64,000 bases of DNA, from NCBI GenBank assembly GCA_023362775.1, contig JALMGJ010000029.1, positions 4,468,268 through 4,532,267 of the forward strand, read 5' to 3'. Below are positions 1-64,000 of this stretch, one piece after another. The position numbers were made by a program, and so were the translations under genes. This DNA is from Charina bottae (Eukaryota; Chordata; Lepidosauria; Squamata; Charinaidae). Within the stretch, counting starts at the first letter, position 1; every line of letters starts with the position of its first letter. The notes under the pieces are model-generated. The model saw only the letters and a program-made list of their open reading frames with translations. It was not told where the DNA came from and made no database searches.

Positions 1-985
1 CTAGATCATGGTCTGTAACAGCTTATATAGTCTTATGATACATGTTGAATCCAGCTCTGACAGTCTATCACTAGGAAGAACAGGTATCCAAGTTCTTCCA
101 GCAACTGGACACGTTATATGGATTGAAGAGGTGTTCAGGGTCCTTTAGGTGACTTACAGCTTGAGCACTAACCATCATCTTTAAGCCGTGTTTTCCTTTT
201 GGAAGAGCTCAACTTTTAATGTTTTACATTATGAAGTGACCACTTATATCTCTTCAGCTCTTGACAAATTAAAAAAATTCAAAAATCTCAATAGCAGAGG
301 TGCACAAATTATTTCAACTGCAAAGCATTTCAATCTAGAAACAGCCATTTTGACCTTCTGGAATCAAAACAAAATGTGTGTGTCTATGTGTTTCCAAGAG
401 ATTTGCTTAGAAGTACAAACAAGCCTTTGCCATCTTATGCAGCACTGCTTTGAGTGTTCTAAGCTTGAAACAGACTGTATGAATTCTAGGAGTTTTGATC
501 TGAGGTTGAAACAAAACTTGGCCATTTTGAGGATCCTCATTCTGATTGTTCCAGTCCCATGAAAATAATCTCCAGATAGCCATTTCAACCTTGGAATTGG
601 CTGCTCTGATTTCCGAAGCTCAAAACAAAGCATAAACATTCCAAGGATTCTGCTCTGAACCTGTAACAAAAGTCTGAAACTTTTCTGAGTTTTATTAGAA
701 TCAACTTGAAATGTTCCCACAAGACATTCTGACTGAGGCTTTTTTTGCTCTGAGCATGAAACAAAGCAGGTTTCTTATTTCATTCACACACTTACCACTC
801 TGGACATATACATGAAGATAACTAAAATCACACATACCTACCATGAACACACACTGATGCACATACATACACATACAGTATGGTGTCTATCTTTACAATC
901 CATTGGGAAAGAGAAAGTTCTCTCCTCCAGGGAGATCTTCTCCTATAGATTTTTCAGAGGCCATTTTTTTTTTCTTTTGTGGATA
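1..985. other. No gene seen; AT-rich intergenic sequence
   Basis: The open frames here (188-562 plus, 364-720 minus) overlap on opposite strands, have no recognisable domain and lack splice or promoter context, so I treat them as chance. No repeat family was recognised. Confidence 0.6.
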
Positions 986-1136
986 GGTTACACCAGTGTT
1001 TCTCGACCTTGGCAACTTGAAGGTGTGTAGGCTTCAACTCCCAGAATTCCCCAGCCACCCATGCTGGCTGGGGAATTCTGGGAGTTGAAGTCCACACACC
1101 TTCAAGTTGCCAAGGTTGAGAAACACTGGGTTACAC
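986..1136. mobile_element. Palindromic hAT-type MITE with 8-bp target duplication
   Basis: The element runs 994-1128 (135 bp) and is close to a perfect palindrome. It begins CAGTGTTTCTC and ends with the reverse complement, GAGAAACACTG, and the two arms meet at a short centre near 1060. It is flanked by the 8-bp direct repeat ggttacac at 986-993 and 1129-1136. Eight-bp duplications and CAG...CTG ends are the hallmarks of hAT transposons. It has no coding capacity, so it must have been moved by a hAT transposase encoded elsewhere. The arms differ at very few bases, so the copy is young or has been kept similar by its hairpin. Confidence 0.88.
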
Positions 1137-1739
1137 AGTAAGTAAAGATGAGATAGAATGACAGTGAGCAGGATAGGATTGTTAGTTTATTTTTTCCATG
1201 TTTGCTGACATTTTAAATCTTTTAAAAATGAATTAAGTCACCCTAATAGTTTGCACACCGTTTTTGTTTTGCTTCCTACCAAAAACAGCAGATATAGTGG
1301 AGCAAGCAGTAGAAAAGTAGAGGTCAAGTAGATGAATCAGCTACAGCTTACAGTCTTAATCTTCCTGGATAGCAACAGAAATCAGGGTATACTTGGAGTA
1401 GGGGGAAGAAAACAAAGAACAGACAAAAGGAAGGACTTCTTCACACAGTCTGTAGTTAACTTCTAAAATGCGTGACTCCAAGATGTGGGGATCGCTATTA
1501 ACTTTGTTGGGTTTAAAAATTAATGGAGGACAGGTCTATCAAGGGCTACCAGTCTTGAAATCTCAATATTACCTCTGGTTTGGGAACAGCAGCCTCCAAA
1601 TACAAGTCATCAGAGGCCAATGATTGAAGAGGGTTCTGTCTTCTGCTTGCAAGCACTCCAAGGACATCTCGTTTGCCATGGAGAGCCAGAAAATGCTGGA
1701 CCAGGAGGACTACTTTTCTATTTGTGCTCTTATGTCATG

Positions 1740-2126
1740 GGAAGGATATGTCTTGTTGTTGTTGTTCAGTCGTTTAGTTGTGTCCGACTCTTCGTGACCT
1801 CATGGACCATAGCACGCCAGGCCTTCCTGTCCTCCACTGTCTCCCGGAGTTTACTCAAATTCATATTCATTACATCGGTGATGCTATCTAACCATCTCAT
1901 CCTCTGCCGTCCCCTTCTCCTTTTGCCTTCAGTCTTTCCCAGCATCAGGGTCTTTTCCAGTGAGTCCTCTCTTCGCATTAGGTGGCCAAAGTATTTGAGC
2001 TTCAGCTTCAGCATCTGTCCTTCCAATGAGAAGTCAGGGTTGATTTCTGTCATGACCTGTCTGTCTTGACCTGACTTCATTGAGTTACGCACAAGGCAGT
2101 GATCCATGAAGAGGAAGGATATATCT
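1740..2126 (-). mobile_element. 5'-truncated BovB (RTE clade) LINE, 3' end
   Basis: The minus-strand frame 2107-1766 encodes the familiar BovB reverse transcriptase C-terminus, including the strings FGHLMRREDSLEKTLMLGK, MRWLDSITDVMNM and WRAMVHEVTKSRTQLND before the stop. The element (1754-2113) ends on its 3' side (low coordinates) in a short TTG run. It is flanked by gaaggatatgtct (1741-1753) and gaaggatatatct (2114-2126), a 13-bp target duplication with one mismatch. BovB is an RTE LINE known for horizontal transfer between squamates and ruminants. The fragment is a dead-on-arrival 5' truncation; the retained frame is open. Confidence 0.92.
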
Positions 2127-3060
2127 ACAAGTGTCCTTTATGTACATTTTAAGCAGTATAGGATTGCCATCTAGTGGTCGTAATAACATTTGAACTGGTT
2201 TTATGTTGCAGTTTAGCTCCTAATTAACTACTCTGTGGAAGAGTTAAGATTTTATTCAATTTTCTTAGCATGAATTTTTTAAAAAGAGAAATCAGCTGTT
2301 AAGATGTGATGGAATGGACTGTTCTCCAAGGAATTTGCCCACTGTATATTTCATGAGATAATAATTTTCATCTCCAATGTTTCCCAGTTGTCTTTCTTTA
2401 TTGCAGATAAAAGGGTTAGAATAAATGAGTGTTTATTGCGTAACTATATCATGTTCTATTTCTGTATTAATGTATGAATTTAATAAATCTGTCAAATATG
2501 TTTTTAAAACATTATCAGATACACATTCTCATTAAATATGCATTAAAATATATGTGATATGTATAACAATATTCTGCTGCAATATCCAAAGTAGATAAAA
2601 TCTGAACGAATAAAGTTTGATTTTCATATACACTTTATACTAAAATGTACAGATCAGATAATTTCACATAGAAGTTCTTAAGAATGAAGCCCTCAAGATT
2701 TTCCACTGATCTCTCTTCTAATACTTTGCAATTAAAATTTCTTGTGATAATTATTATATCTCTTGTGAATTAAGGAATCACATCAAACTTGTATTTGTTA
2801 ACGTCAATGATTAAAATGCCTTGCTATTGTGTCACATGTATTCTTGGAAAAAGTAAGGTTTTTCCAAATAAGCACTCTGTTCTACATATGTATTGTAAAG
2901 ATAAAGTCTTCTTTCAGTCAAGCTCAACTTCTGGCAATTATTTGGATGTGTACATGCCATTTTTGTGGGAACACTATAGAAGTGGGGGTGGTTAGTGCCA
3001 CTAAAGAGGCCCCCGTGTAGTTATGAATTGAAATTAAGAACTTTTAATATCACCATCCTG
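2127..3060. other. No gene or repeat recognised
   Basis: AT-rich sequence with only short frames. No splice-bounded exon or known repeat end was seen. Confidence 0.55.
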
Positions 3061-3345
3061 GATTTTATATTATTTATATTTATATTATTATATTTATATT
3101 TATATTTATATTTATATTTATATTTATATTTATATTTATATTTATATTTATATTTATATTTATATTTATATTTATATTTATATTTATATTTATATTTATA
3201 TTTATATTTATATTGAAAAGGTACTATTTTTATTGTATTTTAATCTGTACTTAGTTTTAGTTTTATTGTAAACCGCCCAGAGTCCCTCTTTTGAGGGAGA
3301 TGGGCGGTGATGAAATTTGAAATATAAATATAAATAAATAAATAA
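3061..3345 (+). mobile_element. L2/CR1-like LINE 3' tail with internal microsatellite
   Basis: After the hexamer repeat the sequence runs into taaaccgcccagagtccctc, a self-complementary stretch (gagtccctc...gagggagatgggcgg), and an aaataaataaata tail. This conserved 3' hairpin and A-rich tetramer tail is the usual end of squamate L2/CR1-like LINEs and the SINEs they mobilise. Related 3' ends appear at 3786-3850 and, reversed, at 8375-8450. No coding part remains. Confidence 0.55.
3067..3213. repeat. (TATATT)n microsatellite
   Basis: About 24 nearly uninterrupted copies of a 6-bp unit. The apparent YLYLYL open frame across it is an artefact of the repeat. Confidence 0.95.
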
Positions 3346-3705
3346 GTGATGGTTGTTGTGGGTTTTCCGGGCTGTGTGTCCGTGTTCTGGCTGTTTTTGT
3401 TCCTAACGTTTCGCCAGTAGCTGTGGCTGGCATCTTCAGAGGACAGGAGCACAGCTAGAAGATTCTCTCTGTGCCCAAGTGGAGGGTGTGTGTTCCTGCT
3501 GGTGTTTATAGCTGCTGAGAGGTCATTTGCAAGAGATTGGGAGAGGGTTTTTTGTGGTGATTAGGGGGTGTGGTGCTGTCGTGTGTGGGATTAGCACATC
3601 TATTGTGTGAGTTGTTTGTATTGAAATATACACACCAGCAGGAACACACACCCTCCACTTGGGCACAGAGAGAATCTTCTAGCTGTGCTCCTGTCCTCTG
3701 AAGAT
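3346..3705. mobile_element. Penelope-type terminal sequence with 74-bp inverted repeat
   Basis: Read on the minus strand, 3432 down to 3346 contains the conserved Penelope terminal block (core CTGAAGA ... GGCGAAACGTT, then the acacggacacacagcc block). Positions 3432-3505 and 3632-3705 are perfect 74-bp inverted copies separated by 126 bp, so the terminal sequence is present head-to-head. Penelope-like elements often carry inverted, truncated terminal repeats. No reverse transcriptase is present here; the nearest coding Penelope element in the window is a different family at 30.5-32.2 kb. Confidence 0.7.
3400..3445 (-). ncRNA. Hammerhead-ribozyme-like core in Penelope terminus
   Basis: On the minus strand CTGAAGA (3439-3433) matches the CUGANGA box. 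It is followed by GCCAG, a 9-nt loop and CTGGC, which form a perfect 5-bp stem II, and then GAAA (3412-3409). Penelope-like elements are known to carry hammerhead motifs in their terminal repeats. I did not establish stems I and III, so whether it can self-cleave is not known from the sequence. Confidence 0.55.
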
Positions 3706-3779
3706 CATCCAGTGTTCTCTAGAGAATTAGCTCGGGAGAAAAAAAACTGGCAATTTTGCAGTCAAAGCCAGCAATGTTT

Positions 3780-3853
3780 ATTGATTTTAAATTATTTTAT
3801 TGTGAACCGCCTAGGGTCCCTCCTTTGGAGGGAGATGGGCGGGATATAAGTAT

Positions 3854-3904
<51 letters not shown>

Positions 3905-3920
3905 GATAGATGGATAGATG

Positions 3921-3960
<40 letters not shown>
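3780..3960 (+). repeat. LINE 3' tail followed by (GATA)n microsatellite
   Basis: Positions 3786-3850 repeat the L2/CR1-like 3' hairpin (aaccgcctagggtccctcc ... gggagatgggcgg). The copy runs directly into about 26 GATA units (3854-3960) with a few GATG interruptions. The microsatellite probably grew from the element's tetranucleotide tail. Confidence 0.7.
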
Positions 3961-3961
<1 letters not shown>

Positions 3962-4139
3962 ATGTACAGTGACAATGTAAAATCAGTTTTCCTGCAACCC
4001 TGGGCTGGTTTTGAAATAGGGATGGGTTTTTAGCAATTAGAGGATGGTGAAGAGAGAGCAAGATTTGTGGTCCACCGAATGTTTGGCTGATATGACTTCC
4101 TTTACTACTGTTGCACTCCTCCATAGCTTTGCCCACTAG

Positions 4140-5547
4140 CTTACTGTGTTGAACACAAACATTGGAATAGGATAGTATGGTTATGAGCTTTTTTATTTTT
4201 ATTTTTTATTTTTTTTGGTTATTATATTTTATTTTTATTTGGTTGCTGGAGATTTATACTTATTGGGCACCTGTGATATTGTCTGTCTGAATCATGTAGA
4301 AGCAGCTGCTTACAAATAGACTTTCCTGTTCAGACGTCTGCACTCAACAGAAGAAGCAGGCAGTAGCCTTACAGAGGCCTTTCTTGTGTCACTAAATGAG
4401 AGTGCCCAGTGTGTTATTCAAATGTGCATAAGAGGGAAGAAACCAGCCAAGCCAAATACACTAGAAATCATAGACACACTCTTTCTTTCAGCCTCAGCCT
4501 CACGGCTTTAAGAACTAAAAAGCTGCCTAGGGAAACTTTCCAGTTTGCAGTTCAAAAGCCCAGATGGCCTATCCTGATATGCCTTGTTGCTAAAATAAAC
4601 AGTCAGGTAAGTGCACGATCAATAATGCCTGCTTTTCTCTTAGGTATTAGGTAGCACCATGGACAGCTACTATTGAATTCAAAATAGCCCTTAGGAAAAC
4701 TGATTACCACTGCTATGATGAGTAATCAAGTTATACTACTAGTTTGGAAACTGTTTTGATTTTAGTAAGAAGTGGATTTCATATTTCCAGCTCATTCCAT
4801 TTCTTCATGTTTTTTGTGGACAAGAGTGTTCTGATGAGCTAAATATTCTGAAATCAAATATCAACAATACCAGACCCAAATAATTTGGAAAACATCAAAA
4901 ACATATGTAAAATTGGTACAGTGTGCAATACTAGTGAAAATGTCAAATCCAGTTAAATTGTTTGGAAAGAAAATAAACCACAACATTTTCTTTAAATGCC
5001 ATTCTTTAAATGGTGGCTGCATCAAAATACTGTGTACACTTCTGAATATGCTATTTCAAAAGACATACCATAGATCTAGGAAAAATATATATAAACTGTC
5101 AACAATCACTAGATGTTGAATACAGCCTAATTAAGCCCACTGATTGAAATCCCCCATCCCCTTTGGACTCTCAAAGGCTTTTATCCAAAATTTGGGGAAT
5201 TCTCTGGATCAGAACTGTGGATGGCTGCGGTGGGTAGAAAGGAAATAAAATCCTGTTGGCAAAGTTCAAATTGGCTTGTAAAATATTGCATTTCAAGCTT
5301 TTTAGTTGAGGGAGATAGATTTGTGGAATATTATAAACAGCATGCCGAAAACTGAAAAAGGCTATGTCTCTTATAACAATGCTGGAACTTATTACCATTC
5401 AGTGCAATATCAGCAGAAACAGATAATAGATAATCAGCAGAGTAGGCAAAAGAAATGCTCCAGACCTAGGGACAGATTTCTGCACAAGTGAGATTTTGAG
5501 TCAAAATAGTAAGTCCCTTCCTGTATTAAACTAATTAAAACATAATG
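4140..5547. other. No gene seen; low-complexity T-rich stretch near 4.2 kb
   Basis: 4190-4250 is a T-rich low-complexity run. The remaining short frames (for example 4409-4654) have no recognisable content and no supporting splice or promoter signals. Confidence 0.55.
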
Positions 5548-5550
5548 GAA

Positions 5551-8098
5551 GCACCCACGGTTGAAGCACTGGCATCTTTTAGATTATGTAATTGTCCATG
5601 CTAGAGATCGCCATGATGTACTTCTCACCAGAGCCATGACGAGCGCCAATGACTGCTGGACAGACCATTGATTAATTGGATCCACGATGGCCATAAAGAT
5701 TGTCCCTCATCGTAGGCTCCAAGAAAGAAAACCAAGGCGTAAAATGAATACACTGACCCTTCAAGATTCTATTAAACGAGCTTGCTTTCAATCAACTCTC
5801 AAGGAACATCTGCCTATGGAACTTCCTGAAAATGTTGAGGAACACTGGATTAAATTGAAGACTTCTATTATTTCAGCCTGTGAACAAACTATCGGATACC
5901 AGACTAAGAGACATCAGGACTGGTTTGATGAGAACGATAGTGAGATTGAATATATTATTGACAAGAAAAGGAAAGCCTTCCAGATATGGCAAAAAGATAT
6001 TAACTGTGCCGTTAAGAAAAAAATCTACGCCAGTGCAAAGGCAGAAGAAGAAGAACTAGAGAACTTAAGAACATATGGTGGATAAAAAAAGCCCAAGAAA
6101 CCCAACATTTTGCAGATGCTCATGATGCACGGGGCTTTTTTAATGCCATAAAGGCCATCTATGGACCAACAAACCATGGTACAAATCCCTTACGCTCAGT
6201 AGATGGTGCTAAACTTCTAAAGGACAAAGAGTCTATTGCACTGCGCTGGAAAGAGCATTACTACAATCTCCTTAATCGTCACTCTACTGTGGCCGATGAA
6301 GTCGTCTTGCAAATCCCGCACAAACAAATAAGAGATGAGCTTGCAGTACCCCCTAGTTTGGAGGAAGTCAGTAAAGCCACTAAACAAATGAAAAATAACA
6401 AAGCTAGTGGACCTGATGGGATTCCTGCTGAAGTCTTTAAAGAAGGCGGGCCTGAACTTACACAACAACTTCATAAGCTCATCGAAAAAATTTGGATGAG
6501 GGAGGAGATTCCAGCAGACATTAGAGATGCCATAATTATCACTCTCTTTAAAAAGGGTGATAGAACAGACTGTGGAAACTATCGAGGCATCTCCCTTCTA
6601 GCCACAGCAGGCAAAATCCTGGCAAAGATCATCGCAAACCGTCTCCTATCTGTATCAGAAGACATCCTCCCTGAAACGCAAAATGGCTTCCGCCCTTCCA
6701 GGGGAACAGTGGATATGATCTTCACTGCACGACAGCTTCAAGAAAAATGCAAGGAGCAAAACCGCCCTCTGTACATGGCGTTTATTGATCTGACTAAAGC
6801 TTTTGATACTGTAAATCGTACTGCTCTCTGGACCATCCTTCTGAAAATCGGATGCCCTGGATAAATTTGTGAACATCTTGCGGTTACTCCATGACGACAT
6901 GATGGCAACAATCCTGAATAACAATGGCTCTCAAAGCGATCCATTTAAAGTGGAATCCGGCGTTAAACAGGGATGTGTTATTGCTCCAACCTTATTCGCT
7001 ATCTTCATCACTATGATTATACACCTTGTTGACGAGAAACTTCCTACTGGTGTAGAAATTATATATCGATCAGATGGAAAGCTTTTTAATCTGAGTAGGC
7101 TGAAAGCAAAAAATAAGGTAATTACAACTTCTGTTATAGAACTTCAATATGCTGATGATAACGTAGTCTGTGCACACTCCGAGGAAGATCTTCAAACTAT
7201 CCTAAACATCTTTGCAGAAGCATATGAAAAGCTCGGCCTCTCAATTAACATTAAAAAAACCAAAGTGCTTTACCAGCAAGTTCGAACCAATCTCTCCGCA
7301 GCGCCATCAATCCAGCTTAAAGGTGTGTCACTAGAAAATGTCGACCACTTTTCTTATCTCGGCAGCCATCTATCTACAAAAGCCGACATCGACGCTGAAA
7401 TTCAGCATCGCCTGAGCTCTGCGAGTGTAGCTTTCTCCCGAATGAAGCGTACAGTGTTTGAGGATCGGGACATTCGCAGGGAGACCAAAATGCTTGTTTA
7501 CAAAGCCATTGTACTACCAATCCTTCTGTACGCCTGTGAAACATGGACCCTCTACAAACGCCACCTCCAACTTCTTGAAAGATTCCATCAACGCTGCCTC
7601 CGAAAAATTCTGCAAATTACTTGGGAAGATAGGCGGACTAATGTTAGCATATTAGAAGAAGCGAAAACCACCAGCATTGAAACAATGATCATCCAACATC
7701 AACTTCGCTGGACCGGTCATGTTGTTCGAATGCCTGACCATCGTCTTCCAAAGCAGCTACTTTACTCCCAACTTAAGAATGGAAAACGGAATATTGGTGG
7801 ACAGCAAAAGAGATTCAAAGATACTCTCAAAGCTAATTTTAAAAAATGTAATATCAGCATTGAGAACTGGGAAGCCCTAACACATGAGCATTTCAATTGG
7901 AGGTCAGTCTTTATTAATGGTGCTATGGACTTTGAAGAAGCACAAGTACAGGGCGAAAGGGAGAAAAGAGCTAAAAGGAAGGCACGTCAGGCAAACCCTC
8001 ATCATGACCGTCTCCCACCCGGAAACCTATGCCCTCATTGTGGGAGGTTGTGCGGATCCAGAATTGGCCTTTATAGCCACGTACGGATCCACTGTTAA
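5551..8098 (+). pseudogene. RTE endonuclease-reverse transcriptase, broken by three small lesions
   Basis: The reading frame carries three lesions. A TGA interrupts the end of the endonuclease domain (TDH-stop-LIGSTMAI, near 5668). A frame change occurs near 6050-6070, inside an aga-rich run, where the frame resumes RELKNIWWIKKAQETQHF. A one-base insertion lies near 6860 (cctGgataaatttgtg). Between them are intact RT motifs: NKASGPDGIPAEVF, FIDLTKAFDTVNR (motif A), GVKQGCVIAPTLFAIF (motif B) and QYADDNVV with catalytic YADD at 7148-7159. The last residues (about 8030-8095) form a classical C2H2 finger, C-x2-C-x12-H-x3-H. So few lesions imply a recent insertion. The enzyme would nick the target and copy its own RNA in the nucleus. 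Confidence 0.85.
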
Positions 8099-8245
8099 AA
8101 TTTTACCTTTGGAAGACAATCTTACTCGGCTACAAGTGATCGCCAATGACCTGAAACTAATAAAATTGTCCTGTGACCAAAATTCAGTAGATTTCATTGT
8201 GGTAAGCCTTCTGTTTATTGCAAATAAGGTTTCTGAGCTTCAGAC

Positions 8246-8372
8246 AGATATAGATATAGATAGATATAGATATAGATATAGATATAGATATAGATATAGA
8301 TATAGATATAGATATAGATATAGATATAGATATAGATATAGATATAGATAGATATTGATATAGATATAGATA
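8246..8372. repeat. (GATATA)n tail of the RTE element
   Basis: About 20 hexamer units with a few GATA slips, directly following the RTE 3' UTR. This is the expected place for an RTE tail; later slippage expansion is likely. Confidence 0.9.
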
Positions 8373-8374
8373 TA

Positions 8375-8450
8375 AAATTTTTAGCACCGCCCATCTCCTC
8401 TACACCAGGGAACTCTGGACGGTTTACAACAAGTTAAAAATATAAAAATT
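8375..8450 (-). mobile_element. L2/CR1-like LINE 3' end fragment
   Basis: The reversed 3' hairpin (caccgcccatctcctc ... gaactctggacggtttac) matches, in reverse orientation, the tails near 3.3 and 3.8 kb. Short and non-coding. Confidence 0.5.
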
Positions 8451-8811
8451 AGAACAACAATAAAAAAAGGTAAAGGTTCCCCCCGCACATTTGTGCAGTC
8501 GTGTCCGACTGTAGGGGCCGGTGCTCATCTCCGTTTCTTAGCCGAAGAGCCAGCGTTGTCCGAAGATGCTTCCATGGTCATGTGGCCGCATGACACGCGT
8601 GGAACGCTGTTACCTACCCACCGAAGTGGTACTTATTCATCTACTTGCATTTGCATGCTTTCAAATTTCTAGGTTGGCAAGAGCTGGGGCGAGTGCAGGA
8701 GCTCACTCCGTAACATGGGGCTAGGGATTCGAATCTCCGAACTTGCAATCTTCGGATCGACAAGCCTGGCGTCTTACCCGCTGAGCCACCACGCCCCCAG
8801 AACAACAATAA
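8451..8811 (-). mobile_element. tRNA-derived SINE (Sauria-SINE type), full length
   Basis: The SINE occupies 8464-8798. On the minus strand it starts with a tRNA-like region: A box tggctcagcgg near 8785 and B box gattcgaatcc near 8730, internal RNA polymerase III promoter elements. It ends at low coordinates with gtcggacacgactg and aacctttacctttt. That end resembles the BovB 3' end, which is how Sauria SINEs borrow BovB machinery. It is bounded by a 13-bp target duplication agaacaacaataa at 8451-8463 and 8799-8811. The BovB fragment at 1.8 kb is of the presumed partner family. Confidence 0.88.
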
Positions 8812-10226
8812 CTTACATATAAAATCCAAATAAAAAGATGTTAATAATAAGGCGGGTTTCATGGCACCAGCCACTCCCAAGAGGAACTATTATATAGTTA
8901 ACTGTTATATAGTTAGCTTTGAACCATTTTTCAGTGTCAATTTCACTGTAAAACATGAAAAATGATTTTGTACACACAGAAGCATCTTCCCCAGTGACGC
9001 CGTTAGAACTTTAACAAATCTGGGATACAAATTCAATGTTACCATATGCACTTATGTGACATTTTATGTACAAAAGTATTTCCCCAATTCATACATTCAT
9101 ACATTTCTAAGGTTTTTAACTAAAGGTCAAGACATTCCACAAGGAGTTTAGATGTATATTGAGGTCAGTGGAAATAAGACATCTGACAAATAAGAGACCC
9201 AACAGAACGAAAATCAACAATGTTTAGTTTTATTTTTTAAAAGATAAAAAGATTAATACATGAAGCTGTTGCAGAAATGAAAGATGAATTACACAGTGGC
9301 ACTCAGCTTGGAATTATAATTCTTTGAAAGACAAAAGAACCAAATGTCAAAACTGGAGAGAGCCAATATCCAATCCTCCTGCATAAAGAGGGACAAATCA
9401 AGACCATACCTAATCAGGTCTCTAGCATTTCTTGGAGTTCTTACTCGCTTTCACAGGAATGGATTTTTTCTGCCCTTTTTGCAGGAAGTAAATAAATTCC
9501 CTAATGAATTTGAGGAGGGAAGAAGAAAGGTCTACTTATTTTTTTCAGTGACAAGTGGACCCATTTTCCCTGACAGCAGAGCAATGGTTTGTACCTCCAA
9601 CTCCTTAGAATAATCCCCTGATCGTGCAAATTTTATCTCCACCTGACTGTTATGTGTTTAAGTGATTAATATATGCAAGTAAAGATAAAGCAAAACAAAA
9701 CCCTCAGGCAGTTGCGAGCTTATGTGAAGGAGATGAAGAGGGAGAGGGAGAGAGAGATGAAAATACATCAGCTTATCAATGAGATGATGTGACCTCTCCC
9801 CAACTTTTGGGCAGAATCCAACCCCTAATTTTTGAACTCTCTCCTTTGAAGTCTCCCCACCTTGCATTCAGAAAGATGGAATTAAAAACCATATTATTCA
9901 ATACTGTTGGCAGCACGGCAGTCTTACTGACAGAGAGATGTTGAGATAGAACAGAAGAAGAGAAAGAAGAATGGAAAAATGTGACTTTTCCCAGAGGGAG
10001 AAGAATGCATTTCATTAGGGGGAGATGCACAATCTGTAGCTTGTAGCCTAATTTCAGAAGCCAAACAAGGGGAAAAAAATTGAAACAGTTACTGGGCATC
10101 TACATTTATTCTTTTATGCATTAATTATTTTATTAAGGGGAACTGTAAGCAAATATAAGTTTCAAGGTGCAAGCTATTACAGATGTATGCAGCCTTAATT
10201 ATCTTTTACAAGAATAAAATTTAAGT
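8812..10226. other. No gene seen outside the 128-bp duplicated segment
   Basis: Short frames only (9344-9613 plus, 9776-10099 minus). None has a recognisable motif or splice boundary. Confidence 0.5.
9076..9203. repeat. 128-bp segment duplicated without change at 14,622
   Basis: Every base of 9076-9203 (gtatttccccaattc ... agagacccaac) recurs in the same orientation at 14,622-14,749. The flanks here read through as ordinary unique sequence, so this is probably the donor copy. It has no similarity to repeats I know. Confidence 0.85.
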
Positions 10227-10583
10227 ACTCACCTTATAAAGGTAAAGGTTCCTTCCGCACATTTGTGCAGTCGTGTCCGACTCTAGGGGCCGGTGCTCAT
10301 CTCCATTTGTTAGCCGAAGAGCCAGCGTTGTCCGAAGATGCTTCCATGGTCATGTGGCCGGCATGACGCACGCGGAACGCTGTTACCTACCCACCGAAGT
10401 CGTACCTATTCATCTACTTGCATTTGCATGCTTTCGAATTGCTAGTTTGGCAAGAGCTGGGGCTAGTATGGGAGCTCACTCCGTCACGCGGGACTAGGGA
10501 TTCAAACCTCCAAACTTGCGATCTTCCGATCAACAAGACTGGCGTCTTACCCACTGAGCCCCCACGCCCCCCACTCACCTTAT
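10227..10583 (-). mobile_element. tRNA-derived SINE (Sauria-SINE type), second copy
   Basis: The SINE spans 10,238-10,572 and is flanked by the 11-bp duplication actcaccttat (10,227-10,237 and 10,573-10,583). It has the same architecture as the copy at 8.5 kb: tRNA-like head at high coordinates and a BovB-like gtcggacacgactg end with aacctttacctttat at low coordinates. Both ends are intact, so it is a full-length insertion. The open frames across it are spurious. Confidence 0.88.
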
Positions 10584-13500
10584 GGCTAACATTATATCGA
10601 ATTGCCAAAGTAGTAAACAATCCTGTATTATTAAAATAACAGATAGCCTACCTCAATAATATATAATTTTCCTGAATGGAACCATGTGTGGTTAATTTTC
10701 TCACTAATGGGAGGGAGGGAGCAAGGGAGCGAGGGAGCGAGGGAACTGCCTTAAAAAACGGTATCCGAGAATGGCCATTCCAATTCACTTTTGGCTCTGG
10801 CCCTTCCCACTGCTTTCTTGGATCCTCTCAATTATATAGCATCAAACAAGATACCTAGGAGAGAATGTGTCCCTCAATAGAAAAAACTTTTTGTTATAAA
10901 GGAGTTTTATGGATTCCAGAATTGTCCTTGGCATCAAGACCCTGGAATTGCTTCTAGTCTGGAGGCCTGAATGTGAAGAGATCATTCTGAAATCTATTTA
11001 CTAGCACTTTCTCTGGTGAAGGGGAACCCTAAACTGTCTGGATCTGTTGCAGGAGTACTTAAGAAAAAGTTAAGGGCAGAAAATGAACTAGGGGAGTGGA
11101 ACCATTCTGGGTTGCTTTGGAAACTGGCCTCTTCAACACCAAGCGGTGTTTGATCATTAAGTTCTAGGCTACCATAGGCTGTAAATGTGAGTGTCTCACT
11201 ATCAGGATCCCAAAACCAAGAAACCTTTCAGTCAGTTCATGCTAAAAAGGTTCCTTTATTAAGGACCAGAACACATGAGGCAAAGGCAAAGCTTCGAATG
11301 GCCAAGTTGGCGCACATAATTTGATAATAAGAACATCCCTCTGACATCATTCACTATCTAATTGAAAACAAACCAGTTCCCACTCCAGTTCGACCCCCTC
11401 CCGTCAGAATGCTCATTAACAGTCCAGGTGTCTTATCAGAAAACGGCCAAGGCAGGAATGTTAAGGCAAGCAGCTCGTTGGGAGCAGCAAGGCTTTTGGC
11501 ACAAAAGCAAACACGGGTCAAGTTCTTACAATGCTTGACACGTGTACGTATGAAACTATGACAAGCGAGCGGAGCTAAAGTGGAGGGAGACTGACAGTAA
11601 ATAAGTCTCACTGAGCTGTCCTGATATACAACTGGAAGTATTGCTGGAAGCCCACAGTTTTAAAAATTGATGAATGGGAAGCCCTCATCTCTACTTTACT
11701 CCCACTACCAAAGAGAGAGAGAGAGAGAGAGAGCACCACTGGCAACACAATTCACTTGTATTGAAACCAATGGAGATACAGTAATTAAAAAATGAAAGGT
11801 TGGGTGGCTTACATTTATGCTGCTTTATGATTTCTGTGTGCTGAGACAACTGCAATTTAGTTAGCCTTCTGCAAAAGATGGTGCATTAGATCTTTGGTTG
11901 ACAGGACTTTTCTGTGATGTAGTTCCCATTGATTTTTCTTTAATATGAAGATATTGTACCCTAGGATGAGAAAAATTATAGCCATCAGTGTCTTAAATCA
12001 CTTTCCTAAAATTAACTAGGAACAGGGTTTGTGTCACCAGTAGGCAAGGTAATTGTGGGGAAAAAAATTAATAAATTGAGATTTGTATCTCAAGAAGAGA
12101 AAGAAGTTATTCCATCTTAGATAGACTATTTATGGGATAGAATAAGTCCAAGGTCACCAGAAATCTTTCAGCTTTCAGACAAGCAGAGAAAAGTATGAGT
12201 GTAATTTACTCTTATGGGTGAACATTTTGCTTCAGAAGTCAGAAGCATCCACAGAAATGGCAAATAGCAGATGCTTTCATGGACTAAAGTGAAGGTCTGG
12301 GAGAGAATGGATGGAAAGGCAGACTTCGGGAAACTCGTTTAACACTGAGGATACAACTTTAACATCTCTTACAAGGATACCATCAACCAATGTAATAAAG
12401 AGCTTGAAACTGGAAGTTAATCAGATACACAAACTGGTCGGTGAATATTAGAGATAGAAACAAGGAACCCTAACATTTTACTAAGGTATGAGTAAAACAA
12501 AGTAAAAACAAAGGAAGGAAGCAAAATACCAAGCCAGGGCAGTGAGTTCTAACCAGTTTTGAAGGTTGGATCCAAGACCATGGAAATAGCCCACTCTAGA
12601 AATACATTGTTGGTCTTGTTTCCAGTTCCAGAGCATGATTCAGGGAAACATGGGGAGAGTTCTCCTTATTAGGTTTTAAAAGAAACCCTATCCTCTTCAT
12701 TGTCAGAATTCTATTAGTGGTAAGAGATTCTCTGAGCAGGAATATGGAAAATGTAAACGTACAACTTCCACTTACAATTGAGCGTGAGAAATGGAAGGCA
12801 AGACGTCTGTCACACAAGGAGACATTTGAGAAGAGAGGGCACTGGAATTCAGTTAGGAAGAGTATGAATCAGCCTCACATGCTGAGCGATTGTCAACTGT
12901 CTATCACAGCTCCTGTTCCTGAATTAAAATAAAGGTTTCAATCCTAGCCATCTTCTTCAAGTCTCTGGGAAGTTTTGACCTACTGTAGTTCATGCTAGGT
13001 CCTGACATTCAGGAGTGTGTTTCACATTTCTCTCATTCTAAGTGGATGTTACTAGTGGCTGTGATGAACCAAGTCTCTTATTTAATCCCTCCAACAAGCT
13101 CTACATCCCCAGCTCTCTGGAGAACAGGAACAGGAAGTATTCAGAAAGAGGGAAGGGCCATTTTGACCTCTGTTGGCCATCTCTTTTGGCAATGGAAACC
13201 TTGGTGTCAACTGAGCTGTAATTTTTTCCCTGGTTCTAGCAAGATCCATCATAAATATCTCAGATTATGCCAGACCATAGTAACTCCTTGCCCAGACCAA
13301 TTTTAGGTTGAAGCTAGAGAACTTCTAGTAGGAAAAAAGAGCAATCTTTGTTGCTCTACAACACTTACGAAAAAGATGGTGCAAGTGTTCTCTTGGTACT
13401 TAAATAGGTCTATAGTAATCCTCATATTTACTTGTGTGCAAAAGTTTGACAGTGAAAGAAATCTTTAAGATGCTTTTTTCTCATACATGTCTCTGGCCAA

Positions 13501-14080
13501 CAGCCTAACCATCACAGAGAGATAGCTTTCACTGCATTGATTGCCATTTTAACTAGCTTCCTGGTATTTTCTTAACTTTCTGAGTATTCATTTATAAAGT
13601 GACGTGGTATTTCGTGGGTAAAACTGTTGTCAATATCAACAATGAGTCACTCAGCAAAAGGTCAGCTGAAACAGAAATACCAGAGGATTCCTTTGAAGAA
13701 AAAGAGAAGAGAGAATAAAGCTTCATTCTTGACATTTCAATAGTTTTATAAAGCTGCAAACACAGACAGATTTTTAAAATAAAATTACTGCACTGAGCCT
13801 ACCATCACCTGTCAAATATAACAGTGAATGATTCTGGAAGTCGTCCAATCTGTTTTTATTTAATGATATGTATGAATCTTTTCACATCGAAAAGTGATGT
13901 GTGAAGCAAGTGAGAAAAGATACTGTAGGTAAGGTCCAAGGCAGGCAAGACACATACTTTTCTGAAGGCTGATGATGCACTGAGGCTACAGGATGGACCA
14001 CTAAGAACCTTCTGGAGAGGCCATGGGGCAATTCCCACATTGGAGACTCCCTAGCTGCAATGTAATAAAGCCCAGTTAGT
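10584..14080. other. No gene seen; possible LTR remnant at 11.2-11.6 kb
   Basis: 11,186-11,630 starts tg, ends ca, and carries AATAAA on the minus strand (near 11,258). This is compatible with an old LTR, but I found no target duplication, so the call is weak. A (GA)n run sits at 11,711-11,732. Other frames, such as 12,992-13,306, show nothing recognisable. Confidence 0.35.
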
Positions 14081-14084
14081 TAGC

Positions 14085-14290
14085 AACACCTACTCAATTT
14101 TGGATCATCTCAAAAAGTTAAACAGGATCAGGGCTGATTACTACTTGGATAGAGACCAAAAGGATGCTAGGAGTATAGGCTAGACTGGGATGCTGGAAAA
14201 AATATCACATAAGAAGGCAGTGGCAAACCATTTCCACACTGTTGGTACAAAAGAACATCAAGAGGTCCAAAATCATCAGGAGCTTAGCTT
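14085..14290 (+). mobile_element. 5S-rRNA-derived SINE
   Basis: The head (ggatcatctcaaaaagttaa, then aggatcagggctgattact, then acttggatagagacc) follows the 5S rRNA internal promoter region (tgatctcggaagctaagc, agggtcgggcctggttagt, acttggatgggagacc) with scattered changes. It is followed by a ggcagtggcaaaccatttcc block common to amniote SINE bodies. This is a 5S-class (SINE3) element transcribed by RNA polymerase III. It is quite diverged, so older than the tRNA SINEs nearby. Confidence 0.72.
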
Positions 14291-14464
14291 GATTCAAAGG
14301 AGACTCTACTTTAGCTTTAATAAATTTTAAAAACAATATGTGGACTCTAAATGATTTACTGTGTGTGCACTGAAAACACTAATGTACACAGAAAAGATTG
14401 AGACATTGTTTGAACATTTTAATTGAAAAATGGCAAGTGGGAAATCCATCAAGAACTTGAGGTA

Positions 14465-14497
14465 GAGGTAAAGGTCCCCCCCGCACAGTTGTGCAGT
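14465..14497 (-). mobile_element. Severely truncated Sauria-type SINE 3' end
   Basis: Only the terminal gcacagttgtgcagt ... aggtaaaggtccc end is present, matching the low-coordinate ends of the SINEs at 8.46 and 10.24 kb. Confidence 0.6.
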
Positions 14498-14815
14498 GCC
14501 CCTTCCTTCCCGTTCCCCTCCGGGTTTATTTTCTTTGCCATCATTGTTCTTTTGTCTTGTGCTGTTTTTGTGTTTTTTTAATTGTTCTTGGCTTTTACTG
14601 TTTTAACAACTGCACACCACCGTATTTCCCCAATTCATACATTCATACATTTCTAAGGTTTTTAACTAAAGGTCAAGACATTCCACAAGGAGTTTAGATG
14701 TATATTGAGGTCAGTGGAAATAAGACATCTGACAAATAAGAGACCCAACCCAAGAGTCGCTGGGAGTCAGGCGGCATATAAATTTAATAAATTATTATTA
14801 TTGTATCTTGAAAAT
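14498..14815 (+). mobile_element. LINE 3' end interrupted by a 128-bp copied insert
   Basis: 14,498-14,621 plus 14,750-14,815 together read as an L2/CR1-like 3' end (gcacaccacc then ccaagagtcgctgggagtc, ggcggcatataaatttaata and an ATT tail). Between them, 14,622-14,749 is the exact copy of 9076-9203. There is no obvious target duplication around the insert, so it looks like patch-copying during break repair rather than transposition. Confidence 0.6.
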
Positions 14816-15414
14816 CATCAGAATACCTTCCTAAACGGTAAGACGTTAAGCAATTTCATTGACTCGTCTCCAATGGAGAAATAATGAAGTTTAGTATTTA
14901 TACCATTTACTTGTTTTGTTTGATTACCAGGTCACCATAATATAAGTAATTCAAACATTAAACAATAAATAAAATCCAGATTTTGAGTAAAACATTTCTC
15001 TCAGTTCCTAGAGGTCAGACTCTAAAGCAATATCCCCATTTAATTTCAGAGTCTGACAAAAATGCTGAAATATAGTCACGATAAAAATCCTCCTCCTCTG
15101 TGGAGGATTAATATATAATATAATATAATATAATATCAGTACAGATATATTTACTTTCCAGGTAATGTCTCAAAGGACTGGTGAAAATAAATTAAATTTG
15201 ATGTCAGTCTGTTTCAGAAGGCAGGAGGGAGAGAAAACAATATCCATATAAAGAACGGTAATAGCACCTGGAAACTAAAATAGGAACACCCAAACAAATG
15301 TGAAATCCCAAACAATTCATTTGTTTGTGACAGTTTTGAATTCTGTAAATGTGCCCATTTATTTTCAAGTTTTTTATTCTTTTATAGGTATGTTCTCAGA
15401 TAGCCACAGAAGCT

Positions 15415-15655
15415 CCGTGTGTGTGTATGTGTTTTCGAGTTAGTGTTGACTCCTGGAGATTGCCTGGACAAGTCCCTGCAGTTTTCTTGGCAAGATTTCA
15501 GAAGTGGTTTGCCATTGCTTGCTTCCTAGGGCTGAGAGGGAATGACTGGCCCAAGGTCACCCAGCTGGCTTTGTGCCTAAGGCAGGTCTAGAACTCACGG
15601 TCTCCCAGTTTCTAGCCTGATGCCGTAACCACTACACCAACCTGGATCTCATACA
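15415..15655 (-). mobile_element. tRNA-derived CORE/MIR-like SINE
   Basis: On the minus strand the head reads ggttggtgtagtggttacgg (A box) and gagttctagacc (B box). A core gctgggtgaccttgggccag follows, which is typical of CORE/MIR-class SINEs. The 3' part (caggagtcaacactaactcg) resembles the end of the RTE fragment at 15.8 kb, a plausible LINE partner. Confidence 0.7.
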
Positions 15656-15794
15656 TGTAATTTTGGCCTTCCCCAATTTCTTTCAGATCACAAAGTATGG
15701 AAGGGAAGTATTTTCTAGTAGCAAAATCTAGGATGAGTGGTAGAGAATTTTCAGAAAGCAGACGGATTGGGAAAATAAAGTCTCACCTTTCTCC

Positions 15795-15985
15795 AGCTTT
15801 GTTTGGTTATGTACCATCAAGTTGGTGTCAACTCTTAGCAACCACATAGATAGACTTTTACCAGAAGGATCTTTCCCCACCTGGTCCTTCAAGTCTTCCA
15901 ATGGTGCATCCATCGCTGCTGCAGTTGAGTTCATCCACCTTGCTGCTGGTCGTTCTTCTCTTTCCTTCCTCTTTCTAGCACCCCT
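15795..15985 (-). mobile_element. RTE LINE 3' end fragment (non-BovB)
   Basis: The minus-strand frame contains MDAPLEDLKDQVGKDPSG, followed after decay by SIYVV-like and LDGT-like remnants. This parallels the BovB C-terminal pattern (WLDSITDVMNMNLSKL..VEDRKAW). I infer an RTE-clade LINE 3' end that has accumulated indels. Confidence 0.6.
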
Positions 15986-17838
15986 TAAGGCTGACCTGGC
16001 AACTAATCAGCAGGAGCAGGTGAGGAGAGAGTTGGGTGCTAAAGGGCCAGGTCCTGCCAGGGCACCCACCCCCAAGATGCATGAGCAGCTTGGAGAGCCC
16101 AAGCAGAGGTAACCTGATGACCTTGAGAAACAAAGATGCTAATGCCTTAACTGAGCCTACTTGCAGCTGGCCTATTTAAGAACAGCCTCCAGGGACAGGT
16201 CTGTTTTGGGAATAACTTTCCAATGTCAGACCTATGTTCCTGTGACCTTACTGCCTGCTCTGCTCCTTGATTTTTGACTTTTCCCTTTTTGACTTGGAGC
16301 GCCTTGCAGTTCTCTCTGGTGTTTAATGCCTGGCGTGCAGTGGACCACACTGGCCTCTCTGTTGTTGCCTTGCCCCATTTCCTGAACCTGCACTATGGCT
16401 GGTCTCTGGCTGAACTCTGTACTGCCAGAGCCATACCCAACTCTCAGGCCAGACTTGGCTCTCTCCCGTACAGCATATCCTGGAGCATGTGTGCATCTGC
16501 TCTGCCACCGGTCTGCCTGCCTTTGTAATTGTCTGAAGTACTACTCATTTGCAACTAGCTTTGGTGTGTTTGCTCAGCCTTGAATAGCACGCTTGGGAGA
16601 CATTGGTTGGACTGTGCTTGGTCTTTGACGTCGTGGGCAGAAAAGGGGGTGAAGGCCTTGACAGAAATTGAACTGGATAATACTTATACACTTTCTCCTT
16701 TGGTCCACCCCAGTCTTTGGCACTGCCGCCAATTCAGGGCTATGTCGCTTTGATGCTACTATCCCCAGTGGGCAGTTGAGCCCAGTTATTTCTGGTTTTC
16801 AGATGTTGAAATTCTGCAATGCTTCAGGGTGGTCCATTTTTCTACTGGGAGCAGCTCCTATCGCTTGGCTTCTGGGCTCTGGGGCATTATACTGTATTAA
16901 GCCTAGAGCAATGCCTCGGCATCTTACCAGCCCCAATCCCACCTTCACAGTGATCACTGCTTTTTTTTGTTTTGTTTTTCAACTCACTGAACCAAATAGC
17001 TTGGAGGGGAACAGGGTGTTTTCTTCACTTCGGTTATCTGGAGAGAGTTCTTTGGGGTTCAAGTCTTTCAAGATCAACAGAGCTGAGGAATAACTATGGT
17101 CAGTTCCCCCTCTTTTTGAGAGAAAAATACAGCTTTGCACATTCATAATCTATTATTCTTTTTCTTTCTTCTTTTGCACATAGTCTCTTGTCAACACCTT
17201 CTAACAGTGGTGATGAAGCTTCATTCATGTAGTCACCTAGTTGGAATTAACCTAGGGCAGATGTACCTTTTCCCCCAACAATGATTTAATATCATTAAAG
17301 GGAACATTGGATGGAAAATATGAATTGCAGCTGTCATTTTGAAGTAGCAGCTGTTCAACTTGTTAAGACATGAAAAGTAATTGGAGGAAGCAGCTCCTGT
17401 TCCTCTTCTCATCAAGGCAAGGCAAGGCTTCTTGCCTTGCCAAGGAAGAATTTATATACATGCATTGATTCACAAATCATTCTGCCTTTGTCATGTTTTT
17501 TATTTTTCCCCTCTTCTGTTTTTCCCCCTGAAAAGTCCCCAGCACAGCCCTAATTCAAAATCAAAATAAATAAACTTCAGTTACTTCTTGTAGCCCATCA
17601 GCATGACATATGCTGTAATCTCTGATCTGGGTTCAAGCACCTCTCATTGTCACAGTACTACAGCTGCACTTTTGGCTAAACCTCTATTACTAATATGGTG
17701 TGGGGATGACTGAAAACAAGAAGATAACCAATACAGGCTCAAATTGTTTGTTTAACTTGCTAAAATTGGCAGCATGCTTTCAGAGACTCAGGGAGAGACC
17801 TTTGGCATTATTTCTGCCAGATGTTTTAACAGGGACTG
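15986..17838. other. No gene recognised; TATA-bearing repeat-like stretch near 16.1-16.6 kb
   Basis: The frame at 16,668-17,093 (141 codons, hydrophobic start) has no recognisable domain or splice context. The 16.0-16.6 kb stretch, with a tatttaag box at about 16,173, could be an old LTR, but I found no ends. 17,415-17,445 forms a small hairpin (aaggcaaggc ... gccttgcc). Confidence 0.35.
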
Positions 17839-18014
17839 CTCAAATAGGTGTCTGCAAGAGGGAGTGAAAAAAGTCAAGATGGTGGCCACAGCCATGCATT
17901 CAAAGCCTCACCATTTTTTATGACACACACAAAAAAGGGATGGGTCTTCAATCATGTGGTTGTGGCCACCATATTGACTTTTTTTACCCCCACCCCCATG
18001 GACACCCCTGTGCA
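17839..18014. mobile_element. MITE-like inverted repeat
   Basis: The arm aaaaaagtcaagatggtggc (from 17,867) pairs with the reverse complement of gccaccatattgactttttt (near 17,966-17,985). Weaker complementarity continues outward to ggtgtctg at 17,844 and gacacccc at 18,001. Terminal inverted repeats of about 45-50 bp around about 175 bp suggest a non-autonomous DNA transposon. No target duplication was resolved. Confidence 0.5.
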
Positions 18015-19841
18015 AAAAGCTTCAATCTGCAGGCAAAGTATGGAACTTCAGTCTCTCACTATAAAGAGATGGAAATTGTATCTGCCTGACATTCCCAATC
18101 GAATTTCATGGCCTAATGCAACTTAAATCAGGGAGAGACTTCAAGGTGTAGATCTCATATTCTGACACAATTGTACACATGTTTTCTTGATTATACTTAG
18201 TTATAAGAAAACCAACTGGTGTCCCTGGACCAAGCTATTAGTCTTTATCAGCTTGAAGGGCAACTTGATTAAACACACTTTGATTTATGAATTTGAGGGC
18301 AAATGTAACTTCAGATTATCTGTACTGACAAGGGACTAAAGAAGCCACATGTCAAGATTATGACTCCTTTCAATCAAATCCACATTGACGTCAGTGCGCA
18401 GGCTGCCAACAGCCAGCCCAAATCTCCTCAGCATCAAAATTTGAACACAAAGCAATTCTCTGAACAGAGTGTAGCTTCCAGCAATGTACATTGCTTGACA
18501 CACTCACTAGTTTTTATGTAGTTGGAGAGCAAATGTTTCACTAGGAACCTAATTTACTTCTGTCAGAAGAGACTACTAAGCAGTCCAAGCATGAACAATG
18601 TCAAAATGCTCCCTGAGATAAAACCTGCTGTTAGCAGAAGATGTCACATAATCAAGGCCATTGTCTCCTTGTGTTAGCTTTCATTTTGTAGCACTTAAGG
18701 AGCTACTCCTGTGTGAAACACCTGGCTATTTGCACATCTGGAATTGGGTGGGACAGGTAGCAATCCAATGGAGAAGTTTATGGATCTGCATGCAAGTTCT
18801 TTTGGTAACACTGGCCTGCCATGTGGAATGTTAAATAAGAAGAAGGAAAAGAGGTAAGCTACTTTCTGGAAGAGACCCAAACAAGGTTAGGAACAAGAAG
18901 ATATGACCACAAAGCACTGTGGGATTTGAGGGATCTTCCCTCAGGACTTCACACTCAGATCTACCTGTCTGACATCTAACTTTTGAAATGCCTCCTATCT
19001 TATCTAATGACTGAGAAAATGGACCTCAATGAGTTGCACCATTGAGCTGTTTCTCACACTGACCACTAACAGATTGTTTTCCAAATGTTGCAGATCTCAT
19101 TCCACAGCCATTTGATTTACCTAATGATTAAAAAATGGAGCAGGATTGTATGCAGCAAAATGCAAAATCTTTATCCTGTGGATAAAAATAAAGTAAAAAA
19201 AAAGGTTTATAGTCTGTGGGTCAAAGTAGTTGTATGTTTGTTATAGACAATAACAAACAAATTAAGTCTCAGACCAGGAGATCATGTGTTCTTTAAAAGT
19301 TTTCTCTACAATGGAAGCCTACATTTTTGATAACCATACAGTATTTTCAGAAGCTTCTATTTTACAGCTTAACAAACACTAAAGTCTACTGTTAATTTAA
19401 CAGTGAGTGATGTTCTTATTCTCTATTTCATATTCCCACTTCTCTCATTTAGATGTTGCATAAGCATATAATTATTATATCATTACTCAGAATGCCGTGT
19501 GCCTATTTTAAAATAGAAATTAATCACACATATGTCAGAATTGTACAGTACCTGGGCTTAGCCAATGATTTCTGATTTGAATAGCCAGAATTCCATAATA
19601 TTGTCAGCAGGTCCATCTTTTTAAACTTCATTTTTTGCCACAAGGTGCATGTTTGGCAGGGGAAAACTCTCCAGGTAAGACTGTGAGCAATGGAATCCAG
19701 AGTGCTATGGAACACATAGGCTAATGAACTATAGCTAACTCATGCAATCTTCCTCTATGAGGCTCAGGTACCTGTAACCAGTCTCTCTCTACTTATTTTA
19801 AAGTTGGATTGGACCTAGAGAGTGGCATCTGGGTTGCGGCC
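18015..19841. other. No gene or repeat recognised
   Basis: Single-copy AT-rich sequence up to the left edge of the tandem array. Only short frames, none supported. Confidence 0.5.
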
Positions 19842-20657
19842 ATGTCAACCAACCCATGTTCTCTTTCATGTATTGAAGCTATGCATGGGAAAGTAGTTAT
19901 GACCAGTTAACACTGGTCAATGCTACATATAAGCTGATATCATTGTACAAGTGTTTGAAATAAAGTAAACCTGACAGCACCAAAAATAGAGTAGGAGCTT
20001 AATTTTATGCCTTCTGACTTCATACATTCAAGATTGCTCTCAGATCAGAATGAAGAGACAAAGCTAAGATTACAGGAGGCCTAATCTTCCATCCCAATGT
20101 CTCTGACCACTTGCCTCTAACCACAGCACAAATATGCCCTGGCAACACCTCTTCTCTGCCATGTCCCCCTGATGTTTCCTACGTCTCATGCACAGCCCAT
20201 GAATGAATCAGGTTTAAGAGTCACCTTTAGCTGTACTGGTATTACTGTTTAAGAGGGCAGCATCCAATGGCAGCCACAGGTTGTATTGTATAAAATGTCT
20301 TATGCTTCTCCTCAATTATACTGGAGGCAAAGTTGGGTGACCAGTAATGGTGGGATCAGAGCAGTGCTTATTGGCCATTTCAAGTTGAGGTGGGCACATC
20401 CTGTCCCCTCCAGTCCCTGGCCTGCCATTCTCATATTGTCCCATTAAAGAACTGGACACTGCCGTCCTGTAAGAATGGTGTACCAAAATGGTGGAATAGT
20501 GCTATGCTCCTCAATCGGTAGTACTGTTAAAGCTTTAACTCTGTGGCTCTTACCAGTTTAGAGAAAGGATGAAATTGTGCACTGATAGGACCAACCTCTT
20601 CCATGTCCTCTCCATGTTTCCCTGTTACAATGCATTTTAAAGTTTGAAGTTTTATTG
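19842..20657. other. Left end of unit 1; no gene recognised
   Basis: This stretch repeats at 44,781-45,596 and 63,541-64,000. The minus frame seen in the unit 2 copy (45,425-45,153) is not supported by splice sites or similarity. Confidence 0.5.
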
Positions 20658-21012
20658 ACTTAAACCAGGGGTGCGGAACGTCTGGCCCACAGGCCGTATA
20701 AGGCCCACGAAATCATTTGGTTTGGCCCTAGGAGCTCCTGCCCGCCCCTTCTGCGTGATTGGCTCCCGCCTGCAAACCCCGCCCCCGGTGCTTGTGATTG
20801 GCTCCCACCCACAAACCCCGCTCCCCAGTGTGCACGATTGGCTCCCACCTGCAAACCCGCCCCCCAGTGCACATGATTGGCTCCCGCCCGCAAGCCCCAC
20901 CCCCTTCTGCGCGGTTGGCTTCTGCCCGCAAGCCTCGCCCCCGGTCCACGAATGTTATAAATATCAAAATGGCCCTTGGCAGAAAAAAAGGTTCCCCACC
21001 CCTGACTAAAAC
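20658..21012. mobile_element. hAT-type MITE with GC-rich internal minisatellite, unit 1
   Basis: The element runs 20,666-21,004. Its ends are caggggtgcggaacg and the matching reversed gttccccacccctg. The 8-bp flanks are acttaaac on the left and actaaaac on the right; the unit 2 copy shows the right flank was originally acttaaac. The middle holds five diverged repeats of roughly 45 bp sharing gattggctcccgcc and caaaccccgccccc. Long overlapping frames on both strands (for example the AGGSQS repeats) are by-products of this repeat, not genes. Confidence 0.85.
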
Positions 21013-21449
21013 TATGCCCCACCTGCTCCTAAGAAGCATCAGAAGTTGAAAACCACTGATATACAGTAATATACAATATATCAATCTACAAAAGCAAATT
21101 TCAACATGCTTATCCAGTGACCTGAGGAAATCATGCCTTAAATAGGTACTGTGTAATGCCAATAGCCAGGTGTTCAGAAGGCAAGAAAAAAAGAATTGTG
21201 TATATATTTAATTGACCTTGTTTCTCTTCACCACCAAGCATCTAAGCTGGGGTATAATTTCAGCTTTAAAAGAGCAAGGTACCTCTGTGTTTGCTTTATC
21301 ACATAGCAGCCCAATGTCTATGAATGAGTAAGAAGCTAGGTTAAACAATTAAACAGTTAAATCTCTATTTTCTTCAAAGATAATCACTATGCCCTATCAT
21401 TTATACATAATTCTCTGCCCAGAAGCATAAACCCAACTCATTTTTTTTC

Positions 21450-21613
21450 TATTTTATTTTATTTTATTTTATTTTATTTTATTTTATTTATTTTATTTTA
21501 TTTTATTTTATTTTATTTTATTTTATTTTATTTTATTATTTTATTTTATTTTATTTTATTTTATTTTATTATTTTATTTTATTTTATTTTATTTTATTAT
21601 TTTATTTTATTTT
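21450..21613. repeat. (ATTTT)n microsatellite, expanded in unit 1
   Basis: About 32 pentamer units with a few ATT interruptions at the T-rich end of an L1 (minus orientation, so the run marks its poly-A end). The unit 2 counterpart is only about 30 bp long. Confidence 0.92.
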
Positions 21614-22053
21614 CAAGATATATTTAAAATACAAAAAAGAAAAAACTATAGAATAGATAGAAAACAGAACTAAAGAAAAAGGAACAAACTATAAAGATGT
21701 GAATAGAAAGAGAGAAAAGAAAAAGCAACTTTCGACTATTTCCGATACAGATATAAAATTAAATACAAATCTAATCTCTTACAATTAATTAACCTATCAT
21801 AACATTATTTCTATTACAACAAATCATTCAGTCTCTAAAACCCGGGGGTGGGGCCAAGATGGCGATGAGGCAGCATTTGCTGGAAAGAGCTCCTCTAAAG
21901 TTTACTTTTTAGTAGTTTATTTTTATACTTTATTTTAAAATTTTTATATATTTAACTATTTTTAACTATTTTTAACCACTTTTATCATCATTTTATAACA
22001 GACAGGCAACTTTTTAGCTTTAATTTATCAACATTTTAAATTAGCTCTCAGGA

Positions 22054-23724
22054 ATGGGGAAAAGGAAAAAGAGGCAGCGTGCGCACTCCGCAGCACAGAA
22101 GCCACTGAAGCAGCAGAAAATGGATAATTATACAACAAGTAAAGAGACTGCTGTAGTAAGTAACTTAACCTTGGACTCCTTATCAGGTAGAGCTAACTTA
22201 CAGAGCTCAGTGGAATGGGATAGTCAACAGCTCTTAGAACTTTCCTCCTGCCTTACAGAAAATGTCTCCCCCTCCCAGACTACAGCAGCTTGCTCGGCAG
22301 CTGCTATGCTTATGCAGGAGGGAGTTGTTATGGACTTAAAAAGGGAGAATGCAAGAGACTTTATATCTAGACAGTGCTTGCTTACCGCACAGACAGTGGT
22401 TTCAATCTTCGAACTTCTAACATCAATTAAGGATCAGGTTGACTCCCTGAAGGAGTCCGTTGTAAAATTCATTAAGAACTATCCAAATAAAACAGAACGA
22501 AACAGGAAGATATCTACTACTACTCCCACCAACAGTCATCAAGGGGTTAATACAGAAAATAAAGCTGGCTCTACTCCCAAAACCGAAAGGAGGGGAAAGA
22601 ATAGCTCTAAAGAAAATAGCTCTCAACCAGGAAAAAGGCAGAGAGGAGATCCATGTAGTTATTACTTACAAACCAAACAGATTACCTTGCAGATTTATGA
22701 TAATAAAATGAATAGAGGGAGATGGGGTGATAGGAGAGCTGTTATGCTCTCGTTGAGTCTGCTGCTACGATGCGAACGCTCTCTGATAGACTTAGTGCAT
22801 GCTGAATGGCTGCCATCCAGAAGAGACTATATCCGAGTTTTGTTAATATTTAAGCAGCCTATAGTTCCCAGCATGCTTTTTAAAATGAAGCCTTTCCTGA
22901 GTACTTTTTCAATATTTCCAATACGTGTTTTTAGCTCAGAGAAAGTGAGTCCTCTCCTTGATCAGTCTTTGAAAGGGGGTAATATTGCTTTAAGTTCTGA
23001 TGGCAGTAGCAAACATACAGATAATCATGAAGTTGCTACAACAGCAATGACCCTGAGGGAGGAAATGCCAGAAGAAACGCTGATTGACTTATTTGGGGAG
23101 TTACCACAATCAGAGCAATCAGATGTTATACAAAGACTGGATGAATTAAGAGAGACATTGAAAACAACACAATCTATGGCAAAGCCATTAATAAATATGG
23201 CATTACTAAGTACTCAGGCCTGTGAAAATATATCTGTTCAACAAAATACTACTACTTCAACAGAAAAGAAATGTCTAGAAACACAGGCTGATTGTGAGGA
23301 AATGGCATTGCTCAATCCAGTCCCAGATAATTTGCAGAAAGTTAAAGTATCTTGTGTGTTAAAATCGGATGCTGGTGGTGGAATAGAACTGAGTCCTAAG
23401 GATTCTATTTCCAACCAAATGTTGTCTCAAATGAGTCCCGCATACGCTAGATCTACAGCATTTGAAGGAGAAGTTCAAAATGGGTTATGGAAAGAACTAA
23501 AGGCTGGAACATCCTTACCTGTTAGTGAGGACTTTGTTTGTTTGGATGCTGATTCTACTTTGACTCTTCAACCTGTTAAAGTATTTCATCATAATTGTCT
23601 TGCTCCCCAATCTCTGTTGGCGCTTCCCCATCAACAAGACAATGACGAAGGCAGACAACTTGTAAATCAATGTGTCTTCTTCGATACAGAAGGCATTCTA
23701 GACAACATCACCCCTGCCGATTGA
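22054..23724 (+). CDS. LINE ORF1 protein, 556 aa, family not recognised
   Basis: ORF1 of the full-length LINE. The start at 22,054 is the first ATG after the 5' UTR and is followed by a strongly basic N-terminus (GKRKKRQRAHS). Residues about 140-215 are rich in K, R, N, S and T, followed by a more globular block (KQITLQIYDNKMNRGRWGD, then RRAVMLSLSLLLRCERSLID to about residue 305) that could bind RNA. The remainder is acidic and low in structure. I see no CCHC knuckles and no clear RRM signature. By analogy with other LINEs it should coat the element RNA in the cytoplasm and help carry it to the nucleus. It ends 42 bp before the ORF2 ATG in a different frame, so ORF2 must be reached by reinitiation or another unconventional route. 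Confidence 0.85.
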   Translation: MGKRKKRQRAHSAAQKPLKQQKMDNYTTSKETAVVSNLTLDSLSGRANLQSSVEWDSQQLLELSSCLTENVSPSQTTAACSAAAMLMQEGVVMDLKRENARDFISRQCLLTAQTVVSIFELLTSIKDQVDSLKESVVKFIKNYPNKTERNRKISTTTPTNSHQGVNTENKAGSTPKTERRGKNSSKENSSQPGKRQRGDPCSYYLQTKQITLQIYDNKMNRGRWGDRRAVMLSLSLLLRCERSLIDLVHAEWLPSRRDYIRVLLIFKQPIVPSMLFKMKPFLSTFSIFPIRVFSSEKVSPLLDQSLKGGNIALSSDGSSKHTDNHEVATTAMTLREEMPEETLIDLFGELPQSEQSDVIQRLDELRETLKTTQSMAKPLINMALLSTQACENISVQQNTTTSTEKKCLETQADCEEMALLNPVPDNLQKVKVSCVLKSDAGGGIELSPKDSISNQMLSQMSPAYARSTAFEGEVQNGLWKELKAGTSLPVSEDFVCLDADSTLTLQPVKVFHHNCLAPQSLLALPHQQDNDEGRQLVNQCVFFDTEGILDNITPAD

Positions 23725-23766
23725 CTAAAAGCCTCATGTACTCTAACCCAAAATTTCAAGTCTCCA

Positions 23767-26700
23767 ATGGGGCCGCCTGCCAACATCAATTGCAAGGTTT
23801 TTCTCCACCTACTGACTTGGAACATTGCCGGTTGGAAAAATCGAGTATCTGATGGAGACTTGTTGGAATTTCTCTCTGGCTTTGATTTTATAGCTCTTCA
23901 AGAAACTTGGCTGTCCAAAGAGGAAGAAAGGATCCACATTCCAGGATTTAATTCCTGGTCAGTCCCGGCAGTGAAACACAAGACTAAAGGAAGGGCATCG
24001 GGAGGATTGTCGATACTTGCCAAGGCTGAGTTGGGTTGGCAAGGCCAGGAACTGGTGTTTGGTTTTGATTCTCCTTTCTATTTGGTGGTTAAATTTTCGT
24101 ATGAAGCAGTTGTAGTAGTACTAGTGAACATTTATCTGCCACCATATTCATCTCCATACTTTTCTCCCAACATTTGGGTAAATTTAGAAAATTTACTGTT
24201 GAAGATAAACCTTAATTACCCCAATGCTATTGTAATTTTAGCGGGAGATTTTAATGCCAGAGTGGGGGCTTCTTTATTTGATTTTGTACGACTGGGTGTT
24301 ATTCCTGAGGACTACCTTATTAACAACCCACCCTGGCGTTCTAGAGATTCCAAAAGGAACATGGCGGGTTCTCAGTTGGTCTCACTAATTTATAAATGTA
24401 ACCTTCATATTTTAGGAGGCAAAGAATCTGATTTTATATATCCGTTTACATTTCATACAGGAAACTCTAGTAGTGTCCTAGATTATATTTGTGTTTCTCG
24501 AAATAAGTCTGGGTTATTTTCAGATATTCAAGCCCATGTGAGAGAAGACAGCGATCATCAGCCGATTACAGTTTATTTTGCAGCCAGATCAGATATTAGA
24601 TCATTTATGACTTATGATAAGAGGTTACTAGCCAATATTGAAATTAGGCAAAACAGAAGACTTAGGTGGCACAAGGTAGATACAAAGGCAATAACAACCT
24701 ATCTAAACTCAGAGCAGGTTCAGTCTTGGAGAAATTCTATTTCAACTCCTTTTCAATGCCCAGACAAGATCTTGACACAATATGCTCTTTTGTCTAGCTC
24801 GTTGAGGAAATTTTTGATAGATAAAGTTCCTGCTAGAAATCATTCTCAAAACAGTATGAACTGGTTTGATTCTGATTGTCTACATACTAGGAAACATTTA
24901 AGGGCAGCAATGCGTATGGCCCAGAGTTATCCTAGTATAAAAAATCAATCCAAAATGCTACAAATCAGGAGGGAATATAAGAAACTTATTGTGTCCAAAA
25001 AAGCTCTTTATACAGCTAAAATATGGGCAGACTTGGAATTATCAGCAAAAGGAACTAATTCAATATTTTTTTGGAATTCCGTCTCGGGTTTATTGAAGGA
25101 ACGCAATTTTCAACTTGACATTCCTATACCTGCCTCAGTCTGGGAGGATTTCTATACAAGTTTATTTACTGAGTTAAACCAAAGACCCTTGCAGGAAAGT
25201 ATAATTGATCCTACCTATTTTGAAAACCTCCCTCTTTGGCCCTCAGTGTCAGTGGCAGAAGTCAAATCTATCATCCATTCCTTGAAACCCAACAAGGCTC
25301 CAGGAGAGGACTTTTTACCACCAGAACTTTTTAAAACCCATACTGACTGGTGGGCCCCATTACTTGCAGGTTTGTTTTCTTATATAAACAACACAGGATT
25401 CATTCCAGTAGGATGGGAAGTAGCAATTGTTGTCCCTATATTTAAAAAAGGAAATAGGACTGAGCCACAAAATTATAGACCAATCAGTCTTATAGGAATT
25501 GCTGCAAAAATGTATGCCAAACACCTCTTGGGCAAAATAGAGGACTGGGTAATTAGGACAACCCTCCTTGTAGAGGAACAAACTGGTTTTAGACCAGATC
25601 GCTCCACAATAGATAATTGTTTCACATTACATCATCTTATTTCAAAACAATTGGCAAATGGTAAAAAAGTGTTCGCTGCTTTTATAGATTTTACCGCAGC
25701 TTTTGATTCCATAGATAGAAACATTTTATGGAAGAAATTAATTAATTTAAATATGGAGCCCAGACTTTTATTCCTGGTAAAGGCCCTCTATTCAAATACT
25801 TATTTAAAAGTAAGAACTGGTGTAAATGGCTCTTTAACCAAAAGTATTCCTACTCATAGAGGTGTCAGGCAGGGTTGTATCTTAGCTCCAATGCTCTTCA
25901 ATCTTTATATTAATGATATTCCAGGGTTTATGCGTACCGTAGATACTCACATGTTAAAAATTCATGGCATATTTGTGAATGTCCTATTATATGCAGATGA
26001 TATGATTTTGATGGCACATTCACAAGTTGGCCTGAGAAGACTCCTGAAAAAGTTGAATGTCTATTGTGTTCATAACTCTTTAACTATAAATAAGTCTAAA
26101 TCTAAAGTGATGGTTTTTGGTAAAAGAAAAAGGATGAAATATAAATGGCAAATAAATGGGGAGCCTATAGAACAAGTGAATTCTTTCACTTACCTAGGAG
26201 TGGTTTTTACTGATACTGGAGCCTGGGACAATCATTTCAGAAGGACCGCAGGGAGGGCTGAGGTCTGTGCCAAAAGGCTATCTAAACTGTATAATTATAA
26301 ATATCCCGGCACTTTGACCCCTATTCTGAAAGTATTTAGAGCAAAAATTGTCCCAATGTTGACTTATGCGGAAGTGTGGGGTCTTACAAATTCTGCTGCA
26401 CTTGAATATGTTCAAACCCGCTTTTTAAGAAGTATACTGGGAGTTGATAAAAATATGTCAGCACCCGCAATTAGAGCAGAAACAGGTATCCACTCTATAC
26501 ATAGCCAGACAGTATCAAAGGTCTTTTCTTACTGGCAGAAGGTCCATTCAATGGACCATGATAGGCTTCCCAAATTATGCCTACTTGAACAAATGAGTTT
26601 GGATTTTACCACATCCTGGTTAAAACATCTCACTAAAGTTATTACACAATATGGATTTTCCATTCAACAGGTACTCATAACTGCACCGCAGGCAAAAGAT

Positions 26701-27201
26701 ATTTTTAAACAGCGAGCCCTGGATATCAGTGCCCAATTGGACATGGAGACATTGGCAAAAAATGGTTCATTAAAATGGTTAGCTAAGAATAAAACTATTT
26801 TTAAATTTGAAAAATACCTGTCGATGAGTCTAACACAAAATCTGAGAAGGGCCTATTCCAGGGCTAGGTTTGAATTGTTGGACTCTATGGTTAAATATGG
26901 ACGTTTTCATCATTTGCCATATGATGAGAGGACTTGTGTATGTGGGGACCCAGCCATAGAAGATATTGCCCATGTTTTGTTCGACTGCAAATTATATGAT
27001 TCACTTAGGATTAAATTCCTGTCTCCTTTGTTAGAAAGAACAGCACACTGGGATTCTAATCACAGATTATCTTATTTTCTTTCGGGCTCAAATACTTTTA
27101 TTGTGAATAGGACTGCCAAGTTTGTAGACAAGGCAGTTCACCAGAGAGCCCATTATATGGAAAAGATTGGAGTGCCATGTAGGGGTGATGAACTCATTTG
27201 A
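23767..27201 (+). CDS. LINE ORF2: APE endonuclease-reverse transcriptase, 1144 aa, intact
   Basis: The endonuclease domain spans residues about 14-275 with N19 (TWNIAGW), E46 (LQETWL), D161/N163 (AGDFNARVG) and S262-D263-H264 (SDHQPI), the catalytic set of APE-type nucleases. The reverse transcriptase spans about 495-830: NKAPGEDFLPPELF, GNRTEPQNYRPISL, motif A FIDFTAAFDSIDR (D641), motif B GVRQGCILAPMLFN (from G699), motif C YADD (742-745). Near the end a C-x-C-x9-H-x4-C knuckle (C1057, C1059, H1069, C1074) resembles the terminal zinc motifs of I/R1-superclade LINEs. No RNase H domain follows. The protein nicks target DNA and primes reverse transcription on it in the nucleus. No internal stop is present, so this copy could be active. 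Confidence 0.93.
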   Translation: MGPPANINCKVFLHLLTWNIAGWKNRVSDGDLLEFLSGFDFIALQETWLSKEEERIHIPGFNSWSVPAVKHKTKGRASGGLSILAKAELGWQGQELVFGFDSPFYLVVKFSYEAVVVVLVNIYLPPYSSPYFSPNIWVNLENLLLKINLNYPNAIVILAGDFNARVGASLFDFVRLGVIPEDYLINNPPWRSRDSKRNMAGSQLVSLIYKCNLHILGGKESDFIYPFTFHTGNSSSVLDYICVSRNKSGLFSDIQAHVREDSDHQPITVYFAARSDIRSFMTYDKRLLANIEIRQNRRLRWHKVDTKAITTYLNSEQVQSWRNSISTPFQCPDKILTQYALLSSSLRKFLIDKVPARNHSQNSMNWFDSDCLHTRKHLRAAMRMAQSYPSIKNQSKMLQIRREYKKLIVSKKALYTAKIWADLELSAKGTNSIFFWNSVSGLLKERNFQLDIPIPASVWEDFYTSLFTELNQRPLQESIIDPTYFENLPLWPSVSVAEVKSIIHSLKPNKAPGEDFLPPELFKTHTDWWAPLLAGLFSYINNTGFIPVGWEVAIVVPIFKKGNRTEPQNYRPISLIGIAAKMYAKHLLGKIEDWVIRTTLLVEEQTGFRPDRSTIDNCFTLHHLISKQLANGKKVFAAFIDFTAAFDSIDRNILWKKLINLNMEPRLLFLVKALYSNTYLKVRTGVNGSLTKSIPTHRGVRQGCILAPMLFNLYINDIPGFMRTVDTHMLKIHGIFVNVLLYADDMILMAHSQVGLRRLLKKLNVYCVHNSLTINKSKSKVMVFGKRKRMKYKWQINGEPIEQVNSFTYLGVVFTDTGAWDNHFRRTAGRAEVCAKRLSKLYNYKYPGTLTPILKVFRAKIVPMLTYAEVWGLTNSAALEYVQTRFLRSILGVDKNMSAPAIRAETGIHSIHSQTVSKVFSYWQKVHSMDHDRLPKLCLLEQMSLDFTTSWLKHLTKVITQYGFSIQQVLITAPQAKDIFKQRALDISAQLDMETLAKNGSLKWLAKNKTIFKFEKYLSMSLTQNLRRAYSRARFELLDSMVKYGRFHHLPYDERTCVCGDPAIEDIAHVLFDCKLYDSLRIKFLSPLLERTAHWDSNHRLSYFLSGSNTFIVNRTAKFVDKAVHQRAHYMEKIGVPCRGDELI

Positions 27202-27576
27202 ATTCTGATTAGATATACATGTATTGTATTTATTATTATTTCAGGTTATTCAATTATCTTATTTCCTATTTTGGTGTATTTTTATCAATTTTATCAGTTA
27301 AATTGAATTGTATTGTATTCTTGTTATCTTATTTTATCTTTGATATGGTCGTAAGACTAATCAATAAAGTTGTTGCTTGCTTGCTCTAAAACCCAGAATC
27401 AAAACATCATTTTTTTCGATTACAAGGAAGGAAATATTCCAAAAGCGGTTGCCAATTTGATATAAATGTAGAAATAGAATGCTCTCTTATTAAAGATGTT
27501 AATTTAGCCCTCTGAGCCAAATCCATTAATTTAAGAATCCAATCTTCAACTGTAGGTATTTGTGGATCTTTCCATC

Positions 27577-28397
27577 GTTGTTGTATTGCCAAGAGTCCAC
27601 GCCTCTTTGATCAGGGGCTAGGGCAATTAGTTCTTTCAGATCCAGAGATAATAGCACGCCAGTGGATAAAGAAACTTAAAGCTTTATTATAAACAGACAA
27701 GGTTAAACACAGTCTAAACACAGTTTACAAAGCATAACAAGCATAGCATAGCATAGCATACAGAAAGGAATGCATACATACATACCAAGCAAACAAGGTG
27801 ATACCTAATCTCCTATAAGCTGCCAGGAGCCCTCTAATAAGGACAGCGGAGATACCCCAAGGTGGCAATTTTCACAGCACCCAGCACTCAGGCCTGTGTG
27901 GCCTCCCAAACTCCAAAGACAATCCTGAGGTTTTTATCAACGCCTGGCTCCCAGACCCCGTGACCAAGTTATCATGGCACTGAAGCTGCATGGCCTGACC
28001 TTGAGTGGGATTCTCATGTGGTCCAGCACCTGACCATGACATCATTCTAATAAAATGGGAAACCATCAGATTAGCCATTGCCTAAGCATAAACAATCTCT
28101 TATCATCCCCCCCATTCCAAGCCGCTAAAGGAGTGGCTGGAGGAGTGAACTTAACAAGCTGGGGACTTTCTCTCCCCCCACTTCCCACAGAGATATGTTC
28201 TGAAGGGCTGTTGGAGGAGTGAACATATACCTATTCTCTCCCCCCCCCCATGCCAAACAGCAACAAAAACAAGCCAATTAAACATCAGTATAACTCAAAA
28301 CAAACTCTAATCTCCTAGGTGTGGGGGAGAAAAATCAAAACATGCCACCTAACTCCTCGAAATACAAAGGTCTTCCGCAGGTTGCCGTTACAGTTGT
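27577..28397 (-). mobile_element. Solo LTR nested in L1, unit 1
   Basis: The LTR is 27,582-28,392 (811 bp). On the plus strand it starts tgtattgcc and ends gccgttaca. It is flanked by 5-bp gttgt duplications (27,577-27,581 and 28,393-28,397). The uninterrupted L1 at 44,571-44,610 shows the empty site (catcgttgtgcatat). AATAAA on the minus strand near 27,689 gives the orientation. No internal retroviral or Gypsy coding sequence is present, so two LTRs recombined to leave one. The parent family cannot be told from the LTR alone. Confidence 0.85.
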
Positions 28398-28612
28398 GCA
28401 TATAACAATCTTGCAGCCGTGATCATATATAGTAGCAAAACTCCATGCTGTTTCGCTAGTTGTTTTTCCATCAAACCTAAAAGAAAAAGTTCTGGCTTTC
28501 TTTGTATATTTACTTTAAGAGTCTTCTGAATAATAATACATATTTGGTCCCAGAACTTTTTAGCCTTCTCACAAGTCCACCAAAGATAGTAAAAGGTTCC
28601 TTCGTCCTGTGA

Positions 28613-28962
28613 AAAACCAACAATCAGCTTGAACGAAAGAGCGAACAGATGATCTGGATCCCCATTTTCCACGTCGATCTTGATTCCCCCATATTAGCTT
28701 GTTACATAGTGGGGGAAGGACACAGGTCCTCTACTGCTAGGTCTGCATGGAAAAGAAAAGATGAGAAAAAGATAAGGAAGGAAGTTTGCAAATGTAGGGA
28801 ACAGTATGCCTGTCAACAGAGTGAGAAGAATTGAATGACACAGAGATGTTGAAATTTAATCATCTGGGTACATAGCTGGAAAAGATATACCCCATTTGGG
28901 ATAGAAAGCGTGGGTTTTGCCTGCCTGCCTGCTAGTGCATTCTTCTGTGAATGAATGTAAGA
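28613..28962 (-). pseudogene. Host-gene 3' fragment between L1 pieces, unit 1
   Basis: Corresponds to the region around the last exon of the gene at 33.6 kb (the gatgatctgg ... cacgtcgatcttgattcccc ... gggggaaggacacag block). The last-exon acceptor has lost bases (ctgctaggtctgcatgg where the main gene has aggtcatctgcatgg) and the stop region is altered (ttacatagt instead of ttaaatagt), so it is non-functional. Confidence 0.6.
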
Positions 28963-30021
28963 ATCTTCTGAATAATAATACATACTTGTTCCCAGAACGT
29001 TTTAGCCTTCTCACAAGTCCACCAAAGATGATAAAAGGTTCCTTCGTCCTGTGAACATTTCCAACAGACATTAGTTACACCACTATACATTTTTGACAAC
29101 TTATCGGGAGTTAGATACCAACGATGCATCATCTTATAAATTTTTTTTTTCAAATTATAATTCAGCGTAAATTTCAAACCTTTCATCCACATATTCTCCC
29201 ATTGGTCCAGCATGATATTATATCCAAAATTCTTAGCTCATTTGATCATACAATCCTTAACATGTTCATCTTCCATATTCATCTGTAACAAGATCTTATA
29301 CATCTTAGTAATAACATGATCATCATTTATACATAAATCCATTTCAAACTGTGTTATTTCATTGACAAATTTATATTTCTTTTTGTCTAGTTTAAAACAT
29401 TCCACCAATTGTATATAGGTGAACCAATGACATGTAAATCCATCAGGTTCTAACCTTAACCTTGTTTTAATTTTTGGTTTACCCTCTTCAAACTTTAACA
29501 GGTCTTTATATTTTAACCAGCTTATTCCTCCCACATTTTCTCTTCTGATCATTGCTTCCTGAGGAGACAACCATAATGGTACATTTGGAGAGAGACAATC
29601 TTACCTTATATTTATTCCAGATTCTCAGTAAGGCATTTCTAATAAAATTATTTTTGAAATCCTTATTAACTTTAACTTTGTCATACCATAGATAAGCATG
29701 CCACCCAAATCTTAATTCATGTCCTCCAAGTTGTAATAATTCCTTGTTCTCCAGAATAATCCATTCCTTGATCCAAAGCAAACAACAGGCATCAAAATAC
29801 AATTTTAAATTAGGTAGACCCAGACCTTCTCATTCTTTGGCATCTTGTAACAATTTATATTTAATTCTTGGTTTCTTGCCTTGCCAAATAAATTTGGAGA
29901 TATCTCTCTGCCATTCTTTAAATGGTAAATCTGTTGATAGAATTGGTAAAGTCTGGAAAAGAAATAACTTCCTAGGCAAAACATTCATCTTAATCACAGA
30001 TGTCCTTTCCAAAAGAGACAA

Positions 30022-30474
30022 TTGCTTGCCATTCTTTCAAATCTCCACCATATTGGTCATGGCTAGTGAGAAACCAACAATCACCTTCAACGAAAGAGCA
30101 AACGGATGATCTGGAGCCCCATTTTCCAATTCGATCTTGATTCCCCCAGATTAGCTTGTTAAATAGTGGGGGAAGGACACAGGTCCTCTACTGCTAGGTC
30201 ATCTGCATGGAAAAGAAAAGATGAGAAAAAGATAAGGAAGTTTGCAAAAGGTAGGGAACACTATGCCTGTCAACAAAGTGAGAAGAATTGAATGACACAG
30301 AGATGTTGAAATTTATTCAGCTGGGTTAATAGCTGGAAAAGATATACCCCATTTGGGATAGAAAGTGTGGGTTTTGAATGCCTTCCTTTCATTTGCCAAT
30401 ACCCTCACTCCTTCCCCTTAATGAAATTACCTTCATTAATGAAGCCATCCTCATTGTCAGCATGCCAGAGGTCT
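30022..30474 (-). pseudogene. Host-gene last two exons, truncated by a Penelope element, unit 1
   Basis: The last exon is intact here (minus, from about 30,205: ...catgcag acceptor, DLAVEDLCPSPTI then stop). The penultimate exon keeps only its 3' half (DLWHADNEDGFINE, donor gtaatt near 30,430), where it is fused to the 3' end of the Penelope element at about 30,474. No upstream exons are attached, so it is a remnant of an earlier copy of the gene. Confidence 0.7.
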
Positions 30475-32245
30475 GCTCTGAGTGCCAAGCTTCCCGGAAT
30501 TCTCTAGCGTTTTTGGATTTGGCTTGGTTTAAGATGCTCACAGTTTCCTAGTTGAAAGTATGGTTGAGTCTGTCCATGTGTTGTGAGATTAAGGAGTCCT
30601 CATCGTGTCTTCTGACCGCTAGTTGGTGTTCGTGGATGCGTTCTGCTAGTCTTCTGCCGGTCTGTCCTACATAGTGGCTGCCACAGTCCTTACACTGTAT
30701 GTTGTAGATAACTCCTGTTTTTTCTTCTTCTTGGGCTACTGGGTCTTTTCGGTTACTTAAAATGTTCTGAAGGGTTTTGGTTGGTTTATGTGCTATGGTG
30801 GGGCCATATGGTTTTAACAGTCTGTTGGTAGTTTCTGAGATGTTTCTGATGTATGGCAGTGTAATCCTTTTCGTAGCTTCTGTTGGTTTCGCTGTGGTGG
30901 GTTGAGTGGTCAGGCACTTTTTGATAAAGTTGCGTGGGTATCCATTTTGCTGGAAGATGCTATATAAGTGGTCTATTTCCTTTTTCTGGTGTTCTGGGTT
31001 GCTGCAGTGCATTTGTGCTTGTCTGAATAGTGTTCTTACACAGCTCCTCTTGTGGGAGGTTGGGTTATTGCTTTGGTAGTGGAGCACTTGGTTAGTGTGG
31101 GTAGATTTCCGGTAGACTTGTGTTTCTAGAGTGCCATCATTTCCTCTACTGATGAGGATGTCCAAGAAGGGTAGTGTGCTGTTGTTTTCTTCTTCCCTTG
31201 TGAATTTTATTCCTTTGAAGATGTTGTTGATGGTTTCATGTGTTTCCTCCAGTTGTCCCTTTTTTATTATGACGAAGGTGACATCTACATACCAGATCTA
31301 TACTTTTGGTTGTATGTGTGGGAGTGCTATCCTTTATAGACGTTGCATTACAATCTCTGCTATGAGTCCTGAGAGTGGTGATCCCATAGGTGTTCCTTTG
31401 ATTTGTTGGTATATTTGTCCATCAAACTGAAAGTAGATGGTGAGGCAGAGGTTGATGAGGTCCATAATTCTGGGTATTTTGATCTTGGTGTATCTAGTTA
31501 GTTCAGGTGTGTTGCGTAGTTCTGCTGCCATGGATTCAATCGCTAGTGCTTGGTCTATGGATGTAAAGAGTGCAGTGACATCAAATGACACCGTAATTTC
31601 ATTTTCATCTATTTTTAGGCCTTTGGTTTTCTGGAGGCACTGTAGCGGAGAGTTGATAGAGTATTCGTTTTCCTCTGTGAGATGCCCAAGTTTTCTTGTA
31701 AGTTCTTTAGCTAAGTTGAATGTGGGGGTCCCTGGTAACGATACAATTGGACGGAGTGGTATGTCGGCCCTGTGCATTTTGGGCCATCTGTAGAAGCGTG
31801 GGATGATGGGTCCGCTGCTTTTCATCCGCCTCTGTTCTTCTTTTGTGATTTGACCTTTCTTGGTTAGGTCGTTGAGGATTCTTTTGACCTGGTTGTCCAG
31901 TTTCTGTATGGGATTGGTGTTTACTGGGGTGATGGTTTCTTTGTCCTCAAGTAAGTTTTTGGCTTTTTGTATATATTGCAATATATTGAATATATTTGTA
32001 TATATCTGTCCATAATGATGGTGGTGCGGCCTTTTTCTGCTTGGAGGATGATGATAGTTTGGTCCATCTTTAGGTTTTTGAGGGCTGCTCTGTCCTCTGC
32101 TTTCAGATGGTTCTGTTTCCATGTCCTTCTGGTTAGTCTGCATGTTGATTTGTTCAGGGTTAGGCATTCATGCAGAAAGAACAGCTGTTCTTTGGTGGAG
32201 GTTTGCCTACCTGCAAATTTCTCCCATTTGCGTGCTTTGCTTTGG
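30475..32245 (-). pseudogene. Penelope-like element RT with GIY-YIG endonuclease, inactivated, unit 1
   Basis: One minus-strand frame runs from about 32,240 to 30,548. It shows an N-terminal part (WEKFAGRQTSTKEQLFFLHE), then Penelope RT motifs (RFYRWPKMHRADIPLRPIV, VSFDVTALFTSID, GTPMGSPLSGLIAEI), then TGVIYNIQC ... HYVGQTGRRLAERIHEHQ, the GIY-YIG endonuclease. A TAA follows IVMQRL (31,334-31,336 area), a TAG follows a few residues later, and the catalytic YVDD reads YVDV (near 31,280). Past the nominal stop the tail (homologous to NWE...REFLEAWHS of the family) is frame-damaged. Penelope elements use a reverse transcriptase related to telomerase. The copy is dead. Confidence 0.88.
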
Positions 32246-32828
32246 TAACATTTAACATTTAACAGGTGTTTTCACACTTCATTCTCTGAATATTTGCATC
32301 GGCCAATTGTTCCTTCAAGCTCCTCCTGGGACTTCTATGCAGGACCGCAACTAGGCTCTGTGTCACCTGGGGCAAACATGGATTCCGCGCCCCTCCCCCA
32401 TGGGTTGGTGAGGGAGGTGTTGTCATTTTGGCGCCCCCCCACAGCGGCGCCTCGTGCGGCAACTTCTTCTCTACCTGAAAGGAAACACGGAGATGGTGAC
32501 ATGAACTTTCCCAGGATGTCTTCACAGCCATGCCAACACCACAGTTGAAGTCCTATCTTTAAAGTAAATTATCAAGTATCAGTCACAGAAATATCAGCAC
32601 TCTCATCAACAGCCAAAGGGTGGAATTCAAGAAATTCAAAAGGATAATATTTACTTCTCTGGCTTTTTGGTTTGCCTACATATTTTGCCCTGTGTTCATT
32701 AATAGCTGTAACAGAAATCATTGTAACTTTCTCGCTTCAATGCCCCTCGCTGGTGCAGGTGTGCTGAGGAGTCCAGCGTCTGCAGGACTTCTTGTCAGTC
32801 ACAACAACACACAAGTTTTATGTGACTA
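32246..32828. other. Unit 1-only stretch with host-gene-derived pieces
   Basis: Absent from unit 2. 32,246-32,338 (attctctgaatatttgcatc ... gggacttctatgc) matches 44,080-44,150 in the pseudogene region. 32,465-32,530 (ttctctacctgaaaggaaac ...) matches the sequence just upstream of exon 7 of the host gene (34,812-34,880). No complete exon is present. Confidence 0.55.
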
Positions 32829-32830
32829 AA

Positions 32831-32881
<51 letters not shown>
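32829..32881. repeat. (ATT)n microsatellite, unit 1
   Basis: About 17 ATT units. The equivalent unit 2 run is 51,618-51,680 and begins with TTG units. Confidence 0.92.
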
Positions 32882-33571
32882 TTGTGTGCTCGACTTGTTG
32901 CCATATTCATGGCTTTCATGTGTAGGGTGTACGGCCACACACATACACATTCAGACCCCTTAGAGGGAACGTAGGTGGCATCCAGTCAAGTGCAAAGAAC
33001 TTCAGAAACAGAGACGAGAGGTGAGGTCAAGTAGTCCTCTGTTTCCCAAGGATGGGAACTGATGAGTTATAGGCGGTTTCCTCAGTTTCCATGTTTATGT
33101 CACGATCCTGGTTTAGAAGAACATCTCTTAGAACTACAGTACAAAAGCAGTCTAATTCTCAGCCCTTCTTCTCAAGGTAGTGACCTCTCAAATAGAGAAA
33201 GCTGTTTCCCCTGTATTCTGGCTTTGGGCTTTCAAAGAGCATCTATCTGGTGGACCACTGAGGGAAGAGAATGCTGGATTACAGAGGCTTTCAACCTGAT
33301 GCAGCTGACCTGTTTTTCCAAAGGCCCACAGCAGGCAGTGAGTTGTGTTTTTTCCTATTCTTTCTTAAATCTCATGGGAATTTAAACCCCTAAGTGCACT
33401 TCCTGAGTCCATCAAGGATGGATCCTAGGGGCAGAAGCTTGCCATTCTTTCAAATCTCTACCATATTCGACAGGGCTAGTGAAAAACCAGCAATCACCTT
33501 GAATGAATGAGCAAATGGATGATCTGGCTCCCTACTTTCCACGTCGATCTTGATTCCCCCATATTAGCTGG

Positions 33572-36500
33572 TTAAATAGTGGGGGAAGGACACAGCTCCT
33601 CTACTTCTAGGTCATCTGCATGGAAAAGAAAAGATGAGAAAAAGATAAGGAAGGAAGTTGGCAAAGGTAGGGAACCCTACGCATCAATAAAGTGAGAATT
33701 GAATGACACAGAGATGTTGATATTTAATCAGCTGGGTACATAGCTGGAAAAGATATACCCCATTTGGGATAGAAAGCGTGGGTTTTGCCTGCCTTCCTTC
33801 TTTCACGTGCCGATACCCTCACTCCTTCCCCTTAACGTTCTAAATGAAATTACCTTCATTAATGAAGCCATCCTCATTGGCAGCATGCCAGAGTTCTGCA
33901 GGAACTTTTCGAAAAGCTTGCTTGATTTCTGTGAGCTGGAAGGGACAGAAAGAAGTGCATCACACTGTTGCCAAGGTGTCTTGGACAGCACTTTCCCTTC
34001 TTCCCTTGGCCCATCGACACAAATCTTACCCAGCAAAATATCCATTCCAGGGATTCCCCAGTTCACCATCAAATGGAATGAAGGGAAAAAGAAACCCTCC
34101 CTGCCCTTTTGTCCCAAGAGAGAGGTGAAATGAGGATGGGTTCCCAAGAGCAGTGGGGGACCCGAAGCCTGCAATCCATGGCTACTGTACGTACATTGAT
34201 CCTAGGATGGTGGTTGCAGTAGAGAAGCTGCTTCAGGACAGTGGAGAAACATCTCCAGCCATGTCGCTCAAAGTGCTGTGGGTTTGAAGAAGAGAGGACA
34301 CCTTTGCTCATTTCCTAGCACCAAGAATCTCATTGCCAAAGCACACATGCGCAGTTTATGGTGCGTTCTTCTCTAGGCCTCTGGAGCCATGCTCTCCCTC
34401 TAACATTGCCCCAGCCTTCCTAAATCCCAGGAATGCTTTGGGATGGCTTTGGATGACAGTTCCCAGCAAAGAACTCAAGGTCACACTTCTTTTTCTCATT
34501 TGCAATTCTGGCCTTGAAATATTACAGTTGAAGGTACTTGTGCAAGAAGATATCCCCGAATGAAGAAAAAGAGCTCTTTTGACCAACCAATCTTCTTCAA
34601 GTACTGGATGCCTGTCCTCAAGAACAATCCTCCAGCTACTGTTCAGAGTCGGACATTGAACAGGAGTTTTCACCCTTGATTCTGTCAATGTCTGCACTGG
34701 CCAAGTGGCTCTTCTACATCCTTACCTTCAAAATAAAAATGAAGTGCTTTGATGTTGGAGCCTGCCGAAGGAGAGCTCTGAGCGTGAGGCCGAAGGCCGC
34801 CTCCATCAATTTATTCTCTACCTGAAAGGAAAGACAGATGGTGACATGCGCTTTTCCGGAATGTCTTCCCAGTCATGTCAGCACCCAAAAGCAAGTCCCT
34901 TGAAGTGTTGGTGACAATGGTACCTCAGGAACATCCTCATCTCTGATGTCCATGGAGTCCATCCAGAGGAAGACAAAGATGTCCAGGAGCATGGTTTCCA
35001 CCGGTGGGTCCATGGCTGGTGGGACCTTGCTGTAGAGACAAAAGAAGGAAGTGATGTCAGTGCCCATCTTAGTAAAAAAAACCTGTTTGACTAAGATGTC
35101 ACTGTTCCCAAGAAAATAGGAGAAGGTGGGCAACTGCTAGGAGGTGTGGGCAGGTCAAGCCACCCTCTCTTCTCTCCACTTCAGAAGGGGAAAGTTTCCT
35201 TTCATTGGGTGGCCCCAGCTGAAAGCGTCCAAAAGGGCAGTGGACCAACTCAAGCTTCTGGGTGGTTGTCAAGGGCAGCCCTCTGTGGAGTGTGTGGCAG
35301 TAATCAAGCCGCAAAGGGACCACGGGACGAGTGACAGTCTGAAAGGCCTCCTGACCTAGGAGAGGGCACAACTGGTGCACCAGATGAAGCGGTGCTTTTA
35401 CTCTTTTGTTTGTTTTCTGTTCTCCCCCCTTTCTACTCTCTGAGTACTTCAAGGAGATTTTCCATACACACTACAAAAGAAACAAGAAATTGACCTGATC
35501 TCATAGACCGCAAGAAGTGCAGCTAGTCCTGCAGAGAAGCTGCTTAAATTGTTGTCCTCCAAGAGAGCCTGGCGGGAAACAAGAGTGGAGAGAAGCACAG
35601 AACCCAAAGTCAACCAGGCTGCTCCAGCCCACGCCTTCCTCTTTGTCCAGCCCCTTTTGACCTGCTCTTCTGCCATAGCTTGTCTTTCAGTCCAAAGGAG
35701 AATGACCCGCAGGTGAAGGACCCTTTGCATGGGCTTGTTTTTGTAAAGCTGCATTCTCTTTCTCTGATGGACTTTCAGTTCAGGGGAGCTTCTGCTGACC
35801 CTTCTGAAAACCAGGGGTAGCTTTTTCTCTCTCCCTCTACCCCTCATTTTTCCCCATCCTCCTTTGCTTGCCACTGATTTCTACATCCCTCCTTCCCTCT
35901 TACTTACCAGGACAGCAAGACTATAAAGATTCTTGTTCCGGGGAACCAGGACTTTCAGTTCCCCGCTCTGCTTCATCCGAAAGAGAGCAGCGATGGAACT
36001 CAGGCACTGGATGATGCTCTTGTCCCGCTGCAATGGAAAAGAGTCAGGCTGTCAGTCAGGCAGGACGTGGGGCATCTTGCCGACAGGTGCCCAATGGCCT
36101 CCCTTGGAGAAGGGAAGCTGGAAACCCTTCCGAGACTCTCTCTGTCCTGAGGAATCATTTGCAACACCCTGAGATTGGGCAAAGAATCTGGGATTCAAGC
36201 ACGGGAACAAACCCGAACCACGGGAACTTCTGTGTCCAAATGGGACCTACGTTTTGGGCTGCCTCGCTGTTCCTTTCATAAACCTCTTGCCAGAGGTTTT
36301 GGCTGCTCCGCAGGTCTGCTCTCACACTGGCAGCCTCGCGTTGGGCCTTGTAGGCTTTCTCGGGGTCCGTTTTTGTGAAGAGGAGCTTCCTTTTCCCTCG
36401 GCTGTCCTCTGTGGGGAAATCGGGGAAAGGAGAGACGGGCTGTGATCCTCAGACCAATTTTTAGGTCTGCTACAGATGAACAAAACCCGCCAAATCTGCC

Positions 36501-37546
36501 CTGTCTTTGCAGCCTCCTTCCCGTCAAGACCCGATTCCATCCACTAAAATTCTTTCTTGGTTCAAGAGCTGGCTCAGTCTCCTGGCCACGAGAGAAGTGT
36601 CGCGGAGGCCTTTGGCAAATCCCACTCTATATTCCCGCTCCCCGTCTGCCACTATGTAGATGAGTGCCACTGAACAATCTTGAAGGTTCCCAGAATAGTC
36701 CCATGGAAGCAGCAGAACTGGTGGGAAGTCAGTGGGGACTCGGGAGCTTCTGGAGCAGGGAGAGTTTGGCCTCCGCCCTGTCCCTGTGTGCAACCGTGAA
36801 TCGGGAGAGATGCAGAAGCGGCTCCTGTATCTGCCTATACGGAGGACTGCACTCCTAAAGGAAGTCCTTCCCTTTCCCTCCCAACGTCCCAGCCCAGCCC
36901 AAAGCGTCTACTCACCAAGCCGCTCTTCTTTCCGGAGCTCTTTGCCAATAAAAAATATCTTTTTGTGTGGAGGCTTGGCAGTGTCCTCCAGTTGGCCTGT
37001 CGCTCCTTCTGGAGAACTTGGAGCATCATCTCCTGGACCGCTTGCTTTCCTACTCTTTCTTTTTCTTCTTCCAAAACACAAAAACCAGTTGAGAAATCCC
37101 CTAGAACAGAGAGGAAGGAAGCTGAGGAAAGGAATGGACTCAAGCCCAATTTCCATAATCACTATCCCGGTGGTGGAGGTGACGCATAGTGGAAAACTCA
37201 TCCTTCTGGGTTCAACTGATCAGTTTTTACCTTGGTTTCGTTTTGTGCGACCTGGTGTGTTCCATGGCCAGATGAGTTTAACAAATGTAAGGACCTTTTC
37301 CTAAGACAGGGGTTGAGGATGCTATGTGATCTGAATCAATTTGAAAATGATCAACCCAGGCTTTTAACACCAATAGGGAATGAAAGACAGAAGTGATCTG
37401 GAGCACATTTTGCCCGTTTCCCTTTCCTAAGAGGAGAACAAATGGGTGTTTTCACCCCTGGAATATCCCAACCCACTGAGAAGTTGGCTACAAATTGGGG
37501 GAGGGTTCCCGAGAGCGCAGGAGCCCTTCTGAAGTCCAACTTACAT
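33572..37546 (-). CDS. Unrecognised 315-aa multi-exon host gene, unit 1 copy
   Basis: Coding exons in order: AT of the start codon 37,546-37,545, then 37,100-36,916, 36,408-36,251, 36,027-35,908, 35,568-35,495, 35,029-34,924, 34,821-34,726, 34,275-34,195, 33,935-33,854 and 33,615-33,572. The sum is 948 nt with no internal stop, and phases agree at every junction. Donors include gtaagt, gtgagt, gtaggt and gtacgt; exons 5 and 6 have weaker gtcaat and gtacca. Acceptors have pyrimidine tracts. The start codon is split AT|G in a good context (AGGATGG). The protein begins MGFLNWFLCFGRRKRKSRK (Gly2, Cys9, then a basic cluster), which could be acylated and membrane-bound, followed by a P/S-rich linker. 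From about residue 63 it looks mainly helical and leucine-rich (SIAALFRMK, SFSAGLAALLAVYEIRS, MLLDIFVFLWMDSMDIRDE), and it ends EELCPSPTI. I recognise no family and propose no function. No clear polyadenylation signal was seen. Confidence 0.78.
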
Positions 37547-37645
37547 CCTGGAAGACGCTTTCAGTCTGTCAACTGTCAGTAGCTGACAGTTTAGCCTGGT
37601 TGGATGACGTCATAAAGCCACTAGAGTTACCAAGGAGATCACAGG
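37547..37645 (-). promoter_or_regulatory. Candidate promoter/5' UTR with CRE palindrome, unit 1 gene
   Basis: A perfect 8-bp cAMP-response element TGACGTCA lies at 37,605-37,612, 59 bp upstream of the start-codon A. Between them is a cluster of tgtca/tgaca motifs and a MYB-type caactg (37,570-37,575 region). gttaccaagg at about 37,626 resembles an RFX X-box half. No TATA box is obvious. CRE plus MYB/RFX-like sites close to the first exon is common in genes switched on in male germ cells by CREM, MYBL1 and RFX2. The tissue is inference. Confidence 0.5.
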
Positions 37646-38399
37646 CCTGCTTTGGGATCCTACCAAAGGTCACCTGCTCCACCTTTTCTACCTACACCAA
37701 TGCCAGGCAAAGGTCTCTAGGAAGCTACCAAACAAGTCACTAAAGTTGCATATTTCCCATCTTTCTTGCACAGAAGGCAAGAAGTACATGGACTTTTCAT
37801 ATGGAAGCTCCATTAAGCTAGCTGACTGAGCAAGACCCCTTAATGCAGCTATTGGTCCTTGCAGGCTGATTCCCTTTGCGTTGCCATGCTGGTTTGTATG
37901 TGTGTGTGTGTGTGTGTTTCCCAACGTCCCTGTGTCTAGGGGCCGCTCCCTCTGTTATTTCTGCTTAGGGGCGGACACCATCTTCTGCATCCCAAAGGGC
38001 TGTTAGATGGTGCCGACTCTAAAGACAGAGGGAGAGAGGAGAGAAACTTTCTCCCTGGTTTTTTAACATCAGACATCTTTTCTCATACAGCAATCCAGGC
38101 CAAGGGGGAAAAAAAGGATCCTGCATTCATAGGACTAATTCTTCCAAAGGAATATTCTCTATGGCTGAATGATGCTGAACCCCAGATCACATGACCCTCT
38201 TTTAGCCAAGTTCCTTGTGTTGTAGGATCCGGCTGTTAAGGGAGCCCAAGGATCAGACTTTCCCCTTTGGGAAGAAATTGCTGTCCTGGACCGGCTTGGT
38301 CAACCTTTCTGCAATCTGGCCAGGTAAACGTTCGGTCTCCAAATAGGATCTCCAAAAGACTTTGTTCTTAATTTCTGGGCTTTAAGTTTTTTTGTTGTT
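37646..38399. other. Upstream flank of the host gene; no gene recognised
   Basis: Contains a short (TG)n run near 37,900. Unit 2 equivalent is about 56,462-57,213. No other element recognised. Confidence 0.5.
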
Positions 38400-38860
38400 T
38401 TTTGTTGTAAAATTTTTATTAAGGTTTTAAATATACAAAGTTAAAAGTTGAAAATGAAACAGAAATAGAAATACAAATTAAAAAGAAAAGAAAAGAAAAG
38501 TGTAATAAAGTAAAAGAAAGAAAGAAAGAAACAGAGATAGAAATTAGATTACTTCCGATCTATCTATGGTCATAAAAATAAAATAGTTTGTTCTTACATG
38601 CTGGCTATTCATATAACATTCATATATATTTATTGTCTAATATATATTATTTATATATGTTCTAATCATCAAAACCCCATGCAAGCTTTACTCCTCCTGC
38701 TTTTTGTAAATAGTCCATCAAAGGCTTCCACTCTTTAAGAAAATAATGGTTTGAGTTTTCTTTTAATAAGCAAGTCAGAAAAAGAAACAACACAAAATCA
38801 TCAGATAGATTATGCCAGTCCATGGAGGCTCTACTACAGCCAGAATTCATCCAAAAAAAA
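38400..38860 (-). mobile_element. L1 3' end fragment, unit 1
   Basis: The minus frame near 38,770-38,662 encodes HYFLKEWKPLMDYLQKAGG then LAWGFDD-stop, matching the L1 ORF2 C-terminal style. It is followed at lower coordinates by an A-rich 3' UTR (here T-rich, starting ttgttgtaaaatttttatt). It is a different L1 subfamily from the fragments at 21.6-30.0 kb. Confidence 0.65.
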
Positions 38861-39449
38861 ATTTAAATTTTTTTTTTAAAAAATCAGGAAAGCTGCAGAT
38901 TCCTTGTCTGCTTGCCCAAGAGGCCTAGCTCTTCCCATGTAGACTGCCCCTTAGTACGGAAGTTCTCTTAAGCTACCTACTTGGGCAAGACTCAAAAACC
39001 CTAAATCCAGATCAGGAAAAAACGGTTCACCTCTTCGTAGAATATATTCTGCCCAAATAAGAAGCCATATGGTGCTCTTTGTCTTGAAAACGATGAACAA
39101 ATTTATGTGATGAACCCCAGAGGGTTGGGCATTGCCATTTCTGTTGGTCTCTTCTACTTGAGCTAGCTTTTCCTTGGCTGCGACGTACTCTTGATCTGGC
39201 AAGATCAAGATAATAACTTTTAATGTACTTCCCCCCCCCCCCACTAAAGCCTTGAGGTAGTGTGTGGCTGGAGCCCAGTGAAGTTCTCAAGTTGTGTTTG
39301 GATGTATGGGGATGTGTTGCGCTTGGAAGAGGGGGGAGGTTCTTGGTTGGCCAGTTTTGAGATGGATGCACACCTGGCTGGGAACAGGAGTGATGTAACC
39401 CATAAATCTGCCACTTGTGGAACATTATCTGTAATCAGTGTTTTCCGTT
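38861..39449. other. Unassigned stretch between L1 and L2, unit 1
   Basis: Minus frames such as 39,244-38,951 and 39,425-39,027 are retained in unit 2 (58,143-57,799) but overlap in two frames, have no recognisable domain and include a C-run near 39,230. I cannot assign them. Confidence 0.4.
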
Positions 39450-40635
39450 GTTTGTTTGTTTGTTTGTTTGTTCATTCAATTTATATAGCCGCCCATCTCA
39501 GACCAGTGACTGTGGGTGGCTTACAATAATAAAAAGTCAGACAATAAAAAGGATGCAAAAATATAAATACAGCCAAGAGATCTTAATAACCATTGGTGTT
39601 AGCACAACCAAGAAACGGCCCTTCGCACATTTGGGGCCCCAGTACGGGGCACAAAGCCAGGTCTTCAAGGCCTTCCAAAAAGCCAAAAGAGTCAGTGCCA
39701 TCCTAATCTCAGGAGGAATGACGTTCCAGAGGGCAGGCAGTACAGCAGAAAAGGCATGTCTCCTGGTCCCCGTTAGCCGATATTGCTTGGCTGACAGGAC
39801 CCGGAACATGCCCATCCTGCCGGACTGGATTGGTTGGGTAGAAACAACTTTGAAAAGACGGTCCCTAGGGTAACCTCGTTAACCCGGTCCCAAGACATGA
39901 AGGTCTTTAAAGATGACAACCAGCACCTTGAATTGCACCCGGAAACACACCAGCAACCAATGCACCTCCCGAAGCAGTGGTGATACATGTGCCGAGTAGC
40001 CGACACTATTTACAACCCAGGCAGCTGCATTCTGTACCAGCTGAAGCTTCCGAATGCTCTTCAAGAGCACTGCCCCCATCCCGCTCCCACCAGAGGTCAT
40101 CCAAGAGTGCAATCAATGCCGTCTCAGTCCCCTATCCCGGCCTGAATCCTGACTGAAAGAAGTCTAGATAATCCGCTTCATCCAGAGCCCTTTGAAACTG
40201 CTGTGCGACCACTCTCTCAACAACCTTCCGTAAAAAGGAGAGGTTGGAGACTGGATGAAAACTATTCCGATTCATTGGGTCGAGTGATGGCCCCTTCAGG
40301 AAGGGGTGCACCACCACCTCCTTAAGAGCCTGAGGGACCACCCCCTCCCTCAAAGAGGAATTAACCACCGCCCAGACCCACTCACGTATCCTCACATGAC
40401 CAGCCAGGAGGGGCACGGATCTAACACAGAAGTGGCCCAACTAACAGCCACAAGAACCCTGTCTACTTCCTCAGGTTCAATGGGCTTGAACTCCTCCCAG
40501 ATACCCATGCAAGACTCAGACCCCATAGCCCCCACTGGCCTTGCATCAAGGCTGGTATTCAACACAGAGCGGATGCGAGTGACTTTACCCTCCAGATGCT
40601 CCGCCTATTCCTCACAACGGCCCTGGAGATAGACC
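39450..40635 (-). mobile_element. L2 LINE with internal RT deletion, unit 1
   Basis: High end: VVHPFLKGPSLDPMNRNSFH, NLSFLRKVVERVVAQQFQR and DYLDFFQSGFRPG (RT palm entry). The sequence then jumps at about 40,130 to GAVLLKSIRKLQLVQNAAAW, SPLLREVHWLLVCFRVQFKV and AFSAVLPALWNVIPPEIRMA (C-terminal). The catalytic YADD block between them is deleted. It ends at low coordinates with the L2 3' hairpin and a (TTTG)n tail near 39,460. Several frame shifts confirm it is dead. Confidence 0.82.
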
Positions 40636-41399
40636 CAAAGTGAAGCCATGACATCTCATGATTTTCCTATGACTATGGGAAATAATTATTGCAGAGATGC
40701 TGGTCATCTGATGGACCCCATAAGTTTCTGTCACCTACCAAGCACTCTAAAATCTCAGATCTCCTGCAGAGGTGCTAAAATCTTATAAGATCTTGCACAA
40801 AATTGTAATGTTCCCATAAGAGACCAAAATTGCACAAGACCATTGAAATCTGCTCATCCCCTGATATTAAAGATTTCTGTGTGTCTGTGTGTGTGTAATT
40901 TCCCTGCAAAGTTTTTGGAGACAGGAGATTTCCTGGATAGATTCAATGCAGAATTTTCTATAAAATAGAGACTTATATTGTAAGTTTATTCATGATTGGA
41001 GATCAGATAACCAAACAAATACAGATTTCAAAAACTGAGGCAATATAGAAAAGCAGCACAGAGTCTTTTGGAAAACAACTTCAGAATGAAGAACACATTT
41101 CAGATGGCAGAGAGAGTGCGAGGTCTGGAGCTACTGTCCATCTGATTGGATGAATGTGCAATGCTGTGCCTGACTGGAGGGCGGTGTCTGGACTGGCGCT
41201 CCCCTGAATGGAAGCGGGACTGTTGGACTGCTCGGGCCCACTGGGACGTTTTTGGTGGGAGGCCTGTGTTGGAGGTACCTTGATGGCGCTGAGAGCTGGT
41301 AAAGGTAAGGAGCCTTGGAGTGCTGCTTCCCCTCCTGGGGATGGCTGGGGAGGACAGTAGGGGCTTCCCGGTCCTGGGAACTGAGGGGCTTGGAGATGG
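40636..41399. other. No gene recognised between L2 and L1, unit 1
   Basis: Includes a short (TG)n near 40,880. The minus frame 41,499-41,131 runs antisense into an L1 and has no recognisable content. Unit 2 equivalent: 59,397-60,160. Confidence 0.45.
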
Positions 41400-42055
41400 A
41401 GATGGGGCTGCCTACTTGCGGTATGACAGAGTTAAAGTTAACAAAGGTTTTAACAATCATTTTGTTAGGTGCACCATACTGAGGAATTGGAATATACAAA
41501 TTAAGATTGTCTCCTAATGTACCTTTGTGGTTGTCACCACAAGAAGCCTTCTGCAGAAGAGAGATGGTGGCGAAACCAAGCTGGTTGAGATATCAAGATT
41601 TGTTGAATTTTGAGGAAGGTGAACCTAAACTTAAAACAAGGGAACAACTTGAATTGGAAGGTCATACTTGCCATTGGTTGACATTTGCACAATTGTCAGA
41701 ATGGTTTAATTTGGGTAAAAAGACTCATAATTTCATTAATGCAAAACTCAGTTTGAAATGGACTTTTCCACTAATGTTGAACATGTTAGTACTGTTCGTA
41801 ATGTTTTTACTAAGATGTATAAAAGGTTATTGCAAATGAATTTGGAAGATGACTATGTCAAGGATTGCATGATTAAATGGGCTAAGAACTTTGGATGCAA
41901 TATCAGCCTTGAGCAGTCAGAAAATATGTGGAACAAGGCTTTGAGATTTACTTTGAACTATAACTTGAAAGAGAATTTTTATAAAATGATGTATCAATGG
42001 TATTTAACACCTGAGAAATTATCAAATATGTTTAAATATGCAAATTCCAAATTGT
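41400..42055 (+). mobile_element. L1 ORF2 fragment in plus orientation, unit 1
   Basis: Encodes YDRVKVNKGFNNHFVR, SWLRYQDLLNFEEGEPKLK, HTCHWLTFAQLSEWFNLGKK and, after a frame shift near 41,745, MNLEDDYVKDCMIKWAKNFG and KFT-like RFTLNYNLKENFYKMMYQWY. This is the same ORF2 region as the minus L1 at 28.9-29.8 kb but from a more diverged copy. The part before the terminal zinc knuckle is present; the knuckle itself is not. Confidence 0.8.
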
Positions 42056-42799
42056 GCAAAAAGGTCAGAAGCGTGCAACAGCAGAAATACAGCAATTATT
42101 TGCAACAGTTGAGAGTTGTAGGTGGAACAAACTCCCTGAGAGTGAGCAGAAGTCCTTTTCATCCATCCTCGAGTAACTCTATTTGGGTGAATCTTCCTGT
42201 GCCCATTGACAGTCCACATCCTCACTGAATGCTGAGGGGGCATCTTGTTTTTGGTGCTATAGACTTTCTTGACTTTGGTGGAAATTTGAGAATCTTGAGA
42301 CCACCACCTCAGTCCTTCAAATACAATATAATGTGTTCAAGTTTCAATCTCCCTTATTAATGTGACTTCATTCCGTGTGCCAGAAACCCATGAATCTTCA
42401 CAATGCGCTATCCCGTATTGCTGGATTAGCTGTGGGGTTTCATGTTTCAACTACAGTTTCTGCCTACATCACAAAGTCTCCATCAGTTGTGAATATAATC
42501 ATCTTCCTTAAATAGAGCTTGTTCCTTTAATAACTGTCTCTTTAATGGCAGTTACAGCCCAAATAGGACCACATTTATAGAATTGCAAAATGCTACCGTA
42601 TTCTGGGTTTGGGCATTCAAAGAGCATCTATCTGGTGGACCACAGAGGGAATAGAATGCTGGACGAAAGAGGCTTTCATCCAGATGCAGCTGACCTGTTT
42701 TTCGGGAGGCACACAGCAGGCGGTAAGCTGTGTTTGTTCCTATGCTTTCTTAAATGTGGTGGGAATTTAAGTGCACATCCTGAGTCCTTCACAAGGTGC
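42056..42799. other. No gene assigned; plus-strand frame near 42.6 kb
   Basis: The plus frame 42,590-42,880 includes SIYLVDHRGNRMLDERGFHP followed by DAADLFFG and a gtaagc donor-like site at 42,724, but no convincing acceptor. The paralogous sequence at 33.2 kb has a stop in that frame. Unit 2 equivalent: 60,817-61,560. Confidence 0.35.
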
Positions 42800-44150
42800 A
42801 TCCTAGGGGCAGAAGCTTGCCATTTTCTTAAATCTCCATCTTATTGGTCATGGCCAGTGAAAAACCAACGATCACTTTAAACAAATGAGCAAACAGATGA
42901 TCTGGCTCCTATTCTCCATGTTGATCTAGCTTCCCCAGCTTAGCTTGTTAAATAGGGGCGGAAGGACACAGCTACTGCTAGGTCATCTGCATTGAAAAGA
43001 GAAGATGTGAAAAAGATGAGGAAGGACGGATGTTGGCTAGAGGTAGGGAACCCTACACCTGTCAACAAAGTGAGAAGAATTCAATGAGACAGAGATGTTG
43101 AAATTTAATCAGTTTGGCACATACTGTAGATAGAAAATTTGTTCCCCATTTGGGATAGAAAGTGTGGGTTTTGCATTCCTTCCTTCCTTTCATGTGCTGA
43201 TACCCTCACCCCTTCCCCTTAATGTTCTAAATGAAATTACCTTCATTAGTGAAACTATACTGTTCTCCACCATGCCAGAGTTGTGCAGGGATTTCTGGAA
43301 ATGTGTCCTGGACTTCTGTGAGCTGGAAAAGACAGAAAGAAGTGCATCACACTGTTGCCAAGGTGTCTTGGAGACCAGTTCCCCTTCTTCCCTTGGCCCA
43401 TCGAGAGAAATCTTACCCAGCAAGACATCCATTCTAGGGATCCCCTAGTCCACCATCAAGTGGAATGAAGGGAAAAAGAACCCCCCCCTGCCCTTGTCCC
43501 GAGAGAGAGGTTAAATGAAGATGGGTTCCCAAGAGCAGGGGAGGACCCGAAGCCTACAATCCATGGTGTTATAGGTTTGCTACATACATTGATTTTAGGA
43601 TGATGGTTCCCACTGTAGAGAAGCTGCTACAAGACTGAGGAGAAACATCTCCAGCCACGTGGCTCAAAGTGCTGTGGATCTGAAGAAGAGAGGACACCTT
43701 TGCTCATTTCCTAGAACCAAGAATCTCATTGCCAAAGCACACGTGCGCAGTTTATGGTCCACTCTTCTCTAGGCCTCTGGAGCCATGCTCTCCCTCTAAC
43801 ATTGCCCCAGCCTTCCTAAATCCCAGCCTCTTTGGAAGGAGGAAGCTTTGGGATGGCATTTCCCAGAAAAGAACGCAAGGACACTATAAACATTTTTTTT
43901 TCTCATCTGCAATTGTGGCCTTGCAACATTATAGTTGAAGATGCTTGTTCGCAAAGATATCCCTGCATGAAGAAAAACAGCTCTTTTGGCAAGCCAATCC
44001 TCTTCTCGTACTGGATGCCTATCCTCAAGAACAATCCTCCAACTATTGTTCAGAGTGGGACATTGAACAGGAGTTTTCACACTTCATTCTTTGAATATTT
44101 GCATCGGCCAATTGTTCATTCAAGCGCCTCCTGGGACTTCTATGCCCTTA
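42800..44150 (-). pseudogene. Partial paralog of the host gene (exons 8-10), unit 1
   Basis: Exon 8-like 43,671-43,588 (starts HFEPRGWRCFSSVL, then TAG where the intact gene has AAG), exon 9-like 43,322-43,241 (LTEVQDTFPEIPAQLWHGG..., same 82-bp length and gtaatt donor) and a last exon near 42,994 with a small deletion that shifts its frame. Intron sequence between matches the intact gene. The stop and frame shift mark it as dead. It is more diverged from the intact gene than unit 1 is from unit 2, so it is older. Confidence 0.78.
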
Positions 44151-44160
44151 GCTTCTGCAG

Positions 44161-44782
44161 AATTTTTTTTTATTTTCAAGACATAATTAAAATACAAAAA
44201 AGAAAAAGCTATAGAATAGATAGAAAACAGAACTAAAGAAAAAGGAACAAACTATAAAGATGTGAATAGAAAGAGAAAAAAGAAAAGGCGACTTCCGACT
44301 ATTTCCGATACAGATATAAGGTTAAATACAAATCTAATCTCTTACAATTAATTAACCTATCATAACATTATTTCTATTACAATAAATCATTCAATCTCTA
44401 AAACCCAAAATCAAAACTTCATTTTTTTCAGTTACAAGGAAATATTCCAAAAGTGGTTGCCAAATTGATGTAAATGCAGAAATAGAATGCTCTCTTATTA
44501 AAGCTGTTAATTTAGCCCTCTGAGCCAAATCCATTAATTTAACAATCCAATCTTCAACTGTAGGGATTTGTGGATCTTTCCATCGTTGTGCATATAGCAA
44601 TCTTGCAGCCGTGATCATATATAATAACAAAACTCCATGTTGTTTCTCTAATTGCTTTTCCATCAAACCTAAAAGAAAAAGTTCTGGCTTTCTTTGTATA
44701 TTTACTTTAAGAATCTTCTGAATAATAATACATAGCTGTTCCCAGAACTTTTTAGCCTTCTCACAAGTCCACCAAAGATGAT
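44161..44782 (-). mobile_element. L1 3' fragment at the tandem junction, unit 1 end
   Basis: Encodes WKDPQIPTVEDWIVKLMDLA and RLLYAQ, MMEKQLEKQHGVLLLYMI and the EKAKKFWEQ region, ending abruptly at caccaaagatgat, where the next unit begins. The L1 at 28,963-29,052 shows how it would have continued (gatgataaaaggttcc). This copy has no LTR inside it and so shows the LTR's empty site. Confidence 0.85.
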
Positions 44783-45596
44783 GTCAACCAACCCATGTTC
44801 TCTTTCATGTATTGAAGCTATGCATGGGAAAGTAGTTATGACCAGTTAACACTGGTCAATGCTACATATAAGCTGATATCATTGTACAAGTGTTTGAAAT
44901 AAAGTAAACCTGACAGCACCAAAAATAGAGTAGGAGCTTAATTTTATGCCTTCTGACTTCATACATTCAAGATTGCTCTCAGATCAGAATGAAGAGACAA
45001 AGCTAAGATTACAGGAGGCCTAATCTTCCATCCCAATGTCTCTGACCACTTGCCTCTAACCACAGCACAAATATGCCCTGGCAACACCTCTTCTCTGCCA
45101 TGTCCCCCTGATGTTTCCTACGTCTCATGCACAGCCCATGAATGAATCAGGTTTAAGAGTCACCTTTAGCTGTACTGGTATTACTGTTTAAGAGGGCAGC
45201 ATCCAATGGCAGCCACAGGTTGTATTGTATAAAATGTCTTATGCTTCTCCTCAATTTTACTGGAGGCAAAGTTGGGTGACCGGTAATGGTGGGATCAGAG
45301 CAGTGCTTATTGGCCATTTCAAGTTGAGGTGGGCACATCCTGTCCCCTCCAGTCCCTGGCCTGCCATTCTCATATTGTCCCATTAAAGAACTGGACACTG
45401 CCGTCCTGTAAGAATGGTGTACCAAAATGGTGGAATAGTGCCATGCTCCTCAATCGGTAGTACTGTCAAAGCTTTAACTCTGTGGCTCTTACCAGTTTAG
45501 AGAAAGGATGAAATTGTGCACTGATAGGACCAACCTCTTCCGTGTCCTCTCCATGTTTCCCTGTTACAATGCATTTTAAAGTTTGAAGTTTTATTG

Positions 45597-45950
45597 ACTT
45601 AAACCAGGGGTGCGGAACGTCTGGCCCACAGGCCATATAAGGCCCACGAAATCATTTGGTTTGGCCCTAGGAGCTCCTGCCCGCCCCTTCTGCGTGATTG
45701 GCTCCCGCCTGCAAACCCCGCCCCCGGTGCTTGTGATTGGCTCCCACCCACAAACCCCGCTCCCCAGTGTGCACGATTGGCTCCCACCTGCAAACCCGCC
45801 CCCCAGTGCACATGATTGGCTCCCGCCCGCAAGCCCCACCCCCTTCTGCGCGGTTGGCTTCTGCCCGCAAGCCTCGCCCCCGGTCCACGAATGTTATAAA
45901 TATCAAAATGGCCCTTGGCAGAAAAAAGATTCCCCACCCCTGACTTAAAC
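45597..45950. mobile_element. hAT-type MITE with GC-rich internal minisatellite, unit 2
   Basis: The unit 2 copy of the element, 45,605-45,942. It is flanked by perfect 8-bp acttaaac duplications (45,597-45,604 and 45,943-45,950). Its presence in both units dates it before the tandem event. Confidence 0.88.
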
Positions 45951-46386
45951 TATGCCCCACCTGCTCCTAAGAAGCATCAGAAGTTGAAAACCACTGATAT
46001 ACAGTAATATACAATATATCAATATACAAAAGCAAATTTCAACATGCTTATCCAGTGACCTGAGGAAATCATTCCTTAAATAGGTACTGTGTAATGCCAA
46101 TAGCCAGGTGTTCAGAAGGCAAGAAAAAAAGAATTGTGTATATATTTAATTGACCTTGTTTCTCTTCACCACCAAGCATCTAAGCTGGGGTATAATTTCA
46201 GCTTTAAAAGAGCAAGGTACCTCTGTGTTTGCTTTATCACATAGCAGCCCAATGTCTATGAATGAGTAAGAAGCTAGGTTAAACAATTAAACAGTTAAAT
46301 CTCTATTTTCTTCAAAGATAATCACTATGCTCTATCATTTATACATAATTCTCTGCCCAGAAGCATAAACCCAACTCATTTTTTCT
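45951..46386. other. No gene recognised, unit 2 (equivalent to 21,013-21,449)
   Basis: AT-rich sequence shared by units 1 and 2 between the hAT MITE and the L1 3' end. Nothing identifiable. Confidence 0.5.
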
Positions 46387-46416
46387 ATTTTATTTTATTT
46401 TATTTTATTTTATTTT
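46387..46416. repeat. (ATTTT)n microsatellite, short allele in unit 2
   Basis: About six pentamers at the position equivalent to 21,450-21,613, adjoining the L1 3' end. Confidence 0.9.
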
Positions 46417-46828
46417 CAAGATATATTTAAAATACAAAAAAGAAAAAACTATAGAATAGATAGAAAACAGAACTAAAGAAAAAGGAACAAACTATAAAGA
46501 TGTGAATAGAAAGAGAGAAAAGAAAAAGCAACTTTCGACTATTTCCGATACAGATATAAAATTAAATACAAATCTAATCTCTTACAATTAATTAACCTAT
46601 CATAACATTATTTCTATTACAACAAATCATTCAGTCTCTAAAACCCAGAATCAAAACATCATTTTTTTCGATTACAAGGAAGGAAATATTCCAAAAGCGG
46701 TTGCCAATTTGATATAAATGTAGAAATAGAATGCTCTCTTATTAAAGATGTTAATTTAGCCCTCTGAGCCAAATCCATTAATTTAAGAATCCAATCTTCA
46801 ACTGTAGGTATTTGTGGATCTTTCCATC

Positions 46829-47650
46829 GTTGTTGTATTGCCAAGAGTCCACACCTCTTTGATCAGGGGCTAGGGCAATTAGTTCTTTCAGATCCAGAGA
46901 TAATAGCACGCCAGTGGATAAAGAAACTTAAAGCTTTATTATAAACAGACAAGGTTAAACACAGTCTAAACACAGTTTACAAAGCATAACAAGCATAGCA
47001 TAGCATAGCATACAGAAAGGAATGCATACATACATACCAAGCAAACAAGGTGATACCTAATCTCCTATAAGCTGCCAGGAGCCCTCTAATAAGGACAGCG
47101 GAGATACCCCAAGGTGGCAATTTTCACAGCACCCAGCACTCAGGCCTGTGTGGCCTCCCAAACTCCAAAGACAATCCTGAGGTTTTTATCAACGCCTGGC
47201 TCCCAGACCCCGTGACCAAGTTACCATGGCACTGAAGCTGCATGGCCTGACCTTGAGTGGGATTCTCATGTGGTCCAGCACCTGACCATGACATCATTCT
47301 AATAAAATGGGAAACCATCAGATTAGCCATTGCCTAAGCATGAACAATCTCTTATCATCCCCCCCATTCCAAGCCGCTAAAGGAGTGGCTGGAGGAGTGA
47401 ACTTAACAAGCTGGGGACTTTCTCTCCCCCCACTTCCCACAGAGATATGTTCTGAAGGGCTGTTGGAGGAGTGAACATATACCTATTCTCTCCCCCCCCC
47501 TCATGCCAAACAGCAACAAAAACAAGCCAATTAAACATCAGTATAACTCAAAACAAACTCTAATCTCCTAGGTGTGGGGGAGAAAAATCAAAACATGCCA
47601 CCTAACTCCTCGAAATACAAAGGTCTTCCGCAGGTTGCCATTACAGTTGT
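46829..47650 (-). mobile_element. Solo LTR nested in L1, unit 2
   Basis: The unit 2 counterpart, 46,834-47,645, flanked by gttgt at 46,829-46,833 and 47,646-47,650. Insertion and LTR-LTR recombination both predate the tandem duplication. Confidence 0.85.
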
Positions 47651-47865
47651 GCATATAACAATCTTGCAGCCGTGATCATATATAGTAGCAAAACTCCATG
47701 CTGTTTCGCTACTTGTTTTTCCATCAAACCTAAAAGAAAAAGTTCTGGCTTTCTTTGTATATTTACTTTAAGAGTCTTCTGAATAATAATACATATTTGG
47801 TCCCAGAACTTTTTAGCCTTCTCACAAGTCCACCAAAGATAGTAAAAGGTTCCTTCGTCCTGTGA

Positions 47866-48215
47866 AAAACCAACAATCAGCTTGAACGAAAGAGCGAACA
47901 GATGATCTGGATCCCCATTTTCCACGTCGATCTTGATTCCCCCATATTAGCTTGTTACATAGTGGGGGAAGGACACAGGTCCTCTACTGCTAGGTCTGCA
48001 TGGAAAAGAAAAGATGAGAAAAAGATAAGGAAGGAAGTTTGCAAATGTAGGGAACACTATGCCTGTCAACAGAGTGAGAAGAATTGAATGACACAGAGAT
48101 GTTGAAATTTAATCAGCTGGGTACATAGCTGGAAAAGATATACCCCATTTGGGATAGAAAGCGTGGGTTTTGCCTGCCTGCCTGCTAGTGCATTCTTCTG
48201 TGAATGAATGTAAGA
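47866..48215 (-). pseudogene. Host-gene 3' fragment between L1 pieces, unit 2
   Basis: Unit 2 counterpart of the fragment at 28.6-29.0 kb, with the same acceptor and stop-region defects. Confidence 0.6.
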
Positions 48216-49274
48216 ATCTTCTGAATAATAATACATACTTGTTCCCAGAACGTTTTAGCCTTCTCACAAGTCCACCAAAGATGATAAAAGGTTCCTTCGT
48301 CCTGTGAACATTTCCAACAGACATTAGTTACACCACTATACATTTTTGACAACTTATCGGGAGTTAGATACCAACGATGCATCATCTTATAAAATTTTTC
48401 TTTCAAATTATAATTCAGCGTAAATTTCAAACCTTTCATCCACATATTCTCCCATTGGTCCAGCATGATATTATATCCAAAATTCTTAGCCCATTTGATC
48501 ATACAATCCTTAACATGTTCATCTTCCATATTCATCTGTAACAAGATCTTATACATCTTAGTAATAACATGATCATCATTTATACATAAATCCATTTCAA
48601 ACTGTGTTATTTCATTGACAAATTTATATTTCTTTTTGTCTAGTTTAAAACATTCCACCAATTGTATATAGGTGAACCAATGACATGTAAATCCATCAGA
48701 TTCTAACCTTTCCCTTGTTTTAATTTTTGGTTTACCCTCTTCAAACTTTAACAGGTCTTTATATTTTAACCAGCTTATTCCTCCCACATTTTCTCTTCTG
48801 ATCATTGCTTCCTGAGGAGACAACCATAATGGTACATTTGGAGAGAGACAATCTTACCTTATATTTATTCCAGATTCTCAGTAAGGCATTTCTAATAAAA
48901 TTATTTTTGAAATCCTTATTAACTTTAACTTTGTCATACCATAGATAAGCATGCCACCCAAATCTTAATTCATGTCCTCCAAGTTGTAATAATTCCTTGT
49001 TCTCCAGAATAATCCATTCCTTGATCCAAAGCAAACAACAGGCATCAAAATACAATTTTAAATTAGGTAGACCCAGACCTTCTCATTCTTTGGCATCTTG
49101 TAACAATTTATATTTAATTCTTGGTTTCTTGCCTTGCCAAATAAATTTGGAGATATCTCTCTGCCATTCTTTAAATGGTAAATCTGTTGATAGAATTGGT
49201 AAAGTCTGGAAAAGAAATAACTTCCTAGGCAAAACATTCATCTTAATCACAGATGTCCTTTCCAAAAGAGACAA

Positions 49275-49727
49275 TTGCTTGCCATTCTTTCAAATCTCCA
49301 CCATATTGGTCATGGCTAGTGAGAAACCAACAATCACCTTCAACGAAAGAGCAAACGGATGATCTGGAGCCCCATTTTCCACGTCGATCTTGATTCCCCC
49401 ATATTAGCTTGTTAAATAGTGGGGGAAGGACACAGGTCCTCTACTGCTAGGTCATCTGCATGGAAAAGAAAGGATGAGAAAAAGATAAGGAAGGAAGTTG
49501 GCAAAGGTAGGGAACCCTACGCATCAACAAAGTGAGAATTGAATGAAACGGAGATGTTGAAATTTAATCAGCTGGGTACATAGCTGGAAAAGATATACCC
49601 CATTTGGGATAGAAAGCGTGGTTTTTGAATGCCTTCCTTCCTTTCATTTGCCAATACCCTCACTCCTTCCCCTTAATGAAATTACCTTCATTAATGAAGC
49701 CATCCTCATTGTCAGCATGCCAGAGGT
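49275..49727 (-). pseudogene. Host-gene last two exons, truncated by a Penelope element, unit 2
   Basis: Unit 2 equivalent of 30,022-30,474, with the same fusion to the Penelope element and the same intact last exon. Confidence 0.65.
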
Positions 49728-51197
49728 CTGCTCTGAGTGCCAAGCTTCCCGGAATTCTCTAGCGTTTTTGGATTTGGCTTGGTTTAAGATGCTCACAGTT
49801 TCCTAGTTGAAAGTATGGTTGAGTCTGTCCATGTGTTGTGAGATTAAGGAGTCCTCATCGTGTCTTCTGACCGCTAGTTGGTGTTCGTGGATGCGTTCTG
49901 CTAGTCTTCTGCCGGTCTGTCCTACATAGTGGCTGCCACAGTCCTTACACTGTATGTTGTAGATAACTCCTGTTTTTTCTTCTTCTTGGGCTACTGGGTC
50001 TTTTCGGTTACTTAAAATGTTCTGAAGGGTTTTGGTTGGTTTATGTGCTACGGTGGGGCCATATGGTTTTAACAGTCTGTTGGTAGTTTCTGAGATGTTT
50101 CTGATGTATGGCAGTGTAATCCTTTTCGTAGCTTCTGTTGGTTTTGCTGTGGTGGGTTGAGCGGTCAGGCACTTTTTGATAAAGTTGCGTGGGTATCCAT
50201 TTTGCTGGAAAATGCTATATAACTGCTCTGTTTCCTTTTTCTGGTGTTCTGGGTTGCTGCAGTGTGTTTGTGCTCGTCTGAATAGTGTTCTTACACAGCT
50301 CCTCTTGTGGGAGGTAGGGTTATTGCTTTGGTAGTGGAGCACTTGGTTAGTGTGGGTAGATTTCCGATAGACTTGTGTTTCTAGAGTGCCATCATTTCCT
50401 CTACTGATGAGGATGTCCAAGAAGGGTAGTGTGCTGTTGTTTTCTTCTTCCCTTGTGAATTTTATTCCTTTGAAGATGTTGTTGATGGTTTCATGTGTTT
50501 CCTCCAGTTGTCCCTTTTTTATTATGACGAAGGTGACATCTACATACCAGATCCATCCTTTTGGTTGTATGCGTGGGAGTGCTATCCTTTATAGACGTTG
50601 CATTACAATCTCTGCTATGAGTCCTGAGAGTGGTGATCCCATAGGTGTTCCTTTGATTTGTTGGTATATTTGTCCATCAAACTGAAAGTAGGTGGTGAGG
50701 CAGAGGTTGATGAGGTCCATAATTCTGGGTATTTTGATCTTGGTGTATCTAGGTAGTTCAGGTGTGTTGCGTAGTACTGCTGCCATGGATTCAATCGCTA
50801 GTGCTTGGTCTATGGATGTAAAGAGTGCAGTGACATCAAATGACACCGTAATTTCATTTTCATCTATTTTTAGGCCTTTGGTTTTCTGGAGGCACTGTAG
50901 CGGAGAGTTGATAGAGTATTTGTTTTCCTCTGTGAGATGCCCAAGTTTTCTTGTAAGTTCTTTAGCTATGTTGAATGTGGGGGTCCCTGGTAACGATACA
51001 ATTGGACGGAGTGGTACGTCGGCCCTGTGCATTTTGGGCCGTCTGTAGAAGCGTGGGATGATGGGTCCACTGCTTTTCATCCGCCTCTGTTCTTCTTTTG
51101 TGATTTGACCTTTCTTGGTTAGGTCGTTGAGGATTCTTTTGACCTGGTTGTCCAGTTTCTGTATGGGATTGGTGTTTACTGGGGTGATGGTTTCTTT

Positions 51198-51389
51198 GTC
51201 CTCAAGTAACACAGCTACCTAGGAACATATTTAGGATTCCCTTACCAACTTTGCTCAGACTGAAGAAGCCCCTTGGATAAGGAGCGAAACGTTTCCATTA
51301 AGAAAATAGAGATCCAGTTGACATGATTCAAGCTACAGACAATTCCACCTGGATGACTGAGAACCTTCATAGACATAGTCCTCAAGTAA
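51198..51389 (+). mobile_element. Penelope-type (Neptune-like) terminal element inserted in unit 2 only
   Basis: The insert 51,210-51,377 is flanked by 12-bp gtcctcaagtaa at 51,198-51,209 and 51,378-51,389. Unit 1 has the uninterrupted site near 31,945 (tttgtcctcaagtaagtttt). The insert carries ctgaagaagcc ... gcgaaacgtttcc and ends cacctggatgactgagaacc and ttcatagac, the conserved terminal block of Neptune-like Penelope elements. It is non-coding and was mobilised by a different family from the Penelope element it entered. Confidence 0.82.
51260..51289 (+). ncRNA. Hammerhead-like core in the unit 2 terminal element
   Basis: CTGAAGA (51,260-51,266) is followed by gcccctt / ggat / aaggagc, a 7-bp stem with one C-A mismatch, and then GAAA (51,286-51,289). 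This fits CUGANGA-stem II-GAAA. Stems I and III were not modelled. Confidence 0.5.
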
Positions 51390-51617
51390 GTTTTTGGCTT
51401 TTTGTATATATTGCGATCTGTCCATAATGACGGTGGTGCGGCCTTTGTCTGCTGGGAGGATGACAATAGATTGGTCCAACTTTAGGTTTTTGAGGGCTGC
51501 TCTGTCCTCTGCTTTCAGATGGTTCTGTTTCCATGTCCTTCTGGTTAGTCAGCATGTTGATTTGTTCAGGATTCATAGTCTGTTCTAATTTGTTCAGGGT
51601 TCATAGTCTGTTCTTGT

Positions 51618-51634
51618 GGTTGTTGTTGTTGTTG

Positions 51635-51680
<46 letters not shown>
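51618..51680. repeat. (TTG)n(TTA)n microsatellite, unit 2
   Basis: About six TTG units followed by about 14 TTA units at the position matching 32,829-32,881. It marks the point where the unit 2 deletion or rearrangement rejoins unit 1. Confidence 0.9.
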
Positions 51681-51681
<1 letters not shown>

Positions 51682-52371
51682 TTGTGTGCTCGACTTGTTG
51701 CCATATTCATGGCTTTCATGTGTAGGGTGTGCGGCCACACACATACACATTCAGACCCCTTAGAGGGAACGTAGGTGGCATCCAGTCAAGTGCAAAGAAC
51801 TTCAGAAACAGAGACGAGAGGTGAGGTCAAGTAGTCCTCTGTTTCCCAAGGATGGGAACTGATGAGTTATAGGCGGTTTCCTCAGTTTCCATGTTTATGT
51901 CACGATCCTGGTTTAGAAGAACATCTCTTAGAACTACAGTACAAAAGCAGTCTAATTCTCAGCCCTTCTTCTCAAGGTAGTGACCTCTCTAATAGAGAAA
52001 GCTGTTTCCCCTGTATTCTGGCTTTGGGCTTTCAAAGAGCATCTATCTGGTGGACCACTGAGGGAAGAGAATGCTGGATTACAGAGGCTTTCAACCTGAT
52101 GCAGCTGACCTGTTTTTCCAAAGGCCCACAGCAGGCAGTGAGTTGTGTTTTTTCCTATTCTTTCTTAAATCTGATGGGAATTTAAACCCCTAAGTGCACT
52201 TCCTGAGTCCATCAAGGATGGATCCTAGGGGCAGAAGCTTGCCATTCTTTCAAATCTCTACCATATTCGACAGGGCTAGTGAAAAACCAGCAATCACCTT
52301 GAATGAATGAGCAAATGGATGATCTGGCTCCCTACTTTCCACGTCGATCTTGATTCCCCCATATTAGCTGG

Positions 52372-55300
52372 TTAAATAGTGGGGGAAGGACACAGCTCCT
52401 CTACTTCTAGGTCATCTGCATGGAAAAGAAAAGATGAGAAAAAGATAAGGAAGGAAGTTGGCAAAGGTAGGGAACCCTACGCATCAACAAAGTGAGAATT
52501 GAATGACACAGAGATGTTGATATTTAATCAGCTGGGTACATAGCTGGAAAAGATATACCCCATTTGGGATAGAAAGCGTGGGTTTTGCCTGCCTTCCTTC
52601 TTTCACGTGCCGATACCCTCACTCCTTCCCCTTAACGTTCTAAATGAAATTACCTTCATTAATGAAGCCATCCTCATTGGCAGCATGCCAGAGTTCTGCA
52701 GGAACTTTTCGAAAAGCTTGCTTGATTTCTGTGAGCTGGAAGGGACAGAAAGAAGTGCATCACACTGTTGCCAAGGTGTCTTGGACAGCACTTTCCCTTC
52801 TTCCCTTGGCCCATCGACACAAATCTTACCCAGCAAAATATCCATTCCAGGGATTCCCCAGTTCACCATCAAGTGGAATGAAGGGAAAAATAAACCCTCC
52901 CTGCCCTTTTGTCCCAAGAGAGAGGTGAAATGAGGATGGGTTCCCAAGAGCAGTGGGGGACCCGAAGCCTGCAATCCATGGCTACTGTACGTACATTGAT
53001 CCTAGGATGGTGGTTGCAGTAGAGAAGCTGCTTCAGGACAGTGGAGAAACATCTCCAGCCATGTCGCTCAAAGTGCTGTGGATTTGAAGAAGAGAGGACA
53101 CCTTTGCTCATTTCCTAGCACCAAGAATCTCATTGCCAAAGCACACATGCGCAGTTTATGGTGCGTTCTTCTCTAGGCTTCTGGAGCCATGCTCTCCCTC
53201 TAACATTGCCCCAGCCTTCCTAAATCCCAGGAATGCTTTGGGATGGCTTTGGATGACAGTTCCCAGCAAAGAACTCAAGGTCACACTTCTTTTTCTCATT
53301 TGCAATTCTGGCCTTGAAATATTACAGTTGAAGGTACTTGTGCAAGAAGATATCCCCGAATGAAGAAAAAGAGCTCTTTTGACCAACCAATCTTCTTCAA
53401 GTACTGGATGCCTGTCCTCAAGAACAATCCTCCAGCTACTGTTCAGAGTCGGACATTGAACAGGAGTTTTCACCCTTGATTCTGTCAATGTCTGCACTGG
53501 CCAAGTGTTTCTTCTACATCCTTACCTTCAAAATAAAAATGAAGTGCTTTGATGTTGGAGCCTGCCGAAGGAGAGCTCTGAGCGTGAGGCCGAAGGCCGC
53601 CTCCATCAATTTCTTCTCTACCTGAAAGGAAAGACAGATGGTGACATGCGCTTTTCCGGAATGTCTTCCCAGTCATGTCAGCACCCAAAAGCAAGTCCCT
53701 TGAAGTGTTGGTGACAATGGTACCTCAGGAACATCCTCATCTCTGATGTCCATGGAGTCCATCCAGAGGAAGACAAAGATGTCCAGGAGCATGGTTTCCA
53801 CCGGTGGGTCCATGGCTGGTGGGACCTTGCTGTAGAGACAAAAGAAGGAAGTGATGTCAGTGCCCATCTTAGTAAAAAAACCTGTTTGACTAAGATGTCA
53901 CTGTTCCCAAGAAAATAGGAGAAGGTAGGCAACTGCTAGGAGGTGTGGGCAGGTCAAGCCACCCTCTCTTCTCTCCACTTCAGAAGGGGAAAGTTTCCTT
54001 TCATTGGGTGGCCCCAGCTGAAAGCGTCCAAAAGGGCAGTGGACCAACTCAAGCTTCTGGGTGGTTGTCAAGGGCAGCCCTCTGTGGAGTGTGTGGCAGT
54101 AATCAAGCCGCAAAGGGACCACGGGACGAGTGACAGTCTGAAAGGCCTCCTGACCTAGGAGGGGGCACAACTGGTGCACCAGATGAAGCGGTGCTTTTAC
54201 TCTTTTGTTTGTTTTCTGTTCTCCCCCCTTTCTACTCTCTGAGTACTTCAAGGAGATTTTCCTTTCACACTACAAAAGAAAGAAGAAATTGACCTGATCT
54301 CATAGACCGCAAGAAGTGCAGCTAGTCCTGCAGAGAAGCTGCTTAAATTGTTGTCCTCCAAGAGAGCCTGGCGGGAAACAAGAGCGGAGAGAATCAGAGA
54401 ACCCAAAGTCAACCAGGCTGCGCCAGCCCACGCCTTCCTCTTTGTCCAGCCCCTTTTGACCTGCTCTTCTGCCATAGCTTGTCTTTCAGTCCAAAGGAGA
54501 ATGACCCGCAGGTGAAGGACCCTTTGCATGGGCTTGTTTTTGGAAAGCTGCATTCTCTTTCTCTGACGGACTTTCAGTTTGGGTGAGTTTCTGCTGACCC
54601 TTCTGAAAACCAGGGGTAGCTTTTTCCCTCTCCCTCTGCCCCTCATTTCTCCCCAGCATCCTTTGCTTGCCACCGATTTCTACATCCCTCCCTCCCTCCC
54701 TCCCTCCCTCCCTCTTACTTACCAGGACAGCAAGACTATAAACGTTCTTGTTCCGGGGAACCGGGACTTTCAGTTCCCCGCTCTGCTTCATCTGAAAGAG
54801 AGCAGCGATGGAACTCAGGCACTGGATGATGCTCTTGTCCTGCTGCAATGGAAAAGAGTCAGGCTGTCAGTCAGGCAGGAAGTGGGGCGTCTTGCCGCCA
54901 GGCCCCCAATGGACTCCCTTGGAGAAGGGAAGCTGGAAACCCTTCCGAGACACTCTCTGTCCTGAGGAATCATTTCCAACACCCTGAGATTGGGCAAAGA
55001 ATCTGGGATTCAAGCACGGGAACAAACCCGAACCACGGGAACTTCTGTGTCCAAATGGGACCTACGTTTTGGGCTGCCTCGCTGTTCCTTTCATAAACCT
55101 CTTGCCAGAGGTTTTGGCTGCTCCGCAGGTCTGCTCTCACACTGGCAGCCTCGCGTTGGGCCTTGTAGGCTTTCTCGGGGTCCGTTTTTGTGAAGAGGAG
55201 CTTCCTTTTCCCTCGGCTGTCCTCTGTGGGGAAATCGGGGAAAGGAGAGACGGGCTGTGATCCTCAGACCAATTTTTAGGTCTGCTACAGATGAACAAAA

Positions 55301-56362
55301 CCCGCCAAATCTGCCCTGTCTTTGCAGCCTCCTTCCCGTCAAGACCGGATTCCATCCACTAAAATTCTTTCTTGGTTCACAGAGCTGGCTCAGTCTCCTG
55401 GCCACGAGAGAAGTGTCGCGGAGGCCTTTGGCAAATCCCACTCTATATTCCCGCTCCCCGTCTGCCACTATGTAGATGAGTGCCACTGAACAATCTTGAA
55501 GGTTCCCAGAATAGTCCCATGGAAGCAGCAGAACTGGTGGGAAGTCAGTGGGGACTCGGGAGCTTCTGGAGCAGGGAGAGTTTGGCCTCTGCCCTGTCCC
55601 TGTGTGCAACCGTGAATCGGGAGAGATGCAGAAGCGGCTCCTGTATCTGCCTATACGGAGGACTGCACTCCTAAAGGAAGTCCTTCCCTTTCCCTCCCAA
55701 CGTCCCAGCCCAGCCCAAAGCGTCTACTCACCAAGCCGCTCTTCTTTCCGGAGCTCTTTGCCAATAAAAAATATCTTTTTGTGTGGAGGCTTGGCAGTGT
55801 CCTCCAGTTGGCCTGTCGCTCCTTCTGGAGAACTTGGAGCATCATCTCCTGGACCGCTTGCTTTCCTACTCTTTCTTTTTCTTCTTCCAAAACACGAAAA
55901 CCAGTTGAGAAATCCCCTAGAACAGAGAGGAAGGAAGCTGAGGAAAGGAATGGACTCAAGCCCAATTTCCATAATCACTATCCCGGTGGTGGAGGTGACG
56001 CATAGTGGAAAACTCATCCTTCTGGGTTGAACTGATCAGTTTTTACCTTGGTTTCGTTTTGTGCGACCTGGTGTGTTCCATGGCCAGATGAGTTTAACAA
56101 ATGTAAGGACCTTTTCCTAAGTCAGGGGTTGAGGATGCTATGTGATCTGAATCAATTTGAAAATGATCAACCCAGGCTTTTAACACCAATAGGGAATGAA
56201 AGACAGAAGTGATCTGGAGCACATTTTGCCCGTTTCCCTTTCCTAAGAGGAGAACAAATGGGTGTTTTCACCCCTGGAATATCCCAACCCACTGAGAAGT
56301 TGGCTACAAATTGGGGGAGGGTTCCCGAGAGCGCAGGAGCCCTTCTGAAGTCCAACTTACAT
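52372..56362 (-). CDS. Unrecognised 315-aa multi-exon host gene, unit 2 copy
   Basis: The same model, intact. Exons: 56,362-56,361, 55,916-55,732, 55,223-55,066, 54,842-54,723, 54,367-54,294, 53,829-53,724, 53,621-53,526, 53,075-52,995, 52,735-52,654 and 52,415-52,372, again 948 nt. All splice dinucleotides, the split start and the stop are kept. Compared with unit 1 there are seven coding nucleotide differences: L8S, R116Q, R132Q, L142P, L149V, N218K and one silent change next to residue 149. Five of the seven lie in the 120-bp fourth exon. Preservation of the frame in both copies argues that the gene is real; the excess of replacement changes suggests positive or relaxed selection, or conversion from another unit. 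Confidence 0.78.
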
Positions 56363-56461
56363 CCTGGAAGACGCTTTCAGTCTGTCAACTGTCAGTAACT
56401 GACAGTTTAGCCTGGTTGGATGACGTCATAAAGCCACTAGAGTTACCAAGGAGATCACAGG
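56363..56461 (-). promoter_or_regulatory. Candidate promoter/5' UTR with CRE palindrome, unit 2 gene
   Basis: TGACGTCA is retained at 56,421-56,428. The nearby ctgtcagtaactgacag is a perfect interrupted palindrome in this copy and carries one change (g for a) in unit 1. Spacing to the split start codon equals unit 1. Confidence 0.5.
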
Positions 56462-57213
56462 CCTGCTTTGGGATCCTACCAAAGGTCACCTGCTCCACCT
56501 TTTCTACCTACACCAATGCCAGGCAAAGGTCTCTAGGAAGCTACCAAACAAGTCACTAAAGTTGCATATTTCCCATCTTTCTTGCACAGAAGGCAAGAAG
56601 TACATGGACTTTTCATATGGAAGCTCCATTAAGCTAGCTGACTGAGCAAGACCCCTTAATGCAGCTATTGGTCCTTGCAGGCTGATTCCCTTTGCGTTGC
56701 CATGCTGGTTTGTATGTGTGTGTGTGTGTGTGTTTCCCAACGTCCCTGTGTCTAGGGGCCGCTCCCTCTGTTATTTCTGCTTAGGGGCGGACACCATCTT
56801 CTGCATCCCAAAGGGCTGTTAGATGGTGCCGACTCTAAAGAAAGAGGGAGAGAGGAGAGAAACTTTCTCCCTGTTTTTTTAACATCAGACATCTTTTCTC
56901 ATACAGCAATCCAGGCCAAGGGGGAAAAAAAGGATCCTTCATTCATAGGACTAATTCTGCCAAAGGAATATTCTCTATGGCTGAATGATGCTGAACCCCA
57001 GATCACATGACCCTCTTTTAGCCAAGTTCCTTGTGTTGTGAGATCCGGCTGTTAATGGAGCCCAAGGATCAGACTTTCCCCTTTGGGAAGAAATTGCTGT
57101 CCTGGACCGGCTTGGTCAACCTTTCTGCAATCTGGCCAGGTAAACGTTCGGTCTCCAAATAGGATCTCCAAAAGACTTTGTTCTTAATTTCTGGGCTTTA
57201 AGTTTTTTTGTTG

Positions 57214-57655
57214 TTTTTTGTTGTAAAAATTTTATTAAGGTTTTAAATATACAAAGTTAAAAGTTGAAAATGAAACAGAAATAGAAATACAAATTAAAAA
57301 GAAAAGAAAAGAAAAGTGTAATAAAGTAAAAGAAAGAAAGAAAGAAACAGAGATAGAAATTAGATTACTTCCGATCTATCTATGGTCATAAAAATAAAAT
57401 AGTTTGTTCTTACATGCTGGCTATTCATATAACATTCATATATATTTATTGTCTAATATATATTATTTATATATGTTCTAATCATCAAAACCCCATGCAA
57501 GCTTTACTCCTCCTGCTTTTTGTAAATAGTCCATCAAAGGCTTCCACTCTTTAAGAAAATAATGGTTTGAAAGTCAGAAAAAGAAACAACACAAAATCAT
57601 CAGATAGATTATGCCAGTCCATGGAGGCTCTACTACAGCCAGAATTCATCAAAAA
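57214..57655 (-). mobile_element. L1 3' end fragment, unit 2
   Basis: Unit 2 counterpart of the L1 3' end at 38.4 kb, with two small deletions: the gttttcttttaataagc stretch present in unit 1 near 38,755 is gone, and the poly-A-like run near 38,850 is shortened. Confidence 0.65.
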
Positions 57656-58221
57656 TCAGGAAAGCTGCAGATTCCTTGTCTGCTTGCCCAAGAGGCCTAG
57701 CTCTTCCCATGTAGACTGCCCCTTAGTACGGAAGTTCTCTTAAGCTACCTACTTGGGCAAGACTCAAAAACCCTAAATCCAGATCAGGAAAAAACGGTTC
57801 ACCTCTTCATAGAATATATTCTGCCCAAATAAGAAGCCATATGGTGCTCTTTGTCTTGAAAACGATGAACAAATTTATGTGATGAACCCCAGAGGGTTGG
57901 GCATTGCCATTTCTGTTGGTCTCTTCTACTTGAGCTAGCTTTTCCTTGGCTGCGACGTACTCTTGATCTGGCAAGATCAAGATAATAACTTTTAATGTAC
58001 TTCCCCCCCCCCCCACTAAAGCCTTGAGGTAGTGTGTGGCTGGAGCCCAGTGAAGTTCTCAAGTTGTGTTTGGATGTATGGGGATGTGTTGCGCTTGGAA
58101 GAGGGGGGAGGTTCTTGGTTGGCCAGTTTTGAGATGGATGCACACCTGGCTGGGAACAGGAGTGATGTAACCCATAAATCTGGACTTGTGGAACATTATC
58201 TGAAATCAGTGTTTTCCGTTG

Positions 58222-59396
58222 TTTGTTTGTTTGTTTGTTTGTTCATTCAATTTATATAGCCGCCCATCTCAGACCAGTGACTGTGGGTGGCTTACAATAA
58301 TAAAAAGTCAGACAATAAAAAGGATGCAAAAATATAAATACAGCCGAGAGATCTTAATAACCATTGGTGTTAGCACAACCAAGAAACGGCCCTTCGCACA
58401 TTTGGGGCCCCAGTACGGGGCACAAAGCCAGGTCTTCAAGGCCTTCCAAAAAGCCAAAAGAGTCAGCGCCATCCTAATCTCAGGAGGAATGACGTTCCAG
58501 AGGGCAGGCAGTACAGCAGAAAAGGCATGTCTCCTGGTCCCCGTTAGCCGATATTGCTTGGCTGACAGGACCCGGAACATGCCCATCCTGCCGGACCGGA
58601 TTGAATGGGTAGAAAAAACTGGGAAAAGACGGTCCCTAAGGTAACCCGGTCCCAAGACATGAAGGGCTTTAAAGATGACAACCAGCACCTTGAATTGCAC
58701 CCGGAAACACACCAGCAGCCAATGCACCTCCCGAAGCAGTGGTGTTACATGTGCCGAGTAGCCGACACTATTTACAATCCAGGCAGCTGCATTCTGTACC
58801 AGCTGAAGCTTCCGAATGCTCTTCAAGAGCACTGCCCCCATCCCGCTCCCACCAGAGGTCATCCAAGAGTGCAATCAATGCCGTCTCAGTCCCCTATCCC
58901 GGCCTGAATCCTGACTGAAAGGGGTCTAGATAATCTGCTTCATCCAGAGCCCTTTGAAACTGCTGTCGACCACTCTCTCAACAACCTTCCCAAAAAACTG
59001 TAGGTTGGAGACTGGATGAAAACTATTCCGATTCATTGGGTCGAGTGATGGCCCCTTCAGGAAGGGGTGCACCACCACCTCCTTAAGAGCCTGAGGGACC
59101 ACCCCCTCCCTCAAAGAGGAATTAACCACCGCCCAGACCCACTCACGTATCCTCACATGACCAGCCAGGAGGGGCACGGATCTAACACAGAAGTGGCCCA
59201 ACTAACAGCCACAAGAACCCTGTCTACTTCCTCAGGTTCAATGGGCTCGAACTCCTCCCAGATACCCATGCAAGACTCAGACCCCATAGCCCCCACTGGC
59301 CTTGCATCAAGGCTGGTATTCAACACAGAGCGGATGCGAGTGACTTTACCCTCCAGATGCTCCGCCTATTCCTCACAACGGCCGTGGAGATAGACC
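58222..59396 (-). mobile_element. L2 LINE with internal RT deletion, unit 2
   Basis: Unit 2 counterpart. It has the same internal deletion, but the C-terminal part is open over 58,874-58,308 because an 8-bp gtt-rich stretch present in unit 1 (near 39,875) is missing here. Confidence 0.8.
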
Positions 59397-60160
59397 CAAA
59401 GTGAAGCCATGACATCTCATGATTTTCCTATGACTATGGGAAATAATTATTGCAGAGATGCTGGTCATCTGATGGACCCCATAAGTTTCTGTCACCTACC
59501 AAGCACTCTAAAATCTCAGAACTCCTGCAGAGGTGCTAAAATCTTATAAGATCTTGCACAAAATTGTAATGTTCCCATAACAGACCAAAATTGCACAAGA
59601 CCATTGAAATCTGCTCATCCCCTGATATTAAAGATTTCTGTGTGTCTGTGTGTGTGTAATCTCCCTGCAAAGTTTTTGGAGACAGGAGATTTCCTGGATA
59701 GATCCAATGCAGAATTTTCTATAAAATAGAGACTTATATTGTAAGTTTATTCATGATTGGAGATCAGATAACCAAACAAATACAGATTTCAAAAACTGAG
59801 GCAATATAGAAAAGCAGCACAGAGTCTTTTGGAAAACAACTTCAGAATGAAGAACACATTTCAGATGGCAGAGAGAGTGCGAGGTCTGGAGCTACTGTCC
59901 ATCTGATTGGATGAATGTGCAATGCTGTGCCTGGCTGGAGGGCGGTGTCTGGACTGGCGCTCCCCTGAATGGAAGCGGGACTGTTGGACTGCTCGGGCCC
60001 ACTGGGACGTTTTTGGTGGGAGGCCTGTGTTGGAGGTACCTTGATGGCGCTGAGAGCTGGTAAAGGTAAGGAGCCTTGGAGTGCTGCTTCCCCTCCTGGG
60101 GATGGCTGGGGAGGACAGTAGGGGCTTCCCGGTCCTGGGAACTGAGGGGCTTGGAGATGG

Positions 60161-60816
60161 AGATGGGGCTGCCTACTTGCGGTATGACAGAGTTAAAGTT
60201 AACAAAGGTTTTAACAATCATTTTGTTAGGTGCACCATACTGAGGAATTGGAATATACAAATTAAGATTGTCTCCTAATGTACCTTTGTGGTTGTCACCA
60301 CAAGAAGCCTTCTGCAGAAGAGAGATGGTGGCGAAACCAAGCTGGTTGAGATATCAAGATTTGTTGAATTTTGAGGAAGGTGAACCTAAACTTAAAACAA
60401 GGGAACAACTTGAATTGGAAGGTCATACTTGCCATTGGTTGACATTTGCACAATTGTCAGAATGGTTTAATTTGGGTAAAAAGACTCATAATTTCATTAA
60501 TGCAAAACTCAGTTTGAAATAGACTTTTCCACTAATGTTGAACATGTTAGTACTGTTCGTAATGTTTTTACTAAGATGTATAAAAGGTTATTGCAAATGA
60601 ATTTGGAAGATGACTATGTCAAGGATTGCATGATTAAATGGGCTAAGAACTTTGGATGCAATATCAGCCTTGAGCAGTCAGAAAATATGTGGAACAAGGC
60701 TTTGAGATTTACTTTGAACTATAACTTGAAAGAGAATTTTTATAAAATGATGTATCAATGGTATTTAACACCTGAGAAATTATCAAATATGTTTAAATAT
60801 GCAAATTCCAAATTGT
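60161..60816 (+). mobile_element. L1 ORF2 fragment in plus orientation, unit 2
   Basis: Unit 2 counterpart of the 41.4-42.1 kb fragment, with one further base change (atgg to atag near 60,520). Confidence 0.8.
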
Positions 60817-61559
60817 GCAAAAAGGTCAGAAGCGTGCAACAGCAGAAATACAGCAATTATTTGCAACAGTTGAGAGTTGTAGGTGGAACAAACTCCCTGA
60901 GAGTGAGCAGAAGTCCTTTTCATCCATCCTCGAGTAACTCTATTTGGGTGAATCTTCCTGTGCCCATTGACGGTCCACATCCTCACTGAATGCTCAGCGG
61001 GCATCTTGTTTTTGGTGCTATAGACTTTCTTGACTTTGGTGGAAATTTGAGAATCTTGAGACCACCATCTCAGTCCTTCAAATACAATATAATGTGTTCA
61101 AGTTTCAATGTCCCTTATTAATGTGACTTCATTCCGTGTGCCAGAAACCCATGAATCTTCACAATGCGCTATCCCGTATTGCTGGATTAGCTGTGGGGTT
61201 TCATGTTTCAACTACAGTTTCTGCCTACATCACAAAGTCTCCATCAGTTGTGAATATAATCATCTTCCTTAAATAGAGCTTGTTCCTTTAATAACTGTCT
61301 CTTTAATGGCAGTTACAGCCCAAATAGGACCACATTTATAGAATTGCAAAATGCTACCGTATTCTGGGTTTGGGCATTCAAAGAGCATCTATCTGGTGGA
61401 CCACAGAGGGAATAGAATGCTGGACGAAAGAGGCTTTCATCCAGATGCAGCTGACCTGTTTTTCGGGAGGCACACAGCAGGCAGTAAGCTGTGTTTGTTC
61501 CTATGCTTTCTTAAATGTGGTGGGAATTTAAGTGCACATCCTGAGTCCTTCACAAGGTG

Positions 61560-62911
61560 CATCCTAGGGGCAGAAGCTTGCCATTTTCTTAAATCTCCAT
61601 CTTATTGGTCATGGCCAGTGAAAAACCAACGATCACTTTAAACGAATGAGCAAACAGATGATCTGGCTCCTATTCTCCATGTTGATCTAGCTTCCCCAGC
61701 TTAGCTTGTTAAATAGGGGCGGAAGGACACAGCTACTGCTAGGTCATCTGCATTGAAAAGAGAAGATGTGAAAAAGATGAGGAAGGACGGATGTTGGCTA
61801 GAGGTAGGGAACGCTACACCTGTCAACAAAGTGAGAAGAATTCAATGAGACAGAGATGTTGAAATTTAATCAGTTTGGCACATACTGTAGATAGAAAATT
61901 TATTCCCCATTTGGGATAGAAAGCATGGGTTTTGCATTCCTTCCTTCCTTTCATGTGCTGATACCCTCACCCCTTCCCCTTAATGTTCTAAATGAAATTA
62001 CCTTCATTAGTGAAACTATACTGTTCTCCACCATGCCAGAGTTGTGCAGGGATTTCTGGAAATGTGTCCTGGACTTCTGTGAGCTGGAAAAGACAGAAAG
62101 AAGTGCATCACACTGTTGCCAAGGTGTCTTGGAGACCAGTTCCCCTTCTTCCCTTGGCCCATCGAGAGAAACCTTACCCAGCAAGACATCCATTCTAGGG
62201 ATCCCCTAGTCCACCATCAAGTGGAATGAAGGGAAAAAGAACCCCCCCCGCCCTTGTCCCGAGAGAGAGGTTAAATGAAGATGGGTTCCCAAGAGCAGGG
62301 GAGGACCCGAAGCCTACAATCCATGGTGTTATAGGTTTGCTACATACATTGATTTTAGGATGATGGTTCCCACTGTAGAGAAGCTGCTACAAGACTGAGG
62401 AGAAACATCTCCAGCCACGTGGCTCAAAGTGCTGTGGATCTGAAGAAGAGAGGACACCTTTGCTCATTTCCTAGAACCAAGAATCTCATTGCCAAAGCAC
62501 ACGTGCGCAGTTTATGATCCACTCTTCTCTAGGCCTCTGGAGCCATGCTCTCCCTCTAACATTGCCCCAGCCTTCCTAAATCCCAGCCTCTTTGGAAGGA
62601 GGAAGCTTTGGGATGGCATTTCCCAGAAAAGAACGCAAGGACACTATAAACATTTTTTTTTCTCATCTGCAATTGTGGCCTTGCAACATTATAGTTGAAG
62701 ATGCTTGTTCGCAAAGATATCCCTGCATGAAGAAAAACAGCTCTTTTGGCAAGCCAATCCTCTTCTCGTACTGGATGCCTATCCTCAAGAACAATCCTCC
62801 AACTATTGTTCAGAGTGGGACATTGAACAGGAGTTTTCACACTTCATTCTTTGAATATTTGCATCGGCCAATTGTTCATTCAAGCGCCTCCTGGGACTTC
62901 TATGCCCTTAG
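61560..62911 (-). pseudogene. Partial paralog of the host gene (exons 8-10), unit 2
   Basis: Unit 2 counterpart, with the same TAG in the exon 8-like segment (62,431-62,348) and the same last-exon deletion; exon 9-like 62,083-62,002. Confidence 0.76.
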
Positions 62912-62920
62912 CTTCTGCAG

Positions 62921-63542
62921 AATTTTTTTTTATTTTCAAGACATAATTAAAATACAAAAAAGAAAAAGCTATAGAATAGATAGAAAACAGAACTAAAGAA
63001 AAAGGAACAAACTATAAAGATGTGAATAGAAAGAGAAAAAAGAAAAGGCGACTTCCGACTATTTCCGATACAGATATAAGGTTAAATACAAATCTAATCT
63101 CTTACAATTAATTAACCTATCATAACATTATTTCTATTACAATAAATCATTCAATCTCTAAAACCCAAAATCAAAACTTCATTTTTTTCAGTTACAAGGA
63201 AATATTCCAAAAGTGGTTGCCAAATTGATGTAAATGCAGAAATAGAATGCTCTCTTATTAAAGCTGTTAATTTAGCCCTCTGAGCCAAATCCATTAATTT
63301 AACAATCCAATCTTCAACTGTAGGGATTTGTGGATCTTTCCATCGTTGTGCATATAGCAATCTTGCAGCCGTGATCATATATAATAACAAAACTCCATGT
63401 TGTTTCTCTAATTGCTTTTCCATCAAACCTAAAAGAAAAAGTTCTGGCTTTCTTTGTATATTTACTTTAAGAATCTTCTGAATAATAATACATACCTGTT
63501 CCCAGAACTTTTTAGCCTTCTCACAAGTCCACCAAAGATGAT
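62921..63542 (-). mobile_element. L1 3' fragment at the tandem junction, unit 2 end
   Basis: Identical arrangement at the unit 2/unit 3 junction, with the same breakpoint base for base. Confidence 0.85.
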
Positions 63543-64000
63543 GTCAACCAACCCATGTTCTCTTTCATGTATTGAAGCTATGCATGGGAAAGTAGTTATG
63601 ACCAGTTAACACTGGTCAATGCTACATATAAGCTGATATCATTGTACAAGTGTTTGAAATAAAGTAAACCTGACAGCACCAAAAATAGAGTAGGAGCTTA
63701 ATTTTATGCCTTCTGACTTCATACATTCAAGATTGCTCTCAGATCAGAATGAAGAGACAAAGCTAAGATTACAGGAGGCCTAATCTTCCATCCCAATGTC
63801 TCTGACCACTTGCCTCTAACCACAGCACAAATATGCCCTGGCAACACCTCTTCTCTGCCATGTCCCCCTGATGTTTCCTACGTCTCATGCACAGCCCATG
63901 AATGAATCAGGTTTAAGAGTCACCTTTAGCTGTACTGGTATTACTGTTTAAGAGGGCAGCATCCAATGGCAGCCACAGGTTGTATTGTATAAAATGTCTT
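63541..64000. repeat. Start of segmental duplication unit 3
   Basis: 63,541-64,000 repeats the first 460 bp of units 1 and 2 and is cut by the window edge, so the array has at least three units. Confidence 0.95.

Follow-up and report, generated by a model that had tools for sequence, protein, structure and literature searches.

The stretch of Charina bottae DNA analysed here (64,000 nucleotides, positions 4468268-4532267 of contig C200 in an assembly of 1.80 Gb and 278 contigs; hereafter the window) carries two intact copies of a ten-exon gene that is almost certainly real and under selection. Judged by its sequence, the gene belongs to an uncharacterised family known to date from snakes alone. 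With a little better than even confidence, we regard it as a functional, tandemly amplified snake nuclear gene of this family, encoding a putative membrane-tethered alpha-solenoid adaptor. The doubt lies almost wholly in the mechanism, and the role given to the protein is a guess from its predicted fold.

The first-pass annotation, made by reading splice sites, had proposed ten exons encoding 315 amino acids in 948 nt, intact in both units. Both statements were confirmed: the exon lengths sum exactly, nine of nine introns are of the GT...AG type, and unit B repeats all ten exons at unchanged length, with identical splice dinucleotides and an uninterrupted frame (Table 1). The G of the start codon opens exon 2, which gives the spliced context AGGATGG, and the exon 1 donor reads CCAGGAT/GTAAGT in 19 of the 20 copies bearing exon 1, the exception being L031. 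Units A and B differ at 7 of 948 coding bases and at 41 of 3026 aligned intron bases (p 0.17).

Table 1. Features of the gene family located in the window.
Feature	Position	Strand	Evidence
Unit A exon 1, coding bases only (AT of the start codon, split AT/G)	37545..37546	-	splice borders, unit B alignment
Unit A exon 2, hydrophobic/basic N-terminus	36916..37100	-	splice borders, tblastn with relatives
Unit A exon 3, beginning 12 nt after the Liasis-implied acceptor	36251..36408	-	splice borders, tblastn with relatives
Unit A exon 4	35908..36027	-	splice borders, tblastn, genome-wide exon-4 search
Unit A exon 5	35495..35568	-	splice borders, tblastn with relatives
Unit A exon 6	34924..35029	-	splice borders, tblastn, genome-wide exon-6 search
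Unit A exon 7	34726..34821	-	splice borders, tblastn with relatives
Unit A exon 8, 81 nt	34195..34275	-	splice borders
Unit A exon 9	33854..33935	-	splice borders, tblastn with relatives
Unit A exon 10 and stop; CPSPTI beyond the L029 stop point	33572..33615	-	splice borders
Unit B, whole copy, ten exons	52372..56362	-	base-by-base alignment to unit A
Unit B exons 1-5	56362-56361, 55916-55732, 55223-55066, 54842-54723, 54367-54294	-	alignment to unit A
Unit B exons 6-10	53829-53724, 53621-53526, 53075-52995, 52735-52654, 52415-52372	-	alignment to unit A
Decayed paralog, exons 8-10	42598..44116	-	similarity to gene, alignment of units
Decayed paralog, copy in next unit	61359..62876	-	similarity to gene, alignment of units
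3' fragment of gene, exons 9-10	30024..30476	-	repeated at 49277-49731
3' fragment of gene, exon 10	28609..28930	-	repeated at 47862-48183
Palindrome TGACGTCA, presumably CRE-like, starting 66 nt upstream of unit A start codon	37605..37612	.	motif search
Palindrome TGACGTCA before unit B, 66 nt upstream of start	56421..56428	.	motif search

The picture of a gene in two units held for the two copies themselves, both intact, but the family proved larger. In a genome-wide search exon 4 was found in at least 25 places, of which nine lie at 0.98-1.10 Mb, four at 4.50-4.56 Mb and five at 9.33-9.40 Mb of C200; the others are on contigs C227 (two), C207 (three), C267 (one) and C212 (one). Two of the four places at 4.50-4.56 Mb fall within the window, with a spacing of about 18.6-18.8 kb. 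Exon 6 was likewise found in at least 25 places, one of them on contig C225 with no exon-4 counterpart and none on C267. The copy count rests on these two exons and is a lower bound for each; there may be more divergent family members in this genome.

For the 23 exon-4 places outside the window, about 6 kb of surrounding sequence was searched for the complete set of exons. A full open frame is present in 18 of the 25 places (units A and B, L010-L014, L016-L022, L024-L026 and L029), distributed over C200 (15), C227 (two) and C207 (one). Among these, the exon-4 donor of L021 is broken, and L026 reaches a stop despite one additional base in the projected exon 10. Seven copies are incomplete within the 6-kb stretch (L009, L015, L023, L027, L028, L030 and L031), and wider stretches were examined for four incomplete copies and for the C225 place. 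All ten exons are present in L027, where exons 4 and 5 are separated by about 7 kb and ATA replaces ATG; L023 has exons 3-10 with an extra base in exon 10; L028 retains exons 4-10 and L015 exons 4-9. In L031 exons 5-10 are in order and exons 1-4 are missing, broken or out of order, L030 contains stops in exons 3, 4 and 9, and the C225 place has exons 6-10 only, with odd lengths of exons 7 and 10. L009 (C267:21762081-21768198) is a lone exon 4, 98% identical, on a contig outside the arrays and with no other exon in the 6-kb stretch. L023, like L027, has its exons 4 and 5 about 7 kb apart; both copies lie at 9.35-9.38 Mb of C200 and continue in L032-L035.

In a tree of the copies, the four around the window group together (support 99/99), as do the nine at 0.98-1.10 Mb (100/100), and 10 of the 13 inner branches are poorly supported. 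The tree suggests a grouping by location as in tandem arrays. The array itself is visible in the window from 19842 to 64000, in units of about 18.6-18.8 kb, four of them gene-bearing when the flanking contig is included. The first 19.8 kb of the window gave no credible match to a family exon (best E 0.088).

The gene had been called previously unrecognised, which does not stand, as unnamed automated predictions of relatives, all labelled 'uncharacterized', are already present for four snakes. Among 5.8 billion proteins searched, five matched at E <= 1, and every one is from a snake (two from Ahaetulla and one each from Liasis, Crotalus and Pantherophis). The best, from Liasis, showed 70% identity over 98% of the query (E 3.3e-145), and the Crotalus match 51% identity, also over 98%. 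A profile search, in which the 7998 candidates with most shared words were scored, added two Crotalus proteins and none from outside snakes. Both searches pick up only proteins of similar length that have five-residue words in common, and their outcome does not prove that lizards lack the family. The seven relatives (Liasis olivaceus PHA67_024406; Crotalus tigris LOC120309687, LOC120309688 and LOC120307068; Ahaetulla prasina LOC131204986 and LOC131204932; Pantherophis guttatus LOC117667869) share 48-70% identity over 52-98% of the query. In the library searched, neither their locus names nor maestro proteins together with 'snake' or 'squamate' led to a paper. The gene is unstudied rather than unseen.

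When the relatives' proteins were compared with the window by tblastn, exons 2-9 were matched in order, the short exons 1 and 10 remained without match, and at exon 3 the match extended 12 nt upstream of the proposed acceptor. Unlike their relatives, the window copies start exon 3 12 nt later, have one codon fewer in exon 8 and run six residues (CPSPTI) past the ...EEL at which the relatives stop. The end ...E(E/D)L is found in the relatives that reach the C-terminus (P0001, P0002, P0004 and P0006) and in L029, and the window copies lack it. The six-residue extension was not taken as defining, and the window copies were kept in the family. Residues 1-51 of the Liasis prediction correspond to exon 6 plus the following intron; they probably derive from an upstream copy, which suggests a tandem neighbour in Liasis too. 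The Liasis assembly is called unannotated in PMC12611248, yet a Liasis protein prediction exists in the database.

The origin of these differences can be approached through L029, which keeps an older, Liasis-like form: an acceptor 12 nt upstream, an exon 8 of 84 nt and a stop after ...EEL. It is identical to Liasis at 241 of 315 aligned residues, versus 219 of 309 for unit A. The other 17 full copies, and also the partial copies L023 and L027, all have CG at the upstream position and AG at the acceptor place of the window, whereas L029, L030 and L031 have AG upstream and AC at that place. Directly ahead of exon 3 the window still carries the codons for DFPT, the residues that match Liasis (36409-36421 and 55224-55236). 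The AG preceding them is changed to CG there and in the other array copies, and the next AG downstream is in frame, so the window appears to use a shifted exon-3 acceptor. The longer C-terminus is read in all 17 full copies other than L029. The shorter exon 8 of 81 nt occurs in six of the 17 (A, B, L013, L014, L016 and L017), exon 8 being 84 nt long in the remaining 11 and in L029. The peculiarities of the window thus probably arose within the amplified branch of this genome.

The remaining content of the array units was also analysed. The decayed paralog near the gene, claimed earlier to retain the boundaries of exons 8 and 9, does keep the splice dinucleotides of both exons; at 43 kb, and in its repeat at 62 kb, the exon 10 acceptor is also kept and exon 8 contains an in-frame stop. 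The palindrome TGACGTCA, which we take to be a CRE-like element, is exact in 13 of the 20 exon-1-bearing copies (including L031, where exon 1 is out of order) and changed in L029. It was rejected as a conserved promoter element on these counts and may at best be a recent feature; the sequence around a third match, at 18386, is unrelated. No AATAAA occurs in the first 2.2 kb after the unit A stop or in the first 1.8 kb after that of unit B. Mobile elements are also present in the window. The first array unit carries a LINE insertion of about 5.5-6 kb (within 21.5-27.4 kb) that is missing from the next unit; the LINE is long and open (22054-27201), with a 1144-aa ORF containing endonuclease and reverse transcriptase domains, preceded by a 556-aa ORF without Pfam match. 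A reverse transcriptase of another retroelement, in two ORFs, lies at 6289-8098. An element at 30548-32167 (minus strand), repeated at 49803-51212, gave weak reverse transcriptase and GIY-YIG matches, both below the Pfam cut-off in the first copy, the one tested; presumably Penelope-like, it sits between gene fragments in both units.

One important question is whether the reading frame has been kept by selection. That both units keep it had been used as an argument for the gene; the frame is indeed kept, but the argument is weak alone, and selection is not shown from the two window units by themselves, as six of their seven coding changes are nonsynonymous and one is synonymous. The divergent copy L029 was more informative. 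Compared with each of the 17 other full copies it gave dN 0.088-0.103, dS 0.30-0.35 and dN/dS 0.27-0.31, in comparisons that share one branch and are not independent. Against unit A there were 62.5 nonsynonymous differences in 721 sites versus 53.5 synonymous in 203 (p 2.7e-10), and in the five copies tested against L029 p ranged from 2.4e-10 to 1.7e-8. Between unit B and L029 the introns differ by 15.6% and the exons by 12.4%, and pN is 0.137 in the first 62 codons versus 0.066 in exons 4-9. The dN/dS values show long-term purifying selection between L029 and the other copies, by which the frame has been kept.

This bears on two alternative readings. A chance chain of splice sites without any gene has practically no probability, being refuted by homologous proteins in four snakes and by dN/dS near 0.3; five database proteins from these snakes match the model and 16 further copies in the same genome are frame-intact, which places it beyond chance. 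It is also conceivable, although rather unlikely, that the gene was ancestrally real and that the array copies, the two of the window among them, are mostly decaying recent duplicates carried along through unequal exchange, the work being done by L029 or a few copies. The predominance of nonsynonymous changes between units A and B would fit such decay, as would leucine at positions 8 and 142 of unit A, where L029 and unit B have serine at the former and unit B has proline and L029 glutamine at the latter. The broken donor of L021, the ATA start of L027, the stops in L030 and the 3' gene fragments of the window point in the same direction. The proportion of frame-intact places and a mean dN/dS of 0.47 among the 17 copies other than L029 (136 pairs) argue against it.

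With respect to the protein, the helix-rich body and the basic N-terminus described in the first-pass annotation were both borne out, the former by structure prediction on two relatives and the latter by a basic run in all 18 open frames. In both models a low-confidence N-terminus is followed by a helical ARM/HEAT-like core. The basic N-terminal third is probably disordered, and the core is predicted to consist of about nine helices stacked as an ARM/HEAT-like alpha-solenoid. Compared with ARM, HEAT and TOG proteins, models with this low-confidence N-terminal third showed no one family outstanding; the family differs from the alpha-solenoids of importins, CLASP and XMAP215-type TOG domains, with 2-13% identity. 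The HMM search proposed earlier yielded no Pfam, NCBIfam or PDB-sequence relative of weight. SEN1_N (best 0.0047, in three of ten members) and WRC (best 0.032, in four of ten) were rejected, both being below the curated cut-off in the members tabulated; NAM, bpX0 and DUF5560 each matched weakly in one of ten. HP1233_fam, the sole weak NCBIfam match in four proteins (E 0.09), reached 13 bits against a cut-off of 50 and was discarded, as was tubulin polymerization-promoting protein, a PDB profile match (E 2.5) that was gone with a larger alignment. The viral structure library, searched with the Crotalus model only, gave no match at E <= 0.001.

MROH (maestro HEAT-like repeat) proteins belong to the helical repeat fold class, the class predicted for the snake family, and the latter could be a diverged, shortened member of that vertebrate family. 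Beyond this general class and a resemblance nothing speaks for such an origin, which is very improbable. The maestro models PF21047, PF23227 and PF23210, which are carried by the MROH proteins found, were absent among the listed matches to E 10 for six and for ten family members, in a test where the HMMER filters drop most matches above 0.1. Comparison by hhalign with 12 MROH proteins (12 of 40 aligned; the family alignment is shallow, Neff ~1.6) gave E 0.25-0.31 and a probability of ~0.2% over 23-25 columns. With three profile comparisons without signal and a best E of 0.24 in one direct BLASTP, MROH membership was rejected, with no sequence or profile match found.

The N-terminus suggests where the protein may act. 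The first 11 residues, MGFLNWF[S/L]CFG, are identical save one position in the 18 open frames, and a basic run follows this Cys-containing hydrophobic stretch (MGFLNWFSCFGRRKRKSRK). The earlier suggestion of acylation was not upheld: the Gly2 pattern that we take to be of the PROSITE myristoylation type is absent from units A and B and present in the inferred N-terminus of Liasis, and Crotalus has Ala2 and no Gly2. In the membrane-tethered adaptor that we favour, the hydrophobic stretch with its Cys and the basic run would form a membrane hold and the solenoid, with its conserved columns in exons 4-8, a protein-binding scaffold. The whole protein would be an adaptor without catalytic activity, of which the copy number may set the dose. 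A binding platform is the simplest reading because a helical scaffold of such size has no recognised catalytic domain. Two observations speak against a membrane hold: the first 62 codons as a whole evolve more quickly than the core, and Crotalus begins quite differently. Basic runs can act as nuclear signals, and since the run is present, with small changes, in every open frame, a nuclear helical scaffold with RRKRKSRK as localisation signal was considered; it appears unlikely, as the constant hydrophobic MGFLNWF just before the run would be unusual for a simple nuclear signal.

Lineage-restricted, amplified and quickly changing families often mark conflict or reproduction. We tentatively propose, as a possibility less probable than the adaptor reading itself, a snake-restricted helical scaffold family without sequence-recognisable ancestor, with a membrane-holding N-terminus and 18 open copies, three clusters on a single 9.4-Mb contig accounting for 15; it would serve a rapidly evolving function, for instance in reproduction or in conflict between host and parasite. 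The results indicate that splice-site reading alone can yield the model of a real, selected gene. They also describe a snake family with many copies, predicted piece by piece by annotation pipelines, for which searches of the library by locus names and for snake-specific genes found no paper. With copy number, array structure and a divergent reference copy at hand, its expression, dose and selection are directly testable.
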